Assembly: GCF_008806375.1 (NCBI RefSeq) | Contig: NZ_WAAT01000042.1 | Span: 1-64,000, forward strand | Source: Pseudotamlana haliotis | Lineage (GTDB): Bacteria > Bacteroidota > Bacteroidia > Flavobacteriales > Flavobacteriaceae | Direction of reading: 5' to 3' | DNA length: 64,000 bases | Part shown: positions 1 through 64,000 of the stretch, piece by piece | Layout of the letters: each line of letters begins with the position of its first letter | Numbering within the stretch: position 1 is the stretch's first letter | Program-made: the position numbers and the translations under genes | Notes under the pieces: generated by a model | Database searches by the model: none | What the model was told of the DNA's origin: nothing | Seen by the model: the letters and a program-made list of their open reading frames with translations, nothing else

Positions 1-63
1 TTTAATATTAAAAACGGTCAACATTATTTAGGGAAGTTCAAATGTAATATTCATTTTAATTTT

Positions 64-411
64 TTACTGCTTAGCTGATTTGACAATACTTACCAATAGT
101 CTTATTAGCTCAGTAGACTTCGATTTAAATACTTTAAATTCCTCCTCATTAATAAATTTGGTTTCATGAAGTAAATCTAACCAATAGTCTGTTTCATTAG
201 CTTCTTTTAAGCTTATTGACATTTTACTGATAAAATCTGGTTTACTTTGAGCAAATTCAGCTTCCCTGACATTCGCCCCTATAGATGTTCCTGATTTCAA
301 TACTTGTCTTGACATCACATATTCTTTTTTATCATATGCCAAGTTTTTATATAATCCCACAATATCTACTGCAAAATTAAAACTCTTGTTTTTAATAACA
401 TTTTGTCTCAT
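64..411 (-). CDS. four helix bundle protein (23S rRNA intervening-sequence family)
   Basis: A 115-residue, all-helical basic protein. The segment around residues 30-60 (YVMSRQVLKSGTSIGANVRE) is the signature of the four-helix-bundle family first described from 23S rRNA intervening sequences and widespread as free-standing genes in Bacteroidota. The length fits the family (110-130). Its molecular function is unknown; members assemble as pentamers. It stands alone here, with no rRNA nearby, in the same direction as the next gene but about 100 bp away. The family call is from recognition of the motif; no role is claimed. Confidence 0.85.
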   Translation of the reverse strand: MRQNVIKNKSFNFAVDIVGLYKNLAYDKKEYVMSRQVLKSGTSIGANVREAEFAQSKPDFISKMSISLKEANETDYWLDLLHETKFINEEEFKVFKSKSTELIRLLVSIVKSAKQ

Positions 412-514
412 AACAACCAGAACTAAAAGTAGCCATAAACCTACAATATTAGTTCTTTATTTTCAACAAGAATTTCTCATTTTTAATTATTTCCTTTTAA
501 CTATTAATTTTTCA

Positions 515-1633
515 TTATTCACTTTTAATTAAATTCGCCCCAAAGCCAACATGATCATTAATATATTGTCCGTTTTGACAAAAAACAGCCAATTCGTTCT
601 CAATAAACGCTAAAACCGTTTTGGCTTCCTTTTCAGGATATAAAACATGTACATTCGCTCCAGCATCTAAGGTAAAACATACTTTAGAACCTGTTTCTGC
701 TCTAAACGCCCATATTTTATTAATGATTTGAAGCGTATTGGGTTTCATTAAAATAAAATACGGCATGCTAGTCATCATCATGGCGTGGAGTGTTAAGGCT
801 TCACTTTCTACTAGGGCAATAAATTTATCGAGATCGCCTTCTTGTAAAATTTTAGAAATGGCTTCTAAGTTTTTATGTGCTTGCTTAAAGCGTTCTTGAG
901 CAAATGGGTGACCATACATCAAATTATGCCCTACGGTACTGCTGACTTGTTTTTCTCCTTTATCGACCAACAATATAGTATCGTGGTAGTTTTTAAAAAC
1001 ATCATGTACTTGATGCGGGAATTTAACGCCGAATAAATCTGAGCTTCCTTCGATATTGGCATGTTCTCCCCAAACCACCAAATCACCTTCCAAGCTTCTA
1101 CAAGCACTTCCTGAGCCTAGGCGTGCTAAAAAGGATGCTTTTTGAAGGAAATAAGTTTCGTCTTCAGATTTCTCGACTGTACTCGAAATGACATCATCAC
1201 TTAACAATTCCTTTTCAACACTCATGAGACATAAAGCCAAGGCACTCATTCCTGAGGCGGAAGAAGCGATACCTGAACTGTGCGGAAAAGTATTTGACGT
1301 TTCAATCTTAAAATGATAATCCTTTAAAAACGGTAAATAGGTTTCAACGCGCTTAAAAAACGTTTCTATTTTAGGTTTAAAACCATCCTTTTTATCACCG
1401 TCTAAAAACACATCAAAGGAAAAGCTGTCACTGTCTTCCTTTTTAGAAAAACTTACAGTTGTTGTGGTTTTACAGTTGTTTAATGTAAAACTTATTGAAG
1501 GGTTTTCCGGAATTTGATTTTTCTTCTTTCCCCAATATTTCACTAAAGCAATGTTACTTGGTGAGGACCAAGTGTAACTTCCGTTTTCAACAGTTTTTGC
1601 GTAGGCTTTAGGAATAAATTGTGCTTCAGTCAT
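515..1633 (-). CDS. mvaD: diphosphomevalonate decarboxylase-like GHMP enzyme
   Basis: A 372-residue GHMP-superfamily enzyme. Expected reaction: ATP-dependent decarboxylation of a phosphorylated mevalonate to an isopentenyl phosphate in isoprenoid synthesis, in the cytoplasm. Visible: the substrate-binding start (IALVKYWGKKK, about residues 28-38), the glycine/serine-rich ATP loop (PHSSGIASSASGMSALAL, about 117-134) and the C-terminal TLDAGANVHVLYP with the conserved Asp. Flavobacteria use the mevalonate pathway, and the annotation there is often diphosphomevalonate/mevalonate 3,5-bisphosphate decarboxylase family, so the exact phosphate pattern of the substrate is not settled from sequence. 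Single gene; no other mevalonate gene lies in the window. Confidence 0.9.
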   Translation of the reverse strand: MTEAQFIPKAYAKTVENGSYTWSSPSNIALVKYWGKKKNQIPENPSISFTLNNCKTTTTVSFSKKEDSDSFSFDVFLDGDKKDGFKPKIETFFKRVETYLPFLKDYHFKIETSNTFPHSSGIASSASGMSALALCLMSVEKELLSDDVISSTVEKSEDETYFLQKASFLARLGSGSACRSLEGDLVVWGEHANIEGSSDLFGVKFPHQVHDVFKNYHDTILLVDKGEKQVSSTVGHNLMYGHPFAQERFKQAHKNLEAISKILQEGDLDKFIALVESEALTLHAMMMTSMPYFILMKPNTLQIINKIWAFRAETGSKVCFTLDAGANVHVLYPEKEAKTVLAFIENELAVFCQNGQYINDHVGFGANLIKSE

Positions 1634-1777
1634 AAGTGGAGTAAAAAATTTTCACAAAGATACTTTTTCCTAATTAATGTTTAGCGCTCAAGGAGATGTT
1701 CTGCGCAACCTTCTCCAAACCCTACCTTAATCACTTGTTTTTCAAAATATTAATATTGTGTTAAATACTAATCTCAG

Positions 1778-1808
1778 TTGGTAAGGCATCGCTTTTATTG
1801 TATCATTG
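1778..1808 (+). promoter_or_regulatory. probable promoter of the DUF4168-type gene
   Basis: TTG at 1778-1780, a 20-nt spacer and TATCATTG at 1801-1808 resemble the Bacteroidota sigma-A promoter (TTTG at -33, TAnnTTTG at -7). It lies 31 bp upstream of the ATG at 1840. The -7 box differs from consensus at one position. Confidence 0.45.
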
Positions 1809-1839
1809 AAAAAATAAAATCAATAAAAACTATTACAGA

Positions 1840-2298
1840 ATGAGATTTTCAAAAAAAATTAAAGCCTTAATTGTTTGTTTTTTAATGATGGGAGGCACGA
1901 TGATGGCCCAGAGCACAGCACCACAAAATGTCACTGTTTCTGACGCAGAACTTGGCAAAATCGCCTCAGTTTTTCAAGGCGTACAAGCCATTAACGTGAA
2001 AGCCCAAGAAGGCATGATGAAAACTGTTCAAGACAATGGCTTTGAACTAGACAGATTCAACGAAATATACGAAGCCGCTCAAACTGGTAAAAGCGGTACC
2101 AATCTCACTGATGAAGAGAAAGAGAAATTTGGAGAAGTCATGAACGCACTGCAACAGCAACGTGCAGGCATTCAAAAGCAAATGGAAACGGTTATTACAG
2201 AAGAAGGACTTACGCTTGAGCGCTACCAAGAAGTAGCTATGGCACTGCAATCTGACACCAAATTACAAGTACGCTTAAAGGCTGAATTAGCGAAATAA
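1840..2298 (+). CDS. secreted DUF4168-like protein
   Basis: A 152-residue protein with a signal peptide (basic MRFSKKIK, a hydrophobic stretch, cleavage probably after MMAQ near residue 24). The rest is helical and Gln/Glu/Lys-rich, with two repeats of the type 'aVqeng(l/f)eldrfnEi...a' (residues about 60-75 and 120-135), which fits the DUF4168 family of exported proteins of unknown function. It stands alone between its own promoter and a bidirectional terminator, convergent with the next gene. Family assignment is moderately sure; no function is known. Confidence 0.7.
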   Translation: MRFSKKIKALIVCFLMMGGTMMAQSTAPQNVTVSDAELGKIASVFQGVQAINVKAQEGMMKTVQDNGFELDRFNEIYEAAQTGKSGTNLTDEEKEKFGEVMNALQQQRAGIQKQMETVITEEGLTLERYQEVAMALQSDTKLQVRLKAELAK

Positions 2299-2321
2299 TA
2301 ATACACAACACATACTTTTAA

Positions 2322-2347
2322 AAAAACCTTCCGAAATGAAGGTTTTT
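2322..2347. terminator. bidirectional rho-independent terminator
   Basis: Perfect inverted repeat AAAAACCTTC/GAAGGTTTTT around a 6-nt loop, with A-tract before and T-tract after, between convergent genes ending at 2298 and 2356. It can serve both strands. Confidence 0.85.
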
Positions 2348-2355
2348 TTATGCAC

Positions 2356-2886
2356 TTATTCACACAACTCTAACAACTTCATCATAGTTTTATAGTTTCG
2401 TGCTGTGGCCGTGATTTTTAGTTTACGTTCGAAGAAATTATTATTGCATTTGGCTTTGCCATAACCTATAGCACTATGAAAATAAATACAATCATTAGTG
2501 ATGGAAAAAGTTTCATTAGGCACGTTTAATTTAGAAACTTCGGCCACCAATGCTAATTCTGGCACGTTAAACATCAACATAAAATAACTGTTTTCTTTTT
2601 TATCCTGAGGAAATGGACAAGCATCAAAAAGTTCTTGTAAAAGCTTTGGTGTTTTGACCAATACAGGAATTTCAAATGAGAAATGATTTTTTATCGCTTG
2701 ATGAATTTGATTTTCTAAAACTTCGAGATTGTCTTCGGAAGACTGAAAGATTACATTCCCACTTTGAATATAAGTTTGCACCTGTTCTAGTCCACTTGAA
2801 GCAAGCACTTCGCGAAGCGCTGCCATAGGAATTTTATTTTTCCCGCTCACATTAATACCTCGTAAGAATGCTATATAAATATTCAT
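2356..2886 (-). CDS. DUF1697 domain protein
   Basis: A 176-residue protein whose start (IYIAFLRGINVSGKNKIPMA) and the segment QTYIQSGNVIFQSS are diagnostic of DUF1697 (YpaA/VanZ-unrelated small cytoplasmic proteins of about 175-185 residues, function unknown). The length is normal for the family. It ends convergently with the upstream secreted protein and its start directly abuts the stop of the RelE/ParE-like toxin gene on the same strand, so it may be co-transcribed with the toxin-antitoxin pair; that linkage is inferred only from spacing. Confidence 0.88.
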   Translation of the reverse strand: MNIYIAFLRGINVSGKNKIPMAALREVLASSGLEQVQTYIQSGNVIFQSSEDNLEVLENQIHQAIKNHFSFEIPVLVKTPKLLQELFDACPFPQDKKENSYFMLMFNVPELALVAEVSKLNVPNETFSITNDCIYFHSAIGYGKAKCNNNFFERKLKITATARNYKTMMKLLELCE

Positions 2887-3159
2887 TTAGAAGTTTTGTT
2901 TTTGGTTGAGGAATCGGTACACCAAAAGGCTATTAGGTTTTGATACGTAATGAATTGAATAATTGAACCTTTCTAAGGGAATGATTCGAATATCTCTATA
3001 ACGTATTTGAAAGGCTTCTGGGTATTCGAGGATAATTTGAAGCTGCCTGTTTACATCAAGCCAAAACTCATCTTCTTTACCTGTAAATTCCATGTAGCAT
3101 TTCGCTTTATGAAATTCTATACGAGCTTCTTCAGAAAAGACGACGTGCTTATCTGCCAT
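2887..3159 (-). CDS. RelE/ParE-superfamily toxin
   Basis: A 90-residue protein with the compact RelE/ParE topology: a helical N-terminus (EEARIEFHKAKCYM), then 'feYPeaFqiRYRDIRIIPLERFNYSIHYVSKPNSLLVYRFL', the typical beta-sheet core with basic and aromatic residues. It lies immediately downstream of, and overlaps by 11 bp, a ribbon-helix-helix-like antitoxin gene (3149-3394), the usual antitoxin-first order. Whether it cleaves mRNA on ribosomes (RelE type) or targets gyrase (ParE type) cannot be read from the sequence. Chromosomal, not within the island. Confidence 0.8.
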   Translation of the reverse strand: MADKHVVFSEEARIEFHKAKCYMEFTGKEDEFWLDVNRQLQIILEYPEAFQIRYRDIRIIPLERFNYSIHYVSKPNSLLVYRFLNQKQNF

Positions 3160-3394
3160 ACTGAGCTTTAATAGCTTCCCAAGAATGAGTTTTCAATGTT
3201 CCGTTTTCATCTCTATCAATCATATCGTCCATCATGGCTTTATAAGCTTCCGAAGGTTCGCTAAAACGCACCGCTTGTTCCTCTAAAGTATATTCGATAT
3301 AATTTTTAAGTGAACGCTTTTCGAGTTTAGCTTGTTTTTCAAGAATTTCGATAGCTTTATCATCTAACTCAATAAGTTTTTTCGTTTTTCCCAT
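3149..3394 (-). CDS. antitoxin of the RelE/ParE pair (probable RHH)
   Basis: An 81-residue protein beginning with a short strand (KKLIELDDKAIEILEKQAK) and a helix pair (KRSLKNYIEYTLEEQA) that look like a ribbon-helix-helix DNA-binding fold, followed by an acidic flexible C-terminus of the sort that wraps around a toxin. It is the promoter-proximal gene and overlaps the toxin start by 11 bp (translational coupling). Upstream lie palindromes fit for autoregulation (3395-3442). The antitoxin role rests on context plus fold resemblance. Confidence 0.78.
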   Translation of the reverse strand: MGKTKKLIELDDKAIEILEKQAKLEKRSLKNYIEYTLEEQAVRFSEPSEAYKAMMDDMIDRDENGTLKTHSWEAIKAQYGR

Positions 3395-3442
3395 TATATA
3401 TAGATTATATATACATTAAATATACTAAAAATATATTTAATG
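3395..3442 (-). promoter_or_regulatory. probable autoregulatory operator of the toxin-antitoxin operon
   Basis: Directly before the antitoxin ATG there is a direct repeat ATTATATATAG/ATTATATATAC (3394-3415 region) followed by a perfect 11-bp inverted repeat CATTAAATATA / TATATTTAATG (3414-3424 and 3432-3442, 7-bp spacer). This is the expected layout for cooperative binding of a RHH antitoxin to its own promoter. Binding is inferred, not shown. Confidence 0.55.
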
Positions 3443-3468
3443 ACAACTTGAGATGAAAAGTATAATAG

Positions 3469-4680
3469 CTATTTCGACAAATGCTGCGCTGCAATAAACG
3501 CCCCTGTCCAAGCATTCTGAAAGTTAAACCCGCCAGTAATAGCGTCGATATTTAATACTTCACCAGCAAAATAGAGATTTTTTACCAGTTTGCTTTCAAA
3601 GGTTTTGAAGTTCACTTCTTTGAGGTTCACACCTCCTGCAGTGACAAATTCTTCTTTAAACGTACTTTTTCCGTCCACATCAAAAACAGCGGTGGTTAAT
3701 TGACTGGCTAATTCTTCTAATTGCGATTTATTTAAATCGGCCCAACGGGTCGTTTCGGTCATTTGAGACGCTAAAACCAACTTATGCCACAGACGTTTTG
3801 GCAAATCAAACTGCGTAGATTTAAACACCGTTTTTTTAGCAAAACCCTGTTTTAAACTTTTAAGAAACTCTAAACAATCGTCAAAACTGCGCTTTATAAA
3901 ATTAACTTCAATTTGAAACTTATATTCCCGCTTTGCCAATTCCAAAGCTCCAAAAGCCGATAATTTTAAAATAGACGGCGCACTGAGTCCCCAGTGGGTG
4001 ACAAGCAGTGGCCCTTCGCTTAATAAATCAGTTCCCAGAACACGTACCTCAACATCTAAAGCGACTACTCCAGGAATATCTTGCAAACGGTCATCTTTAA
4101 TATTGAAGGTAAATAATGAAGGTACTGGTTGTGAAACACTATGCCCTAAACCTTCTAATAATTTCCATATTTTAGGATTGCTTCCTGTGGCTATCATGAT
4201 TTTTTTAGCAGAAAAAAAGCCTTCGGAAGTATTTATAATAAATTGTTCATTTTCAGCTTCAATCGTTTTTACAGGATGGTTGTAGTAAATGTCTACGTGA
4301 TGTTTTTCAGCTTCATTTAAAAAACAATCGATAATGGTTTGTGATGAATTTGAAACCGGAAATATACGTCCGTCATCTTCAATTTTAAGTGCGACACCGC
4401 GTTCTTCAAACCAAGCGATGGTATCACCAGTCATGAATTGATGAAAAGGACCAAGTAATTCTTTTTCCCCACGGGGATAGTTTTGAACCAGTTCAGAAGG
4501 CACAAATTCGGCGTGAGTCACATTACAGCGTCCGCCACCAGAAACCTTAACTTTAGCTAAGCCCTCTTTAGCACGTTCTAAAATAGCGACTTTTAACTCC
4601 GGATTTTGCGCGGCAATGTTTATTGCTGCAAAAAAGCCCGCTGCACCACCACCAACCATTATAACGTCTTTGTTTATCAT
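3469..4680 (-). CDS. NAD(P)/FAD-dependent oxidoreductase, BaiN/HI0933 family
   Basis: A 403-residue flavoprotein. The N-terminal Rossmann motif MVGGGAAGFFAAINIA (about residues 8-23) binds FAD; the family-specific VSGGGRCNVTHA (about 47-58) and the C-terminal NLYFAGEVLNIDAITGGFNFQNAW (FAD contact) identify the HI0933/BaiN group, whose members are reductases of uncertain physiological substrate. Its 3' neighbour upstream, the GDPD gene, overlaps its start by 4 bp, so it is the last gene of a thioesterase-GDPD-flavoprotein operon. Full length. Confidence 0.9.
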   Translation of the reverse strand: MINKDVIMVGGGAAGFFAAINIAAQNPELKVAILERAKEGLAKVKVSGGGRCNVTHAEFVPSELVQNYPRGEKELLGPFHQFMTGDTIAWFEERGVALKIEDDGRIFPVSNSSQTIIDCFLNEAEKHHVDIYYNHPVKTIEAENEQFIINTSEGFFSAKKIMIATGSNPKIWKLLEGLGHSVSQPVPSLFTFNIKDDRLQDIPGVVALDVEVRVLGTDLLSEGPLLVTHWGLSAPSILKLSAFGALELAKREYKFQIEVNFIKRSFDDCLEFLKSLKQGFAKKTVFKSTQFDLPKRLWHKLVLASQMTETTRWADLNKSQLEELASQLTTAVFDVDGKSTFKEEFVTAGGVNLKEVNFKTFESKLVKNLYFAGEVLNIDAITGGFNFQNAWTGAFIAAQHLSK

Positions 4681-5363
4681 ATTCTATCAGGATAATCTGA
4701 AATGATGCCAGTCACACCATATTCGATCATGCGTTCGATAGGTTTAAGATTATTTACGGTATAAGTAATCACTTTAAAGTTCTCTTTTAGCTCCTCCACA
4801 ATTTCAGGAGTCAACATGGTATAATTTGGATGAATTGATACTGCATTAATGCTTTTAGCAAAAGTTACAGCTTCTTCCAAATTGGTATTGGTAAGCACAC
4901 CTAGCGGAATGTCTTTGTTGATTTTATAAGCTTCTTCTAACAAATCAAACTGAAAACTAGACACGATAATATTACTATAATCCCAGCCTTTTTTTTCAAC
5001 GAAAAATGTAATTAGACGACAAGCTTCTTTGGCGGTATCTTGCCCTTTGAGCTCAATATTTAATAAACACTTATTATCGACCAAAGCTAAAACCTGTGAT
5101 AAGGTCGCTATTTGGTAACGCCCTTTCACCTTTACTTTTTTCAAGTTGTTCAAGGTTTGCTTAGACACTTCACCAAGGCCATCAGTCACGCGATTTAATG
5201 TGAAATCATGAAAAACCACCAACTCACCAGAAGCACAACGGTGTACATCTATTTCAATACCGTCAACTTTCAAGTCTAAGGCTTTTTTAATGGATTCTAG
5301 TGTGTTTTCTGCAAGGTGACCTTTAGCACCACGATGCCCTATTTTTAATACTTTGTTTGTCAT
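4677..5363 (-). CDS. glycerophosphodiester phosphodiesterase
   Basis: A 228-residue TIM-barrel enzyme that hydrolyses glycerophosphodiesters to glycerol-3-phosphate and an alcohol. The signature residues are present: IGHRGAKG..AENT (residues 8-21, catalytic His and Arg plus metal Glu) and IEIDVHRCASGELVVFHD (about 36-53, metal Glu/Asp and second catalytic His). There is no signal peptide, so it is cytoplasmic and of the short bacterial type (UgpQ-like). It overlaps both neighbours by 4 bp, so it is the middle gene of a tightly coupled operon. Confidence 0.92.
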   Translation of the reverse strand: MTNKVLKIGHRGAKGHLAENTLESIKKALDLKVDGIEIDVHRCASGELVVFHDFTLNRVTDGLGEVSKQTLNNLKKVKVKGRYQIATLSQVLALVDNKCLLNIELKGQDTAKEACRLITFFVEKKGWDYSNIIVSSFQFDLLEEAYKINKDIPLGVLTNTNLEEAVTFAKSINAVSIHPNYTMLTPEIVEELKENFKVITYTVNNLKPIERMIEYGVTGIISDYPDRI

Positions 5364-6229
5364 TTTTTATCAATTGGACGCATTAAACCTTCTTGTGCTA
5401 CCGATGCTATGAGTTTACCATCTCTTGTGAATATACTTCCTCTAGCAAACCCTCTGGCGCTTGAAGAACTTGGAGATTCCATAGAATACAACATCCAGTC
5501 GTTTAAATCGAAATCTCTAAAATACCACATCGAATGGTCTAAGCTAGCAGTTTGTGTATTGCCCCAGTGCGCTTTACTAGCATGCGGATTAAGAGCTGAA
5601 ACTAAAATATTGTAATCTGAAATATACGTTAAAATTTGCTGTTTTGTGGCTAAATCTAAATCTTTAGCATCTCCTTTTATTCGAAACCACACATCACTAT
5701 ATGGCGGCACATCCTTTTTATCCATCGGGTTAACAATTTCCGTTGGTTTAAAATCGATAGGACGTTTCACTTCAAAAAAGGCTTTTAAACTTTTCGGTAA
5801 AGCATTACCAAACTGATCTAAAATTTCATTCCAGCTTAATAAATCTTCAGGTTGTTTAAGACCTGGTTTCATTTCAATTTGATGACTATAACCTTCTTCT
5901 TTGATATGAAAAGATGCCGCTAAAATAAAAATGGTATTTTCGTTTTGATGCGCGGTCACTCGGCGTACCGAAAAACTTCCGCCATCTCTTACCACGGTTA
6001 CGTTATAGGTAATCAGGTGGTCTAAATTCCCGGCTTCTAAAAAATAAGCATGCATGGAATGTAAAGACCGCTGACTAGATACGGTTCGGCTTGCGGCATT
6101 AATAGCCTGAGCCAACACCTGACCACCAAACACAATTGAGTTTCCAATAGTTTTACTAACACCATTAAAAACATAATCGTTAACTTTTTCTAAAACTAAA
6201 AGTTTTAATAGATCTTCAACCGTGGTCAT
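5360..6229 (-). CDS. tesB: acyl-CoA thioesterase II (TesB family)
   Basis: A 289-residue double-hotdog thioesterase that hydrolyses acyl-CoA to free fatty acid and CoA. Visible family features: FGGQVLAQAINAA (about residues 34-46), SLHSMHAYFLEAG (first hotdog), ASLDHSMWYFR (catalytic Asp region) and VESP-like SMESPSSSSARG...SVAQEGLMR in the second hotdog. The length equals the usual 285-290. First gene of the operon with GDPD and the BaiN-like flavoprotein; the 130-bp gap to the divergent lipoprotein gene at 6360 must hold its promoter. Confidence 0.93.
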   Translation of the reverse strand: MTTVEDLLKLLVLEKVNDYVFNGVSKTIGNSIVFGGQVLAQAINAASRTVSSQRSLHSMHAYFLEAGNLDHLITYNVTVVRDGGSFSVRRVTAHQNENTIFILAASFHIKEEGYSHQIEMKPGLKQPEDLLSWNEILDQFGNALPKSLKAFFEVKRPIDFKPTEIVNPMDKKDVPPYSDVWFRIKGDAKDLDLATKQQILTYISDYNILVSALNPHASKAHWGNTQTASLDHSMWYFRDFDLNDWMLYSMESPSSSSARGFARGSIFTRDGKLIASVAQEGLMRPIDKK

Positions 6230-6359
6230 TGCTAGTTCTTGTTTTACGGGGTAAATTTATTAAATTATGAACGGCTACGAGAATGTTTTACCAATAGATT
6301 AATAAAATTTAATTTTTAAATGATATCTAATCCCCTTATTTTGCTTAAAATTCTGCACG

Positions 6360-7163
6360 ATGCTATTTCCTTTTCATAAATTATTCCTGCTTACCTTACT
6401 ATTAATAAACTGTAAAACAACACCATTGACAACCATTACTAAATTACCTCATGATTTAAAAGAGGCTTCGGCCATAGAAAAACTGGCAGGCTCCAATTTA
6501 TTATGGACCATTGAAGATGCCGGCAATAAAAATCATATTTATGGTTTTGACTTACATGGAAATTTAAAAAAGAGTATTGAAATTAGTAATGTGAAGAATA
6601 AAGACTGGGAAGATTTAACTTCAGACCAACACGGCAGTCTGTATATTGGTGATTTTGGAAACAATAAAAAGAAACGTGAAAGCTTCTTCATTTACAAAGT
6701 TTCAGATTTTGAAAACGATAAATCTTCAGCTGAAAAAATAGAATTTATTCTTCCGAAGAAAACTAAATCAAAAGATTTTGAAAGCTTTTTTCTTCTGAAA
6801 GACCACTTTTACATATTTAGTAAAGAGAATAAAAAAACTTTAGTCTTTAAAGTTCCGAATAGTATTGGTAAACATACAGCCGTTTTGATTGATGAGTTCA
6901 AATTTGACAAACAATTAAAAAAAATCACTTCTGCCGCTATTAGCGATGATGAACAAACCATTGTTCTTCTGAATCACGACAGAGTTATGAAAATTTCAAA
7001 TTTTAAAAATGATGATTTTTTTAAAGGGTCCTTAGAAGTTTTAAAATTTAAGCACGATACGCAAAAGGAAGGCCTTTGTTTTAAAAACAATCACACTGTT
7101 TACATTACCGATGAACGCGAGAAAAGTGAAGGCGGCAAATTATATGAATTTAATATCAATTAA
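6360..7163 (+). CDS. lipoprotein with predicted beta-propeller fold
   Basis: A 267-residue protein with a lipoprotein signal peptide (hydrophobic residues 7-17, lipobox LINC, Cys18). The mature part shows repeated four-strand blocks (KLPHDLKEASAI, LLWTIEDAGNKNHIYGFD, GSLYIGDFGNNKKKRESFFIYKV, KEGLCFKNNHTVYITDER), as in SdiA-regulated/phytase-like propellers. The pair 'EASAI...WTIEDAGN' and 'WEDLT...IGDFGNN' is typical of a Bacteroidota group of unknown function. Monocistronic and convergent with the large phosphatase-barrel gene, with only 2 bp between the stops. A ligand is not predictable. Confidence 0.65.
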   Translation: MLFPFHKLFLLTLLLINCKTTPLTTITKLPHDLKEASAIEKLAGSNLLWTIEDAGNKNHIYGFDLHGNLKKSIEISNVKNKDWEDLTSDQHGSLYIGDFGNNKKKRESFFIYKVSDFENDKSSAEKIEFILPKKTKSKDFESFFLLKDHFYIFSKENKKTLVFKVPNSIGKHTAVLIDEFKFDKQLKKITSAAISDDEQTIVLLNHDRVMKISNFKNDDFFKGSLEVLKFKHDTQKEGLCFKNNHTVYITDEREKSEGGKLYEFNIN

Positions 7164-7165
7164 GC

Positions 7166-10100
7166 TTATAAGTCTAAGCCCATTCCAAAGGAAAAACGCA
7201 GACCATCTTCACTATGAAACAAGGCCATATTTAAGGTAAACATATCCACACCATTTATAAAAACACCGCCACCCACTGAAGTATTCCATTGGTTAGCGTT
7301 GTAGCTCCCATTTAATACCAAATCATCTCCTACCCAAACGCGACCATAATCAAATCCGCCATAAACACCTAAATACAGTGGTAATAACCCTGTTTTAACT
7401 TTTCGGAAGTTATAACGTAAATCTGCGGTTTGCAGGTAAGCATTTTTACCTGTAAAACGTTCATTTCTAAAACCTCTTAAGCCATTATTAGCACCAATAT
7501 TTGCAGCTTGATAAAATTCAAAACCATCACCTATATTAAAATGCCCCTTAAATTTTGTCGCAAGCACCAACTTGCCACTTTCAACCAACTTGTAATCAAA
7601 GCCCAGCTCTGGAATTATATACCCGAACTCTTTTGTATTTCCTAAATTGTTTTTATAGCCTGCTTTTAAACCAAACAACATTCCAAGCGTTGGAAAGGCA
7701 TGATTATCAGAGTTTTTATATTGATAAACAACTTCAGCACCAATAAACTCGTTGCTAAAGCTCCCATCATCTCCAATATAAGCATCATTTATAAAGCGAC
7801 CACTTGTTGCTTCAACCACTATATCTTCGTAAGCGACACCAAATCTAAAAGACCCGCCCAACTGGCCATTCCAAATTAACGTTGGCTCAAACTTTAAGGT
7901 TTCTAACTTCACACGGTTATAATTCAAATCAAAATCATCTGCGTTGTTTCCATTGGCTTCAAAATTAGGTGTACTGTTACCATAGCCAAAAAAGTTTATG
8001 GTATAATTCGGACTGGTAAATCTACCCGCTATTCCTAAATTAAAATTACCGAAGACATTAGCAAACTCACTATTTAGAGCTAAATCGAAACCATTTGTAG
8101 CGAAAAAATAGGCTCCAGAAAGGCTGTGTTTTGAAGTAAACGGATTTCTTTCAAAACCATAATTAGCCCATGTATTTTTAAAACCTAATTTAACCCCATC
8201 ATCAGGATTCACACCAATGGCTGGTAATAATTGATTGGTATTGTTTTTTAGTTTTTTATAGTGATAGAGATTGACTTCATAATCATCCGTTAATTTTTTC
8301 TTGCCTTTTTGAGTTAAAAATTCATTTTTCTTAGTTTTTTGGTCATAAATTTTCAATTTTTTACCATTCAGGATATTATAAACATCATTATTCTGACCTC
8401 CAATTAATCGTATTTTTATTAGCTGCTTTCCTTCGCCTTGAACTTCAAAACGGTCATCATCATCTAAACCGTAGATCCAAATTTCTTTAGTATTTCTTGA
8501 TTGGTAAGTTCGGTCATGAATCACATCGGCTTTTTTTCCTTTTTTGATTCTGAACACTTTCACTTTCGTTTTGCCATGAGGTAAACGTGTGATATCAAAC
8601 CAATCATCTTTATGTGTTCCTTTTATTACAGCAAATCTATTAATATGCTTATAATAAGTATCTGAAATTTGCTTAAGATTAGCCCGTCTTCCTTTTAACT
8701 TCTCCTTAATTTCTTTTATGTTTTTTTGATTAAGTTCTAAAGGAAGATTTAAAAAAGCAGCATCAATAACATCATCTGTTATATGTTTTTGCAAGAATTC
8801 TACCTGACTATCCCAAACCGCTTTTTCAGACTCCGTAATGAGTGCCATATCTAAAGCGTAAGGCGAGGTATTGAACCATTTTGGTTTTTTTAAATTATTA
8901 GAATAGCTCTTCATTCCTCTAACGGAAGGCTCTAAAACCGTAATCAAATTAGGTAAAAAGCCATCAGACAAAATTGAAAAAGCTTGATCACGATCTCTAG
9001 GCACGGGACGATAAACCGTTTTACCTTTTTCTTTAAATTCTGCCCAACGCCATTGGTCGGCGTGTCTATCCCAATCTCCTATAAGCATATCAAAAAGTCT
9101 GGCTTTTATATAAGCTTGCTCGTCAAGCACGTACTTCTCATCGGCAGCCAAATTAATGAGTAAATCATCTGTACTCACCATCTCGTTTGAAAACCCAAAA
9201 CTCTCCTGATCACCATGACCAGAATCTGTTCGCTCTTCAATCATGTACAATTCTTCGCCAAAACCCTCAACAAAACGTCCTAAACTTGGTTGTTTCGGTA
9301 CATAGTACAATATAGGATTGGTGTGATAAATATTAACCGCATCAGCCAAACTTCCAATCACAAATGGCGCATAAGGATATGAACCTGCAAAAACATCTAA
9401 CATTAACCCTTTAGTGTAAGTTTCGCTAAATTGCTCTTCAATAAATTGATCTTTAAAGGCTACAGCCTGAATAAATTGCTCGGCATCTTTGCGCAAGGCA
9501 CGCATAACATATTCTTTGCCTTTATCATCTACTAAACGTAAGGATCTTGATTGCTGACCACCTCCTACTCTAACCGGTTTCAACCCGCCAAAAAGCGTAT
9601 CTAAGTTGACGGTTGGCGCTAATACTTTGGTACTATAATCTTCACGGTAGCGCTCACCCCATAACCATTTATACAAGCCTCCTTTTTCGGTTTCAGAATT
9701 TGCGTAAACAGACCCTTTTTTTTCCTTCGGAAAGGGCACAGAAAGGCTATCCATCGTTTTATAATCGTCTTCAGGAAGCACCTCTGTTTGATAAACTATC
9801 TCATTTTCTGAATAAAAACGAACGTATGACGCCCCGTCTTTAAAAACATCTAACCTCGCATAACCAGGGGCTCCGTATGAAAATTGTCCACCACCAACAT
9901 TTCTTGTTGCCGTCGTTTTAGACCCTGCACCACTAATAATTTGAGGTAAATTATCTTCAATAATGTACTGCAAACTATGGTCATGACCAGAAACAAATAT
10001 AGTTTTGTCATTCTTTTGAGCCAAGGTCACTATTCGTTTTCTAAACGCTGAGTAACGTGAATTTTGGGTATCAACTGTAATAACACCACCCGTTTTTCGC

Positions 10101-10867
10101 ATTAGGTTTTTTAGGGATCCCAAACCAGGCAATGGTGTCATGTGGCTTTTAAAATCATAGTGACCACCATGTGTCCCGTTAGTAAACATTGGGTGATGAA
10201 TAGCTACTATTGTAGTTTTTCCTCTGGCTTTTTTAATCTCGCCATCAAAAACCTCAAAAAACTTCTCTCTCGTTTTTATCTCACAATCATCATTTATGGT
10301 GGGGTGTTTATTCCAGTTTGTCATATACCATTCGGAATCAACCAAAATTAAGACTGTGTGGTCTGAAATTTTAATACGTTCTATGGGGCAGCCATTTTCA
10401 GGTAGAAATGTGTTTTTACCAAGCCGATTTTCAATATATTTTTCTTGTCTTTTCACGCCCTTTAAACCATCATTATACCAGTCATGATTTCCAGGAATAA
10501 AAATTGTTTCGCCTTTAAAGTTTTTAACAGCATCCATTTGCACATCTAACTGATGCTCGGCAAAAGCCCTTTCTTTTTCACCTTTAGCAGGTAATCCTTT
10601 GGGGTAAATATTATCACCCAAAAAGATGGCTGTACTGTTTTCAGAAGCTTGGCTTAGTTCTTTTTCAAAGGCCTTTATGGTTTCTGTGGAAGTCCCAATT
10701 GGCGCATTACCAGCATCACCAATTAAGTAGAAAGAATGTACTATTTCCTTATTTGGAAATGTAGATAACTTGTCCTGGTCTTTATATTGTGCTTTAAAAT
10801 TGGCACAGGCATGCAAAAGCAATACAAGTAGGATAGTAAAAGGAAGTTTAAAACGCTTCATAATCAT
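7166..10867 (-). CDS. lipoprotein fusing calcineurin-like phosphatase, kinase-like region and BamA-like barrel
   Basis: A 1233-residue protein. Residues 1-21 are a lipoprotein signal (LLHAC; the start may be the second ATG, residue 3). Residues about 40-350 are a metallophosphoesterase: GDAGN (D51), GDNIYP (D85, N86), GNHDW (N127, H128), IHHP (H224) and GHDH (H295-H297). Residues about 430-645 resemble an atypical (HipA/FAM20/CotH-like) kinase: a lysine/arginine strand at 453-460, IGDWDRHADQW at 596-606 and PRDRDQAF at 623-630. Residues about 880-1233 form an outer-membrane beta-barrel of the Omp85/surface-antigen type ending in aromatic-rich strands (FGMGLDL). The phosphatase-barrel architecture is known in Bacteroidota; the kinase-like reading is my inference. 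Confidence 0.85.
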   Translation of the reverse strand: MIMKRFKLPFTILLVLLLHACANFKAQYKDQDKLSTFPNKEIVHSFYLIGDAGNAPIGTSTETIKAFEKELSQASENSTAIFLGDNIYPKGLPAKGEKERAFAEHQLDVQMDAVKNFKGETIFIPGNHDWYNDGLKGVKRQEKYIENRLGKNTFLPENGCPIERIKISDHTVLILVDSEWYMTNWNKHPTINDDCEIKTREKFFEVFDGEIKKARGKTTIVAIHHPMFTNGTHGGHYDFKSHMTPLPGLGSLKNLMRKTGGVITVDTQNSRYSAFRKRIVTLAQKNDKTIFVSGHDHSLQYIIEDNLPQIISGAGSKTTATRNVGGGQFSYGAPGYARLDVFKDGASYVRFYSENEIVYQTEVLPEDDYKTMDSLSVPFPKEKKGSVYANSETEKGGLYKWLWGERYREDYSTKVLAPTVNLDTLFGGLKPVRVGGGQQSRSLRLVDDKGKEYVMRALRKDAEQFIQAVAFKDQFIEEQFSETYTKGLMLDVFAGSYPYAPFVIGSLADAVNIYHTNPILYYVPKQPSLGRFVEGFGEELYMIEERTDSGHGDQESFGFSNEMVSTDDLLINLAADEKYVLDEQAYIKARLFDMLIGDWDRHADQWRWAEFKEKGKTVYRPVPRDRDQAFSILSDGFLPNLITVLEPSVRGMKSYSNNLKKPKWFNTSPYALDMALITESEKAVWDSQVEFLQKHITDDVIDAAFLNLPLELNQKNIKEIKEKLKGRRANLKQISDTYYKHINRFAVIKGTHKDDWFDITRLPHGKTKVKVFRIKKGKKADVIHDRTYQSRNTKEIWIYGLDDDDRFEVQGEGKQLIKIRLIGGQNNDVYNILNGKKLKIYDQKTKKNEFLTQKGKKKLTDDYEVNLYHYKKLKNNTNQLLPAIGVNPDDGVKLGFKNTWANYGFERNPFTSKHSLSGAYFFATNGFDLALNSEFANVFGNFNLGIAGRFTSPNYTINFFGYGNSTPNFEANGNNADDFDLNYNRVKLETLKFEPTLIWNGQLGGSFRFGVAYEDIVVEATSGRFINDAYIGDDGSFSNEFIGAEVVYQYKNSDNHAFPTLGMLFGLKAGYKNNLGNTKEFGYIIPELGFDYKLVESGKLVLATKFKGHFNIGDGFEFYQAANIGANNGLRGFRNERFTGKNAYLQTADLRYNFRKVKTGLLPLYLGVYGGFDYGRVWVGDDLVLNGSYNANQWNTSVGGGVFINGVDMFTLNMALFHSEDGLRFSFGMGLDL

Positions 10868-10898
10868 GACATGAATAACTGAATATCAAGTTAATAAA

Positions 10899-11876
10899 TT
10901 AGTTCCAATGGAGGTGACTACGCTCTTCCCAATAAAAACTAGGTGAGACTTTCATATTTTTTAGCCATTCGAGATCTTTTGTATCTAATCTAAAATCGTT
11001 TGCTTTTAAATTTGCTTTTAGCTGCTCAACATTTGATGCGCCGCTGAGCACATAATCTGGTTGAAGATGGTCCATCACAAAGCGTAAAGCAATGGCATCT
11101 ACCCCAACTTTGTATTTTTTAGATAGTTGTTTTAAAATCATATACGCTTCTTTATACTTAGGAAACAGGTCATTCTCAAAAACACGTCCGTTTGCTAGAG
11201 CTTCTTTAACAATCACTGTTTTGCTGCTGGCTATCACCGTTTTTAAAACCTCAAAAGTGGATTGTTCAAACACATTAAAAGACACCTGAAAACTATCGAA
11301 TAAAGGCTTTCCGTTTACTTCAATTTTTAAAGCTTCGGTTATGACTTCTTTCTGATTCTCACCACTGGTTGTGATTCCAATATTTAAATCTGTTTCATCT
11401 TTAATGCGGCATAATGCTTCTAAAACCGCTTGATTTTCCAGAACGCCACTATCAAAAGTCGCAGAATGTATTTGGTAATATTTTAAACTTGGCAGCATGG
11501 CTTTGGACACTTGCCATTGCTCGACCAATTTCTCAAGAGAATGCTCCTTGATTTCATGCTTCCCTGGATAGCCTAACTCCCAATTCGCCACATAAGTATA
11601 GCCCCATTTTGTGCCTAAAATAACAGCTTTATGTTTTGTTTGGGTTTGCCATTCCTGTAAAAAAGCTTCGCCCTTTCCATAGGAAGGTGCCGTATCAAAA
11701 TAACGCACCCCTAAATCATAAGCTTCATCTAGAACTGAAAACGTGTTATTTTTAAAAGCTTCCTCGGTTTTATCAATATCTTGATTGGTTCGAATATTAA
11801 TGTATTCTGGCCTCCCTAATGCCGCTAAACCTAAACCTATTTCTGTTGAAGATTTTTTGATGATGCTAATTTTAAT
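10899..11876 (-). CDS. aldo/keto reductase, non-ATG start
   Basis: A (beta/alpha)8 NADPH-dependent oxidoreductase of about 325 residues. The catalytic Tyr region is YFDTAPSYGKGE (Asp and Tyr visible); the C-terminal part (RFVMDHLQPDYVLSGASNVEQL) is the cofactor-binding segment. The reading frame stays open upstream of the first GTG (11708) and encodes the expected first strand, STEIGLGLAALGRPEYINI, so the gene must start near 11868-11876. No ATG, GTG or TTG exists there, only ATT (11874-11876 or 11868-11870) or ATC. It sits about 20 bp after the selO stop on the same strand, as last gene of the msrB-msrA-selO operon. Confidence 0.8.
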   Translation of the reverse strand: MKISIIKKSSTEIGLGLAALGRPEYINIRTNQDIDKTEEAFKNNTFSVLDEAYDLGVRYFDTAPSYGKGEAFLQEWQTQTKHKAVILGTKWGYTYVANWELGYPGKHEIKEHSLEKLVEQWQVSKAMLPSLKYYQIHSATFDSGVLENQAVLEALCRIKDETDLNIGITTSGENQKEVITEALKIEVNGKPLFDSFQVSFNVFEQSTFEVLKTVIASSKTVIVKEALANGRVFENDLFPKYKEAYMILKQLSKKYKVGVDAIALRFVMDHLQPDYVLSGASNVEQLKANLKANDFRLDTKDLEWLKNMKVSPSFYWEERSHLHWN

Positions 11877-11897
11877 TATTACTTTTTAACTTAGTCC

Positions 11898-13460
11898 CTA
11901 TGAACTACAAGACAACATAGAACACCCCACTTTATTTCTAGCCCATTCCGGACGTTTGGCGAACCATTTTTCATGCTCTGGTTGTTCGGCGTAAGGTTGT
12001 TTTAAAAGTTGGAACAACTCATCAATTAAACTATAATCGCCGTCATCAGCAGCATCAATAGCCAGTTGTGCCATGTAATTTCTAAGCACATATTTCGGGT
12101 TTACCGTATTCATTTTGCTTTGCCTTTCGGAATTTGAAACAGACGCCTCATTTAAACGCTTTGCATAAGTTTCAAACCAAGTATTCCAACGGGTTTCAAC
12201 GGTTCCCGTAATGTCTTCTGGCTTATAAAAAGCATCATGTATGACTTTTAAACCTTCTTCTGGTTTCTCCTTTTGAAAATGACTTAAATTCCTGAAAAAG
12301 ATGGTCATATCGGTTTCCGTGAGATGCAGAATATCTTCTAAATCTTGAATGAGTAATTTGTCTGAATCAGCTTCGGTTTGTAAACCTAATTTTGAGCGCA
12401 TCATTTTAAAAGATACTTTATCGAAAGTAGTTTGGTAGCTGTTTAAAATAGCTTCTAAAGCTGGGACATCTTCGATTAATGGGTAAATAGCATTGGCTAG
12501 CTGAAGCAAATTCCATAGTCCCATATTGGGTTGATTGCCGAAACGGTATCGTTTATGCTGTCTATCGGTGATATTAGGCGTCCATCCAAAATCAAAGCCC
12601 TCTAGCCAACCGTATGGTCCGTAATCTATGGTTAACCCTAAAATAGACATATTATCAGTATTCATGACACCATGTACAAAACCAACGCGTTGCCAGTGGA
12701 TAATCATGTCTAAAGTACGTTGGGTCACTTTCTTAAAAAATGCCAAATAGGTATCTTTTGATGGTTCACCTAACCCTTTAAAATGATGTTTTATCGTGTA
12801 ATCGACTAAAGTTTTGAGTGATTTTGTATCCTGTCTGGCAGCGAATATTTGATAATTTCCAAACCGCAGAAATGATTCGGCCGTACGACAAACAATAGCA
12901 CCTTTTTCATATTCGGGATTACCATTGTACAACACATCGCGAAGCACTTGGTCGCCTGATAAGGCTAATGATAGCGCACGCGTAGTTGGCACGCCTAGGT
13001 GAAACATGGCTTCGCTACACAAATACTCCCGAATGGAAGAGCGCAAAACCGCCAAACCATCGGCAGTACGTGAATACGGTGTTTCTCCAGAGCCTTTTAA
13101 TTGCAGCGCCCATTTTTTATTATCATGTTTAACTTCACATAAATTTATAGCACGACCATCACCCAATTGACCGGCCCAATTCCCAAATTGATAGCCTCCG
13201 TAACACATGGCATATGGGGTTGTATTTGGTAAAACCATATTCCCAGTAAAGACCTTTAAGAAATCTTCCGTTTTGCTGTCTTTTTCTGAAAGCCCGAGAT
13301 TGTCAAGCATTTCAGGAGATACATGAAGCATTTCTGGCTGCGCTGTTTTCTTAGGCGTCACATAAGAAAAACAGGCTTTTTCCACCTGTCTTCTGTTGTT
13401 TTCCAGAACAGGATCGGCGGGTAATTCTTTGGTAAATTTATCGTTGATGTTCAGTTTCAT
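11898..13460 (-). CDS. selO: protein adenylyltransferase SelO (YdiU/UPF0061)
   Basis: A 520-residue SelO pseudokinase-fold enzyme that transfers AMP to Ser/Thr/Tyr of target proteins and is linked to redox homeostasis. Family landmarks: YGGYQFGNWAGQLGDGRAI (about residues 87-105), QLKGSGETPYSRTADG (about 119-134), RTAESFLRFGNYQ, GVMNTDNMSILGLTIDYGP (metal and catalytic Asp), and the C-terminal ...GCSMLSCSS, where the penultimate Cys occupies the place of selenocysteine in animal SelO. Full length. Its ATG overlaps the msrA stop by 4 bp; the msrB-msrA-selO arrangement supports a methionine/thiol redox role. Confidence 0.95.
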   Translation of the reverse strand: MKLNINDKFTKELPADPVLENNRRQVEKACFSYVTPKKTAQPEMLHVSPEMLDNLGLSEKDSKTEDFLKVFTGNMVLPNTTPYAMCYGGYQFGNWAGQLGDGRAINLCEVKHDNKKWALQLKGSGETPYSRTADGLAVLRSSIREYLCSEAMFHLGVPTTRALSLALSGDQVLRDVLYNGNPEYEKGAIVCRTAESFLRFGNYQIFAARQDTKSLKTLVDYTIKHHFKGLGEPSKDTYLAFFKKVTQRTLDMIIHWQRVGFVHGVMNTDNMSILGLTIDYGPYGWLEGFDFGWTPNITDRQHKRYRFGNQPNMGLWNLLQLANAIYPLIEDVPALEAILNSYQTTFDKVSFKMMRSKLGLQTEADSDKLLIQDLEDILHLTETDMTIFFRNLSHFQKEKPEEGLKVIHDAFYKPEDITGTVETRWNTWFETYAKRLNEASVSNSERQSKMNTVNPKYVLRNYMAQLAIDAADDGDYSLIDELFQLLKQPYAEQPEHEKWFAKRPEWARNKVGCSMLSCSS

Positions 13461-13993
13461 GCTTTTAATTTATCCGAGTGTAATTGGCGGAGTTTCGTCA
13501 GTTTTGGTGTGATTACAAAACTACAATAACCCTGTGTAGGATGCGTGCGGTAATAATTTTGATGTTCGGCTTCAGCCTCATAAAAAACATCTAACGGTGA
13601 AATTTCAGTTACTATAGGTTTTTTATAGTAAGTACTTATTTCCTCAACCACACTTTTCGCGATTTGTTCTTGTTTTTCATCGTGAAAATAAATCACCGAA
13701 CGGTATTGCGTGCCTTTATCGGCGCCCTGCTGATTCAAGGTAGTAGGATCATGGGTGGTCATAAAAATGATTAAAATATCCTGATATGAAATCACATCGG
13801 GATCAAAAGAAATCTGAATCACCTCGGCATGCCCGGTTAATCCGGAACAAATTTCACGATACGTAGGATGCCCAGGCACCATACCACCAGAATATCCTGA
13901 AACGACCTTTTCTACGCCTTTAACTTCTTGAAAAACCGCCTCTGTACACCAGAAACAACCACCGCCAACGGTAGCAATTTGTAATTTACTCAT
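13457..13993 (-). CDS. msrA: peptide-methionine (S)-S-oxide reductase MsrA
   Basis: A 178-residue enzyme reducing the S-epimer of methionine sulfoxide in proteins. The active-site motif GGGCFWCTEAVF gives catalytic Cys13 (with Cys16 behind it); GYSGG, GHAEV and EHQNYY(R) are further family motifs. No signal peptide, so cytoplasmic. It overlaps msrB by 8 bp and selO by 4 bp, so the three genes are translationally coupled. Normal length for the family. Confidence 0.97.
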   Translation of the reverse strand: MSKLQIATVGGGCFWCTEAVFQEVKGVEKVVSGYSGGMVPGHPTYREICSGLTGHAEVIQISFDPDVISYQDILIIFMTTHDPTTLNQQGADKGTQYRSVIYFHDEKQEQIAKSVVEEISTYYKKPIVTEISPLDVFYEAEAEHQNYYRTHPTQGYCSFVITPKLTKLRQLHSDKLKA

Positions 13994-14444
13994 GATCGTC
14001 CTCCTTTTCTAAAACCATGGATGCAGAATTGATACAGTAGCGTAATCCGCTAGGTTCTGGCCCATCTGGAAAAATATGACCCAAATGTGCGTCACAAACA
14101 TTGCACATCACCTCAACGCGCACCATTCCGAAAGTGGTATCTTTTTCGTACTTAATTGCATTCTCTTTAATGGGTTGTGTAAAACTAGGCCAACCGGTTC
14201 CTGAACTAAATTTAATTGTAGAATCAAATAACGGGGCATTGCAACATACGCAATTGTATTTCCCTTCATCATAGGTGGTACACAAATCTCCGCTATGGGC
14301 ATGTTCTGTACCTTTTTTTCGGGTAATTCTGAATTGTTCTGGCGTTAATTCTTCTTGCCAGGCTTCCTCACTTTTGTCTATGCGTTTGTCAGGAATTGGG
14401 TTTCCGTTTACGGCGAAACTCATAACATCTTTCCAAGTTAACAT
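13986..14444 (-). CDS. msrB: peptide-methionine (R)-S-oxide reductase MsrB
   Basis: A 152-residue enzyme reducing the R-epimer of methionine sulfoxide. Visible: two zinc-binding CxxC pairs (Cys65/Cys68 region and Cys114/Cys117), GTGWPSF (about residues 82-88), and LRYCINSASM with catalytic Cys137. It is the first gene of the redox operon; the 200-bp space upstream must contain the operon promoter, divergent from the HD-PycTM gene. No export signal. Confidence 0.96.
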   Translation of the reverse strand: MLTWKDVMSFAVNGNPIPDKRIDKSEEAWQEELTPEQFRITRKKGTEHAHSGDLCTTYDEGKYNCVCCNAPLFDSTIKFSSGTGWPSFTQPIKENAIKYEKDTTFGMVRVEVMCNVCDAHLGHIFPDGPEPSGLRYCINSASMVLEKEDDHE

Positions 14445-14646
14445 ATCATAATTCTTTCTTTTTATTATTTTATAACCTTAATTATTTCCAACATAAAACC
14501 AGTCGGAAAACCTTATAAAAACTTACGTTGCTATCGTCTGCGTAAAATCATCACGACATGATGTCTCTATAAAATCACAGGATTTTATAACCACAAAAAA
14601 TATTGTTGTAAAGTTTAGTATTTTTACTAAATAATAAGGAGCATTT

Positions 14647-15843
14647 ATGGAAAAACTTATCGCTGAAGCTAAAAAATTTACCTCTAATTTATTAAACGAA
14701 AAATTAGATACGGCTTTTTTGTACCATAACTTAACGCACACCCAACGTGTGGTAGAAAAATCAGAGTTTTTAGCAAATTCAGCTAGTGTAACTGAACACG
14801 AGAAAAACCTCCTGACATTGGCGTCATGGTTTCACGATACGGGTTACACAAAAAGTATTGAAAATCACGAAGAAGAAAGCACTTTAATTGCGAAATCCTT
14901 TTTAAGCAACAAACAGTGTCCGAAAGCTGATATCGACATGATTTGCGATCTTATTTTAGCCACTAAAAGGAATTATAATCCTAAAACAATTTTAGAAAAA
15001 ATAATTAGAGATGCTGATTGTTCACATATAGGCAGTAAAAATTATTTTGAAATTTTAGAATTACTAAAAAAAGAATGGGAACTCACCTGCAACAAACAAA
15101 GCTCTGAAGCTGAATGGCTAGATGAAAATATTAAATTTCTAACGACTGAACATCGTTTTTACACCATACAAGCCAATGCAAGCTGGCAAAAGAGAAAAGG
15201 CAAAAACGTCTCAGAATTACTAAAAGAAAAGCAGAAATTAAAGTCGGAGAGCATCAAGCAAAAACATAAAAACGAAACCTTAAATTTAAAAAAACATCGT
15301 GCAGACGTTCCTGAGCGTGGTATTGAAACGATGTTTCGGGTGACTTTAAGAAACCACATTGAATTAAGTAATATTGCCGATACAAAAGCTAATATTCTAC
15401 TTTCAGTAAACGCCATTATTGTGTCGTTATTGATTTCAAACCTTGTTTCTAAACTCGATAAACCTTCTAACGATTATTTAATTATACCTACCGCCATATT
15501 CGTGATTTTCACTGTAATTTCAATCATACTTTCCATCATGGCAACCCGCCCAAATGTGACTAGCGGAAAATTCACGAAAAAAGATGTAAAAAACAAAAAA
15601 GTCAACCTCTTATTTTTCGGAAACTTCCATAAAATGAGCCTTAAAGATTTTGAATGGGCTATGGGAGAAATGATGCAAGATCGTGATTACCTATATTCTT
15701 CCATGAAAAAAGACTTGTATTTTCTTGGTTTGGTATTGGATAAAAAATATAAAATTCTGCGTTTAACTTATGCTGTGTTTATGATTGGTATTATCGTTAG
15801 TGTACTAGCATTTGCCTTTTCCACATATTTTTACACCTACTAA
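14647..15843 (+). CDS. HD domain fused to a Pycsar-type (PycTM) membrane effector
   Basis: A 398-residue two-part protein. Residues 1-175 are an HD phosphohydrolase: H27/H31, the HD pair at 63-64 (WFHDTGY) and H74. A charged linker (180-225) leads to a PycTM-like part: RVTLRNHIELSNIADTKANI (231-250), helices at about 250-267, 278-298 and 371-392, with FGNFHKMSLKDFEWAMGEMM between. PycTM proteins are membrane effectors of cyclic-pyrimidine (Pycsar) anti-phage systems; HD-PycTM fusions are known in Bacteroidota. No cyclase gene lies nearby. A rare good Shine-Dalgarno (AAGGAG, 14636-14641) supports the ATG at 14647. The gene overlaps the convergent GAF gene by 4 bp at the stops. Confidence 0.82.
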   Translation: MEKLIAEAKKFTSNLLNEKLDTAFLYHNLTHTQRVVEKSEFLANSASVTEHEKNLLTLASWFHDTGYTKSIENHEEESTLIAKSFLSNKQCPKADIDMICDLILATKRNYNPKTILEKIIRDADCSHIGSKNYFEILELLKKEWELTCNKQSSEAEWLDENIKFLTTEHRFYTIQANASWQKRKGKNVSELLKEKQKLKSESIKQKHKNETLNLKKHRADVPERGIETMFRVTLRNHIELSNIADTKANILLSVNAIIVSLLISNLVSKLDKPSNDYLIIPTAIFVIFTVISIILSIMATRPNVTSGKFTKKDVKNKKVNLLFFGNFHKMSLKDFEWAMGEMMQDRDYLYSSMKKDLYFLGLVLDKKYKILRLTYAVFMIGIIVSVLAFAFSTYFYTY

Positions 15844-18212
15844 TCCTGGATTGTATTGAGTAAGTCGTCATAGGTAAATCCAGGCATATGATTCTGGTCA
15901 TTATGATAAACCACACCTACACGAATCGCCTTCAAGCCTGTTACGGCCTGTAAATCTTGAACGTCTACAATTTTAATATCGCTGTCTAGATAGTTCTTAG
16001 ATTGTAAAAACTTGATGTAACGCAAATACTCTATTTCATCTTGTTTCTGCGAATACACAATACTAATTTTACCTTTTTGGGTCACACGTTCGTTCGTCCC
16101 TTTTATAAATGCTTTATCCACCCGTTTTTTCACAATTTCATAGCGGGCATTATACGTCCCATCTACATCAAATTGCTTCTCGTCCATTCTAAAACTAATA
16201 GACAAAGGTTGATTAAACACCAAAATCATTGAAGCTGTATCTAATTGCACCGGAAAATCACTTTGCATGCTGTAATAGACGTTTTCCATTTCGCACATGA
16301 CTTGCAACTGCCACAGCCTTAAATTGTATAAGTAAATTGGGTTAAAGCTATCTTCTTTAGTTATAGACTCTCCAATGTACATGGTATGCTCGACTCCATC
16401 TGTTTTATAACGTTCAAAGAAATGCGGATACATGGCTTGTGCTTCAATTTGTTTTTCATCAAGGTAAAAAGCCATCTCACGATTTATATGTGCAATGGTA
16501 TCATCATAAGATTTTCTATGTTTATATAATGATTTCGTTCTATCATCAATGCTTTCAAAGTAAATATCTATATCGATTTTTAAAACATTATCCTTACGAA
16601 CATGAGCAAAAACAGGTTCTATATCTTGTTTGAAAAATTGTGTAATTTGCTGCTCGCTATCAACTTGAAAACGGGTATTTAAATCTTCTAAAAAATTATT
16701 GATTTGATAAATAAACTGCTCATAAATGGGCAATTTATTTAGTTTGGTTGCTTTTTCAAAAATTGATTTGGCCGCATGAAGTTGTAAAGTTAAATCTAAC
16801 TTGGTTGCTTCATTTCTAGCCTCTGAAGAGCTTTTTATATCAATTTGACCATAAAGCGGGTAAACATTTTCAAATGCAATGTGTTTAAATACAGGCTCTA
16901 TCCCGTCTATTTCCGTTTTGATATAACTTTTTGCTTCTTTGATAAAGCGCCATTTTACGCTAGGGTGAATTGAAGTACATTCCTTTTGAATAATGGCCTC
17001 TATTAAATTATCCTCTTCACGTTTAGAACGCTCAACCGAGGCCACAATATAAGGGGTAATCACCCCAAGTTTATTCGCGTTTATACTATTTAAGGCATAA
17101 GGCGTTGAAGACACAACTTCAAGAATCCCCATCAAACCGTCATCATTTGCAATTGGGGCTAAAATCGCACTTTTCACACCTTGAGCGTACAAGCTTTGAA
17201 TTTCTGGCGAGCAATCTCCCGCTTTTTCACGCATCCCATCTACATTAGATACTGTGAGATATTTGTGCTCATTTATTAATCTATTATAAGACCACTCACA
17301 TAATGCATTACAACATTTTTCACTTTCTGTTTTCCCGAGTATATAACTACTCACTTCTTCTCCGTAATAACGATAAAATAAACCTTCTTGCTTATCAAAT
17401 AATGACACTCCAACTTTGATGTCGCTAACACCAAGCAGGGACTTAAAAATACCATCAAAATCATCTAACTTAGTTCTATCACTTTTCTGATCTCCAGAAA
17501 GTAAGGTAGACTTGATATTTGAAATGGATTGATCTTCGGTAACATCAAAAATATTAGAAATTACAAAACCACTAAAAATGTAACTGTTAGGCGGAAACTT
17601 TTCTTTCCAAAGTTCAACATTTTCAAAATTATCTAACAACTCATAATAATCTTTCTCTGTGATCTTAACCGTATTAGTTTTAGGTGTGATTTCACAAAAA
17701 TCGGTATTATATAAAATTTTATAATGTCGAATCACCCCATTAGCATCAGGGATTTTATAGTAAAAAGGCACCTTATATTTAACATCATAGCCATAATAAA
17801 AATTCAAAATCGTAGCACACACAATAATGTAAACATCATCGTTAGGCAGTGCATCCATCTGAAGCTGAAAATCTTCTCCTCCGGCTTCAATAATGTTTTT
17901 AAATCTTTCTGAAGGATTAAAAAACAAGTCCTGAAAAGGTACCGTTCCGGTTTTAATTTCATTTTTACCAAGTAACGGGTTAAAAGTGTCTTGAAGAAGA
18001 TATTCAATCTGTTTTTCGCGTGTATTTAATATAGAAGCATCAGTAAAACCATCACGTAATTCTGGATAATCTTCAGCTAATTTTAAAATGCTATTAGCTT
18101 TTTCCGCTGTAAATGCGTTATCACTTTTAGCGAGCTCTTCGTATTGCTCAAAAAGTTTGTTAAAACTAATTTTCAACTCTAGGGGTGAATCTAATAAATT
18201 ATTAATATCCAT
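15840..18212 (-). CDS. large GAF-domain cytoplasmic protein
   Basis: A 790-residue soluble protein. A GAF domain can be seen at roughly residues 250-400 (FKSLLGVSDIKVGVSLFDKQEGLFYRYYGEE ... GVKSAILAPIANDDGLMGILEVVSS), preceded by an N-terminal region with 'FNPLLGKNEIKTGTVPFQDLFFNPSERF'. The C-terminal half (about 400-790) has no recognisable domain. No DNA-binding, kinase or cyclase motif was seen. Proteins of this architecture occur across Flavobacteriaceae, but I know no function. Single gene with its own 180-bp upstream gap; convergent, stop-overlapping with the HD-PycTM gene. Confidence 0.8.
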   Translation of the reverse strand: MDINNLLDSPLELKISFNKLFEQYEELAKSDNAFTAEKANSILKLAEDYPELRDGFTDASILNTREKQIEYLLQDTFNPLLGKNEIKTGTVPFQDLFFNPSERFKNIIEAGGEDFQLQMDALPNDDVYIIVCATILNFYYGYDVKYKVPFYYKIPDANGVIRHYKILYNTDFCEITPKTNTVKITEKDYYELLDNFENVELWKEKFPPNSYIFSGFVISNIFDVTEDQSISNIKSTLLSGDQKSDRTKLDDFDGIFKSLLGVSDIKVGVSLFDKQEGLFYRYYGEEVSSYILGKTESEKCCNALCEWSYNRLINEHKYLTVSNVDGMREKAGDCSPEIQSLYAQGVKSAILAPIANDDGLMGILEVVSSTPYALNSINANKLGVITPYIVASVERSKREEDNLIEAIIQKECTSIHPSVKWRFIKEAKSYIKTEIDGIEPVFKHIAFENVYPLYGQIDIKSSSEARNEATKLDLTLQLHAAKSIFEKATKLNKLPIYEQFIYQINNFLEDLNTRFQVDSEQQITQFFKQDIEPVFAHVRKDNVLKIDIDIYFESIDDRTKSLYKHRKSYDDTIAHINREMAFYLDEKQIEAQAMYPHFFERYKTDGVEHTMYIGESITKEDSFNPIYLYNLRLWQLQVMCEMENVYYSMQSDFPVQLDTASMILVFNQPLSISFRMDEKQFDVDGTYNARYEIVKKRVDKAFIKGTNERVTQKGKISIVYSQKQDEIEYLRYIKFLQSKNYLDSDIKIVDVQDLQAVTGLKAIRVGVVYHNDQNHMPGFTYDDLLNTIQD

Positions 18213-18331
18213 AGCACGAAAAACTTAACTCCCAAATTTATGAAATAATGAGGGTTTATCTATATCTATAAGACGAAAACGCCATAAAAACATAACACTT
18301 CCACAACAAACTTTATTAATTGGAACGAAAA

Positions 18332-18372
18332 AAGCTTCTCTTTTTAAGAATATCTCCTAAAAAGCAAAGCTT
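18332..18372 (-). terminator. terminator of the tkt-transaldolase operon
   Basis: On the minus strand a 14-bp stem (AAGCTTTGCTTTTT / AAAAAGAGAAGCTT, two mismatches) followed by a T-run, 25 bp after the stop of the transaldolase-like gene. Confidence 0.7.
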
Positions 18373-18396
18373 TTAACTTATTATGATTTCAAGAAA

Positions 18397-19050
18397 TTAG
18401 TTCCCTTTCTTGTAGTCTTCTAAAAATTTAGCTAAACCGATATCTGTTAAAGGGTGTTTTAATAATCCTTTAATTGAAGATAATGGCCCAGTCATTACAT
18501 CAGATCCTAATTTTGCACAATCAATAACGTGCATAGTGTGACGTACTGAAGCAGCTAAAATTTGAGTTTCGAAACCGTAGTTATCGTAAATCTGTCTGAT
18601 TTCAGCAATAAGGTTTAACCCATCGGTTGAAATATCATCTAAACGACCAATAAATGGCGACACATAAGTTGCTCCAGCTTTGGCTGCTAATAAAGCTTGA
18701 CCAGCAGAAAATACTAAAGTGACATTTGTTCTAATACCTTTATCTGAAAAGTACTTACAAGCTTTAATTCCATCAGCAATTAAAGGTAATTTTACCACAA
18801 TTTGTGGGTGAAGGGCCGCTAAAGCTTCACCTTCTTTTACCATACCTTCAAAGTCTGTTGAGATCACCTCAGCACTCACATCACCTTCAACAATATCACA
18901 TATTTTAGTGTAGTGTGCTAATATGTTTTCAGCGCCTGTAATACCTTCTTTAGCCATTAAAGAAGGGTTTGTTGTTACCCCGTCTAAAACACCTAAAGCT
19001 TGTGCTTCAGCGATATCATCAAGGTTTGCTGTATCTATAAAAAATTTCAT
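18397..19050 (-). CDS. fsa: transaldolase-like fructose-6-phosphate aldolase
   Basis: A 217-residue small transaldolase (TalC/FSA type). Motifs: [10 protein letters not shown] at the start, [13 protein letters not shown], and VVKLPL with Schiff-base Lys87; GRLDDIS and ILAASVRH follow. Short members of this family act either as fructose-6-phosphate aldolase or as transaldolase; the genome neighbourhood (transketolase gene ending 2 bp upstream of its start) favours transaldolase work in the non-oxidative pentose phosphate pathway. Last gene of a two-gene operon ended by the terminator at 18332-18372. Confidence 0.93.
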
Positions 19051-19052
19051 AA

Positions 19053-21086
19053 TTATACGGTTTTTAAATATTCTAATACTTCGTTGCTTACTTTTTCGCC
19101 TGTAAATCCAAATTTTTCATCTAATACAGATGCTGGTGCAGAATAACCAAAGTGATCAACACCGAACACTTTTCCGTTATCACCAACAAGACCTTCTAAA
19201 TTCACCGGTAAACCTGCTGTTAAACCAAATAATGGTTTATTTTTAGGAATGATGCTGTTTTGGTAATCTTTAGATTGTAATCTGAAAACACCTTCAGAAG
19301 GAATAGAAGCAATATTAACTTTCAAGCCTTTTTCGCCTTCTAAAATTTTAGCTGCAGCTAATAATGTTGAAACTTCCGATCCGTTTGCAATTAAAACCAC
19401 ATCTGGATTTTCAACTTCCTTCACTAAGTAACCACCTTTTTCAGCAGCTAAAGCCTCTTGATATCTTGATTCACCTTGAGCAGGAACATCTTTAATGCCT
19501 TGTCTTGATAAGATTAAACCAGTAGGCGTATTTTTGTTTTCTAAAGCCATTTTCCAAGCCACGTTTGTTTCTGCTGAATCGGCAGGACGTAAGGCTAAGA
19601 AACTTGGGTTTCCGCTATGGTTCTTTAATTTTTCTAATAAACGAATTTGAGCTTCTTGCTCGATTGGCTGGTGTGTTGGTCCATCTTCACCTACTCTAAA
19701 GGCATCGTGAGTCCATACATACTTAACTCCTAATTCTTGGATACCACTTAAACGAATGGCTGGTTTCATATAATCTGAAAACACGAAGAATGTAGCTACC
19801 ACAGGAATAATTCCACCATGTAAGGCTAATCCGTTTGCAATACAAGCCATGGTTAATTCGGCAACACCTGCTTGCAAGAAAGCTCCTGAGAAGTCTCCTT
19901 TTTTAATGGCATGTGTTTTCTTTAAGAAACCATCGGTTTTATCAGAGTTTGATAAATCGGCAGAAGACACAATCATGTTTTCTACATTTTCAGCTAAGTA
20001 ACCTAATACTGCTGAAGAAGCCGCTCTTGTTGCTAAACCTTCTTTTTGAGCTAAATCGAAATCTAATTCTGGTAATTCACCAGAGAAGAAGAAGTCTAAT
20101 TTTTCAGCTAAAGCTGGGTTGGCATCGCTCCAAGTTTTGATTTCAGCTTTCTTTTTAGCCGCTTGTGCTGTTTTTTCAGCAACTAAGTTTTTATAAAAAT
20201 CTTGAACATCGTCAAAAATTTCAAAAGGATTATTAACGTCTGCTCCTAAGTTTTCTAATGTTTTTTCGTAATCAGCTCCTGATGCTCCAATAGGCTGACC
20301 GTGTAATTCACAGTAGCCTTCGTACATACTTCCATCAGCAGCTAAACAGCCTTTACCCATTATTGTTTTACCAATAATTAAAGTTGGCTTTTCAGTTTCA
20401 TTATTGGCATCAGTTAATGCTTTTCTTATTTGATCATGATCATGACCATCGATAGTAACCACTTTCCAACCCCATGATTCGTATTTCATAGCGGTATCTT
20501 CAGTAGTCACCTCATCAGTAGAAGTTGATAACTGAATGTCGTTAGAATCGAAAAACATAATAAAATTACTAAGTCCTAAGTGACCTGCAATACGACCAGC
20601 ACCTTGAGATACTTCTTCTTGAATACCACCATCAGAAATAAAACCATAAACTTTATGGTTCATCCAATCACCAAATTTAGCTTGTAAAAACTTCGCACCA
20701 ATTGCAGCTCCCACACCCATAGTATGACCTTGACCTAGCGGTCCAGATGTATTTTCAATACCTCTTTTTACATCAACTTCTGGGTGACCTGGAGTAATAG
20801 AACCCCATTGTCTGAAATTAGCAACATCATCTTTAGCATAGTTTCCTAATAGGTAATACTGGGCATACATTAACGTAGATAAGTGACCTGCATCCATAAA
20901 GAAACGGTCTCTAAAAGCCCACTCCATATCTGAAGGGTCATAATTAAAAAATTCTGAGTATAAAATGTGCATAAAATCTGCACCACCCATTGGTCCACCT
21001 GGGTGACCCGATTTCGCTTTTTCTACCATTGCAACAGCTAATGCTCTAATATTATCTGCTGATTGCTGATCAATTTGTTTGTTCAT
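19053..21086 (-). CDS. tkt: transketolase
   Basis: A 677-residue full-length, one-chain transketolase that moves two-carbon ketol units between sugar phosphates with thiamine diphosphate. Visible: [13 protein letters not shown] (about residues 25-37), [16 protein letters not shown] (about 115-130), the ThDP/Mg loop ISDGGIQEE...FDSNDIQLS (about 150-185), and in the pyrimidine domain [21 protein letters not shown] (about 455-475). The codon use looks regular and the gene is probably well expressed. First gene of the operon with the small transaldolase; the long gap upstream carries its promoter. Confidence 0.97.
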
Positions 21087-21772
21087 TTTTTAATTATAAT
21101 TTGTATTTTCTAAATTCTATGCATTGGTTTACTTCTAGAAACACAGAATATTCATAATTTAAACTTCTCAAAATCAATTTACACTCATAGTTAAGGACTT
21201 AAAAACACAACACTCATATTGATTTTAAACCGTTTACCTAGATTTATAAAATGATTTTTGCAAATATATAACCTTTAATGGGTTGAGGTAAAAAAAACCA
21301 TAGAATTTAATTAAAATTAACGAAAGCGTTTAAGTAAAATTAAAAACCTATTTGCGCAACAGACAAAAGAAACTAAAACCCAATGTTCTAAAACACTTAA
21401 AACGCAACGAATCATTTAGTGAAGGAGTAGCATTTATATAATTCAACAACAAATGACATCATAACTCATTAGAAATAATCCCCTTTCCAAGAGTTTAGAG
21501 TGCTTTTCCATCTCACCAACAGAAGTCAGGTTTCTAATTATTTCCGTTTAAAAGAACGCTTTTTTAATATCAAATAGCGATCATGACAATCATTTATGTT
21601 TATGCTAAAGACATCAAATTATGACTAACATTGAGTGGTAAGACTACTTGTTTAGTGAGTAATAAGGTGTTTTTATTTTTCTCAACTTGATTGCGAACAT
21701 AAAAATGAATTCATAATTTTAATGTCATAAATATTTTACTTTTACTGTAATTCAAACAAAACATTTGATTAC
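21087..21772. other. 686-bp gap without a supported gene
   Basis: Between divergent tkt and the DUF2490 gene. Both strands are broken by stops and I see no tRNA, repeat family, strong hairpin or long conserved-looking frame. It must contain both divergent promoters; no clean TTTG/TAnnTTTG pair was found. The far side (21540-21770) is very A+T-rich. Confidence 0.6.
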
Positions 21773-22555
21773 ATGCACTATAACACTCCTGTTTTGAACC
21801 AAAGCCCTTATATTAGAAAAAGCTTTCGCATCTTTCTGGTTGTTTTTTTAGCATGTTTTTATAATGGATATACGCAGGAAGCGCCTTTAGAGGAAAACAA
21901 TGCCCTCACCAAGCAGCTATGGCTTAGTTTCGATTCAACCTGGGAGCTAAAAGACAGTACTTACCTAAAAACCGATGTCGGCTATCGCACCATAAGCACT
22001 AATAATTGGGATCGCTACATTGCGCGTGGCGGTTACGAAAAAAACGTCACCCCCTTTATATTAAAACACTTAAAACGTAAAGAGTCTTATATAGGTGGCT
22101 TAGGTTTATTTTATTTCAGTAATAAAGCAGGGCATAATTCTTTAGAAATACGACCATTTCAAGGCTACCGCCTCAATTTCGATATTACTAAACGCATACA
22201 ACTTGCTAATTATTTTCGTCTAGAAGAACGCTTTTTAATAACCGCTCAGGACAACAGTAACCATTTCGGCTTACGATTTAGGTACCAAATTATGGCTAAT
22301 ATTGGATTACAAGGTTTTTTATTTTCCGACAAAAGAGGGTTTTATTTTCCTGTTGGTATAGAATTCTTTTTCAATATTGTAGAACTCTCTCAATTTAGCG
22401 ATGTGATTCGTATTACCCCTGGAGCTGGATATCAATTTAACCCCACTTTCAAAGTTCAAGGCATGCTTGCTTACCATTATACCGAGCAAGACATTGGCGG
22501 CATCTATAAAACTAATGATATTATTTTTCGATTAAAGGTTATTAAAACATTTTAA
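21773..22555 (+). CDS. DUF2490 family outer-membrane-like protein
   Basis: A 260-residue exported protein: basic start, hydrophobic segment FRIFLVVFLACFYNGYTQ and probable cleavage after about residue 35. The mature part begins with 'KQLWLSFDSTWELKDSTYLKTDVGYRTI', the DUF2490 signature, followed by alternating beta-strands with aromatic ends (FRYQIMANIGLQGFLFSDKRGFY; YQFNPTFKVQGMLAYHYTEQD; final IIFRLKVIKTF), as in small outer-membrane barrels. Substrate unknown. Monocistronic, ended by the strong hairpin at 22582-22620. Confidence 0.8.
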   Translation: MHYNTPVLNQSPYIRKSFRIFLVVFLACFYNGYTQEAPLEENNALTKQLWLSFDSTWELKDSTYLKTDVGYRTISTNNWDRYIARGGYEKNVTPFILKHLKRKESYIGGLGLFYFSNKAGHNSLEIRPFQGYRLNFDITKRIQLANYFRLEERFLITAQDNSNHFGLRFRYQIMANIGLQGFLFSDKRGFYFPVGIEFFFNIVELSQFSDVIRITPGAGYQFNPTFKVQGMLAYHYTEQDIGGIYKTNDIIFRLKVIKTF

Positions 22556-22581
22556 AAAAATCAAATCATTGAAGACTAAAA

Positions 22582-22620
22582 AGCCTCTTAATATTAAGTA
22601 TAACTTAATATTAAGAGGCT
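22582..22620. terminator. strong bidirectional terminator
   Basis: Perfect 17-bp inverted repeat starting AGCCTCTTAATATTAAG, loop TATAA, preceded by A-runs, placed between the convergent DUF2490 (+) and DUF4136 (-) genes. Confidence 0.85.
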
Positions 22621-22663
22621 AGAGTTATTTGCTAAAAGTTCTATTAAACTTTTAATCTCAAAT

Positions 22664-23242
22664 TTACTTCAAAGGTTCTACAGGAAACTTTTTCATAAGT
22701 TTTTTAATATATTTAGGAATCGTTTTATCTCTTTTTTCTGAATTATCTTTTATAACCTTAGTCATAACACCTTGCCAAATTAAGTTTTTCCCTGAGGTAT
22801 CGTACATATCTACTACAAGTGTTCCTTCTTTATAGTCATCTTCATTATAAGTTGTTGTTGACGAAACCATTCCTGGCCCCATGCCCCAACCCCAGCCGCG
22901 GCGCATACCATAACCATACCCCATACCGCCATTAAAATCGGTATAAGCTGTTGTACTTGTTTTATTATTAACTACTAAATATAAAGTAATTACAGCATCT
23001 GCTCCAGATTCGACATATGATAACCCTCTAATTGAAAACTCATTTTTCAAAGCATCTAGGAAACGTTTTTTATCAAAATCATTTAATATTTTATCACTAT
23101 TTTTTTCCCAACCTTTGAAACTGTAAGTCTTATATTTTGAAAAATCTGTAGATTTATCGTAATCGCTTTTTATTTGAGCAAAACTACTCGTGCCTACAAA
23201 TAGCATAAGTACAAACAGAGTAATACATTTTATTGATTTCAT
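22664..23242 (-). CDS. DUF4136 family exported protein
   Basis: A 192-residue protein. I choose the ATG at 23242 (MKSIKCITLFVLMLFVGTSSFAQ), which gives a clean signal peptide cut after about residue 23; an upstream in-frame ATG at 23311 would only add a non-conserved tail. Mature part: 'KSDYDKSTDFSKYKTYSFKGW...' and 'ADAVITLYLVVNNKTSTT' typical of DUF4136, then a Gly/Tyr/Met-rich patch and 'YKEGTLVVDMYDTSGKNLIWQGVMTK'. It is probably a periplasmic or membrane-attached protein; no lipobox Cys is visible. Function unknown. It lies just outside the left edge of the island. Confidence 0.85.
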   Translation of the reverse strand: MKSIKCITLFVLMLFVGTSSFAQIKSDYDKSTDFSKYKTYSFKGWEKNSDKILNDFDKKRFLDALKNEFSIRGLSYVESGADAVITLYLVVNNKTSTTAYTDFNGGMGYGYGMRRGWGWGMGPGMVSSTTTYNEDDYKEGTLVVDMYDTSGKNLIWQGVMTKVIKDNSEKRDKTIPKYIKKLMKKFPVEPLK

Positions 23243-23424
23243 CGTTTTAATTTTAAAGGGATTAATTAAATTTATTTTATGCAAACTACTCAAATATAAT
23301 ATTAAATACATTCATAATCAACATGTAAAAATGTTTTAACAATAATAAAACAAAGTTTTTTCCTGCAAATAGTTCTAAGTAGAAGTTAGACAGAGTGAAA
23401 ACAAAAAAAAGCCTCAACACATAA

Positions 23425-23465
23425 AGTATCAAGGCTTCGTATTCCTAAAGTTGTGCGGGCGGGGA
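23425..23465. repeat. left attachment site (att) direct repeat
   Basis: 41 bp matching 43311-43351 with two mismatches (at 23438-23439); the last 26 bp are identical. It contains the final 12 nt of the tRNA-Leu acceptor/T-arm side and sits beside a second copy of the tRNA terminator hairpin (23411-23436). It is probably the original tRNA 3' end and terminator, displaced by the insertion. Confidence 0.88.
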
Positions 23466-23559
23466 AAGTAAAACCCTAAATCTAACAATATCTTCGTGAA
23501 TCAAACAAAACACCTAAACACCCTAAAACACTACGATTACAACTAACTCGTATTAAAAT

Positions 23560-23628
23560 GAATTTATTTGAATTTGATTGAATTTAGTATTTTAGGGGAA
23601 TAATTGGGGGAATAATTGGGGGAAAATA
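23560..23628. repeat. candidate integrase/excisionase arm-binding repeats, left end
   Basis: Two helically phased arrays: three 10-bp units beginning GAATTT (23560, 23570, 23580) and three 12-bp units of the form (A/G)GGGGAATAATT (23594-23605, 23606-23617, 23618-23628). The G-rich unit recurs inside the right end (43263-43284). The array also lies in the 5' region of int, so it may be an operator. Confidence 0.5.
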
Positions 23629-23665
23629 TAATTCAGTTATCTATCTTTGAATAAACGATGAATTT

Positions 23666-24961
23666 ATGGCAAGCGGGACGTATAGAACAAAAAAAAATGA
23701 CGAATGGAATACTTTGTACTACAGATTTAAGCAAGGTGGGCAATTTGATATCGAACTCTCTACAGGAATCCAAGTGCCAAAAGGCAGGTGGAGCCAAACT
23801 AAACAACAAATATTGACAACTCATAAAATGAATTCCCACGAGTTCAACAAAAAACTATTTGAATTTAATATTTTTATTAGAAAAGAATATGAGGATTCAA
23901 AAATTCACACCAAGATTATCAACTCAAGTTGGCTAAAAGATAAAATATCTACATTTTTCGAAAGAAGAACAGCAAACGAAGAAACCAACCAACACCTGTT
24001 CTTAACCAATTTTATTGATGCTTTTATTTTAGAGTCTCACAAAAAGAAAACAAAAAACAACACTCCTGTTTCTAAAAGAACCATACAACATTATAAAACA
24101 ACCAAAAATAAAATTATCGCATTTGAAGCTTCCACAAATGAACAGGTTCTTTTATCTAATTTAAACATCGATTTCCATACAAAATTTATCGAATTCTTAG
24201 AAGAAGAACAACAACTCAACCCAAATACAATTGGAGGCTATATTGACGACATTAAGTTGTTCTGCAGAAATGCTGTTAGAAAAAACATAAAAATCCCAAA
24301 TGACTATAGATTTCCTGAGTTTTACAGCCCAAGCAACAAAACAAAAGACATTTACCTAAACGAAGTTGAAATAAACAAAATATACAACGCCACATTTAAA
24401 TTAGAACACCTAGATAACGCAAGAGATTGGCTTATCATTGGACTAAGAACAGGGTTTAGAATTTCTGATTTTCTAAAGCTAACCAAAAAAAACATAAAGG
24501 ATGGCTACATAGAAAAAACAACAATAAAAACAGACTTTCCTGTTATCATCCCTTTACACAACCAAGTTAAATTTATATTAGACAAAAGAAAAGGTAATTT
24601 CCCAAGATCCATAAGTGATCAAAAGTTCAATATTTATATAAAGAAGGTATGCCAATTAGTAGAACTTACAGAAAAGGTTGAAGGCGCTAAATTATGCCAC
24701 ATTGACACAGTAGTTGAAAAAGGTAAAAAGAAAAATATATATCGAAAAAAACACGGAATATACCCTAAGTTTGAGTTAGTTACTTCTCATATCTGCAGAC
24801 GTTCATTTGCAACAAACCTTTACGGAAAAATTGACACTTTAACTATTATGAAAATAACAGGTCACAAAACAGAAAAACAGTTTTTGGAATATATCAAAAT
24901 CACCCCAAAAGAATATGCCGAAAAATTAAAGGATTTCTGGAAACTAAACTCAATTAATTAA
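23666..24961 (+). CDS. int: tyrosine recombinase/integrase of the island
   Basis: A 431-residue integrase. Residues about 1-60 look like the arm-DNA-binding domain of Bacteroidota integrases (RTKKNDEWNTLYYRFKQGGQFDIEL..GIQVPKGRWS), 105-215 the SAM-like core-binding domain and 225-425 the catalytic domain. The complete catalytic set is visible: R265 (TGFRISDFL), K288, H375 and R378 (SHICRRSF), H400 (TGH) and nucleophile Y409 (FLEYIKI). It sits next to the left att site and reads into the element. Intact, so the element could still excise. It should recombine the tRNA-Leu 3' end sequence repeated at both borders. Confidence 0.95.
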   Translation: MASGTYRTKKNDEWNTLYYRFKQGGQFDIELSTGIQVPKGRWSQTKQQILTTHKMNSHEFNKKLFEFNIFIRKEYEDSKIHTKIINSSWLKDKISTFFERRTANEETNQHLFLTNFIDAFILESHKKKTKNNTPVSKRTIQHYKTTKNKIIAFEASTNEQVLLSNLNIDFHTKFIEFLEEEQQLNPNTIGGYIDDIKLFCRNAVRKNIKIPNDYRFPEFYSPSNKTKDIYLNEVEINKIYNATFKLEHLDNARDWLIIGLRTGFRISDFLKLTKKNIKDGYIEKTTIKTDFPVIIPLHNQVKFILDKRKGNFPRSISDQKFNIYIKKVCQLVELTEKVEGAKLCHIDTVVEKGKKKNIYRKKHGIYPKFELVTSHICRRSFATNLYGKIDTLTIMKITGHKTEKQFLEYIKITPKEYAEKLKDFWKLNSIN

Positions 24962-25065
24962 CATAAAAGAAAACAACCAAAACAAAACACACCTCCTAAT
25001 AAGACATTATTAATTAGCATAGATAAATAATAGTTTTTAAAAACTTAACTATCTTCAATCCTCTA

Positions 25066-25081
25066 TACTTATGTATAAGTA
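25066..25081. promoter_or_regulatory. small palindrome before the 130-aa gene
   Basis: TACTTAT-GT-ATAAGTA, a perfect 7-bp inverted repeat about 47 bp before the ATG at 25128. It could be an operator; no cognate regulator is identified. Confidence 0.25.
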
Positions 25082-25127
25082 AAAAAACGATATAACAGGT
25101 AGCCACTCAAAGTAGTAATAATTATCA

Positions 25128-25520
25128 ATGATAAAAAAAACAATTAACCCTTTTTCAGCAAAAGTCACAATAGGCTTAGTTCAAGGTTACAGTAAAACAC
25201 TTAACAGTAAAGCATCTATTATTAAGCACATTCAAAAACTACAAGATGAATTAATTCAAAGTAAGAAAATATTTTTAACGGCTGCTGTATCCGAAACAAT
25301 TATTGTTATGAGCAGGCAAAAAGAACCTCATCTTACACTTAACTTTATAAACTACCCCAAGTTCCCTTTACCTGAAACAGTGTTAAAAGAGGAGATTGAA
25401 CGTTTAACAAAAAAACTTATGATAAAGTTTAAACAAAACAGGGTGGTTATTGAATACCTAGATGAGACTATTATGTTTGAACAATCAGAAGGTATAGATC
25501 CTAATATTAGGGTTAAGTAA
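25128..25520 (+). CDS. unrecognised 130-aa protein next to N-formylglutamate amidohydrolase
   Basis: A 130-residue soluble alpha/beta protein I do not recognise. It starts with a strand (KVTIGLVQGYS), then a long helix (SKASIIKHIQKLQDELIQSKKIF), a strand (LTAAVSETIIVM), 'EPHLTLNFINYPKFPLPETVLKEEIERLTKKLMIKFKQNRVVIEYLDETIMFE'. The alternation suggests a small ferredoxin-like or barrel fold with one buried helix. No signal peptide, Cys cluster or catalytic motif. It is followed by a structured leader and the FGase gene in the same direction; the pair is probably functionally linked, but this rests on neighbourhood only. Confidence 0.7.
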   Translation: MIKKTINPFSAKVTIGLVQGYSKTLNSKASIIKHIQKLQDELIQSKKIFLTAAVSETIIVMSRQKEPHLTLNFINYPKFPLPETVLKEEIERLTKKLMIKFKQNRVVIEYLDETIMFEQSEGIDPNIRVK

Positions 25521-25529
25521 AAAATAAAT

Positions 25530-25684
25530 TATATTTGCAATATCATTACGAACTCCTTTAATATGGAGTACCAACCTGCAAGTCAAGCGAAGGTGGTAAA
25601 AAAATGAGCCTAACGGAAAAAAATGACAATTCCCCAAGCATCGATTCTCGTAATGAATTTTTATTAATCTTAAAATTCATTAAA
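25530..25684 (+). promoter_or_regulatory. promoter and structured leader of the FGase gene
   Basis: A perfect -7 box TATATTTG (25530-25537) predicts a start of transcription near 25544. The following leader can form three hairpins: ACTCC/GGAGT (25552-25556/25565-25569), TACC-A-ACCT/AGGTGGTA (25569-25577/25591-25598, one bulged A, 13-nt loop) and a perfect 10-bp stem AATGAATTTT/AAAATTCATT (25652-25661/25672-25681) ending 3 nt before the preferred ATG at 25685. It could be a cis-regulatory RNA; it matches no riboswitch class I can name. Confidence 0.4.
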
Positions 25685-26419
25685 ATGAAAAAAGCAGTAT
25701 TACACATTCCCCACTCAAGCACATATTTTCCAAATTATTTAGGATTTGTTGTTGATCAAAAAACACTAGACAATGAAACTTTAATACTAACAGACCATTT
25801 TACAGACGAATTGTTCATCACACCGAACTCGATACCTGTAACAGCTCCTTTTTCAAGAGTTTTCTGTGACGTAGAACGTTTTAGAAAAGATTGTGATGAA
25901 GTTATGTCTGAAAAAGGCATGGGAGCCACTTACACGAAACTTGAAAACGGTGAATTAATGCGAGTCCTTACAACATCACAAAGAGAAAAGATTCTTCAGG
26001 ACTATTACGATGTACATCATAAAAAGCTAACTCAAGAAGTAGAAAATCAATTAGCTATCCATCAGCAAGCTATCATAATTGATTGCCATTCATTTCCTGA
26101 AACACCACACCCAAGAGCTTTAGATAAAACAGCTAACAGACCTGATATTTGTATAGGAGCAGATAGTTTTCACACTCCTAAAGATCTTTTAGAACGCAGT
26201 ATTGAGTATTTCAAATCAGCAGGACTATCAGTAAAAGTAAATAGCCCGTATAAAGGCACTATTGTGCCTTTACAATACTACAACATTGACAGGAGAGTCT
26301 ATTCAATCATGATAGAGGTAAATCGAAAACTATACCTGACAGATGATTTTGAAAAATCAGATCTTTATTTTAAAACATTTAACATCTGCCAAAAGTATTT
26401 CGATTTTGTCAATATATAA
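25685..26419 (+). CDS. N-formylglutamate amidohydrolase family (FGase)
   Basis: A 244-residue zinc hydrolase-like protein of the N-formylglutamate amidohydrolase fold, which removes the formyl group from N-formyl-glutamate (histidine degradation) or acts on related N-acyl substrates. Motifs: VLHIPHSSTYFP at the start, LTDHFTDELF, VFCDVERFRKD, IIDCHSFPETP (metal ligands) and IMIEVNRKLY. I start it at MKKAVLHIP (25685) because FGases begin at this strand; an in-frame ATG at 25604 would add 27 unrelated residues. No hut genes are near, so a histidine role is doubtful in this island. Confidence 0.87.
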   Translation: MKKAVLHIPHSSTYFPNYLGFVVDQKTLDNETLILTDHFTDELFITPNSIPVTAPFSRVFCDVERFRKDCDEVMSEKGMGATYTKLENGELMRVLTTSQREKILQDYYDVHHKKLTQEVENQLAIHQQAIIIDCHSFPETPHPRALDKTANRPDICIGADSFHTPKDLLERSIEYFKSAGLSVKVNSPYKGTIVPLQYYNIDRRVYSIMIEVNRKLYLTDDFEKSDLYFKTFNICQKYFDFVNI

Positions 26420-26501
26420 AGTTTAATAAAAAAGTAAAATTTTGTATAAATTATAACAGAGTTTTCATATTTTAACATATTAATCTAGAAGCATGCATAT
26501 C

Positions 26502-26882
26502 ATGAAAAAAACATTATTTATTTTAAGCCTACTTATTTCCACAATAGGGTATTCTCAAAATATTTCAGCAATCACCCAAGACGGAAAAACGGTAACACTC
26601 AAACCAAACAAAACATGGGTGTACGCGGACTCCGAACAAGCAGTAACTGACAATAAAGGCTGTGACTTAGGTCCGAACTTTAAGGAAGGCAAAGTGAATA
26701 AAAAACTTCTAAAACATGTAATGGTTGATATGAGCTGTAAAGAGGATGAAATCATATTTATTAGTTCTTCTACAGGTATGGGAAGGGGGCTTTATTCTCT
26801 TTGTGTTAAGGGGAAACCAATGAAATATAAAAAAATAGGAACTGTTTTCATGAAGGCAGATGAAGACCCTTTCGAGAAATAA
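26502..26882 (+). CDS. small secreted protein
   Basis: A 126-residue protein with a clear signal peptide (MKKTLFILSLLISTIGYSQ, cut after about residue 19). The mature part starts with 'AITQDGKTVTLKPNKTWVYA', a motif that recurs in exported Bacteroidota proteins, and continues with 'GCDLGPNFKEGKVNKKLLKHVMVDMSCKEDEIIFISSSTGMGRGLYSLCVKGKPMKYKKIGTVFMK'; three cysteines could form disulfides. Another ATG 9 bp upstream (26493) is possible. No function is known. It is not obviously part of the FGase operon (a 70-bp A+T-rich gap precedes it). Confidence 0.65.
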   Translation: MKKTLFILSLLISTIGYSQNISAITQDGKTVTLKPNKTWVYADSEQAVTDNKGCDLGPNFKEGKVNKKLLKHVMVDMSCKEDEIIFISSSTGMGRGLYSLCVKGKPMKYKKIGTVFMKADEDPFEK

Positions 26883-27129
26883 TAAACATCATATTAATTT
26901 ACGGATAATTAGACATTACACTAAAAAGGGAGAAAGTAAAAACCTTTCAGTACTAATAACTGCCCATCTAAGGCAGATAACATACTGCTAGCATAAAGAG
27001 TTTGTAAAGTTGTAACGGTTATGTTAGTAATAGTCTTTTTGACATTGATTTTTAATAAATTAAAAAAAATCAAACCATAACTGTTAAACAATTATAGAAA
27101 ATACAAGAGAAAGATAATCATAATATCAC

Positions 27130-28740
27130 CTATCTATTTAATGAGTCTTCAATTATACTTTTGATTTTAATTAAAGGCTGTTTATTATTCTTTTTTATTT
27201 GGTTAATCCAATTCTTCATTAAATCACTACCTCTATCTTGGAAATAGTCTAACTCATTTATAGATTTCTCAGAATTAAATGAAATTTCATTTAACTTTAA
27301 AAACATAAGTTCTCTTTTTATAGTCTCCTCCTCTTTATCAATTGAATAGAAGTTTTCAAAATTTATATCCTGAGATATAAACATATCTAAAGGCTTCTTC
27401 TTTTCAAATTGTACCCTATCCAAAGGTTCTTTCATTAATTTTTCAAAATTCACAACCCCAGAACCATATAACTTTGTACTTATATCATCATCAGGAAACC
27501 TTGTTACAGTTCTTTTCAAAATAGATCGGAAAAGCTCAATCTGCTCTACAGGAGAAAAATTATCTAAGCCAGACCCATGATGCATTCTCCACAAGCATGC
27601 AGCAGTTGCTATAATTGGCACAGCAAAACTTGACCCCTCACTCCATTTATATCCATAACCAATTCTCTTTTTTTTCTTATATGGGTAAGGAATATAGATT
27701 TCATAACCAGGAGCACAAACATCAACCTCTCTTCCTCCATGAGTGTAAGCCCATGGTCTATTATTTTGTTTTGATGCAGCTGGTGCAATAGTCCATGGGT
27801 ATTTGGCGGGGTATGTGTAAACTTTTTTTGATCTAAAAACATGAGAACCGGGTGCAGCTATAAAAATCACGCCATTTTTATAAGCGTCAATGGTGGCGAG
27901 CCTATAGGATTTTCGATTCATTAATGAAGCATGACTCATAGAAACTACTGGCATTGTTCCATTCTTGATAATATAATTAATTGCTCTAGGCATTTTATTT
28001 CCAAAGGAAATTATATTCCGAGAAACTCTAAATGGAATTACATTAATACTACCATATTTATCCAGCCCATTGTTTAGATCATCAAATAAAACATCTTTTT
28101 TTGGTATTTGATTATCTATAGGAATAATCGCTTGAACACCATTAATTATACCTGCACATGAAGTACCATGACCTCCCCAAGAAATTGGGAATGGTCTTGT
28201 GCTTTGCAATTTGTCTAATGGCTTCTTAAAACTCTCCCATTTCAAAAAATTTCTTCCATTTACCTTGTCAATTCTTGTAATTTCTGGATGATTAGAATAT
28301 CCTGTATCAATTAAAGCCAAGTTTATTTTACTTTTATTAATATCATAATATCCAGAACCATTTTCAAAAGATTCTTGAAGAAAAGCAAAAGCTTCTTTCA
28401 ATTTAATATTGTTATGATACCAACTAGGATCTGGCCTTTTACTTTTTGAGTCGTTAATTAATTCATTTACACCTGAATACCTTTCATTTATGAGTTGTTC
28501 TTCAAAGCTATCATCTATTAAAACATCAACATCTTTTAGTACATCAAACTTAAGAAGTTCTCTTTCAATTTCAAACGCCTCACTTTGATTTCTTACTTCA
28601 ATTGAAGTTTCACCTGCCAAACTCAGGCACAAATTTTTTTCTGAAAAAAAATCTAAATATTCACCGGTTACAGACTTAACAATTGCAATTGCTTTTTTTC
28701 TATCTGAATGATTCACGTATGCCGTTAATGTTGCTCTCAT
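27130..28740 (-). CDS. S8 family (subtilisin-like) serine peptidase without export signal
   Basis: A 536-residue subtilase. The catalytic triad is Asp145 (LALIDTGYS), His191 (GGHGTSCAGII) and Ser371 (EGSSFAVPI). The first 80-100 residues look like a propeptide (alternating strands and helices) and there is no signal peptide, so it should act inside the cell. Odd: the oxyanion Asn (AAGN in most subtilases) is replaced in IAAPGSHVF (Ser299). The C-terminal 130 residues are charged and helical. Divergent from the DUF4403 lipoprotein gene. It is an island passenger; the target is unknown. Confidence 0.9.
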   Translation of the reverse strand: MRATLTAYVNHSDRKKAIAIVKSVTGEYLDFFSEKNLCLSLAGETSIEVRNQSEAFEIERELLKFDVLKDVDVLIDDSFEEQLINERYSGVNELINDSKSKRPDPSWYHNNIKLKEAFAFLQESFENGSGYYDINKSKINLALIDTGYSNHPEITRIDKVNGRNFLKWESFKKPLDKLQSTRPFPISWGGHGTSCAGIINGVQAIIPIDNQIPKKDVLFDDLNNGLDKYGSINVIPFRVSRNIISFGNKMPRAINYIIKNGTMPVVSMSHASLMNRKSYRLATIDAYKNGVIFIAAPGSHVFRSKKVYTYPAKYPWTIAPAASKQNNRPWAYTHGGREVDVCAPGYEIYIPYPYKKKKRIGYGYKWSEGSSFAVPIIATAACLWRMHHGSGLDNFSPVEQIELFRSILKRTVTRFPDDDISTKLYGSGVVNFEKLMKEPLDRVQFEKKKPLDMFISQDINFENFYSIDKEEETIKRELMFLKLNEISFNSEKSINELDYFQDRGSDLMKNWINQIKKNNKQPLIKIKSIIEDSLNR

Positions 28741-29050
28741 TTTTTAATTAGAATTAATTGCTATTTGAAATTAGACTTTTCATAACTCCTGAAAATATAA
28801 GAATAAATTCTGATAGAATTTCTTTGTTATTATAATTTTATTAATAATTATAATATTCTCTTTTGCATAAAACCACTGTAATTAGCTCATATAATCATCT
28901 ACAATCCAGTAGTTATTAAGGAGAGATAACTTACTTAATCTTTCTGACATAAATTTCTTATATTTATAATCTCGCCTTATTAATTATTAGCAAAGTTTAG
29001 TGTTCCATTTTCTTAATCAGAAGCTCTCCTACTTTAAAACAAACACTATT
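28741..29050. other. divergent intergenic region
   Basis: 310 bp between the subtilase and DUF4403 genes. A+T-rich with stops in all frames, no repeat or RNA recognised. It must hold two divergent promoters; no clear consensus box was found. Confidence 0.5.
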
Positions 29051-31522
29051 ATGAAAAAATTATTTGGCTTTTTTGTTTTCTTCTTATTTTTTACTTCTTG
29101 CAAAACCATTAAAGTAACTCCTCCTCCAAGATTGGTATATGATACTCCAATAAGAACTCCTAATTACTCTACTGTAAAAATAAATGCTTCTATTTCACAA
29201 AACGACGTAATAAACTCCATAAGAAGTCAAATCAAAAATCCAATCGTAAATGAAAACCCTATAAAAGTTATTGCTACTATAGCAGCAACAGAAAGTATAA
29301 CAGAGAAAGAATTAATTAAAAAATTAATTACACCTTATAAACCAGGTTATTGGCTAGAAGTTAGTAAAAAAGTATCTAAAACGGTGACAGAAAGTTATTC
29401 ATGTTTGTTAAAACCATGGAAATGGGGTAAATGTTGGAAAAATGTACTGAAATCTGTTTGGGAAACCACTTTAGTATGGGTTGAACCTCAAGCAGCCGTA
29501 TTTCAATGGGTTGCTGTAGAAGTAATTAAAACATATCAAAAATTGTACAAAACAGAAGTTAGAATTCATTATCCAACCGATCTAGTTGATGTTAAGCTTA
29601 GTTTTAATGGAAATACTTTTGAATTTAACACTAAATTTAGAACAAACTTAAAGTTTGATTATGACCAAGCTATTATTCCTTTAGGTCCAACGCTCAGTCT
29701 TAATAGTGTCATAAAATCTCCTGTTGATTCCTATGTAAAAGCTAAAGGTAACATAACAATAGTGGAACCAGGTAAAATAAAAATAGATATTGATAAAAGT
29801 GCTACAACTTTTCGATTTGGTGAATTCTCTCCCAACCTTCCAGTTTTAGAAGGACAAGATTTAGACAATTTACTATTTCCAGTTTTAGCAAATTTAATAA
29901 AACCTCAAATAGAAAAAATGGCTGAAGACGCTATTAATGATGCATTTGTAGAAGCAATTGATGACAATGATGATAAATTAAATTTCAGAAGTGAAATAGA
30001 TGATTTTACTAGAAGCATTGGTCAACCAAAAGAAATAGCTGATAATGTATGGATAAACATTAATCCAAGAAAGGTCCTATCTGGTCAAATTACTGGAGCA
30101 AATAATAGGATATTTTATACTGCAGGATTGGAGTTTATTCCTCAAATAAATTTAACCCCTATAGAGCCATCAATTTCCCCAAATGATATTCCATTTGAAA
30201 CAAGAATTAATATCAAAAACGAATCATATTTAGATTTACAATTCAATTTTGAATTAAAAACAATTGGCAATTTAATTAAAACAGATTTGAATAATTATAT
30301 CTCAGAACAACCTTCTATCAAGAAAATTATTAAAGTTTCTGATGTTGAAATATTTAGAACTGACAATGACAATCTTTCAATTAAAATTATAATGAAAAAA
30401 AAGAGACTATTTGGTTCCTGGACGTTCTTTGCTAATGCATATATTACTACTAAAATGAATTATAATTCTTTAAGAGGCCATTTTTCTCTTGACAATATAG
30501 GGTTTACTTTAGAAACTAAGGAATCTTTAGTTTCATCTATTTTAAATTCCATTGTAGATGATAAAGTGATTGAATTACTTGAGGAGAACTCAACATTTTC
30601 TATTAAAGATGAATTAAGAATTGCCAACAGTGCTATAAGAGATACGACAATGGTTTTGGATCAAGGAATTCTATCCCTAAAATTTAAAGAAATAGAAATT
30701 TCTTCCCCCTATATAACAAGTAAAAATCTTGAAGTTAACGCTAAGTTTAAAGGCAAGCTTAATTTTTCTTATATACCTGACGACCAGAAGCCAATATATT
30801 CCAAATCAACTACTAGCGCACGTTTATTCCTAGATAGCGATGAACAATCAGAAGATATAATATTACAAATGTCAAAAAATATAATATCAAAGGATTTAAA
30901 TACCACTTCAACATCAATAGACTCAGTAAATTATCAAAGTTATGAAAGACTTAACTTTAAAAAAGCCTCTGATGATATGGATTATACCACTTCTGATTAT
31001 GTAATTAATCTAAAAATTGGTGATACTATTTTTGAGGAAAAAGATGGTAAAATCAGAAAAAAAATAATAAAATTTGAAGACTTACCTCAATCTAATGAAA
31101 TATTGATATCAGAGAAACCTGGGGAAATTGAAAGGCAAAGGATGAATCAATCTGAGTATTTTTTAAAATTTCTAAATAAGGACTTGGACTATGAACATGA
31201 GGTAAAAAAGGTTGTTCAAAAAGATACCATCAATATTTCTGACGCAATGAAATATATTGATCAAAATGTAATTATTGAAGGAACTTTAGTTTGTTTAAAT
31301 GAATTTACAGCTCCAAGCGGGGAACAAATAAAAAAACTGCAAGTAGATGATTGTGAAAATGATGATGTCAACATATTTGTATACTTGGCTTCTGTTTCTG
31401 ACAATATACCTGATGAGACTTACATAAATAAAAAAGTATTTATTGATGCAATAATATCATTTGAAAGTGGGAAACCAACAATAAAAATCAAAAACAACAA
31501 TCGCATTAAACTACAGAATTAG
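29051..31522 (+). CDS. long DUF4403-like lipoprotein with C-terminal OB-like extension
   Basis: An 823-residue lipoprotein. The start at 29051 (MKKLFGFFVFFLFFTSC) gives a perfect SPII signal with lipidated Cys16; an upstream in-frame ATG (29000) would spoil it. The first about 480 residues fit DUF4403 (TPNYSTVKINASISQNDVINSI; INPRKVLSGQITG.., long amphipathic strands), with an insertion rich in Trp/Cys near residues 125-165. The last 95 residues (IEGTLVCLNEFTAPSG..VFIDAIISFESGKPTIKIKNN) look like a small OB-type barrel. Twice the usual family length. Probably anchored to a membrane and periplasmic or surface-exposed; function unknown. Confidence 0.7.
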   Translation: MKKLFGFFVFFLFFTSCKTIKVTPPPRLVYDTPIRTPNYSTVKINASISQNDVINSIRSQIKNPIVNENPIKVIATIAATESITEKELIKKLITPYKPGYWLEVSKKVSKTVTESYSCLLKPWKWGKCWKNVLKSVWETTLVWVEPQAAVFQWVAVEVIKTYQKLYKTEVRIHYPTDLVDVKLSFNGNTFEFNTKFRTNLKFDYDQAIIPLGPTLSLNSVIKSPVDSYVKAKGNITIVEPGKIKIDIDKSATTFRFGEFSPNLPVLEGQDLDNLLFPVLANLIKPQIEKMAEDAINDAFVEAIDDNDDKLNFRSEIDDFTRSIGQPKEIADNVWININPRKVLSGQITGANNRIFYTAGLEFIPQINLTPIEPSISPNDIPFETRINIKNESYLDLQFNFELKTIGNLIKTDLNNYISEQPSIKKIIKVSDVEIFRTDNDNLSIKIIMKKKRLFGSWTFFANAYITTKMNYNSLRGHFSLDNIGFTLETKESLVSSILNSIVDDKVIELLEENSTFSIKDELRIANSAIRDTTMVLDQGILSLKFKEIEISSPYITSKNLEVNAKFKGKLNFSYIPDDQKPIYSKSTTSARLFLDSDEQSEDIILQMSKNIISKDLNTTSTSIDSVNYQSYERLNFKKASDDMDYTTSDYVINLKIGDTIFEEKDGKIRKKIIKFEDLPQSNEILISEKPGEIERQRMNQSEYFLKFLNKDLDYEHEVKKVVQKDTINISDAMKYIDQNVIIEGTLVCLNEFTAPSGEQIKKLQVDDCENDDVNIFVYLASVSDNIPDETYINKKVFIDAIISFESGKPTIKIKNNNRIKLQN

Positions 31523-31548
31523 CTATGAAATTTTAAGATTTTAATGAA

Positions 31549-31573
31549 AAAGGGAAGCTAACCACTTCCCTTT
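31549..31573. terminator. terminator after the DUF4403 gene
   Basis: Perfect 9-bp stem AAAGGGAAG/CTTCCCTTT with 7-nt loop, A-rich before and T-rich after, 27 bp past the stop at 31522 and facing the decayed gene on the other strand. Confidence 0.65.
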
Positions 31574-31635
31574 AACCTATTAATCTCCGAACCTAAAATA
31601 GCGATAGCCACTAACTTTAAGTGAGCTAATTTCTT

Positions 31636-32043
31636 CTATTGCTTGACGTATTTTGGGTTAATCCCCGACGATTGAACAATTTCTATTTCTATATCTGAAT
31701 AGCTTCCAAAGTGATATGTGTTTGTAATAGTTCCACCTGTTTGAATACTTATAATATAATTATCACTATCAATTGTTTCAGAAACAGCAACTAAACCATT
31801 TGACGTTTCAATTCCATTTTTCCAACATGAAGTCTGACTACCTACGATATCGCAAAAATCATCATATGTAAACCTAAACCCTATCCTTGTCTCACCAAGC
31901 AAACCAAGCTCCTTGAATCCAGTTTGAGGGGTTTATATCGGTATTATTACAGAATTATCATCAGATGATGATAATGATGATGATGATGATGATGATATTA
32001 AAAATGTCATTGCTAAAAATAGACCAAGTATCTTTTTTATAAT
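31636..32043 (-). pseudogene. decayed small lipoprotein gene
   Basis: A single frame is open from about 32050 to 31636 except for one in-frame TAA (31933-31935). Upstream of the stop it encodes a lipoprotein-type leader (KKILGLFLAMTFLIS followed by a Ser/Asp run), downstream 'GETRIGFRFTYDDFCDIVGSQTSC' and a beta-rich domain to the end. No ATG is present at the expected start (ATT/ATA instead), and the expected lipobox Cys lies where a TCA repeat now encodes serines. The combination suggests a formerly exported 130-residue lipoprotein, now inactive. Only residues from a TTG at 31902 remain continuously open (88 codons). Confidence 0.5.
31957..31995. repeat. TGA/TCA trinucleotide repeat
   Basis: Seven perfect TGA units (31975-31995) preceded by imperfect TGATGATAA/TCATCA units. 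It lies in the leader of the decayed lipoprotein gene, where it encodes a serine run on the minus strand. Such a tract is prone to slippage. Confidence 0.8.
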
Positions 32044-32135
32044 TTTACTAATTTACAGTTAGTATTCAGAGATTAATTTAAGATTTTTATTTCATTTTTT
32101 TACAAAAAAACACCTACTTATTTTTTTTTAGAAAT

Positions 32136-32699
32136 TCACCTATGCGTGTTAATAAACTCTGTAGGATCTAAATAACCTCTAGTATTAATGTCATAACCTG
32201 ATCCTATCTCCATACCAATTTCATCCCTGATTTCGAAGTGTAAATGAGCTAAATATTTACCATTTGCAGTCCCTATTGTACCAATTTTATCTCCTTTTTC
32301 AACATACATTCCTTCAGTAACCAATATTTCGTCACAATGGGCATACATAGACTCATACATTTCGCCATTTTTTAATATATGAACTATACGTATAACATTA
32401 CCCCACGCAAAAAAAACCTCTTCAGCATAACTTACATAGCCTTTAGAAATAGCGTAAATAGGGTCACCTAAATCTGTATTTCCTCCACCAACACCATTCC
32501 AATCATCACCTAAGTGATTGTTTTTTCTAAACGACTGAGCATTGTAGTAATTATCAGCATCAGGTTTACCAACAGGATAATCAAAACCATTGGCGTAATA
32601 CTTTTTATCAAAGTTTTTTACAATAGCTTCAACTTCTCTTCCCTTGTTATTACAGGAGAAAAGTATTAAGCTCACTATGCCTATTATGGTAACTTTCAT
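32136..32699 (-). CDS. M23 (LytM-like) peptidase lipoprotein
   Basis: A 187-residue lipoprotein. I choose the start at 32699 (MKVTIIGIVSLILFSCNN, SPII lipobox LFSC, Cys16); the longer frame to 32807 adds a charged tail before the signal. Catalytic zinc ligands fit M23: His-x3-Asp in NNHLGDDWNG and HLHFEIR (HxH), with a further His in YAHC. It would cleave peptidoglycan cross-links or other Gly-containing peptides on the periplasmic face. It is an island passenger downstream of a decayed gene on the same strand. Confidence 0.87.
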   Translation of the reverse strand: MKVTIIGIVSLILFSCNNKGREVEAIVKNFDKKYYANGFDYPVGKPDADNYYNAQSFRKNNHLGDDWNGVGGGNTDLGDPIYAISKGYVSYAEEVFFAWGNVIRIVHILKNGEMYESMYAHCDEILVTEGMYVEKGDKIGTIGTANGKYLAHLHFEIRDEIGMEIGSGYDINTRGYLDPTEFINTHR

Positions 32700-32724
32700 A
32701 TGTAAATTTCTTAGATACAAAAAA

Positions 32725-33196
32725 TTATATTTCAATTTCGAAATCTTCTTCGAAGTACTCTGTAAAATTAGAGAAGCCCCAATCTTTATCATAATCGAAT
32801 TCCTCAATACTCGGGCTGTTATGCCCAGCTATATTACAGTCTAAAAAATGAAATAGTTTTTTCAAATGTTCTTCGTCCTTCTTTCGTTTCATTTTCACTA
32901 ACATCACCATAAATCAAAAACTTCTCCGTAACGCCTAATTCAGAATCATATGATACATTTATAGAATAGCTTAAATCATCTTCACCTAATGATTAAAGAT
33001 AGCCATCGACTAAATCATCTAATTCTTGCTGTGTATCACTATCAAGGATATCACCTGTCTCAGCCCAACTTGCAGAACGCATCCCAACTGACTTTATGAT
33101 AATTTTATCTTTTTTCTTAAAAAATACATCCATCAAGCCTACCCCCATTTTATTAATGCATTTTATCAAACTTAAAACCCAAACAATCACTCCCAT
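32725..33196 (-). pseudogene. decayed gene behind the polymerase-like gene
   Basis: A frame starting at ATG 33194-33196, overlapping the 3' end of the polymerase-like gene by 10 bp, encodes about 67 residues (..GVGLMDVFFKKKDKIIIKS..ETGDILDSDTQQELDDLVDGYL), meets a TAA at 32993-32995, then stays open in the same frame to 32834 (SLGEDDLSYSINVSYDSELGV..). A second frame (32725-32910) carries a plausible acidic C-terminus (LKKLFHFLDCNIAGHNSPSIEEFDYDKDW). The simplest reading is one former gene of about 155 codons with a stop mutation and a frameshift near 32870-32910. Family not recognised. Confidence 0.45.
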
Positions 33197-34554
33197 ACTT
33201 TTACACTAAATACAGGGGTGAATTTTAGCACCTCTGAGAGACTTTCTCTCATATACTGATACAAGTAATCAATATTGTCTTCAGTTGTAATTAAACAGTC
33301 GTGAAGGGTAAATAACAGCTTCTTACCATTAAACTTTCTATTAAATCCACGCGCAACTATATCCAACATGAAATAACTCTCCATTTGTAACACCAAATAA
33401 GAAAAACACCTATGATCAATTTTCTTAAACTGTTTTAACCATTTTAAAATACTTGGAAAAAGCATATTAAACTCTGCTTCTTCATTTAGAAACTGTCCTG
33501 ACTCAGCATTTAGCATAGACAAGAAATTAAGCTTCACAACTTGACGCAAATCATCTTCATCACCATCAAACGGTCTACCAAATATTCGCTCAACATTTTT
33601 TAGGTAATACTCATCGGGTTTTAAGGATTTATCGAAGTTATGAATGGTATGCATACCCTCTATAAAAGTCTCATAAAACTGCCCTGAAATGACTTTTTCT
33701 CCGAAAAGAGCAATCTCTTTATCCATAGGTGTTTCAAGCGTTTTACAGAACATATAATGACGATAGTAATACTTATTAGAAGTAATAACATTAGACATAT
33801 GAATATCATTAGTATTTATATTACTTAATATGTAATACAAAATAGTTGGTATAGAAGCAGATAAATCGCATTCTACGAGTTTTTTTCCGTCGTACCTCAA
33901 AAAAGGGCGTAACTCTTTTGAGAGATTGGTTAATTGATGATGCAACCTACCATCGGTTCTCTCTGAATATTTTATTGAAAATTCTCCATTCGCTATCTCT
34001 GTAATTTTACCTGCATTTAGCAAGTGTTTCTTGTAGTTTAAATTCTCATCATACAAATCGGTATTTTTACGGCTTGCCGCCTCTGAATCTATTGTTAATT
34101 TTTCATTGAAATATTTTCCTAAAAAATTATATTCCTTTTTAAAAGCATTATCACTTTTAAGAACAGCTTTAGCCCTTAAAAACCTCAGCAGTTTTTTATC
34201 TGTGACATTAACAATTTCAACCTTTTCTTTAAAAAAATAAGGATTTAATCGGTACGAATAACAGTTTCCTACAGCATAAGAATCTCTAAACAAAACATTT
34301 CCTATAACAGGAAAGTTTTCGCATAAATACCTTAAATGAAGCCTATAATCGTACGGGTGCTTCTTGGTTATCATTGAGCATAACGGAATCCAAATATCGG
34401 TTTCATCGCTCTCTAATTTATACGCTGTTTTTTTTATAATCTCACTAACTAACCAATAAGCGTAATCTATATTAAAATTAAAATCAGGAGGGGAGTGTTT
34501 TAATCGGTTATTTAGGTTTAATATACACGGTTTTATAATACTATATTGTTTCAT
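33187..34554 (-). CDS. family-A polymerase-like protein of the island (putative replication protein)
   Basis: A 455-residue protein I do not recognise by name, but its C-terminal 260 residues carry an ordered set of motifs like family-A DNA/RNA polymerases: GRLHHQLTNLSKELRPFLR (202-220), motif A-like LVECDLSASIP (D230), motif B-like RQVVKLNF (R337, K341, F344) and motif C-like TLHDCLIT (H418, D419). The N-terminal 200 residues are basic and helical. It follows an HTH gene and a 123-aa gene on the same strand, with a long hairpin (34574-34617) 20 bp before its ATG, and is followed by a decayed gene overlapping its end. A replication role for the excised element is inferred; the activity is not proven. 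Confidence 0.55.
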   Translation of the reverse strand: MKQYSIIKPCILNLNNRLKHSPPDFNFNIDYAYWLVSEIIKKTAYKLESDETDIWIPLCSMITKKHPYDYRLHLRYLCENFPVIGNVLFRDSYAVGNCYSYRLNPYFFKEKVEIVNVTDKKLLRFLRAKAVLKSDNAFKKEYNFLGKYFNEKLTIDSEAASRKNTDLYDENLNYKKHLLNAGKITEIANGEFSIKYSERTDGRLHHQLTNLSKELRPFLRYDGKKLVECDLSASIPTILYYILSNINTNDIHMSNVITSNKYYYRHYMFCKTLETPMDKEIALFGEKVISGQFYETFIEGMHTIHNFDKSLKPDEYYLKNVERIFGRPFDGDEDDLRQVVKLNFLSMLNAESGQFLNEEAEFNMLFPSILKWLKQFKKIDHRCFSYLVLQMESYFMLDIVARGFNRKFNGKKLLFTLHDCLITTEDNIDYLYQYMRESLSEVLKFTPVFSVKVWE

Positions 34555-34573
34555 TTTTTCATTTAAGTTTAGG

Positions 34574-34617
34574 CAATACCAAGCCTAGCGATGAATTAAC
34601 ATCGCTTAGCGGTATTG
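34574..34617. repeat. long imperfect hairpin before the polymerase-like gene
   Basis: Nested inverted repeats CAATACC/GGTATTG (34574-34580/34611-34617) and AGCGATG/CATCGCT (34587-34593/34600-34606) around loop AATTAA, joined by short internal loops. It sits in the 94-bp gap between the 123-aa gene and the polymerase-like gene. It could be a replication-origin cruciform or an RNA attenuator in the operon. A second small stem TGCCT/AGGCA lies at 34641-34655. Confidence 0.5.
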
Positions 34618-34648
34618 TCATTAAAAAATTAATTACTAGTTGCCTGTA

Positions 34649-35020
34649 TTAGGCAGAAATGTTAATACAAGAAGAAAGCTCTTCGTGTGTTTCTGTTAAT
34701 TCTAACATTTCTTTAGAAAGTGAAGCAGGCACAAGATGGCGTACTTTTTCGCGTTTCCAATTTTCAGAAATCCTGAAGGTGTTTTCATTCTCACACCCTT
34801 CAATAAAATTGAAGCGTTTAAAAAAGATTAAATACGTTTCAAAAGCCTCTAATTTAAAAGTATAATGAGGTCTTTTAATCCAATCATTTTCTTCTTCATT
34901 TAAAAGTGTTTGAAAATACAGAATCGCTGTTTCTCTGCTTAATTTAGCTTTCTCTAATTGCACCTCTAAGTAGTTAAAGCTTTCTACTACTTTTTCGTAA
35001 GTGGTTAATTCTACTCTCAT
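34649..35020 (-). CDS. unrecognised 123-aa island protein
   Basis: A 123-residue, mostly helical, charged cytoplasmic protein: MRVELTTYEKVVESFNYLEVQLEKAKLSRETAILYFQTLL, then a short segment 'HYTFKLEAFETYLIFFKRFNFIEGCENENTFRISENW' that could be a winged-helix-like hairpin, and an acidic tail. No family recognised. Its ATG overlaps the stop of the HTH gene by 1 bp, so it is the second gene of the HTH-123aa-polymerase-like module and probably takes part in replication, excision or their control. That is inferred from position. Confidence 0.65.
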   Translation of the reverse strand: MRVELTTYEKVVESFNYLEVQLEKAKLSRETAILYFQTLLNEEENDWIKRPHYTFKLEAFETYLIFFKRFNFIEGCENENTFRISENWKREKVRHLVPASLSKEMLELTETHEELSSCINISA

Positions 35021-35301
35021 TAGGCTACATCGTTTAAAAGATTTAACAATTCGCTTTTTGAGTAGTACACGCGACCTCCTAATTTTTTAGGCTTAATTAG
35101 GTCTTTCTTCCCATACTCCCATATGGTTGTATAAGAAATGTCTAAGAAACGGCACGCCTCATCTCGTGTGAGCAAATCCTTTTCTACTGTTTGAGAGCTT
35201 GAGACTAAATCTCTTACTTTTCTCAGTTCTGAAGCTACTGCTTCTGTAATCATTACTTGTAAGTCTTCTACGGATAGACCAAAGCCTTGAAAATTTTTCA
35301 T
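35020..35301 (-). CDS. excisionase/MerR-type helix-turn-helix protein
   Basis: A 93-residue DNA-binding protein. Residues about 43-93 (LLTRDEACRFLDISYTTIWEYGKKDLIKPKKLGGRVYYSKSELLNLLNDVA) are a winged helix-turn-helix of the HTH_17/excisionase class common next to integrases in Bacteroidota elements. The N-terminal 40 residues form a helix. It is the first gene of a three-gene module; the 107-bp gap to the 412-codon gene contains its promoter. Likely recombination directionality factor or regulator of the element. Confidence 0.85.
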   Translation of the reverse strand: MKNFQGFGLSVEDLQVMITEAVASELRKVRDLVSSSQTVEKDLLTRDEACRFLDISYTTIWEYGKKDLIKPKKLGGRVYYSKSELLNLLNDVA

Positions 35302-35408
35302 CTTCTTTTAATTTTACACTTCTCCTTCATTGAAAAAGCTAAAGCAAAATTGAAAAAAGGGAAAACAGGGAAAAACACAGGGGAATTTTTTTTACAAAAC
35401 ACTAATTA

Positions 35409-36647
35409 TCAATACATTATGTTTGTATTTTTTATTTTAGGTATTTTTTTTAATTTTTCCCTACTAATATTCAACTTGGATTCAATTATATCTGAAGTCT
35501 TTTTTACTGAATTAAACGGATAATGTCTATTTTTAGAATCGAGATTACTGTAATACTTTCTGTACTGCTCAGCATTTTCAGTTTTAAACAAAGTAAAATC
35601 GCTAATAAATTTTTTAAAATCTTTTATTCTATCAAGCTCTCCTTCGTAAAAATCAAAAACAAAAAAAAGATATAAAATATGAAACTGACTGACAGCTTGT
35701 GAGAAGTCATTGCTTCTTATGTTTAATTTAGAAAACTTATTATTCTGCAATAAATTGAAAAGAATATTAATTTCCGCATCACAAAAACCTTTTGTATCTA
35801 AATTTGTAACAAGTAAAGTATGTTTCTTCTTTAAATCCTCTAATTCTTTTTTAAGTTCTTCATTTTTATGACGCTCTTCAATAGAATTTTCAGTTTTAAC
35901 ACCAAAATATGTATAGTTAAGGTATTCAAGAGGTAATTGACTAAGGTTTTGTTTTACATCAAACTTCAACCCTCCTAAACAATGATTATAATCACCAACA
36001 GGAAGAGTTTCTAACAGATGTATTATAGTTTCTTTAGAGTCTAAGAAAAATTCTTGCTTTTCAAAATTATCTATAAAGCCCTGGACTTGAAAATGATTCT
36101 TATTAATGGATTCAAAAAGCGAATGCTCATACTCTTTTTGTTTTAATTTTTTAAAGTTATCCGACAAATCTAAACTTAACCTGTTATACTGCAAAAAAGT
36201 GTTTTCAATATGACTCAATTCGTTTGTTAACTCACTTTTCATTAAGGATTCAACACTATTGTAAAACTGTACAAAGAATGATATATAAACACCACTGTTT
36301 ATTTTTTTAAATTGTAGATACTTTTCAAAATAATTACCAAAATCCTCAGCACTTATATCTAAAGGCATACCTCCATCATAATAATGATTGTAATTGTCAG
36401 AAAAATATTCAATAATTAATCTTTGTTCATCCTTATCTAAAAACTCATCAAAGGACTGAAAATCATCATTGTAATTTATTTTCGAAGTCAATATTTCAGG
36501 AATTTCCTCAATATTTTCATCTAAAAAATCTTTATAATCTTCAATTATGTTTTTTTCTTGATAAAAAAAATCAATTATATCATTTAACAATTCGTAATCA
36601 CAAAATGTAAACACAATAAAATCTAAAAGCCTTTCTTCCCTTGTCAT
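35409..36647 (-). CDS. unrecognised 412-aa protein, fourth gene of the type I R-M operon
   Basis: A 412-residue, acidic, almost entirely helical cytoplasmic protein I cannot assign. Features: acidic N-terminus (DYKDFLDENIEEIPEIL), a coiled-coil stretch near residues 265-295 (EERHKNEELKKELEDLKKKHTLLV), a helical block with 'FNLLQNNKFSKLNIRSNDFSQAVSQFHILYLFFVFDFYEG', and a basic C-terminus. It starts 12 bp after the hsdR stop on the same strand, so it is most likely co-transcribed with hsdMSR. No nuclease, methylase or ATPase motif is seen. It could be an accessory defence or control protein; this is inference from context. Confidence 0.75.
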   Translation of the reverse strand: MTREERLLDFIVFTFCDYELLNDIIDFFYQEKNIIEDYKDFLDENIEEIPEILTSKINYNDDFQSFDEFLDKDEQRLIIEYFSDNYNHYYDGGMPLDISAEDFGNYFEKYLQFKKINSGVYISFFVQFYNSVESLMKSELTNELSHIENTFLQYNRLSLDLSDNFKKLKQKEYEHSLFESINKNHFQVQGFIDNFEKQEFFLDSKETIIHLLETLPVGDYNHCLGGLKFDVKQNLSQLPLEYLNYTYFGVKTENSIEERHKNEELKKELEDLKKKHTLLVTNLDTKGFCDAEINILFNLLQNNKFSKLNIRSNDFSQAVSQFHILYLFFVFDFYEGELDRIKDFKKFISDFTLFKTENAEQYRKYYSNLDSKNRHYPFNSVKKTSDIIESKLNISREKLKKIPKIKNTNIMY

Positions 36648-36659
36648 ACTCTAAAACAT

Positions 36660-39600
36660 TTAAACAACCGCTCTATTTCCATAATCCCTATACTGAGATT
36701 CGAAAAAATTATACAATACTTCTGTTTTAACAGCAATGTCGCCATCTTCGTAAGTTGGATAAGGAAGCTTACTATACAAGTAATCGTTAATGGCTTTTCT
36801 TACCGCAGATTTGGTTTGGCTTTTCTCTGTCCAATCCACCACCTTAAACTCATTATCTTGTAGCTTTTTAAGCAAATTTTTAGCAGCTTCTTTAACCTCA
36901 GCTTTCTCCTTATCGCTTATCTTTTTACCTTTATTTAGCATATCGAACACCGCCAACTCTTCTTCGCTTAACATTTCCTTACCTGATCGTTTTTCCTCTT
37001 CGGTAAGCTCTCCAAATAAGTTAAGCAATTCGTCAAACACTTCTTTAATAGACTTATATTCTTTACCTAAGTTATAGTCTTCTATAATTTCCTCGTAACG
37101 CTCGAAATAATCTACACGTAACGGGTTGTTTTTAATTAAAGCATCCAATTTTTTCTTTACACGCTCCTGTAAGGATTTAACAGCAATGTTTTGATTAGAT
37201 TTTAACTGCTCGAACTCGGCTTTTATTTTATCGAAATCTAACTGACTTATATCTACCTGCTTCCCGTAATCTTCTACTTTGTTAAGTTCTGTATTATAAG
37301 TTTCTATAGACTCGTTAACCACATCTTGCACTTGCTTTACTAAGTAAGTAACATCGGCTTCATCTACTTTATCGGCAATTAAATTATATAAGCCATTTAT
37401 AGCATCGCGTTCTGCTTTGTAATTATAAATGGCTTGGTTAGGCATTAAGGCTTTATATTTTTTAAAAACCTCTCTTGCCAATACATTAAATTTATTTCTG
37501 GTGTCTTGATTTTTACAAACAGCATTATAACCTTCCTGTAAATACTTAATACGGTAGATGGTATCTTCAGCTTTAGCTATTAGGTCTAAATCAAAATCGC
37601 AATCGTGTTTTAAAAAAGATATTGAAGCATCTATGGTTTCTTTTAACTCTTCCTCTAATTCCTCTATAGGCTTTACAGGTGGCTCATCAACAGTTTCTTC
37701 GCCTGCCGAACCTTTACTACCTCCACCATAAATAGCCAACGCATTAAGTAACGCTTTGTATGTCTCTATATAATCTACTATTAAGCCGTTGTTTTTACCT
37801 GTATGCACACGGTTTGCCCTTGCAATGGCTTGCATTAAGGTATGTGATTTTAATGGTTTATCTATATACAAGGTAGAGAGGCTTTTTACATCAAACCCTG
37901 TAATCCACATAGCACAAACAATGGCAATTCTAAACGGATTAGCTTCATCTTTAAACTCGCTTTCTAAATCGCGGGTATTCATTTTTTCGCGATGCGGTTG
38001 TATATCTAAATCCCAATCTCTAAACTTTTTAATCTCGTTTTGCTCGGAACTTATGATAACAGAAACTTCGGTTTCCTTTACCCATTTTAAATTTCGATAG
38101 GCTATTATTTGTTCCTGCTCATCGGTTATTTTAGTAACCTCTTTTTCTAATGTTTCAATGTACTTTTGCCATTCTGCAGTAATAAAATTGTACATTTTTA
38201 CAGCCGTAACTTTATCTAAAGCCACAAACAATGCTTTTCCTTTATAGCCTCTTGTATTAAAATGCTGCACCACATCTTTAGCTATAGCTTTTAAACGCTT
38301 ATTAGCTGTTAAAATAGGATACTCTCTTGCAAATAATTTTTTTAGTTTTTCTTCTTCATTATCATCTAAATCGAAGGCGTCTATTTTACTTTTTATTTGC
38401 TCGTCTATTTTTGGATTTTCAAGCTTTAATTTCTCCCCTCTGTTTTCATAATACAACGGAACGGTTGCGCCATCTTCTATAGAGCGTTTAAAATCGTATT
38501 TAGACACATAGTCTCCAAAAATACGCTTGGTTAACTCGTCGTCTTTAAAAAGAGGTGTTCCTGTAAAGCCCATAAAAGAAGCGTTAGGCAAAGCTTTACG
38601 CATATTCATTGCAAAAGTACCGCCTTGTGTACGGTGGGCTTCGTCTGAAATAACAATAATATCGTCGCGCTGACTTAATTCTTCTTCAAAATTAAATTTA
38701 TGAATGAGTGAGAATATGTATTTATTATCGGTTTGCAGTAATTCTTTTAAATGCGTTGCCGAAGTGGCTTTGGCTTTTTTGTTTTTTGCAGCACCAACCC
38801 CTTCATAGGTACCGTAAATTTGGTCGTCTAACTCGGTTCTATCGGTTAATAAAACAAAGGTGTAATTACTACTTAATTGTCTTGCTATTTTTTGAGTAAG
38901 GAAAACCATTGAATACGATTTACCCGAACCTTGTGTATGCCAAAACACCCCTAAGCGTTGCGATTCTTCTTTAGAAATTTCGCCTTTACTATAGTTTTCT
39001 TTTAACGTTTTAAGATGTTTAACCGCTTTATTTACCCCTAAAAACTGATGGTTTCTCGCTACAAGCTTAGCTACTTTTTCTAATGAATCATCATACAATA
39101 TAAAGTTTTCAAAAATATCTAACAGGTTCTTTTTATCGCAGGTGCCTTTAATAACCGTTTCTAAACTAATAATACCTTCTTCTTCCTCTTTAATACGTTT
39201 CCACTCGTGGTAATGTTCAAATTTTGAAGTAAACGAACCTACTTTGCTTTCTATACCATTACTTAAAATAATAAAAGCGTTGGTATGCCACATTTTAGGT
39301 ATAACATCTTTATAATCGGTTAGGTTTTTCTCGTAAGCCGATTTTATAGAAATATGATGCGCCTTTAACTCTATAAACACCAATGGCAAACCGTTTACAA
39401 AACCAACAACATCGGGTCTTCTTTTCATTCCCGATACGCCTTTTACCCACAATTGCTGAACGGCTAAAAAATGATTGTCTTGAGGATTTTTAAAATTAAA
39501 AACCTGTATTTTCTTTTCTTTAATTAACTCACCTTTTTCGTTTTTGTAAGTTACAGAAATGCCTTTTTTAAGCAGTTGGTATTTTTCTTGGTTAATATCT

Positions 39601-39863
39601 GCTAAGGTTTTAGAAGCTTCTGCTTTTGCTATTTGCTCGTAAGCTTGGGTGTATGCCACCTCAGGCAAATTAGGATTGAGTTTTTTTATAGCGGCAATAA
39701 AATGATGCTTTAAAACCACCTGCTCTTGGCTGTCTCTACCAATAGTACCCAAAGCCCCAAAACTTTCGTTATGAAACACATTGGCAGTTTCCCAACCCAA
39801 ACCTTTTAACAGGCTTATGGTGGTTTTTTCTATTAAGTTGTCTTCTGAATAATCATTGCTCAT
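36660..39863 (-). CDS. hsdR: type I restriction enzyme endonuclease/translocase subunit HsdR
   Basis: A 1067-residue subunit that translocates DNA with ATP and cuts it away from the recognition site. N-terminal PD-(D/E)xK nuclease: RRPDVVGFVNGLPLVFIELKA (Asp151, Glu165, Lys167). Superfamily 2 motor: Walker A TQGSGKS (310-316), DEAH (407-410), GFTGTP, and QAIARANRVH (motif VI). The C-terminal 300 residues are the helical part binding the methylase core. Full length, no disruption. It overlaps hsdS by 4 bp (ATGA). It carries the restriction half of the island's defence. Confidence 0.97.
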   Translation of the reverse strand: MSNDYSEDNLIEKTTISLLKGLGWETANVFHNESFGALGTIGRDSQEQVVLKHHFIAAIKKLNPNLPEVAYTQAYEQIAKAEASKTLADINQEKYQLLKKGISVTYKNEKGELIKEKKIQVFNFKNPQDNHFLAVQQLWVKGVSGMKRRPDVVGFVNGLPLVFIELKAHHISIKSAYEKNLTDYKDVIPKMWHTNAFIILSNGIESKVGSFTSKFEHYHEWKRIKEEEEGIISLETVIKGTCDKKNLLDIFENFILYDDSLEKVAKLVARNHQFLGVNKAVKHLKTLKENYSKGEISKEESQRLGVFWHTQGSGKSYSMVFLTQKIARQLSSNYTFVLLTDRTELDDQIYGTYEGVGAAKNKKAKATSATHLKELLQTDNKYIFSLIHKFNFEEELSQRDDIIVISDEAHRTQGGTFAMNMRKALPNASFMGFTGTPLFKDDELTKRIFGDYVSKYDFKRSIEDGATVPLYYENRGEKLKLENPKIDEQIKSKIDAFDLDDNEEEKLKKLFAREYPILTANKRLKAIAKDVVQHFNTRGYKGKALFVALDKVTAVKMYNFITAEWQKYIETLEKEVTKITDEQEQIIAYRNLKWVKETEVSVIISSEQNEIKKFRDWDLDIQPHREKMNTRDLESEFKDEANPFRIAIVCAMWITGFDVKSLSTLYIDKPLKSHTLMQAIARANRVHTGKNNGLIVDYIETYKALLNALAIYGGGSKGSAGEETVDEPPVKPIEELEEELKETIDASISFLKHDCDFDLDLIAKAEDTIYRIKYLQEGYNAVCKNQDTRNKFNVLAREVFKKYKALMPNQAIYNYKAERDAINGLYNLIADKVDEADVTYLVKQVQDVVNESIETYNTELNKVEDYGKQVDISQLDFDKIKAEFEQLKSNQNIAVKSLQERVKKKLDALIKNNPLRVDYFERYEEIIEDYNLGKEYKSIKEVFDELLNLFGELTEEEKRSGKEMLSEEELAVFDMLNKGKKISDKEKAEVKEAAKNLLKKLQDNEFKVVDWTEKSQTKSAVRKAINDYLYSKLPYPTYEDGDIAVKTEVLYNFFESQYRDYGNRAVV

Positions 39864-41086
39864 ACTTCTAAAGTTCTATTCATTAAACGTGGTAAGAGTA
39901 GGTCTCTTGCTTCCTTTAAATAACTATTCTTTTTTGACAGTATATTTTGTTCTGAAAATATAGGCTTTACTAATTTCTGAAAATCAATTAACAAATCATC
40001 GGTCGGTAAATTAATTTCTATTTTTCTAATTGAACTAATAGTAAATGCCTTCTGACTAGAACCAATAGATATAGACTTAATTATATTTTTAAACTCTAAA
40101 CTCTTAAAATAACTAATTAAATAAATAGAAAATTCTTCTGAAATATTAGTTATCCAAATTAAATTACCGTCTTTAAAATAAAACTCCTTATCAAATTTAT
40201 TAACCCGATAGACATTCCCTATTGTTCCAACACTAGTAATTAAAATATCACCCTCAACAGGTGCTCCAAATTTATTTTTAAGAGTATTAAATTTCTCTTC
40301 ACTTATATAAAATGGTTCTCGGACATCTTTAAATTCTGTCTTTAGAGTAATTTCCTTGCCTCTATAAAATAAAACACCTTTATCTACATAATCTGAGCTG
40401 TAAATTCTTTTACTAGATTTAACTTCAGAAATTTCATTTAACAATTTCTCTTCCCACCCTTCAGGCAAACCTGTTTCTTCGTTGATGGGTGTATTTTCGT
40501 GGTTTGGGAATTTAAAATCTACAAACCATTCTTTATAGAGGCGTTGCGCTGTTTCTTCTAACAATTGAATACGCTTTAGGTTGTTTTCAATTAAATCATC
40601 ATACGCACTTAAAATGGAGGCTATTTTTTTTTGGGTTGGTAGTGGTGGGAGTGGAAATTCATAATTTCTAATAGCTTTAAGACCTAAATTCTTTATAGTA
40701 GAACCTGTAGCAAATGCTTCAGCATAACTTTGAAATTTTTCACTTTCTAAAATATACCGAATATAAAGTTTACTAACATCTTGATTTATATTTAAATAAC
40801 AAGCACTTTTTCCTAAAGCAATTTTTTCGTCATTATAAATACCTACATTTCCTAAAGTTCCATTTATAGATACAAAAACCGTCCTATCGTTTAGTTCTTT
40901 CTTTATTTTTTGATATTCTTCTTCTCCAATTTTTTTTGTTTCAGCCTTTATTTCAACTTTACCCTGTTTGAGATTGTTGCCATTTATAAAGTAATACTCC
41001 CCATTTTCATCATATTTTGGTGTTCCGTGTAGTCCATCCCCAATTTTAGATGTTACATTTAGTAAATTTGTGTTCTCCCAACTCAT
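39860..41086 (-). CDS. hsdS: type I R-M specificity subunit HsdS
   Basis: A 408-residue DNA-recognition subunit with two target-recognition domains (about residues 1-150 and 200-360), each followed by a conserved helical dimer segment: PPLPTQKKIASILSAYDDLIENNLKRIQLLEETAQRLYKEW (about 147-190) and a shorter one at the end (PIFSEQNILSKKNSYLKEARDLLLPRLM). The two TRDs read different halves of a bipartite site that cannot be predicted. No inverted repeat or second hsdS copy, so no sign of a shuffling locus. Overlaps hsdM and hsdR by 4 bp each. Confidence 0.96.
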   Translation of the reverse strand: MSWENTNLLNVTSKIGDGLHGTPKYDENGEYYFINGNNLKQGKVEIKAETKKIGEEEYQKIKKELNDRTVFVSINGTLGNVGIYNDEKIALGKSACYLNINQDVSKLYIRYILESEKFQSYAEAFATGSTIKNLGLKAIRNYEFPLPPLPTQKKIASILSAYDDLIENNLKRIQLLEETAQRLYKEWFVDFKFPNHENTPINEETGLPEGWEEKLLNEISEVKSSKRIYSSDYVDKGVLFYRGKEITLKTEFKDVREPFYISEEKFNTLKNKFGAPVEGDILITSVGTIGNVYRVNKFDKEFYFKDGNLIWITNISEEFSIYLISYFKSLEFKNIIKSISIGSSQKAFTISSIRKIEINLPTDDLLIDFQKLVKPIFSEQNILSKKNSYLKEARDLLLPRLMNRTLEV

Positions 41087-42972
41087 ATCCCCAAGTCCGT
41101 TAAATCAGTTTGTATTTGTTCAGCTAAATCAACAGCTTCCTCATTTAACAAGTGTAGTTCTTGTTTAATTTCTGCCATACGCTCATCAAAATCAAAACCT
41201 TCCTCTTCCTCTATGGGTGCAACACCTACATAACGCCCTGCGGTAAGGCTGTAATCGTTGGTTTTAATTTCGTCTCGGTTAACTATTTTACACAAACCTG
41301 CTACATTGGTATAAATACCTTCAGGGAAACGCTTTTCTAACCAATGCGCTTCTTTAGTAAAATAAGTATGTTGGTCTATTTGTTTGTTAATAGCTTCTAA
41401 AAATGTTTCAAGGCTACTAATGTGGTCTTGGGTCTGTTTTTTAAGAGTCTTATCTTTTTTAACCGCCTCTGTTTTTAATTCGGCTTTAAGCGTTTCTATT
41501 TGCTTTTTGGTAGCGGTGTTTAGTTTGCGTTTGTCTTCTTTTATGTTTTCCGCTTTAAGCGTATCTGTTACAGTAGCTAACAACTTTTCTGCATAGGTGT
41601 TTTTAAGCAGAATATTAGCTTCTTTTAGGTGCTGTGTAGCGTTTTCTTTGTACTGCGCAAGTGTTTGTGCAAACAGGGTATTATCGCCCCTGTAAAGCGC
41701 TACAATAGCGTGTATGTTTTGTAAATGTTCATCGGTAAAATCGTGTAAGTTAGAGGACACTTTACGATACACATCCCTGAGGTCTAACATTAGGGTTTTG
41801 TCTGCTCTATCGGCATCTAATTCCTTAGCACGGTCAAAAAACCAAATAGAACACGGTAAAGAACGGGTGTAGAAAAACTTAGTACCTATAGACACCATAA
41901 CATCTACAGCTCCTGTTTCTACCAATTGTTGGCGTATGGTTTTTTCGGAATGCCCTGCATCACTTGCAGAACTTGCCATAACAAAACCTGCTCTTCCGTT
42001 TTGGTTTAAGTATTTATAAAAATATTGAATCCACAGGTAATTGGCGTTGTCGTTTTTAGGTAAACCAAACGGTAAACGCGGGTCGTTTTTAACGCTTTCT
42101 TTTTTCTTATCTACCCCATCTACATTAAACGGTGGATTAGCCATTACAAAATCGCAATCGCCCACTAAATTATGATGGTCTTGATAAAAACTGTTTCCCT
42201 GCATAATGTTGGCATCCAAACCGTGAACAGCCATATTCATTTTAGCCAACTTGGTGTTGGTATCTGCTTTTTCTTGACCGTAGAAGGTTACTTTTTTAGA
42301 GGCTTCTGTTTGTAGCTTTTCCTCAATAAAATGGGCGGTTTGCACAAACATACCTGCACTACCACAGGCAGGGTCGAACACCGTACCGTGGTTAGGCTCT
42401 ATAATTTTTACAATGGTATTTACAAGACTTGGCGGTGTAAAAAACTCGCCACCTTCTTGTGCGCCACTCATTGCAAATTTGTTTAAGAAGTATTCGTAAA
42501 TACGCCCAAAAACATCGCCTGTAACATTATCTAACAAGGGGTCGTTAAAAATACGTATCAAACGAAACAGTAAATCGCTTTCAAAAAGCATATACTCTTT
42601 AGGCAATACATCTTGCAGCACGTCGTATTCTTCCTCAATACTTTTCATTGCCTCGTTTAGGTATTCGCCAATGTCTACACTTTCAGGAAGCTCGTTAATG
42701 GTTTTCCATTGGGCGTTATCGGGTAAATATATAGCGTTGGCAGAAAGAAAATCTGTTTTATTTACAGGTCTTTTTCCTCGTTGTGGATGCGAAGGTAAAG
42801 TAGCTTCTATTTCTACTTTAGCAGTTACAAAACGATTGTATGCGTGTCTTAAAAATATTAAACCCAACACAGGAAAACTGTATTCGGTTGCTGTAAGTTT
42901 ACTATTTGCTCTTAGGTCGTCGGCAGCTTTCCAGAGTCTATCTTCAAGCTGCTTTAATTGGTCTCTTGTCAT
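41083..42972 (-). CDS. hsdM: type I R-M N6-adenine methyltransferase subunit HsdM
   Basis: A 629-residue modification subunit. SAM motif I FDPACGSAGMF (199-209) and catalytic motif IV NPPF (279-282) identify a gamma-type N6-adenine methylase; the HsdM N-terminal helical domain precedes (LKQLEDRLWKAADDLRANSKL). The central insertion (about 470-560) is coiled-coil-like and Lys/Glu-rich. First gene of hsdM-hsdS-hsdR-412aa; its start lies 370 bp from the tRNA-Leu gene, so it is the cargo closest to the right end of the element. Confidence 0.97.
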   Translation of the reverse strand: MTRDQLKQLEDRLWKAADDLRANSKLTATEYSFPVLGLIFLRHAYNRFVTAKVEIEATLPSHPQRGKRPVNKTDFLSANAIYLPDNAQWKTINELPESVDIGEYLNEAMKSIEEEYDVLQDVLPKEYMLFESDLLFRLIRIFNDPLLDNVTGDVFGRIYEYFLNKFAMSGAQEGGEFFTPPSLVNTIVKIIEPNHGTVFDPACGSAGMFVQTAHFIEEKLQTEASKKVTFYGQEKADTNTKLAKMNMAVHGLDANIMQGNSFYQDHHNLVGDCDFVMANPPFNVDGVDKKKESVKNDPRLPFGLPKNDNANYLWIQYFYKYLNQNGRAGFVMASSASDAGHSEKTIRQQLVETGAVDVMVSIGTKFFYTRSLPCSIWFFDRAKELDADRADKTLMLDLRDVYRKVSSNLHDFTDEHLQNIHAIVALYRGDNTLFAQTLAQYKENATQHLKEANILLKNTYAEKLLATVTDTLKAENIKEDKRKLNTATKKQIETLKAELKTEAVKKDKTLKKQTQDHISSLETFLEAINKQIDQHTYFTKEAHWLEKRFPEGIYTNVAGLCKIVNRDEIKTNDYSLTAGRYVGVAPIEEEEGFDFDERMAEIKQELHLLNEEAVDLAEQIQTDLTDLGI

Positions 42973-43262
42973 GAAATTTAATCAGGAATTTACATTCTAG
43001 CAAAATACGAAAGTTTTACGACCTGAAATAAATTTAATGCGTGCATTCAAGGAGACAACCACCTATGGTGTTTTGTTTAAAACAAATGGCTTTTTTGGGG
43101 CTACCCCCCGTATTTTTATTTTTGATTTCTTTTTTTCAGGAAAGGCTCATTTTTTTATAAACCGTTTTAGTTTTTTCAATTAAACTGTTTCTATTTGGTT
43201 TTATAACGTGTAAATATTAAGATAGTTTAAATAAGCTTCGAATACATTAAGCAAGTAAAACA
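42973..43262. other. right-end non-coding region of the island
   Basis: About 290 bp between hsdM and the right-end repeats. No gene is supported. A short hairpin GGGGCTACCCCCC lies at about 43098-43110 and T-runs follow. Probable hsdM promoter region (minus strand GTATTTTG near 42998, one base from a -7 box). Confidence 0.5.
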
Positions 43263-43284
43263 GGGGGAGAATTGGGGGAATTTG
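43263..43284. repeat. candidate arm-binding repeats, right end
   Basis: Two 11-bp units GGGGGAGAATT and GGGGGAATTTG on the same strand and with the same G5-A2 core as the left-end array (23594-23628), 27 bp inside the right att repeat. Likely integrase arm sites. Confidence 0.45.
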
Positions 43285-43296
43285 AAAATAAAAAAA

Positions 43297-43321
43297 GCCT
43301 CAATACTCACAGTATCAAGGC
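43297..43321 (-). terminator. tRNA-Leu terminator (element-borne copy)
   Basis: On the minus strand GCCTTGATACT GTG AGTATTGAGGC (11-bp stem with two G-U pairs) followed by a T-run, 19 nt after the tRNA 3' end. A near copy lies at the left border (23411-23436), so the element restores both tRNA end and terminator. Confidence 0.8.
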
Positions 43322-43351
43322 TTTATATTCCTAAAGTTGTGCGGGCGGGGA
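43311..43351. repeat. right attachment site (att) direct repeat
   Basis: 41 bp matching 23425-23465 with two mismatches (26 bp identical, 43326-43351). It covers the last 12 nt of the tRNA-Leu gene, its 3' flank and half of the terminator hairpin. Confidence 0.88.
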
Positions 43352-43421
43352 GACTCGAACTCCCACACCTCGCGGCACTAGATCCTAAGTCTAGCGTGTC
43401 TACCAATTCCACCACGCCCGC
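43340..43421 (-). tRNA. tRNA-Leu(UAG), integration site
   Basis: 82 nt without encoded CCA. Acceptor GCGGGCG (43415-43421) pairs with 43341-43347, discriminator A at 43340; anticodon stem CTAGA/TCTAG with loop CTTAGGA, anticodon TAG; a long variable arm and T-arm GGGAGTTCGAGTCTCCC as in class II tRNAs. Its 3' end forms the right border of the element and is rebuilt by element sequence. Confidence 0.95.
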
Positions 43422-43490
43422 TAAAGGACTGCAAATATAAACAAGATTTTTAAATTGCAAACTTAATAGCGCTAAAAAAATTCTTTTTTA

Positions 43491-43498
43491 TACTTTTG
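43491..43498 (+). promoter_or_regulatory. -7 box before the M20 dipeptidase
   Basis: TACTTTTG, a perfect TAnnTTTG. It covers the first in-frame ATG (43496), which shows that translation should start at the second one (43523). Confidence 0.45.
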
Positions 43499-43522
43499 AA
43501 TACATCCGAAAAGAAAAATAGC

Positions 43523-44911
43523 ATGAAAAACATACAATCTTATATCACCGAAAACAAAGAACGCTTTTTAAACGAGCTTATTGAGCTGCTTAAAATCCCT
43601 TCTATAAGTGCAGATTCAGCATACAAAACAGACACTTTAAAAACAGCCGAAGCCGTTAAAACGAGCCTAGAAAAAGCTGGCTGTGACCATGTAGAAATCT
43701 GTGAAACCCCAGGAAATCCTATTGTATATGGCGAAAAAATAATAGACAAAAACCTACCTACAGTTCTAGTTTACGGTCATTACGATGTGCAACCACCAGA
43801 CCCAATAAATCTGTGGGATTCACCACCTTTCGAACCTGTTATTAAAACTACCGAGAAACATCCTGATGGGGCTATTTTTGCACGTGGCGCTTGTGATGAC
43901 AAAGGCCAAATGTACATGCATGTTAAAGCTTTAGAATTTATGACTAGCACCAACCAACTACCATGTAATGTAAAATTTATGATAGAAGGCGAAGAAGAAG
44001 TAGGCAGTGTCAACCTCGCTCCTTTCGTAAAAAATAACCATGAAAAATTAAAAAACGATGTCATTTTAATTTCCGACACCGGTATGATTGCTAACGACAC
44101 ACCATCAATCACCACAGGTTTACGTGGCTTAAGCTATGTTGAAGTTGAAGTGACTGGCCCAAATCGTGACTTGCACTCTGGATTATACGGTGGCGCGGTA
44201 GCTAACCCTATCAATATTTTAGCTAAGATGATTGCCTCTCTTCACGACGAGAACAATCACATTACTATTCCTGGTTTTTATGATAAAGTTGAAGAACTTT
44301 CTACGGAAGAACGTGCCGAAATGGCCAAGGCTCCTTTCAATTTAGAAAATTATAAAAAAGCTTTAGATATCGATGCGGTTTACGGCGAAAAAGAATTCTC
44401 AACCAACGAGAGAAACTCCATAAGACCAACTTTAGATGTGAATGGTATTTGGGGTGGCTACACCGGTGAAGGCGCTAAAACCGTGATTGCCAGCAAAGCT
44501 TATGCTAAAATCTCCATGCGTTTAGTACCAAATCAAGAATGGGAAGACATCACCAATTTATTTCAAAAGCATTTTGAAAACATTGCACCAGAGGGCGTAA
44601 AAGTTAAGGTAACGCCTCATCATGGCGGACAAGGTTATGTGACCCCAATAGACAGCATAGGTTATCAAGCCGCATCAAAAGCCTACGAAGACACCTTTGG
44701 AAAAACCCCTATACCACAACGTAGCGGAGGAAGTATTCCAATTGTATCCCTTTTTGAACAAGAATTAAAAAGTAAAACCATTTTAATGGGCTTTGGACTA
44801 GACAGCGACGCCATACATTCACCCAACGAGCATTTCGGTATTTGGAACTACCTGAAAGGCATAGAAACCATACCAGGGTTTTATAAATATTTTACCGAAT
44901 TATCTAAATAA
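43523..44911 (+). CDS. M20/M25/M40 family dipeptidase
   Basis: A 462-residue zinc exopeptidase (carnosinase/DUG1-like). Metal and catalytic motifs: VYGHYDVQPPDP (first metal His and Asp), ARGACDDKGQ (bridging Asp), IEGEEEVGS (catalytic Glu and metal Glu), ISDTGM (metal Asp), and the dimer-domain His in DLHSGLYGG; the last metal His is in IHSPNEH. No signal peptide, so cytoplasmic, cutting dipeptides or similar amides. Start chosen at ATG 43523 because a -7 promoter box overlaps the upstream ATG at 43496. Ends at the strong terminator 44981-45028. Confidence 0.94.
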   Translation: MKNIQSYITENKERFLNELIELLKIPSISADSAYKTDTLKTAEAVKTSLEKAGCDHVEICETPGNPIVYGEKIIDKNLPTVLVYGHYDVQPPDPINLWDSPPFEPVIKTTEKHPDGAIFARGACDDKGQMYMHVKALEFMTSTNQLPCNVKFMIEGEEEVGSVNLAPFVKNNHEKLKNDVILISDTGMIANDTPSITTGLRGLSYVEVEVTGPNRDLHSGLYGGAVANPINILAKMIASLHDENNHITIPGFYDKVEELSTEERAEMAKAPFNLENYKKALDIDAVYGEKEFSTNERNSIRPTLDVNGIWGGYTGEGAKTVIASKAYAKISMRLVPNQEWEDITNLFQKHFENIAPEGVKVKVTPHHGGQGYVTPIDSIGYQAASKAYEDTFGKTPIPQRSGGSIPIVSLFEQELKSKTILMGFGLDSDAIHSPNEHFGIWNYLKGIETIPGFYKYFTELSK

Positions 44912-44980
44912 TTAGGGTGTTACCAGCTTTCACTTTTTTATTAAGCAAAAACTTGTAACGGATAGCCCTAACACAATAAA

Positions 44981-45028
44981 AAAAACCATATAAGATTAGC
45001 TTGAGGCATATAATCTTATATGGTTTTT
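44981..45028. terminator. bidirectional terminator
   Basis: Perfect 18-bp inverted repeat (AAAAACCATATAAGATTA and its complement, 12-nt loop) with A- and T-tracts, between convergent dipeptidase (+) and STAS (-) genes. Confidence 0.88.
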
Positions 45029-45055
45029 ATTTATAAAACGGTTGAAGCGACTTAA

Positions 45056-45334
45056 TTAAGCAGCAACTTCAGCTTTAAAGTGGTCGTAAAGTTCTTTACA
45101 ACCATAACCAATAATTGAAAATTGTTTGTTTTTCATCAAAGCTTCAGCATGAAGTTTTGATAAGGCATCAACACCATGTTTATCCATACTTTCAATATCT
45201 TTAATACTAATGGTAAGGTTGTCTACAGAATCAAATATGTTATTGAACTCATCTTTGAAAATCTTAACATTGTTTTTGTTTAAAATGCCTTTTACTTTAA
45301 AAAAGTTGTTACAGCTGGTAATTTGTAAATCCAT
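45056..45334 (-). CDS. STAS-domain protein
   Basis: A 92-residue protein with the STAS fold: a first strand pair (LQITSCNNFFKVKGILNKNNVKIFKDEF), then 'SVDNLTISIKDIESMDKHGVDALSKLHAEALMKNKQFSIIGYG'. The place of the phosphorylatable Ser/Thr of SpoIIAA-type anti-anti-sigma factors reads ..ESMDKHGV.., so partner switching by phosphorylation is not certain. Stand-alone and monocistronic; no anti-sigma kinase or phosphatase gene nearby. Confidence 0.8.
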   Translation of the reverse strand: MDLQITSCNNFFKVKGILNKNNVKIFKDEFNNIFDSVDNLTISIKDIESMDKHGVDALSKLHAEALMKNKQFSIIGYGCKELYDHFKAEVAA

Positions 45335-45562
45335 GTTAAATGTGTTAAATGGTTAGACGATAAATGAAAACTCATCATAGGGTTGCCAAGTAAAAATAAT
45401 AAACCAAGGTACTATGCCTACTATTTTTTCGACCAAGGGATTTGAACATCAGACAAAAGGCGATTGCACACACAAATCATCGATGAGTAACCAAATAACT
45501 ACAAGATTTCATTACATTTACTACATCTTATACGTTACATTTATAACATTTAGATTTCTGAA

Positions 45563-45994
45563 ATGAAAAAGACAATCCTATCTCTATGTCTACTCTGTAC
45601 ATTTACTTGTTTTTCTCAACCTCAAAGCGATGCAGATAAAAAAGCCATATACAAAGTATTAAAAAACCAAAGATTAGCATGGTCTAAAAATAATATTGAA
45701 GCATACATGGCTGGTTACTGGAAAAGTGACTCACTTAAATTTTATAGCACAAACGGGGTAACAAAAGGCTGGGAAAACACATTAGAGCGCTACCTCAAAG
45801 CCTACCCTACAGAAGATCACACAGGGATATTAAGCTTCAAAATTAACGACATTTCTAAAATTAGTGATGATGCTTATTTCGTGTTAGGTGAATACCATAT
45901 TAAACGCGAATTAGGAAATGCTGATGGTATCTTTATGCTTGTTTTCAAAAAGATTAACGGCGAATGGAAAATTATTGCTGATACCTCTACTTAA
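45563..45994 (+). CDS. exported SnoaL-like/DUF4440 protein
   Basis: A 143-residue protein with signal peptide (MKKTILSLCLLCTFTCFSQ). The mature part is an NTF2-like cone: 'ADKKAIYKVLKNQRLAWSKNNIEAYMAGYWKSDSLKFYSTNGVTKGWENTLERYLKAYP' and 'DDAYFVLGEYHIKREL..DGIFMLVFKKINGEWKIIADTS', characteristic of the YybH/DUF4440 group. Usually ligand-binding; no enzyme activity can be claimed. It precedes the Crp-like gene by 27 bp and may be co-transcribed with it. Confidence 0.85.
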   Translation: MKKTILSLCLLCTFTCFSQPQSDADKKAIYKVLKNQRLAWSKNNIEAYMAGYWKSDSLKFYSTNGVTKGWENTLERYLKAYPTEDHTGILSFKINDISKISDDAYFVLGEYHIKRELGNADGIFMLVFKKINGEWKIIADTST

Positions 45995-46021
45995 AACTTA
46001 TAAACACCTTTTCTCAATTCA

Positions 46022-46600
46022 ATGAATCATGATACGTTAAAAAAAGCTTTAGAATCTTTTAACCTACTCACCCCTGCTGAAATTGACGACTTCATACAGG
46101 CAACAACCAACAAGCGGCTCAACAAATCTGAATATTTTATTAAAGCCGGTGAAACTTGTAAATCAGTAACTTTTGTTTTGTCTGGGCTTTTACGCTCCTA
46201 CCACACATCTGATAAAGGAGATGACCTTACCTATTGCATCACCTTTCCAAATAATTTTATGACGGCCTATTCCTCATTTTTAACAAATCAACCTACCCAA
46301 GAAAACATACAGGCAATTACAGATACAGAACTACTAAGCATCCCTAAAGATAAAATTGAAAACTTAGCGAAAACGAGCCTAAATTGGCTACACTTTCAAA
46401 AAATTATTGCAGAACAGCAATACATTGAATTAGAAAAGAGAATCTTTCTTTTGCAAGGCACCAGTGCTACAAAACGTTATGCAGACTTACTAAAAAACCA
46501 ACCAAACTACATACAGCACATCCCCTTACAGTATTTAGCTTCTTACTTAGGTGTTTCACAAAGACATTTAAGTCGAATACGCAAAGATTTTCCTTTTTAG
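46022..46600 (+). CDS. Crp/Fnr family transcriptional regulator
   Basis: A 192-residue regulator: N-terminal cyclic-nucleotide-binding-type jelly roll (EYFIKAGETCKSVTFVLSGLLRSYHTSDKGDDLTYCITFPNNFMTAYSSF) and a C-terminal winged helix (HIPLQYLASYLGVSQRHLSRIRKDF). No Cys cluster for an FeS center and no typical cAMP-binding Arg-Ser pair, as in many Bacteroidota members. The quinone reductase-like gene starts 66 bp downstream in the same direction and is a likely target. Confidence 0.92.
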   Translation: MNHDTLKKALESFNLLTPAEIDDFIQATTNKRLNKSEYFIKAGETCKSVTFVLSGLLRSYHTSDKGDDLTYCITFPNNFMTAYSSFLTNQPTQENIQAITDTELLSIPKDKIENLAKTSLNWLHFQKIIAEQQYIELEKRIFLLQGTSATKRYADLLKNQPNYIQHIPLQYLASYLGVSQRHLSRIRKDFPF

Positions 46601-46633
46601 ACATTTGTCCTAAATAATAGAAAAATCAGGGTG

Positions 46634-46641
46634 TAATTTTG
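46634..46641 (+). promoter_or_regulatory. -7 box before the quinone reductase-like gene
   Basis: TAATTTTG, a perfect TAnnTTTG, 25 bp before the ATG at 46666. A short inverted repeat GACA-TT-TGTC at 46600-46609 could be a regulator site for the adjacent Crp-like protein. Confidence 0.45.
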
Positions 46642-46665
46642 TCTTTCAATCAAAAAAGATAAAAA

Positions 46666-47247
46666 ATGTCAAAAAAAATACTCATCATAAACGGCCATCC
46701 CAATAAGGAAAGTTTAAACTTTGCATTTGCAAAGGCATATAAAAAAGGAGCCATAGGGGCGCATGCCGAGGTTCAAGAAATAATCATTTCAGATTTAAAC
46801 TTTAATCCAAATCTTGAATCCGGCTTTCAAAAAAGAACCGAATTAGAGCCAGATCTTTTAGCTTCTTGGGAAAAAATCAAGTGGGCAGACCACTTGGTTT
46901 GGATACATCCTGTTTGGTGGGGAGGGTTACCAGCACTTCTCAAAGGATTTATAGACAGGTTGTTTTTACCAGGTTTCACTTTTCAATATAAAGAAAACTC
47001 TATGTTTTGGGATAAATTATTAAAAGGAAAAACGTCTCACATTATCACCACACTCGATCAACCCAGCTGGTATTACAGACTCTTTTATGGAAGACCAAGT
47101 GTAAACCAACTAAAAAAATCAACCTTAAAATTTTGCGGCATTAATTCTGTTAAAGTGTCCTATTTCGGTATTATTAAAAATTCAGATATTGTTTTGAGGC
47201 AAAAATGGATCGCTAAAGTGGAAAAGTTAGGCAGGCAACTAAAATAA
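46666..47247 (+). CDS. NAD(P)H-dependent quinone reductase-like flavoprotein
   Basis: A 193-residue flavodoxin-fold protein (NQO1/MdaB type) that would transfer hydride from NAD(P)H through FMN/FAD to quinones. Visible: ILIINGHPNKESLNFAFAKAY (phosphate-binding loop, residues 4-24), WADHLVWIHPVWWGGLPALLKGFIDRLFLPGFTF (flavin and dimer contact) and GKTSHIITTLDQPSWYYRL. No export signal. It follows the Crp-like regulator with its own promoter box. Confidence 0.9.
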   Translation: MSKKILIINGHPNKESLNFAFAKAYKKGAIGAHAEVQEIIISDLNFNPNLESGFQKRTELEPDLLASWEKIKWADHLVWIHPVWWGGLPALLKGFIDRLFLPGFTFQYKENSMFWDKLLKGKTSHIITTLDQPSWYYRLFYGRPSVNQLKKSTLKFCGINSVKVSYFGIIKNSDIVLRQKWIAKVEKLGRQLK

Positions 47248-47265
47248 AACACCACCCTAAAACCA

Positions 47266-47844
47266 CTACAACTTCTTTACATAATCAGTAATTATCACAA
47301 TCTGCTGTGCGCCAACTTTACCCTCAATGTATTTGTCGTTTTCACGATCTAAACGAATGTTTCTAACTGCCGTACCTTGTTTAGCCACTAAACTAGATCC
47401 TTTAACTTTAAGGTCTTTAATAAGCACAACCGAATCGCCGTTATCTAAAACAACACCGTTTACATCACGATGTATAATTTTATTAGCCTCATCCTCATGC
47501 TCGCCAGTTGCTCGGGCTAAAGCCAGTGCTTCGTCATCTAAATACATCATATCAACCAAATCTTTTGGCCAACCTTCATTTCGTAAACGTTGCAACATAC
47601 GCCAAGCCATAATTTGCACAGCCACATGCTCATTCCACATGCTATCGTTTAAACAACGCCAGTGGTTGGGGTCCATATCTACGCGCTCTTCAATTTGGTC
47701 CAAACAGGTTTTACAAACCAAAACATCATTAGCCACATTTTCATTTAATGATGGCGGAATGGTATACTGTGATAAATCATCGTTTGCTGCACATAACTCG
47801 CAGGTAGAGTTACTTCGTTCTTGCAATGTTTGTAAAACGCTCAT
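47266..47844 (-). CDS. PhnA-type zinc-ribbon protein
   Basis: A 192-residue protein of the PhnA/YjdM family. N-terminal zinc ribbon with CELC (about residues 15-18) and VCKTCL (about 43-48), and a C-terminal SH3-like PhnA domain (RDVNGVVLDNGDSVVLIKDLKVKGSSLVAKQGTAVRNIRLDRENDKYIEGKVGAQQIVIITDYVKK). Despite the name, no phosphonate breakdown activity is established for this family. Convergent with the flavoprotein gene. Confidence 0.92.
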   Translation of the reverse strand: MSVLQTLQERSNSTCELCAANDDLSQYTIPPSLNENVANDVLVCKTCLDQIEERVDMDPNHWRCLNDSMWNEHVAVQIMAWRMLQRLRNEGWPKDLVDMMYLDDEALALARATGEHEDEANKIIHRDVNGVVLDNGDSVVLIKDLKVKGSSLVAKQGTAVRNIRLDRENDKYIEGKVGAQQIVIITDYVKKL

Positions 47845-47923
47845 AGGTATAACAATTTAGACTGTAAAAATACAGCTAAATAAAACCTTCAGCAAATTTA
47901 ACCTCAGTCAACCTATCAAATAA

Positions 47924-48745
47924 CTACTTAGAAAGTCCTGACACAAAAGTATACACATTATCTGTATGCGTACCAACAAAATACTTACGAACCATTTCTT
48001 GGTGTTTTTCCAAGGCAGCATCACTTTGCCATACGTTCTTTTCTAATTCACGAAGGTTTTGAAACATTTTATCTAAATCAGAAATAGACGACAAAAAATA
48101 AGCGTTTTTCAATTCACTTCCATTAGCACCCCAAGCATGTCTATAAGTGAAAAATCCCTTTATTAAGTTGTTATCTTTTACCATTTTATCAAAATCATCT
48201 TGTAGTACACCTATAACTTCCTCTGTTTTACCATCTTCAGGAAAAGTTAAATATTGCGTACGCACATAACAAACCATATCATGCGACCAATCTTTGATTT
48301 CTTTCATAATAGGAAGCACAGAATAAATCTCGTCTGAATGATCATGACTGTAAAATGAGCGCTGCTTTTTCTTAAATTCTTTGAGTTTTTGTTCATTTCC
48401 CCAAGCAGCCTTTTCTAATTCAAGATTTCGCTGTGCTGCTTTTTCAATAGCCATCCATGAGCCATAAACTCGCACCAATATTAATTCACCACTGCTTCCA
48501 GACAACTGAGGTTTATAAAAAGAAGAGGCTAATATGTACTCGTTCTTTTTAATTACTTTTTCTAAATACTCTTGTTCTATGGCTTTCCATTCATCCATAT
48601 CAATATTGGTCTTATCTTGATTCCAACTCAGGGTAGTAGAAGTCATGTACTTTGGTGTTTGCGTCGATTGGGCTAAAACGGTTTCGGAGTAAAACAACAT
48701 GAGCAGAACTGCCATGCATGTTAAGCTGTTTTTAATAGTTTTCAT
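47924..48745 (-). CDS. exported protein of unknown function
   Basis: A 273-residue protein with signal peptide (MKTIKNSLTCMAVLLMLFYSETVLAQ). The mature part is helical, with two similar halves: 'KNEYILASSFYKPQLSGSSGELILVRVYGSWMAIEKAAQRNLELEKAAW' and 'DNNLIKGFFTYRHAWGANGSELKNAYFLSSISDLDKMFQNLRELEKNVW', each ending in 'E(L/K)xxx(Q/K)xx.RKYF..(H)xDxVYxxxS/P'. The internal duplication suggests a dimeric alpha/beta-barrel-like fold (NIPSNAP/ABM type), but I do not recognise the family. Monocistronic. Confidence 0.75.
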   Translation of the reverse strand: MKTIKNSLTCMAVLLMLFYSETVLAQSTQTPKYMTSTTLSWNQDKTNIDMDEWKAIEQEYLEKVIKKNEYILASSFYKPQLSGSSGELILVRVYGSWMAIEKAAQRNLELEKAAWGNEQKLKEFKKKQRSFYSHDHSDEIYSVLPIMKEIKDWSHDMVCYVRTQYLTFPEDGKTEEVIGVLQDDFDKMVKDNNLIKGFFTYRHAWGANGSELKNAYFLSSISDLDKMFQNLRELEKNVWQSDAALEKHQEMVRKYFVGTHTDNVYTFVSGLSK

Positions 48746-48863
48746 AATCCATCTAAAATTAAAGTTAATAAATACGACTTTAAGATATGGGGCGATGATT
48801 ACACTATTAATAAGGTTTTGATTTTCAGAGAGATACTAAAGATACAACAAATATTCTTCGGTT

Positions 48864-49232
48864 TTATAAACTCTTCAAGTTTGTTTGCATTTTTTTAGTC
48901 ATTCCTTGTACTACCATGTCGTAAGAATGATCTATTAATGATTTTATGAGTTCGGGATTTAAACCACCTTCATTGAGATATAAGGTATTCCAATGTTTTT
49001 TATTCATATGATAACCAGCACGAATACTTGGGTACGATTCCCGCAGTTCTAAAGCATATTCAGGTTTAGCCTTTAAGTTTATTGCTGCTTCACCTTCTTC
49101 CCATTTTTTTAATGAAATTAAAGCGTACATTTTACCTAATATTTTAAACACTAAAGTGTGTTCATCAAAAGGAAAATCTTCTGTAACACCTTTTTTGTTT
49201 AAGCAATAGCTTCTAATTTGTTCTATATCCAT
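48864..49232 (-). CDS. MmcQ/YjbR family protein
   Basis: A 122-residue protein with the CyaY-like MmcQ/YjbR fold: 'YCLNKKGVTEDFPFDEHTLVFKILGKMYALISL', 'AINLKAKPEYALELRESYPSIRAGYHMNKKHWNTLYL' and 'LIKSLIDHSYDMVVQGM'. These small proteins are annotated as DNA-binding from a structure, but the role is unknown. Full length. It starts 17 bp after the cyclase gene stop on the same strand and may be co-transcribed. Confidence 0.9.
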   Translation of the reverse strand: MDIEQIRSYCLNKKGVTEDFPFDEHTLVFKILGKMYALISLKKWEEGEAAINLKAKPEYALELRESYPSIRAGYHMNKKHWNTLYLNEGGLNPELIKSLIDHSYDMVVQGMTKKMQTNLKSL

Positions 49233-49249
49233 GATAACCCTTGTTTTAT

Positions 49250-50005
49250 TTAACTCATTACATTATACAAAATAGGTTTGCTAGGACTTGCATCATTTTC
49301 AAAAGGAGCTATTTGTAAATTTAAAAAGTACTCGCCATCTTTAACATGGTTTGGCACATAAATAAACTCAGTTATGGTTGCATCTAAACGCAATTTTCCG
49401 CTGGTATTCCAAAAAGCATTGTGAGCCAAAAGCAAACATTCATCCTTTTCTTTATCAACACTTGGCACATCTACCAAGAGATGTTTAATTCCTTTTTCTC
49501 TTAGATAAATTGCAGCATCTTCCAACATATAAGTAGGGTTAGTATGAGAGTAATGTGCTGACAGTTTCTCCTTTGTATTGGGGATGGTACGTATCACTAC
49601 AGCATCACGTTTTTTGTTCCCTAAGGCAAACTTGAGCTGCTTTTTAGAAATCACAAAATCACCATTTAACCGCTCTGGAGCTACAGTTATTACTTCTGCT
49701 AAAAAGAAAAATGTACACAACTGCTGGTTTATGGAATGTACTTTTTCTGTTATATGACCTACACATTCCGTGTGTGTTCCGTGGGCATGCGGATTAAAAC
49801 TAATCGTATTAAAATTAATACAGGCCCCATCCTTCACCGAAATTTTCTGATCACCATCTTCAACTGGTTCGATGATAGGCGCATCAACATACCAGGCACG
49901 CACATTTTCTTCTGAAGCCCGTAGCGGAATAGAAATATCAATAGGTTTGTTTAAATTTATCTGAAGTTTTCGGGAGTTGTATTGGATTGTAGCATTCATA
50001 TCCAA
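49250..50005 (-). CDS. cyclase family protein (kynurenine formamidase-like)
   Basis: A 251-residue metal-dependent hydrolase of the cyclase/KynB superfamily. The metal-binding motif HxGTHxE is present (NPHAHGTHTECVGH, about residues 71-84). Further: 'AVVIRTIP', 'NPTYMLEDAAIYLREKGIKHLLVDVPSVDKEKDE' and the substrate side 'LLLAHNAFW'. Family members open cyclic or formylated amides; the substrate here is not predictable because there are no tryptophan-pathway neighbours. It lies 7 bp after hemW on the same strand. Confidence 0.85.
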   Translation of the reverse strand: MDMNATIQYNSRKLQINLNKPIDISIPLRASEENVRAWYVDAPIIEPVEDGDQKISVKDGACINFNTISFNPHAHGTHTECVGHITEKVHSINQQLCTFFFLAEVITVAPERLNGDFVISKKQLKFALGNKKRDAVVIRTIPNTKEKLSAHYSHTNPTYMLEDAAIYLREKGIKHLLVDVPSVDKEKDECLLLAHNAFWNTSGKLRLDATITEFIYVPNHVKDGEYFLNLQIAPFENDASPSKPILYNVMS

Positions 50006-50011
50006 ATATAA

Positions 50012-51163
50012 TCAAATCATAAACAGTTCTGAAGCAATTCCATCAATTAAAAATTTGCCTTTTTGTGTGGCTTTTAGTCGTTGTATCGGTTTGTTTAGCT
50101 CGTTAACATCGTTGGAAACAACTAACAGGCCCTCCTTAATAAAGTTTTTGGATTGTTTTTTCAAATGCATAAGAAAATCAACTCCAAATTCAGTTTCAAC
50201 ACGATTTAGCGCTACACCCCAAATGGTTCGTAAACCCGTCATCATATACTCGTTAAACCGATCTTCTTGAGATAAATTCTCACTGGTATTTGGTAAAACC
50301 CCATTTTCGATACCTGCAATGTATTTGGTGTTATTAGAAACATTCCAAAAGCGCTTATTATCAAAAAAAGAATGCGCCGATGGCCCAATACCCAAATAGG
50401 GCTTCCCTTGCCAGTAACTTGTATTATGCTTTGAAAAATATTGAGGCTTCCCAAAATTTGATATTTCATAGTGCACAAAACCTGCTGCTTCGGTACGTTT
50501 TACCAAATGATTAAAATGCGCTAAGGCTAAATCTTCATCGATAGGCGGAAACACCACCTTTTGAACAAAGGTCGCTAAGGCTGTTTTCGGCTCGATGGTT
50601 AAGGCGTAACTTGAAATATGATTCACCCCAAACTGAAAAGCTTGCTCTAAATTAGCGTTCCACTTTTCTAAACTCATATTTGGAATCCCGTAAATTAAAT
50701 CGATAGTAATATTATCAAAATAACGCGTAGCTTCTTCCAAGCAAGCCTTCGCTTCATTGGCATTATGCGCACGATTCATGGTTTTTAAATCATCTTCAAA
50801 AAAAGATTGAATGCCTATACTCAATCTGTTTATAGGCGACTTAGCCAGTTCCTGGATGCTATTTTTGGTTAAATCATCTGGATTGGCCTCAAGTGTGATT
50901 TCAGGCTGTTTAATAACCGTATAATTTTTATAAACCGTTTCTATAAGCAACTGAAGCTCATCATTTGATAATAAACTGGGGGTACCACCACCAAAATAAA
51001 TGGTTTCAATGGTTTCATTCTGAAAAACCTTCTGCTGGATTTCAAGTTCCTTGACTAAGGCCAGAATGAGCTCATCTTTCTTTTTTAAGGATGTTGAAAA
51101 GTGAAAATCACAGTAAAAACAAGCCTGTTTACAAAACGGAATGTGAATATAAATACCAGCCAT
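50012..51163 (-). CDS. hemW: HemW-type radical SAM heme chaperone
   Basis: A 383-residue radical SAM protein. The 4Fe-4S motif is CKQACFYC (Cys11, Cys15, Cys18), preceded by YIHIPF as in HemN/HemW; GGGTPSLL binds SAM. The HemN C-terminal domain (FNEYMMTGLRTIWGV) is present. It lacks the extra N-terminal part and the fourth Cys of true oxygen-independent coproporphyrinogen oxidase (CxxxCxxC without a further Cys), so the heme chaperone HemW is the better name. It follows ruvC by 13 bp. Confidence 0.93.
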   Translation of the reverse strand: MAGIYIHIPFCKQACFYCDFHFSTSLKKKDELILALVKELEIQQKVFQNETIETIYFGGGTPSLLSNDELQLLIETVYKNYTVIKQPEITLEANPDDLTKNSIQELAKSPINRLSIGIQSFFEDDLKTMNRAHNANEAKACLEEATRYFDNITIDLIYGIPNMSLEKWNANLEQAFQFGVNHISSYALTIEPKTALATFVQKVVFPPIDEDLALAHFNHLVKRTEAAGFVHYEISNFGKPQYFSKHNTSYWQGKPYLGIGPSAHSFFDNKRFWNVSNNTKYIAGIENGVLPNTSENLSQEDRFNEYMMTGLRTIWGVALNRVETEFGVDFLMHLKKQSKNFIKEGLLVVSNDVNELNKPIQRLKATQKGKFLIDGIASELFMI

Positions 51164-51176
51164 GAGCTTATGGAGA

Positions 51177-51725
51177 TTAACCTATTTTATTAGGATTCTT
51201 CTTTACAAAAGCATCCCAACCTGAGTAGCTTTTCCCCACAGTCACACGACCTGAGTTGTAGAAGTGACACACCGCTGCAGCAAGCCCATCGGTAGAATCT
51301 AAGTTTTTAGGTAAGGTTTTAAGCCCTAGTAAACTTTGAAGCATTTTAGCCACTTGCTCTTTACTCGCATTTCCGTTACCGGTAATGGCCATTTTTATTT
51401 TTTTAGGTAAGTATTCGGTAATCGGAATTTCGCGACTTAAACCCGCAGCCATAGCCACACCTTGGGCACGACCTAGTTTAAGCATACTTTGTACATTTTT
51501 ACCGAAAAAAGGGGCTTCAATAGCGATTTCATCTGGATTGTGTGTATCGATAAGCTCGATGGTACGCTCGAAAATAAGTTTTAATTTGATGTAATGGTCG
51601 CTGTACTTTTTTAAATCCAACTCATTGAGCTGCAAAAAGTGCATGTTTTTACCCACCACTTTTATAAGTCCGAACCCCATTATAGTGGTTCCAGGATCTA
51701 TTCCTAAAATTATTCTTTCCTGCAT
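51177..51725 (-). CDS. ruvC: Holliday junction endonuclease RuvC
   Basis: A 182-residue RuvC nuclease that resolves Holliday junctions. Catalytic acidic residues are in IILGIDPGTTIMGFG (Asp10), IAIEAPFFGKN (Glu) and the C-terminal STDGLAAAVCHFYN (Asp pair region). Length normal for the family. Its start overlaps the last base of the outer-membrane gene stop, so it is co-transcribed with that gene and followed by hemW. Confidence 0.96.
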   Translation of the reverse strand: MQERIILGIDPGTTIMGFGLIKVVGKNMHFLQLNELDLKKYSDHYIKLKLIFERTIELIDTHNPDEIAIEAPFFGKNVQSMLKLGRAQGVAMAAGLSREIPITEYLPKKIKMAITGNGNASKEQVAKMLQSLLGLKTLPKNLDSTDGLAAAVCHFYNSGRVTVGKSYSGWDAFVKKNPNKIG

Positions 51726-52363
51726 TAATCATTACAATAGTAACAGCCGCTTAGCGAAATAGACGCTCCAATTGTTACAGTTAACATATCACCATTGAAA
51801 GCACCAAAACCGTCTGAAGGTTGGTCAAATGCTTTTCCAAAGCCAAAGATATAAGAACCATCCAAATAAATAGATAAAACGTCGTTAATACCGTAGTGAA
51901 ATTCCATTCCCGCCATGGCGTTGAAAAAGTTTAACTTATTTTCACCATACACATCCAAAGGTCTCACCATTGAATAACCTGGCCCAGCATGTATAAATGT
52001 GGCCATACGCGGCGAAAAGCGAATAATATCAGAAGCGTCATAAACCCCTTGTAAATTTAATCGGATGTAGTTGCTTTTAAATGCATTAGAATCCTTATCG
52101 TTTGAGAAACGATTATAGCCTAAATCTAATTTAGCACCAAACTTATGAGATAGCATATACTGCAAGCCTAAGTTTATGGTTGGGAAATTTATTGGCTTGG
52201 CCTCAAAACCATCAACAAACCCTTGAGCCATCGGGCTATTAATTCCTGTTGCAAATTGTACTTTAAAAGTACTCGTATTATCTTGAGCTTGAGTGAAACC
52301 AAACCAAAAAAACAGGATAGCAACTACCCATGAACTCTTAATTTTTTTAAAATAAGCAATCAT
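51725..52363 (-). CDS. outer-membrane beta-barrel protein
   Basis: A 212-residue exported protein: signal peptide (KIKSSWVVAILFFWFGFTQAQ), then regular amphipathic strands: FKVQFATGINSPM, INLGLQYMLSHKFGAKLDLGYNRF, NYIRLNLQGVYDAS, ATFIHAGPGYSMV, AMAGMEFHYGINDVLSIYLDGSYIFGF, MLTVTIGASISLSG, an eight-stranded OmpA/OMP_b-brl-like barrel. The C-terminal Cys pair (GCYYCND) is unusual for this class. First gene of the operon with ruvC and hemW; divergent from the flippase-like gene with a small gap. Confidence 0.85.
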   Translation of the reverse strand: MIAYFKKIKSSWVVAILFFWFGFTQAQDNTSTFKVQFATGINSPMAQGFVDGFEAKPINFPTINLGLQYMLSHKFGAKLDLGYNRFSNDKDSNAFKSNYIRLNLQGVYDASDIIRFSPRMATFIHAGPGYSMVRPLDVYGENKLNFFNAMAGMEFHYGINDVLSIYLDGSYIFGFGKAFDQPSDGFGAFNGDMLTVTIGASISLSGCYYCND

Positions 52364-52434
52364 TACGTAATATTGATTTAATTTGCACCATTATCGTACA
52401 GACTCTATCATACAAAACCAAGCACTTCCTTTTT

Positions 52435-53361
52435 TTGCTTATTAAAATAAGCATAGTTATTGCTGCTCTGTATTTTATATATCAGAAACTAATTAACAAT
52501 AATACGTTACATTTTTCTGATTTCTACATTATTTTGACCGAAAATAGCAGTTTTTCAGTCAAAATAGTAAGTTTTCTAATCTTTTTATCTGCTTTTAATT
52601 GGTTTTTGGAAATTTTAAAGTGGCAAACACTTGTTGCTCCTTTTAAAAAGTTAGCATTGAGAACCGCCACAGAACAGACCCTAGGAGCGCTAACCGCCTC
52701 TTTAATGACTCCTAATCGTATTGGGGAATACGGAGCCAAAGCCATGTACTACCAAAGTTCATTTCAAAAGAAAATTGTTTTCATCAACCTTATTAGCAAC
52801 CTTTTACAATTACTAGCAACCCTTTTTTTTGGCGTTATAGGCTTATTTTTCTTTATAAAAAGTTACAATACCAATCTTAATCTGTTCCGCTTGTCGTTGT
52901 ATGGTGTTGGTTTATTTGCCATTATTCTACTGGGGGGCTACATTCTTATTAAAGGTAATTTCAGGTATAAAAACTTTTCTCTAGAAAAAATTAGACAGTT
53001 TTTAATTGCTTACCCAAAGGACAAGCTTTTCTTTGGATGTTGTCTTTCGTTTTTTCGTTATGCCGTATTTTCATTTCAATTTTATTTCTTACTTCTAATT
53101 TTTCAAATTAACCTCTCGTATTTTGAAGCACTTAGCATCATCGCAAGCATGTATTTATTGGCATCAATAGTACCCTCGATATTTATTTTTGATGTGTTTA
53201 TAAAAGGCGGTATTGCAGTTTATTTATTTTCGTTTGCCCATGTGAACGAGTTGCATATTTTATCAATCATCACGCTTATGTGGCTATTAAACTTTGTAAT
53301 TCCAAGTCTTTTAGGGAGCTATTATGTGCTTAAGTTCGACTTAAAAAACCGTATTACCTAA
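52435..53361 (+). CDS. flippase-like integral membrane protein (LPG synthase TM family)
   Basis: A 308-residue membrane protein with about 8 helices (e.g. IKISIVIAALYFIYQKL, VKIVSFLIFLSAFNWFLEI, IVFINLISNLLQLLATLFFGVIGLFFF, NFVIPSLLGSYYVL). It belongs to the lysylphosphatidylglycerol synthase TM region/AglD-type flippase-like family, including the motif ALTASLMTPNRIGEYGAKA. The TTG at 52435 is not a convincing start: the frame continues upstream to 52381 and encodes TLSYKTKHFLFLL, matching the start seen in related proteins, but no ATG/GTG/TTG exists there (ATT at 52390 or 52381). Its stop overlaps the ATG of the GT2 gene (TAATG), so both form one unit. Confidence 0.85.
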   Translation: MLIKISIVIAALYFIYQKLINNNTLHFSDFYIILTENSSFSVKIVSFLIFLSAFNWFLEILKWQTLVAPFKKLALRTATEQTLGALTASLMTPNRIGEYGAKAMYYQSSFQKKIVFINLISNLLQLLATLFFGVIGLFFFIKSYNTNLNLFRLSLYGVGLFAIILLGGYILIKGNFRYKNFSLEKIRQFLIAYPKDKLFFGCCLSFFRYAVFSFQFYFLLLIFQINLSYFEALSIIASMYLLASIVPSIFIFDVFIKGGIAVYLFSFAHVNELHILSIITLMWLLNFVIPSLLGSYYVLKFDLKNRIT

Positions 53362-54485
53362 TGGTTTTAACAGCACTTCTTATCACATTATCTTACCTGA
53401 TTTTAATTGGTGGTTTTATTTACGGCTTTGATAAAGTGAAAGACTTCAAAGAAAAAAACACAGGTCCTAAAACTCGATTTTCTGTAATTATTCCGTTTAG
53501 GAATGAAGCCAATAACTTAGTTCGGCTATTAGCTTCGATTGAGGCTTTAAACTACCCTAAAGACCTTTTCGAAATTATTTTGGTTAACGATGATTCAGAA
53601 GATGATTCTGTTGCTATCATCACTTCCTTCAAGGAAAAATATCAAGGAAAACTCAGCGTTATTAACAATCAAAGAAAAAGCGGTTCGCCTAAAAAAGATG
53701 CCATAACCTCAGCGATAAACCAAGCACAATACGAATGGATTATCACAACCGATGCTGATTGTGTTTTACCTCAAGGTTGGCTAAAAACTTATGATGCTTT
53801 TATTATTGAAAACATTAGTCTTTGTATAGCAGGCCCTGTCACTTATCATTTAGAAAATTCTTTTTTAAATCGTTTTCAGTGGTTGGATATCATGAGCTTA
53901 CAAGGAGCTACTATTGGTGGTTTCGGACTAAAAAAACCATTTTTATGTAACGGTGCCAACTTAGCCTATACAAAATCTTTGTTCTTAGAATTATCTGGAT
54001 TTGACGGTAATTCCAACATTGCTAGTGGTGACGACTTGTTTCTTTTAGAAAAAGCCACACATAAATACCCAAAAAAAGTACATTATTTAAAAAGCAGTAC
54101 TGCCATTGTAAAAACTAACGCTCAACCCCATTGGAAATCGCTTATTTCACAGCGTGTGCGTTGGGCTGCGAAAACAACCGCTTACAAAAACGGTTTTGGA
54201 AAATTAACTGGTATACTCGTATTTTTCATGAATTTTTTAGTGGTTCTACTTTCTGTGCTTAGCTTGTTAGAACTTTTTAGTTTTAAAATATTCAGTTTTA
54301 TTTTAATTGCTAAATGCGGAATAGATTTCTATTTAATTTACAAAACAACTGTGTTTTTTAATCAGAAACACCCCTTAAAAAGCTACTTAACAGGCTTTTT
54401 AATCTATCCTTTCTTCAGTGTTTACGTGGCCTTGGTTTCGATATTCTCTGACTATAATTGGAAGGGGCGCAGCTTTAATAAGTAA
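53361..54485 (+). CDS. family 2 glycosyltransferase, membrane-bound
   Basis: A 374-residue GT2 enzyme. N-terminal membrane helix (LTALLITLSYLILIGGFIYGF), GT-A domain with VIIPFRNEANNL (about 42-53), ILVNDDSEDDS, the metal-binding TTDADC (Asp131-Asp133), SGDDLFLLE, and the acceptor motif ISQRVRWAAK (QxxRW), followed by two or three helices (NFLVVLLSVLSLLELF, YLTGFLIYPFFSVYVALVSIF). It may transfer a sugar to a lipid or polysaccharide; with the upstream flippase-like protein it suggests a glycolipid export pair. Translationally coupled to it. Confidence 0.92.
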   Translation: MVLTALLITLSYLILIGGFIYGFDKVKDFKEKNTGPKTRFSVIIPFRNEANNLVRLLASIEALNYPKDLFEIILVNDDSEDDSVAIITSFKEKYQGKLSVINNQRKSGSPKKDAITSAINQAQYEWIITTDADCVLPQGWLKTYDAFIIENISLCIAGPVTYHLENSFLNRFQWLDIMSLQGATIGGFGLKKPFLCNGANLAYTKSLFLELSGFDGNSNIASGDDLFLLEKATHKYPKKVHYLKSSTAIVKTNAQPHWKSLISQRVRWAAKTTAYKNGFGKLTGILVFFMNFLVVLLSVLSLLELFSFKIFSFILIAKCGIDFYLIYKTTVFFNQKHPLKSYLTGFLIYPFFSVYVALVSIFSDYNWKGRSFNK

Positions 54486-54962
54486 CTAGTTTACACTAAT
54501 AATTAATGGCAACTGAAATTCGGTAGTCACTGGTTGTCCTCGTTTTATTGCGGGATCTATTTCTGGCAACCCTTCTAAACTTCGATTTAAAAGTCTTTCA
54601 ATGTTAGGGATTTCTTCAACGGTAATGGAGTCTATATTAGCTTGAATTAAGAGCAACTCACCGCTTTTAGATACTTGAAATTCGAGCATAATCGTATCAT
54701 TGACATCTTGAGTCACGATAATACTTTCTTCTTGTAAATAATTAGTAATGTGATTAGTAAGTGTATTCTGAAAGCAAGTTTTACGTGCTTCTATAGTTTC
54801 GGAAGTTTCACAGATAGAAAAACCTGGGTATTCATCAACATCATTCCAATTGAAAGTCTTCAATTCTTCGTTCAAAATGGCTTCTGAAGATGTTTTTTTC
54901 ACATTAAAGTACTCGCAAGACACGAGCGTAAAAATGAACAGAAAGACAATGGCGTGTTTCAT
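54486..54962 (-). CDS. lipoprotein with TonB-like C-terminal domain
   Basis: A 158-residue lipoprotein (MKHAIVFLFIFTLVSCEYF, lipidated Cys16). A short acidic N-terminal part ('EAILNEELKTFNWNDVDEYPGFSICETSETIEARKTCFQNTLTNHI') precedes a 75-residue beta-alpha-beta domain 'IMLEFQVSKSGELLLIQANIDSITVEEIPNIERLLNRSLEGLPEIDPAIKRGQPVTTEFQLPLIISV', which resembles the TonB C-terminal fold without a TonB membrane anchor. Such proteins recur in Flavobacteriia; function unknown. Convergent with the GT2 gene, with no gap. Confidence 0.78.
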   Translation of the reverse strand: MKHAIVFLFIFTLVSCEYFNVKKTSSEAILNEELKTFNWNDVDEYPGFSICETSETIEARKTCFQNTLTNHITNYLQEESIIVTQDVNDTIMLEFQVSKSGELLLIQANIDSITVEEIPNIERLLNRSLEGLPEIDPAIKRGQPVTTEFQLPLIISVN

Positions 54963-55105
54963 GAATTAAACCGAAAGCCGAAAAATACAATTTTTTTATT
55001 CCAATTGTAATTTAAAATGTGATTAAAATAGCCTGCCCCGTTGTTTGGAGTATCATATCGCTTTGAAACTAGCGGCAACAATAACGACACTTTATAAAAA
55101 GAAGA

Positions 55106-55134
55106 ACCCTGTGGGTCTCTCACCTCCACAGGGT
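55106..55134 (-). terminator. terminator of the sensor/response-regulator operon
   Basis: On the minus strand a perfect 9-bp stem (ACCCTGTGG/CCACAGGGT, 11-nt loop) followed by TTCTTCTTTTT, about 210 bp past the response-regulator stop. The rest of the 380-bp gap 54963-55342 shows no gene. Confidence 0.7.
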
Positions 55135-55342
55135 CATGTAAATTGCTATTATCAACTAAAAAATTGAGGGATTAATTAATTTTCGAATTGTTGATACATC
55201 AAAGATAGGTAACAGAATCCTTTTTAAATTGCGGAAAACCCGCAGCAACAGTTATTAAAAAATATATAATACTGATTTTCAGATGATTGTGAGTTTATTT
55301 TTTTTATTTTTTTTTAAAAAAATCTTAAATCATAGTGAATTC

Positions 55343-56017
55343 CTACACAAAGCCCTTTTTACGCGCTTGACTCAATAAGGTTTCATCTTGCCCGTCTTCT
55401 ACTTCAAAAAGATCACGTAGTTGTTTTTTACGCTTCTCAATAGCACTTAATGAAATACCTAAATGTGATGCTAAATTTTTAGTTTTCACGCCTTGAGATA
55501 ATAGGTGTAAAATTTTTCTGTTTTTATCATCTATCACGATATCACTGCTAATTGTTCTCCTAATAATACTACTAACCGTAGAACTGTAAACCGTTTCGCC
55601 ATCTAACACTCTTTGAAACGCAACAGCAAGGTCATTTGAGGTTAAATCACTTTTAATAATAAGACCTTCTGGTTTTATATTTTTAATAATATTATGGATT
55701 CTAAACGCTTCATCAAACATCGTTAAGATTATAATTTTCGACTGTGACAGAACCTTTCTAACAAACTCCGCTAAATCTTCACCTGAATTCATGGAGCCGT
55801 CTCTTGAAGCTGGTAAGCTAATATCAAGAAACAACACGTCATAATGTAGGTTACTTTTCACCATTTTATTGATTGCAGATAAAGCTTCGTCGCAATTGTT
55901 AGCAATATCAATATCTAATTCTTGATTATCGCGTTTTGTAAAAAGCAAAGTATTTTGATACCCCTCAATAATCATGGGGTGATCATCAATCATAAGTAGT
56001 TTAATTTTTTCGGTCAT
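55343..56017 (-). CDS. NarL/LuxR-type response regulator
   Basis: A 224-residue two-component regulator. Receiver domain: acidic pocket MIDDHPMI (Asp11-Asp12), phosphoacceptor Asp65 (VLFLDISLP), Thr and Lys switch residues in ILTMFDE and IIKSD. Output domain: LuxR/NarL helix-turn-helix (ILHLLSQGVKTKNLASHLGISLSAIEKRKKQLRDLFEV). It starts 9 bp after the histidine kinase on the same strand, its cognate partner. Targets unknown; the micro-lipoprotein genes at 58158-58471 are nearby candidates. Confidence 0.93.
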   Translation of the reverse strand: MTEKIKLLMIDDHPMIIEGYQNTLLFTKRDNQELDIDIANNCDEALSAINKMVKSNLHYDVLFLDISLPASRDGSMNSGEDLAEFVRKVLSQSKIIILTMFDEAFRIHNIIKNIKPEGLIIKSDLTSNDLAVAFQRVLDGETVYSSTVSSIIRRTISSDIVIDDKNRKILHLLSQGVKTKNLASHLGISLSAIEKRKKQLRDLFEVEDGQDETLLSQARKKGFV

Positions 56018-56026
56018 AATTTTATG

Positions 56027-58048
56027 TTAAGATATGGGGACATCTATTTTTACGGTAGTTCCTTCCTCTTTTTGAGAAGATATAGCTAACGTTCCATTTA
56101 TTTCATTAATTCGAGATTTCATGTTTTTTATTCCGATTCCAGATTTCACTCTATTGACATCAAAACCGGATCCGTTATCGACAATACTCAAACTAACAGC
56201 TTTATTTTCTAACTTAAAAATAAACTGAACGTCAGTCGCTTCGGCATGTTTATAAATATTATGAAGTGCTTCTTGAATAATTCTATAAAAGTGAATTTTA
56301 ATTTTATTAGAAACATCATCCCAATCTATAGCATTTTGCCAGTCAATTGTATAACGCAACCCATAGGTTGCAGTTTGGGTCTCAACCAAGGTTTTAATAA
56401 TATCTCTAAAACCAGAACCTGAAACAAAATCGGTATTTAATTCATGTGACACTTTTCGAATCTCTTCTTCAATAACTTTTAGTTGATTAATATATTGCCC
56501 CCTTGTTCTAATAGCTTCTTCTGTATGTGTCATATTTAAGCTATCTAAACTTAAGCGCGCACCAAATAATTTCCCTAAAACACCATCATGAAGTTCTTCA
56601 GAAATGCGTTTCTTTTCCAAGGCTCTAGCATCCTCAACGACTTCATTTTGAGAAAGCATTAAATTATAAATTTCTTCGTTGGTTTCTTGTTGCTTTTGAA
56701 TGAATTCTAAATCTTTATTTTTATTACGTTGCGCAAATATGATATAAAGTAAAACTGAGGCAACAATAATGACTATTGAAATAATCAATAACCACATACG
56801 CTCTTTAGCGATTCTGACATTTTCTTCTTCAATTTCATTGGTTTCAAACTTGATTCTAGCAAACTTATTTCGAGTGACTCTCTCTCTTTTTTGCAAGCTA
56901 TCATTTAACCGTATATAATGTCGCAAGTGAGTTGCGGCCACCTCGCCTTCTTCTATTTCAGAAAGTAATTTTAAGGACTTTAAAAGATCATCATTGTAGA
57001 ACTTTTCAGCAATCCGCTTGGCTTCATAAGCATAATACTTGGCAGAATCCTTTAGACTTATTTCGTTATAGTATTCAGCTAAGTGCTGAAGTATAATAAT
57101 GGAATTGTAACTATCTTTACCCCTGGCCTCACTCAACTTCAGTGCTTTATGATATAACCCCGGCAAAGCACTTCTATCTCCCGACAAGTATAAGGCATGC
57201 GCATAGTTATCTAAAACTAAGGCGTGAAAACCAGGTCGCTCTTTAACCAAAATCTCATCATCAAGAATCTCCTTCAGGGTGTTTATGGCTAATTCATATC
57301 GCCCTGCTTCTTTTAAAACATTGCCTAAATTATTATTAGATATAGCAATTGAATGTTTATTATTTCCTTTAAGTTTTAATTTTAAAGCAATCGATTTTCT
57401 TTGATATTCAATAGATTTATCAAACTGTTCAAGCACATTAAATACCACTCCTAAATTATTGTACAAATAGGCTTTTTTACGAATAACTTCTTTTGAGGGG
57501 TGCTCTATTTTATTAAGTAATTTAATACCCTCTATAGAGGTTAACTCGCTCGCTGTATAATCCTTGCTTTCTCTTTGAAGTATGGCTATATCTAGAAGAA
57601 CATTTGCTGTATTATAATGATCTTTTAAACCTCTATATAATTTTTCAGCTTTATTATTATAATAGTATGCACTGTCATGTATTTTATCAAAATAGTAATA
57701 TCCTAATTTTTTAGTCATATTAGCCATCAAAGCAGTGTCTTTAATTTTCTGGGCTAGACTCAAATTTTCATGAATATATCTTACAAATAGTGTATCCTTA
57801 TCGAATTCACCATAAAGTGCAATAAGTTGCTCATTACTTTTCTGCTGAAGGGAATAACTATTAATTTGAGCAGCTAATGCTTTTGCTTTAAGAACTAGCT
57901 GCTCTCTATTTTTGAAGTTTCTTTTAGGTGAATCGGCTTTATTTAAATAAGAGAGAATGCTATCAAACTTCTCTTCACTATACATTTGTGCGTAAGAAAA
58001 ACGTACGCACAACATGATAAACAACAAAAGGAAATAAACCGATCTCAC
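56027..58048 (-). CDS. TPR sensor histidine kinase (HisKA_3/HATPase)
   Basis: A 673-residue kinase. Signal peptide at 1-20, periplasmic TPR solenoid at about 60-390 (repeats such as AYLYNNLGVVFNVLEQFDKSIEYQRKSI and NNLGNVLKEAGRYELAINTLKEI), one transmembrane helix (419-438), a coiled-coil, then HisKA_3 with phosphoacceptor His487 (RISEELHDGVLGKLFG) and HATPase (IIQEALHNIYKHA; DNGSGFDV; GIKNMKSRINEING). The first codon is GTG (58046-58048); an ATG 10 bp upstream is out of frame. Operon with the NarL-type regulator. Ligand unknown. Confidence 0.93.
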   Translation of the reverse strand: MRSVYFLLLFIMLCVRFSYAQMYSEEKFDSILSYLNKADSPKRNFKNREQLVLKAKALAAQINSYSLQQKSNEQLIALYGEFDKDTLFVRYIHENLSLAQKIKDTALMANMTKKLGYYYFDKIHDSAYYYNNKAEKLYRGLKDHYNTANVLLDIAILQRESKDYTASELTSIEGIKLLNKIEHPSKEVIRKKAYLYNNLGVVFNVLEQFDKSIEYQRKSIALKLKLKGNNKHSIAISNNNLGNVLKEAGRYELAINTLKEILDDEILVKERPGFHALVLDNYAHALYLSGDRSALPGLYHKALKLSEARGKDSYNSIIILQHLAEYYNEISLKDSAKYYAYEAKRIAEKFYNDDLLKSLKLLSEIEEGEVAATHLRHYIRLNDSLQKRERVTRNKFARIKFETNEIEEENVRIAKERMWLLIISIVIIVASVLLYIIFAQRNKNKDLEFIQKQQETNEEIYNLMLSQNEVVEDARALEKKRISEELHDGVLGKLFGARLSLDSLNMTHTEEAIRTRGQYINQLKVIEEEIRKVSHELNTDFVSGSGFRDIIKTLVETQTATYGLRYTIDWQNAIDWDDVSNKIKIHFYRIIQEALHNIYKHAEATDVQFIFKLENKAVSLSIVDNGSGFDVNRVKSGIGIKNMKSRINEINGTLAISSQKEEGTTVKIDVPIS

Positions 58049-58069
58049 AGATATTCATGGTAAACTTCT

Positions 58070-58077
58070 CAAATGTA
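58070..58077 (-). promoter_or_regulatory. -7 box of the histidine kinase operon
   Basis: Minus-strand TACATTTG, a perfect TAnnTTTG, 22 bp before the GTG start; it supports the GTG and a short leader. No clear -33 box. Confidence 0.4.
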
Positions 58078-58157
58078 TTTATAATTTCTGAATTTATTTT
58101 AATTAGAGTACTTTATCAGTTATTAATTATAAAAGCACTTAACGCATTTATTAAAAT

Positions 58158-58304
58158 TTAGCGTTCTCCAATATTACCATCTCTATATAAAACATTAGTC
58201 GTATTATCAACCAACACCTCATCTTCGTTTAAACTTGCTTCAATACATGATGTGAAAAGAGCAATAAATACGGCTACTATTAATGTGATTTTTAAAATTT
58301 TCAT
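58158..58304 (-). CDS. 48-aa micro-lipoprotein, copy B
   Basis: Complete 48-codon gene: MKILKITLIVAVFIALFTSC is an SPII signal with lipobox FTSC (Cys20), followed by only 28 residues: acidic 'EDEVLVDNTTNVLYRDGNIGER'. It shares 19 of the first 20 positions' character and the frame (ED)(D/E)VL(V/I)D(D/N)T(N/T)xVL(Y/F)..GN..ER with the adjacent copy at 58325-58471, so both are real and duplicated. It lies 110 bp upstream of the histidine kinase gene on the same strand. Function unknown; a membrane-anchored peptide signal or sensor input is possible. Confidence 0.75.
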   Translation of the reverse strand: MKILKITLIVAVFIALFTSCIEASLNEDEVLVDNTTNVLYRDGNIGER

Positions 58305-58324
58305 AATTAACTTTTATTTTGATA

Positions 58325-58471
58325 TTAACGCTCCACTTCATTACCTCCTGTGAATAATACTGTATTTGTATCATCTATTAATACATCGTCTTCATGTAAA
58401 TCTTGTTCTGTACATGAGGTAAATAAGGCTAAAAAAAGTGCTACTAATAATGAGATTTTTAGAATTTTCAT
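58325..58471 (-). CDS. 48-aa micro-lipoprotein, copy A
   Basis: Complete 48-codon gene: MKILKISLLVALFLALFTSC (lipobox FTSC, Cys20) and an acidic tail 'EDDVLIDDTNTVLFTGGNEVER'. Paralogue of the next gene downstream (58158-58304), 20 bp apart, same strand, same length and same termini (MKILK...ER). First gene of the micro-lipoprotein/kinase/regulator cluster. The small size is why it would be missed by length-filtered gene finding. Family not known to me. Confidence 0.75.
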   Translation of the reverse strand: MKILKISLLVALFLALFTSCTEQDLHEDDVLIDDTNTVLFTGGNEVER

Positions 58472-58780
58472 TTCTTTTGATTTTTAGGGTTATTATTTTT
58501 AACAATTTAATATGACAAATATCTCCATCTTTTTGAATACAAAAATTCAATTTGGAGAGCATAAACAATCTTGAGTTACTTGTAAAAAAAGCAACTAATA
58601 CGTTAAATAATTTGAGAGACTATGACTAGAAAAAGTCATGAATAAGGTATGGTTTGTTCGTGAATAAAAAAGCAATTTTCACCTCTTTCAGGTCCTAATA
58701 TAAATACAAATATCTATATGAAGAATATAACCTTGGATTAGACAGTTTTTTATCGATGAAATACACTAAATTTTAACAAA
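58472..58780. other. leader/intergenic region before the micro-lipoproteins
   Basis: 309 bp, no gene supported. Two small perfect hairpins with A-rich 6-nt loops: TTGAAT/ATTCAA (58533-58550, flanked by CTCC/GGAG) and ATGACT/AGTCAT (58622-58639). Probably regulatory leader and promoter of copy A plus the 3' flank of the LacI gene. Confidence 0.4.
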
Positions 58781-59782
58781 TCACAAGGTTGACTTGTTTC
58801 TTACTAGGCTGGTTTTCACTATTTTAGTGTGGTAATTTTCCGACTTCGGTGTTTCTTGTAATCGGTTGATGAGTAATTCTGCAGCTTGAGATCCAATGAC
58901 TTTAGCATGCTGACGAATGGTTGTTAAACGGGGTAAAGTATGATAAGAATCAGACTTACTAGCAAACCCAATTACAGAGATATCTTTTGGCACTTTTAAC
59001 CCGAAATTTACGGCCATATTCAAGCCAATTATTCCCGAAGAACTATCAGCAGCAACAATACCATCGAGTTGGTTATTCTTTTTAAAGAAAGTTTTTATTT
59101 TTTTATGATGATCGTCCTTCTTCTTAATCTTTAAAACCAAAGGCTCCATACCCGCTTCTAGGATTGCTTTATTATAACCGCGTTCACGCAACTTCCCAAC
59201 GCTTAAATCATTGATATTACTAATAAAACCAATTACCTTTCGGTTTTCGGCCAATAACGTTTTAGTGGCATTATAGGTAGATTCAAAATCATCTACAATC
59301 ACTTTATCACACATCACATCATAGGCCACACGATCAAACATAACAATAGGCACACCTTGATTAATGGTTCTTTTAAAATGTTCTATTTCACCATCAACCT
59401 GAGTTTCTTCTGCCATAGACAAAATAAAACCATCTACACTTCCGCTAGCTAAGAGTTGCAGACTTTCTTTTTCTTTATCTAAAGATTCGTTGGAAATACA
59501 GGTTATAATATTGTAGCCGTTTTTGGTGGCTTCTCGCTCGATACCAAAAAGCACTTTAGCCAAGAAATGATTTAAAATATTAGGAATAATAACACCAATG
59601 GTTTTGGTTTTATTCTGTTTTAAACTTAAGGCTACTTTATTTGGCTTGTAGTTATATAATTCGGCAAGTTCTTTAACACGTTTTACGGTTTCACCACCAA
59701 TTTCAGTACTATTATTCAATGCTTTTGAAACCGTAGATATCGATACATTTAACTCTTTAGCTAATTGCTTTAATGTCACCAT
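58781..59782 (-). CDS. LacI family transcriptional regulator
   Basis: A 333-residue repressor. N-terminal LacI HTH: TLKQLAKELNVSISTVSKALNNSTEIGGETVKRVKELAELYNYKPNKVA (residues 3-51) with the hinge helix LSLKQ. The periplasmic-binding-protein-like sensor domain follows (TIGVIIPNILNHFLAKVLFGIEREATKNGYN...; IVMFDRVAYDV; GIVAADSSSGI; LTTIRQHAKVIGSQAAELLI). No sugar-use locus is adjacent, so the effector is unknown. Monocistronic, divergent from the barrel gene at 60036. Confidence 0.94.
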   Translation of the reverse strand: MVTLKQLAKELNVSISTVSKALNNSTEIGGETVKRVKELAELYNYKPNKVALSLKQNKTKTIGVIIPNILNHFLAKVLFGIEREATKNGYNIITCISNESLDKEKESLQLLASGSVDGFILSMAEETQVDGEIEHFKRTINQGVPIVMFDRVAYDVMCDKVIVDDFESTYNATKTLLAENRKVIGFISNINDLSVGKLRERGYNKAILEAGMEPLVLKIKKKDDHHKKIKTFFKKNNQLDGIVAADSSSGIIGLNMAVNFGLKVPKDISVIGFASKSDSYHTLPRLTTIRQHAKVIGSQAAELLINRLQETPKSENYHTKIVKTSLVRNKSTL

Positions 59783-60035
59783 AAATTATTCTGGAATTAT
59801 ATAACCAATGCAATGTACAAAATAAGTTATTGCTACTAAACATTTATTTTATTGGAGCACACTGCATAAACACAAACTTATTTTCAATCAAACTTACCTT
59901 ACTATAAACCAGATAAACGCATAAAACTATTATTAAAAAACAACTAAAATTTTATTTTAATTCATAAGCTTAAATAATGTAACTTCCACCTCTTTAACAG
60001 AAATCAATGCGCTTTTATTAGTCAAACTGCTAATT

Positions 60036-61181
60036 ATGATTCAAAGAACACTTACCGTACTCTTATTTTTCCTTGTAAGTTTTCTTTACGGGCAATCTGA
60101 TTCCATCGCTAAAAAGGAGGTGGATACTTCTAAAGCTGAGCCTTCAAAATTTGATAAATTCAACAAAAAAGCAGAAGCTTTTTTTAAAAAATCACCAGTT
60201 CCCATTTATTCCCATACACCTGAATCTGGAAATATTTTCGGAATTACAAAATTTAATATTCTATCACTTTCTAAAAAGGATACCATTTCTAAACCTTCAA
60301 AACTATCTGAAGTTTTCACCTTTTCATCCAAGGGTCGTATTAACGTATCAGTTTCAACCGATCTTATTTTTAAAGAAAACAACCGTAATGTCATTGCATA
60401 CGTCAATTATCAAAAACAACCCGATTTTATTTTCGGAATAGGTAATGACGTAAAAAAAGAAGATATAGAAGAAGTACAACTTGAACGCATCAAATTTTTT
60501 GCAACTTATTTGTTCCGGTTTAAAAAACATTTTTACATAGGTGTTCCTATTAATTTTTCAAGTTATTTTAACATAGAAACCGAACCCGATAGCTTCCTAA
60601 TACAAGATGATGTTACTGGTTTAGATGGTGGCATATCAGTTGGTACTGGGCTCGCCTTCTCATACGACACTAGAGGCAACAGGTACAACCCGCAGGGAGG
60701 TGCTTATATCATGACTTATATTGTCACCAACCCTAAATTTCTTGGAAGCACCTACCAATATTCAAAATATGAAATTGATGCTAGAAAATATTTTAATCCT
60801 TGGTTAAAACACATTATCGCTTTACAAGTCACAACGAGTAACACCCCTGGAAACACGCCTTTTTATGAACTTTCCATGCTTGGTAGTGACAAACAAATGC
60901 GTGGTTATTTTAAAGGCGCCTACAGAGATCATGTACTTGTTGATTCTCAAGTAGAATACCGTGCTCCTATTTGGAATATCTTTGGCGCTGTAGCATGGAT
61001 TGGAACAGGCCGTGTAGCCCATGAATATAAAGACCTCTCTTTAGAAGGATGGAAACTATCATATGGTGGGGGCCTACGTATTAGAGTGGACTCTAAAAAC
61101 AATACCAACCTCAGAATTGATTATGGGTTTGGACCTCATGGTATCTCAGGCGTTTATTTTGGTTTTGCTGAAGCTTTTTAA
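60036..61181 (+). CDS. BamA/TamA-type (surface antigen) outer-membrane barrel protein
   Basis: A 381-residue protein: signal peptide (IQRTLTVLLFFLVSFLYGQ), a short Lys-rich linker without visible POTRA domains, then a 16-strand barrel of the Omp85/surface-antigen type (GKINVS..; FFATYLFRFKKHFYIGVPINFSSY; GTGLAFSYDTRGNRYNPQGGAYIMTYI; MLGSDKQMRGYFKGAYRDHVLVDSQVEYRAP; GGGLRIRVDSKNNTNLRIDYGFG). The end is aromatic (YFGFAEAF). Without POTRA it is not the main BamA; it may export or store a small surface protein. Monocistronic. Confidence 0.88.
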   Translation: MIQRTLTVLLFFLVSFLYGQSDSIAKKEVDTSKAEPSKFDKFNKKAEAFFKKSPVPIYSHTPESGNIFGITKFNILSLSKKDTISKPSKLSEVFTFSSKGRINVSVSTDLIFKENNRNVIAYVNYQKQPDFIFGIGNDVKKEDIEEVQLERIKFFATYLFRFKKHFYIGVPINFSSYFNIETEPDSFLIQDDVTGLDGGISVGTGLAFSYDTRGNRYNPQGGAYIMTYIVTNPKFLGSTYQYSKYEIDARKYFNPWLKHIIALQVTTSNTPGNTPFYELSMLGSDKQMRGYFKGAYRDHVLVDSQVEYRAPIWNIFGAVAWIGTGRVAHEYKDLSLEGWKLSYGGGLRIRVDSKNNTNLRIDYGFGPHGISGVYFGFAEAF

Positions 61182-61334
61182 AAACCAAATTACAAACCAC
61201 CCTAAAACAAAAAAGCATCCCCATCTTCTTCACAGAAAAAAGGAAAGCCTTTCATTGGAATACCAAATAGACTTTGGTATTACTACATCCTAGATTTCTC
61301 TAGGAACAACACAACCTCGTTATTATTGCCAAAA

Positions 61335-61358
61335 AAAGCCCTAATTTCTCAGAGCTTT
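61335..61358 (-). terminator. tRNA-Asp terminator
   Basis: On the minus strand an 8-bp stem AAAGCTCT/AGGGCTTT (one G-U pair, 8-nt loop) followed by a T-run, 17 nt past the tRNA 3' end. Confidence 0.7.
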
Positions 61359-61374
61359 CTTTTTGCAATTTTAG

Positions 61375-61448
61375 CGGTCTGGACGGGACTCGAACCCGCG
61401 ACCTTCGCCGTGACAGGGCGACATTCTAACCAGCTGAACTACCAGACC
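61375..61448 (-). tRNA. tRNA-Asp(GUC)
   Basis: 74 nt without CCA. Acceptor GGTCTGG (61442-61448) pairs with 61376-61382, discriminator G at 61375; anticodon stem CGCC/GGCG with loop CTGTCAC, anticodon GTC; T-arm GCGGGTTCGAGTCCCG. D-arm normal. Confidence 0.96.
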
Positions 61449-61596
61449 GTTGCGTTATTGCGAGTGCAAAGATACACGCCTTTTTAAATATCACAAACGT
61501 TTTTGAAACTTTTTTCAATTAATTTTTAAAGATAACTTAAATTACATTGAAAATCAATCAATTACACCGAAAAAGATTTTAAAAAAAATTTAGTGT

Positions 61597-62523
61597 TTAA
61601 GCGAATTTTTGACGCTCCACCAAATAGGTGGTTAGAATTTGATTAAAATCCTTATTAACATCAGCTTCTACATACTTGATTTTATATTGCGCACACTTTA
61701 AACGCAGGTTATTGAAGTAATTTTCAACCGTGGCACTATAATTTTCTTTAACCGAATCGGCATAGAGGTTAATCGACTCTCCGGTTTCAACATCAATAAA
61801 ACGTTTAGGCGTATTATCAAAATCGAAATCTAACTCCTTCTTCTTGTCCATCACATGAAACAAAATCACTTCATGCTTATTGTATTTTAAATGACGTAAG
61901 GCCTCAAAAAGTTTTTCATCGTCTTCCGAAGCTTGAAACATATCGGTAAACAGGAAAATCAAGGAACGTTTATGAATCTTTTCGGCTACTTCATGCAAAT
62001 ACTTATAAGTTTCCGTTTGCTTGTTTACAGGGTTGGAAACCGCAACCTCATCTAAAGTATTTAATAACATCTGGTGATGACGCTCACTCCCCTTCTCCGG
62101 AGCATAAAAATCATAAGCATCACTATACACCGTTAGCCCAACAGCATCGCGCTGCTTCTTTAAAATTTGCATTAAAGCCGCCGAAGCCAATACCGAAAAG
62201 CCTATTTTATTTAAACGCTCTATTGAAAAAGAGGGCATTTTAGGATAATGCATCGAACTGCTATTATCTATAATCAAGTGGCAACGTAAATTGGTTTCAT
62301 CGTCATAGCGCTTGGTATAAAGCTTTTCGGTTTTCGCGAATAACTTCCAATCAATATGGCGCGTACTTTCACCTTGGTTATAAATTTTGTGTTCAGCAAA
62401 TTCTGCCGAAAACCCATGAAACGGACTCTTATGCATTCCAGCAATAAAACCCTCAACCACTTGCTTGGCAAGCAGCTCGAGGTTCTTAAAACCTTTGGCT
62501 TTATTTAGTTCGTTTTGTAGCAT
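61597..62523 (-). CDS. DUF58 domain protein
   Basis: A 308-residue cytoplasmic protein with the DUF58 segment (IYNQGESTRHIDWKLFAKTEKLYTKRYDDETN, residues about 47-80) and a von Willebrand A-like domain with MIDAS-type DNSSSM (LIIDNSSSMHYPK, about 87-99). Usually encoded next to a MoxR ATPase and other vWA genes; none lies within the visible 3' side, and the upstream side ends at the clpP gene, so a MoxR partner is not in this window. Often linked to envelope or redox chaperoning. Confidence 0.9.
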   Translation of the reverse strand: MLQNELNKAKGFKNLELLAKQVVEGFIAGMHKSPFHGFSAEFAEHKIYNQGESTRHIDWKLFAKTEKLYTKRYDDETNLRCHLIIDNSSSMHYPKMPSFSIERLNKIGFSVLASAALMQILKKQRDAVGLTVYSDAYDFYAPEKGSERHHQMLLNTLDEVAVSNPVNKQTETYKYLHEVAEKIHKRSLIFLFTDMFQASEDDEKLFEALRHLKYNKHEVILFHVMDKKKELDFDFDNTPKRFIDVETGESINLYADSVKENYSATVENYFNNLRLKCAQYKIKYVEADVNKDFNQILTTYLVERQKFA

Positions 62524-62544
62524 AAAAAAAGATGCCCCACCTAG

Positions 62545-62655
62545 CCTCCCCGGGAGGGGAGGAACACGCTTGTGGGATTTGTAATTAAATTTTAATAGAC
62601 ATCAACCTCAATCATTGAATTATTGGAAAAGAGTAAGAGTTCCCCCTTTGGGGGT
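62545..62655. repeat. REP-like intergenic palindromes
   Basis: Two G+C-rich palindromes unlike the surrounding A+T-rich DNA: CCTCCC-C-GGGAGG (62545-62557) and CCCCC-TTT-GGGGG (62643-62655), in the gap between clpP and the DUF58 gene. They resemble the short repetitive palindromes scattered between flavobacterial genes; copy number in this genome is unknown. Confidence 0.45.
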
Positions 62656-62670
62656 TAGGAGCCTCGCTTT

Positions 62671-63213
62671 TTACTTCACACCATCAACAATCCCATAAGC
62701 AACAGACTCCTCTGCTCCCATCCAATGGTCGCGGTTAAAATCTTTCATTACTTTATCAAAATCTTGTCCGCAATTATCAGCTAAAATACGAGCACTTAAT
62801 TCTTTAGTAATAATAATTTCTTTAGCGGTAATTTCTATATCACTGGCTTGACCACGAGCGCCACCACTTGGCTGATGAATCATCACACGCGCATGCGGCT
62901 GAATAAAACGTTTTCCTTTTGCTCCTGCCGATAAAATAATCGAACCCATCGACGCGGCAAAACCTGTACAAATTGTAGAAACTTCACTGTTTAAAGCCTT
63001 AATACAATCATAAATCGCAAAACCAGAAGTCACATAACCTCCAGGGCTGTTAATATATAATTCAATATCATCTGTACCTAAAGCATCTAAATACATCAAA
63101 CGGTCAATCACATGCTTAGCCGATTCATCATCCACTTGTCCCCATAAAAACACTTTACGCTGTTCTATAAATTTGCTATCAATAGCATCCTGTACTTTTA
63201 TTTTATCGCTCAT
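62671..63213 (-). CDS. clpP: ClpP-type serine protease, short form
   Basis: A 180-residue ClpP-fold protease. Catalytic triad: Ser88 (GFAASMGS), His113 (MIHQPSGG) and Asp162 (FNRDHWMG). It lacks the N-terminal propeptide and part of the axial-loop region of housekeeping ClpP (about 195-220 residues), so it is probably the second, shorter paralogue common in Bacteroidota. No ClpX/ClpA gene lies next to it here; the true ClpP-clpX pair is presumably elsewhere. Same strand as trxA, separated by a terminator. Confidence 0.9.
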   Translation of the reverse strand: MSDKIKVQDAIDSKFIEQRKVFLWGQVDDESAKHVIDRLMYLDALGTDDIELYINSPGGYVTSGFAIYDCIKALNSEVSTICTGFAASMGSIILSAGAKGKRFIQPHARVMIHQPSGGARGQASDIEITAKEIIITKELSARILADNCGQDFDKVMKDFNRDHWMGAEESVAYGIVDGVK

Positions 63214-63242
63214 CTTAATTTTTAATTTTGTTCTAAAATAAA

Positions 63243-63273
63243 AAAAAGGTTCACCATAATGGCAAACCTTTTT
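63243..63273 (-). terminator. terminator of trxA
   Basis: On the minus strand an imperfect stem AAAAAGGTTTGCCA/TGGTGAACCTTTTT (two G-U pairs) followed by T-run, 30 bp after the trxA stop. Confidence 0.75.
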
Positions 63274-63302
63274 AAATTCTTTTATTTATATAGACTTTCA
63301 GA

Positions 63303-63620
63303 CTATAATAATGCGTCGATTGCTTCAGTATAAGCTGTTTTAGGCGCTACACCAACTTGTCTTCCAACAACTTCTCCGTTTTGGAACACTAAAACAGTAG
63401 GAATATTACGAACACCATACTTAGCTGCAAACTCTTGATTTGCATCTACATCTAGCTTTCCAACAACAGCTTTACCGTCGTATTCACTACTAATTTCTTC
63501 AATAATTGGTCCAACCATTCTACAAGGTCCACACCATGCAGCCCAAAAATCAACTAAAACGGGTTTATCACTTTTTAAAACCGTTTCTTCAAACGTCGCA
63601 TCTGTTATTTCTAATGCCAT
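63303..63620 (-). CDS. trxA: thioredoxin
   Basis: A 105-residue classical thioredoxin that reduces protein disulfides with electrons from thioredoxin reductase. Active site WCGPCR (Cys30, Cys33), buried Asp in VLVDFWA, cis-Pro in RNIPTVLVFQNGE. No signal peptide. Monocistronic with its own promoter box and terminator; it would also feed the MsrA/MsrB pair encoded far to the left. Confidence 0.97.
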   Translation of the reverse strand: MALEITDATFEETVLKSDKPVLVDFWAAWCGPCRMVGPIIEEISSEYDGKAVVGKLDVDANQEFAAKYGVRNIPTVLVFQNGEVVGRQVGVAPKTAYTEAIDALL

Positions 63621-63661
63621 AATATTTATATTTTAATCTGTTTTACTTCAATATTAAAGTA

Positions 63662-63669
63662 CAAAATTA
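63662..63669 (-). promoter_or_regulatory. -7 box of trxA
   Basis: Minus-strand TAATTTTG, a perfect TAnnTTTG, 41 bp before the ATG. A TTTG (63693-63696) lies 23 bp further upstream, slightly far for the -33 box. Confidence 0.45.
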
Positions 63670-64000
63670 GTCAAAAAAAACTCTAAAGCTTACAAACCGT
63701 CAATTTGTTTTAACTATATCGCTATCAATTCCAACTATAAAAGGCCTTTGGGCGCATAAACCAGGCTATCCGCTATATCTTTTTTGTGTTTAAATTCACG
63801 TTTTTCATCAAAGTTCAGCATTAAAGTTTATAAAAACAACCTCCTTCAAGTGCACTTTTCACAAAAAAGGATGCCGCTACTATCCTTTGCGCGGTGCTCG
63901 TCTTTAGCAAATCAAGTTCTTCCTAATAAACAAAATACACTTCTCGACTCTGCCCGAAGACCGTGTAAAAACATGAATCAAACCGGTGTTCAAGCGGAGT
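63670..64000. other. right-edge region, no supported gene
   Basis: About 330 bp without a clear gene. On the plus strand a frame is open from ATG 63870 to the window end, with little protein-like composition; on the minus strand short frames end in stops. No tRNA or hairpin stands out. The nature of the region depends on sequence beyond the window. Confidence 0.4.

What the first reader, a model, noticed from the sequence alone, without database searches (positions are those of the whole stretch)
33187..34554. Family-A polymerase-like protein as the possible replication enzyme of the island
An unrecognised 455-residue protein has, in the right order and spacing, GRLHHQ..R, a motif A-like VECDLSASIP (D230), a motif B-like RxxxKxxF (R337/K341/F344) and a motif C-like LHDC (H418-D419). 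In family-A polymerases these three motifs form the palm/fingers active site. It is far shorter than PolA, without a visible exonuclease domain, and is encoded behind an excisionase-like HTH gene and a hairpin. A minimal polymerase or primase-polymerase serving an integrative element would be notable.
Basis: inference. Interest (0 to 1): 0.75.

Follow-up and report, generated by a model that had tools for sequence, protein, structure and literature searches.

The report
Compact DNA polymerase of mobile islands
A short protein on a mobile DNA island in a bacterium really does look like a stripped-down DNA-copying enzyme, of a kind first described in 2008, and its relatives sit on similar islands that often carry anti-virus defence genes.

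Summary
The 455-residue ORF is real, on the minus strand (33187-34554). Its AlphaFold2 model (pLDDT 83.9) matches family-A DNA polymerases: 50 of 50 rows shown, best Z 14.9, rmsd 3.2-4.0 A over about 255 residues. Motif A (D230), motif B (R337/K341) and motif C (H418-D419) are conserved across 73 relatives. There is no exonuclease domain; the first ~130 residues look like a winged helix (weak match).

It lies on a 19.9-kb island between 26-bp direct repeats at a tRNA-Leu 3' end, with a tyrosine integrase and type I restriction-modification genes. Relatives occur in 40 of 397 sampled Flavobacteriaceae genomes. A recombinase was found at 31 of 36 loci and an HTH_17 gene at 26, against 1 and 0 of 20 control stretches. 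Defence genes were hit in 14 of 21 loci scanned.

It best fits the TV-Pol family (Iyer 2008), predicted primase-polymerases of mobile elements: a new member of a known kind. Departures: no helicase recurs upstream of it, and the steric-gate pair is altered in the window's clade. Activity is inferred, not shown.

The parts
33187..34554 (-). Compact family-A (TV-Pol-like) polymerase, 455 aa
   Evidence: ORF; fold; family; no Pfam or NCBIfam match, weak PHROG_4756
34168..34554 (-). N-terminal domain (residues 1-129), winged-helix-like
   Evidence: Separate model of residues 1-130 pLDDT 87.2; best Z 6.8 to winged-helix proteins, weak; Foldseek no match below E 1
33946..33948 (-). R203, Arg of the TDGRLH stretch (PolA TGR motif)
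   Evidence: 72 of 73 letters R; in-register match to host PolA TGRVHT, not significant
33865..33867 (-). D230, motif A catalytic Asp
   Evidence: 72 of 73 letters D
33850..33852 (-). I235, position of the Klenow steric-gate Glu710 (mapping by motif spacing; Klenow numbers recalled)
   Evidence: Q 64, H 4, V 3, I 2, never E; I or V only in the window's clade
33544..33546 (-). R337, motif B Arg of RxxxK
   Evidence: 60 of 69 letters R
33532..33534 (-). K341, motif B Lys
   Evidence: 69 of 69 letters K
33508..33510 (-). N349, position of Klenow Tyr766
   Evidence: F 37, Y 23, N 9; aligned to PolA Tyr
33298..33303 (-). H418-D419, motif C
   Evidence: D 70 of 70 and H 67 of 70 letters
34649..35020 (-). 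123-aa ORF of unknown function between HTH_17 gene and polymerase
   Evidence: No Pfam match
35020..35301 (-). HTH_17 (excisionase-like) gene, 93 aa
   Evidence: Pfam HTH_17 E 2.4e-9; same family at 26 of 36 loci, this one being a seed
35409..36647 (-). 412-aa ORF, unknown
   Evidence: No Pfam match
23666..24961 (+). Tyrosine recombinase (integrase), 431 aa
   Evidence: Phage_int_SAM_5 E 1.3e-11, Phage_integrase E 7.1e-9
23440..23465 (+). Left copy of the 26-bp direct repeat (attachment site)
   Evidence: 26 of 26 identical to 43326-43351; imperfect repeat reaches about 23404
43326..43351 (+). Right copy of the direct repeat, overlapping the tRNA-Leu 3' end
43339..43421 (-). tRNA-Leu used as integration site
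   Evidence: ARAGORN; this flank matched in all 5 other genomes of the genus
36660..39863 (-). Cargo: type I restriction enzyme (HsdR)
   Evidence: PADLOC REase_I E 2.2e-165
39860..41086 (-). Cargo: type I specificity subunit (HsdS)
   Evidence: PADLOC Specificity_I E 7.3e-72
41083..42972 (-). Cargo: type I methyltransferase (HsdM)
   Evidence: PADLOC MTase_I E 4.5e-227

Best explanation
It is a TV-Pol-like, exonuclease-free family-A DNA polymerase encoded by an integrative island. Most likely mechanism: the integrase with the HTH_17 protein excises the island at tRNA-Leu (inferred). The polymerase is steered to island DNA by its N-terminal winged-helix-like domain, and starts and/or extends DNA strands on the excised form with the two-metal chemistry of D230 and D419 (inferred). 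Host replication proteins, including a host helicase, do the rest (inferred). Shown here: the fold prediction, active-site conservation, purifying selection, mobile context and direct repeats. Not shown: polymerase activity, priming, excision, or any replication of the island. Confidence is about 0.95 for 'family-A polymerase fold with a conserved active site' and about 0.6 for 'primes or replicates the island'; the value below is for the whole statement.
For: Model pLDDT 83.9, pTM 0.83. Foldseek E 3.1e-6, probability 1.00; the 50 rows shown of 449 matches are family-A polymerases. VIA-align Z 14.9, rmsd 4.0, 255-258 residues for apicoplast Pol, and Z 14.9, rmsd 3.2, 255 residues for Pol theta; 50 of 50 rows shown family A. 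Residue counts over 73 sequences. Constraint: dN 0.274 against dS 1.89 (near saturation) for window and L007; dN 0.074, dS 0.537 for L007 and L008. Integrase HMM hits at 30 of 36 loci plus one serine recombinase (itself the seed), HTH_17 family at 26 of 36 (7 seed loci of each are hits by construction, leaving 23 of 29 and 19 of 29), against 1 of 20 and 0 of 20 control stretches of the same genomes. Pfam: HTH_17 matched 28 and Phage_int_SAM_5 24 of 99 upstream proteins. The cargo differs from locus to locus while the polymerase stays. TV-Pols are predicted primase-polymerases (PMC2579912) and CCPol-MP is a shown one (PMC7581432, passages).
Against: No helicase family matched two or more of 99 upstream proteins (25 of 44 families listed, by falling count), unlike the known TV-Pol-helicase pairs. 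No SSB-like partner was recognised, although only Pfam was tried. No iteron-like array was seen in 34400-36700. Sequence-only profile comparison with PolA is not significant: single PolA rows score 17.5-27.2 against at most 20.2 for 29 other window ORFs. The steric-gate Glu of family-A DNA polymerases is absent. In the window the integrase is not next to the polymerase, and 5 of 36 loci showed no recombinase.
Confidence: 0.6

Rival explanations
1. It fills gaps or repairs DNA only during integration and excision, or converts incoming single-stranded island DNA to double strand; it does not start replication.
For: Polymerase fold without a recurring helicase partner; tight link to recombinase genes.
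Against: Tyrosine recombinases are not known to need DNA synthesis (recalled); the host already has PolA (1 copy); a TV-Pol primes DNA with its partner MP (PMC7581432, passages).
Confidence: 0.18
2. It is itself a defence component (as some reverse transcriptases are) carried as cargo.
For: Sits near defence genes in 14 of 21 loci scanned.
Against: It keeps its place beside HTH_17 and integrase genes while the defence cargo changes; 7 of 21 scanned loci gave no PADLOC hit; relatives also occur in phage and viral contigs.
Confidence: 0.1
3. It is a small single-subunit RNA polymerase or RNA-priming enzyme rather than a DNA polymerase.
For: Motif C is HDS-like (S in 54 of 70 letters at 420), as in T7 RNA polymerase (IHDSFGT); no gate Glu.
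Against: All rows shown in the fold comparison are DNA polymerases, though RNA polymerases may merely rank lower; CCPol strongly prefers dNTPs (PMC7581432, passages).
Confidence: 0.1
4. The motifs are a chance resemblance and there is no polymerase.
For: No Pfam, NCBIfam or credible PDB sequence match; sequence profile comparison with PolA at noise level.
Against: Fold match and invariant active-site residues.
Confidence: 0.02

Closest known systems
TV-Pol family (Iyer, Abhiman and Aravind 2008, PMC2579912, whole main text read)
   Same: Minimal family-A core, proteins of 400-600 aa without nuclease domain; beta-hairpin Arg, two palm Asp, RxxxK fingers; in mobile elements with integrase or resolvase, mostly in hot spots with restriction-modification operons; bacteroidetes members are listed (species abbreviations include Flavobacteriales, Polaribacter, Psychroflexus, Cytophaga).
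   Different: No D5-like helicase recurs upstream; N-terminal part modelled as alpha/beta winged-helix-like, whereas the paper predicts an all-helical N-terminal domain for a subset. Whether these exact proteins are in its alignment could not be checked (supplement not held).
PolA-SSB primases, SCCmec CCPol-MP (PMC7581432, passages; PMC10061031, abstract, introduction and passages)
   Same: Mobile-element family-A polymerase near recombinases; CCPol-MP primes DNA without a primer.
   Different: No recurring helicase and no recognised OB-fold partner here; no exonuclease remnant seen; no sequence comparison with CCPol was made.
Bacterial DNA polymerase I (host copy)
   Same: Palm and fingers fold; three motifs align in register (scores not significant).
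   Different: No 5' nuclease or 3'-5' exonuclease domain; gate Glu never present in 73 sequences; half the length.
Divergent phage PolAs divPolA1 and divPolA2 (PMC11348598, section 13 and passages)
   Same: Divergent PolA palm without working exonuclease; BFVD structural hits include a Rheinheimera Barba phage protein (that it is divPolA2 is my inference).
   Different: Weak profile similarity only (a Flavobacterium phage protein that I take as divPolA1: hhalign score 26.2); phage context, beside a second DNA polymerase.

Membership tests
TV-Pol | Thumb made of two antiparallel helices before the palm | tested here: met
   Model helices 157-171 and 174-188 before the R203 stretch; their antiparallel packing was not measured
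TV-Pol | Beta-hairpin with absolutely conserved Arg | tested here: met
   R203, 72 of 73 letters (RLH was part of the search patterns)
TV-Pol | RRM-like palm with two conserved Asp | tested here: met
   D230 72 of 73, D419 70 of 70 letters; fold
TV-Pol | Fingers with RxxxK | tested here: met
   R337 60 of 69, K341 69 of 69 letters
TV-Pol | Conserved Asp in the fingers | tested here: inconclusive
   No invariant fingers Asp; its position is not given in the text read
TV-Pol | No nuclease domain | tested here: met
   Only ~130 residues before the polymerase part, modelled as winged-helix-like; no Pfam nuclease
TV-Pol | Encoded by mobile elements with integrase or resolvase | tested here: met
   31 of 36 loci against 1 of 20 control stretches
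TV-Pol | Association with D5-like helicase (a subset of the family) | tested here: not met
   No helicase family matched two or more of 99 upstream proteins; not a universal feature in the paper
TV-Pol | Significant sequence similarity to a known member | tested here: inconclusive
   Microcystis phage LMM01 MAP_030 (my identification as its TV-Pol): hhalign score 24.1 against at most 20.2 for other window ORFs; HMM E 8.9e-4 in a 3-sequence search, best stretch in the N-terminal domain
TV-Pol | Primase and polymerase activity | not testable with these tools
   Needs biochemistry
PolA-SSB primases (CCPol-MP) | OB-fold SSB partner in the operon | tested here: inconclusive
   No partner recognised by Pfam; neighbours were not modelled
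PolA-SSB primases (CCPol-MP) | Helicase in the same operon | tested here: not met
   Window upstream ORFs without Pfam helicase; none recurring
Bacterial DNA polymerase I | Pfam DNA_pol_A match and exonuclease domains | tested here: not met
   No match for the window protein at E 1; DNA_pol_A not among the 13 families matched by any of 28 sequences at E 0.1
Bacterial DNA polymerase I | Steric-gate Glu in motif A | tested here: not met
   Q 64, H 4, V 3, I 2, E 0
T7-like RNA polymerase | Fold closer to RNA than DNA polymerases | tested here: inconclusive
   No RNA polymerase among the rows shown, which does not exclude it

The most novel reading that the evidence does not exclude
A one-protein replication starter: an origin-binding winged helix fused to a family-A primase-polymerase that needs no helicase of its own is the hallmark of a widespread class of Bacteroidota integrative islands that ferry exchangeable anti-phage systems. 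In most of the window's clade both partners of the steric-gate pair are altered (the usual Gln to Ile/Val, and Tyr/Phe to Asn), so it may accept ribonucleotides and make RNA or mixed primers.
Probability: 0.2. Interest if true: 0.75.

Novelty: new member of a known kind. Interest (0 to 1): 0.5.

Why it matters
If true, a protein that carries no Pfam or NCBIfam name becomes a testable replication enzyme, and a marker gene for finding mobile islands with defence cargo in Bacteroidota (40 of 397 sampled Flavobacteriaceae genomes, the window's own included). It would give a small system for asking how a family-A polymerase starts DNA without a dedicated helicase gene beside it, and whether gate changes allow priming with ribonucleotides.

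Tried and rejected
The viral-contig scan with the single protein found no relative; the alignment-based scan did. tblastn found only 4 uncultured-phage records (two of the same length) and one Hymenobacter plasmid. Sequence searches of the PDB gave a PYR1 hit (E 1.6), a designed TPR protein (CTPR-rv4, E 8.9e-5, over profile positions 133-190; taken as spurious) and Mcm5 (E 0.35). hhalign against host PolA, T7 RNA polymerase, T7 DNA polymerase, LMM01 MAP_030, divPolA1 and a Flavobacterium phage PolA was not significant, although several of the best stretches put the right motif on the right motif; T7 DNA polymerase did so with the 28-row profile but not with the 70-row one.

MAP_030 as query brought only close copies from Microcystis phages and viral contigs and one doubtful hit with stops in 148 genomes, so no TV-Pol profile could be built. 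No iterons near the gene. The fold search of the N-terminal domain gave only weak winged-helix matches (Z 6.8 or less; no Foldseek E below 1).

PADLOC was run on chosen large neighbouring ORFs: 11 loci at E 1e-5 (8 with hits: window, L007, L008, L009, L010, L011, L016, L021; none in L013, L018, L020) and 10 of 19 further loci at E 1e-20 (6 with hits: L121, L129, L130, L131, L133, L136; none in L122, L125, L132, L140). Some hits (L121, L016) cover only part of the protein. No background rate for PADLOC hits was measured. Of 57 genomes with a match, regions from 20 were fetched, mostly best-scoring ones; L137 was dropped as a duplicate of L011. Of the 13 viral loci only L024 went into the context count, so the phage-like relatives are hardly represented in it. 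The tree is a FastTree with many long branches; only the window's clade is used.

Recalled, from no call: Klenow residue numbers and the role of Glu710 and Tyr766 as the steric-gate pair (a paper search for it was seen as a listing only).

Full report
OBSERVATION. The 455-aa ORF lies on the minus strand at 33187-34554. It has no Pfam or NCBIfam match and a weak match to PHROG_4756, unknown function (E 1e-6). The window belongs to contig C72 of genome G000, in the same family as G054, which I take to be Flaviramulus basaltis because G054:C11 and NZ_FPKV01000004.1 are both 330,695 bases long and hold the same relative; so the host is taken as Flavobacteriaceae (inference). The host has its own single PolA. 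None of 5 other genomes of the genus has the protein.

RELATIVES. Single-protein search: 5 of 99 genomes including the window's own, one of these a doubtful fragment with stops. Alignment search: 15 loci in genome contigs, all titled as Bacteroidota, and 13 in viral contigs. Profile search: 40 of 397 sampled Flavobacteriaceae genomes and 20 of 395 sampled genomes of the phylum, both at E 0.001 and including the window's own genome. A homologue sits on a 35-kb Hymenobacter plasmid and weak ones in uncultured phage records of 595-735 kb.

ACTIVE SITE. In 76 aligned segments from 73 unique sequences: R203 72 of 73 letters, D230 72 of 73 (one E), R337 60 of 69, K341 69 of 69, E392 69 of 70, H418 67 of 70, D419 70 of 70. 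The relatives were found by patterns on the RLH motif and, also motif A, so those two motifs are partly selected for; motifs B and C were not in the patterns. dN/dS is about 0.14 for window against L007 (dS near saturation) and for L007 against L008, so the gene is under constraint.

FOLD. The AlphaFold2 model has pLDDT 83.9 and pTM 0.83. Foldseek against the PDB: best E 3.1e-6, 118 matches at E 0.001 or better, the 50 shown all family-A DNA polymerases. VIA-align: best Z 14.9 (rmsd 4.0 over 258 residues, apicoplast polymerase; rmsd 3.2 over 255, Pol theta), covering residues ~130-455, 50 of 50 rows shown family A. Motif A lies at the end of strand 224-231 and motif C on the turn between strands 415-417 and 420-424, as expected for a palm. 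BFVD gave closer phage proteins (E 4.5e-20, 409 aa; E 3.7e-16, 'Putative DNA polymerase I', 403 aa). Residues 1-130 modelled alone (pLDDT 87.2) resemble winged-helix proteins (Fur, MarR, ORC winged helix, a Rep initiator; Z 6.8 and below), which is weak.

SEQUENCE-ONLY TEST. hhalign of a 70-row profile against host PolA gave three local matches in the right register: GRLHHQ to TGRVHT, motif B, motif C. The scores do not rise clearly above background: single PolA rows 17.5-27.2, 29 other window ORFs up to 20.2, T7 RNA polymerase 21.5, T7 DNA polymerase 13.9, LMM01 MAP_030 24.1. So membership in family A rests on structure plus motif register, not on sequence statistics.

STERIC GATE. By motif spacing, Klenow Glu710 corresponds to I235 and Tyr766 to N349 (Klenow numbers recalled; N349 is also aligned to a PolA Tyr). 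The gate position is Q in 64, H in 4, V in 3, I in 2, never E (one search's motif A pattern itself asked for Q or I there). In the tree of 70 rows, I or V occurs only in the 5-row window clade (window, L007, L008, L076, L009; support 99), and 4 of these 5 also have N at 349. Against a simple reading, N at 349 also occurs in 6 rows outside this clade that keep Q or H at the gate. That both positions matter together is an inference from alignment and untested.

ISLAND. A 26-bp exact direct repeat (23440-23465 and 43326-43351), continued imperfectly to about 23404 and 43290, overlaps the 3' end of tRNA-Leu and bounds 19.9 kb with a tyrosine integrase at the left end and type I restriction-modification genes at the right. 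The tRNA-Leu side matches in all 5 other genomes of the genus. In G001 and G004 the left-flank gene lies 10-11 kb away, with a second copy of the repeat core next to it; G002 has an integrase and an HTH_17-type gene beside a copy of the repeat core, without the polymerase in the stretches read. So the site looks like an integration hotspot. No empty site was shown.

CONTEXT OF RELATIVES. In 24 of 36 the integrase is upstream on the same strand within 4.4 kb, and in 25 of 36 the HTH gene is upstream on the same strand within 1.9 kb. Seven seed loci of each profile are hits by construction, leaving 23 of 29 and 19 of 29. Five loci showed no recombinase. Twenty arbitrary 19.5-kb stretches of the same genomes gave 1 and 0. 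Pfam on 99 upstream same-strand proteins of 31 loci: HTH_17 28, Phage_int_SAM_5 24, Phage_integrase 21; no helicase family matched two or more (25 of 44 families listed, by falling count). L014, L015, L017, L019 and L024 were left out of that count.

CARGO. Among loci whose chosen large neighbouring ORFs were scanned with PADLOC, 8 of 11 and 6 of 10 had hits: type I, IIG and III restriction-modification, AbiD, a Septu-like pair (PDC-M01), DndD/PbeC-like, an RT_UG39 reverse transcriptase and others. Some cover only part of the protein, and no PADLOC background was measured. In the window the restriction-modification genes lie on the HTH side of the polymerase; in the other scanned loci I took ORFs downstream of it.

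COMPARISON. TV-Pol (PMC2579912, whole main text) describes minimal family-A polymerases in mobile elements of bacteroidetes and others, some linked to integrase or resolvase genes, mostly in hot spots with restriction-modification operons, and predicts primase plus polymerase activity. That already covers the general setting seen here. The window protein meets four of the structural features given there and the context; the fingers Asp and sequence similarity are inconclusive. CCPol of SCCmec, counted as a TV-Pol, primes DNA together with MP and prefers dNTPs (PMC7581432, passages). In the library 8 papers hold 'TV-Pol', 6 of them relevant by title. In what I read of four of these I saw no account of this Bacteroidota island class beyond the 2008 paper; two were read as passages or sections only, and most papers of subscription journals and the 2008 supplement are not held.

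VERDICT. The protein is best filed as a new member of the TV-Pol kind, with its own setting: a winged-helix-like N-terminus, no recurring helicase, an altered gate pair in its clade, and tRNA or other islands that often carry defence genes. Function remains inference.

Noticed in passing
window 23404-23465 and 43290-43351; L161, L162, L164: The tRNA-Leu site looks like an integration hotspot in this genus: G001 and G004 hold other DNA between two copies of the repeat core, and G002 has an integrase and HTH gene beside one copy.
   Followed up: partly
L009 6238-7896: In Flaviramulus basaltis the gene upstream of the polymerase is a serine recombinase (Resolvase, Recombinase, Zn_ribbon) and no tyrosine integrase was found in the locus, so the recombinase type seems exchangeable.
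   Followed up: no
L019 7626-9227: The Taibaiella homologue has a long C-terminal tail; one of 28 sequences matched the phage antirepressor domain ANT/KilAC (E 9.6e-9), by my reading this one.
   Followed up: no
L006 19728-21302: A homologue is carried on a 35-kb Hymenobacter qilianensis plasmid with mostly hypothetical genes, possibly as its replication protein.
   Followed up: no
LR756501, LR745206, LR756511 (phage records): Weak homologues in uncultured phage records of 595-735 kb.
   Followed up: no
window 27130-32807: The island also carries a subtilase-like ORF (by eye), an 840-aa ORF that I did not search and an M23 peptidase (E 4.5e-19) between integrase and polymerase.
   Followed up: no
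L011 10384-12321: The Chryseobacterium cheonjiense locus carries an RT_UG39 reverse transcriptase (PADLOC E 1.6e-197) near the polymerase.
   Followed up: no
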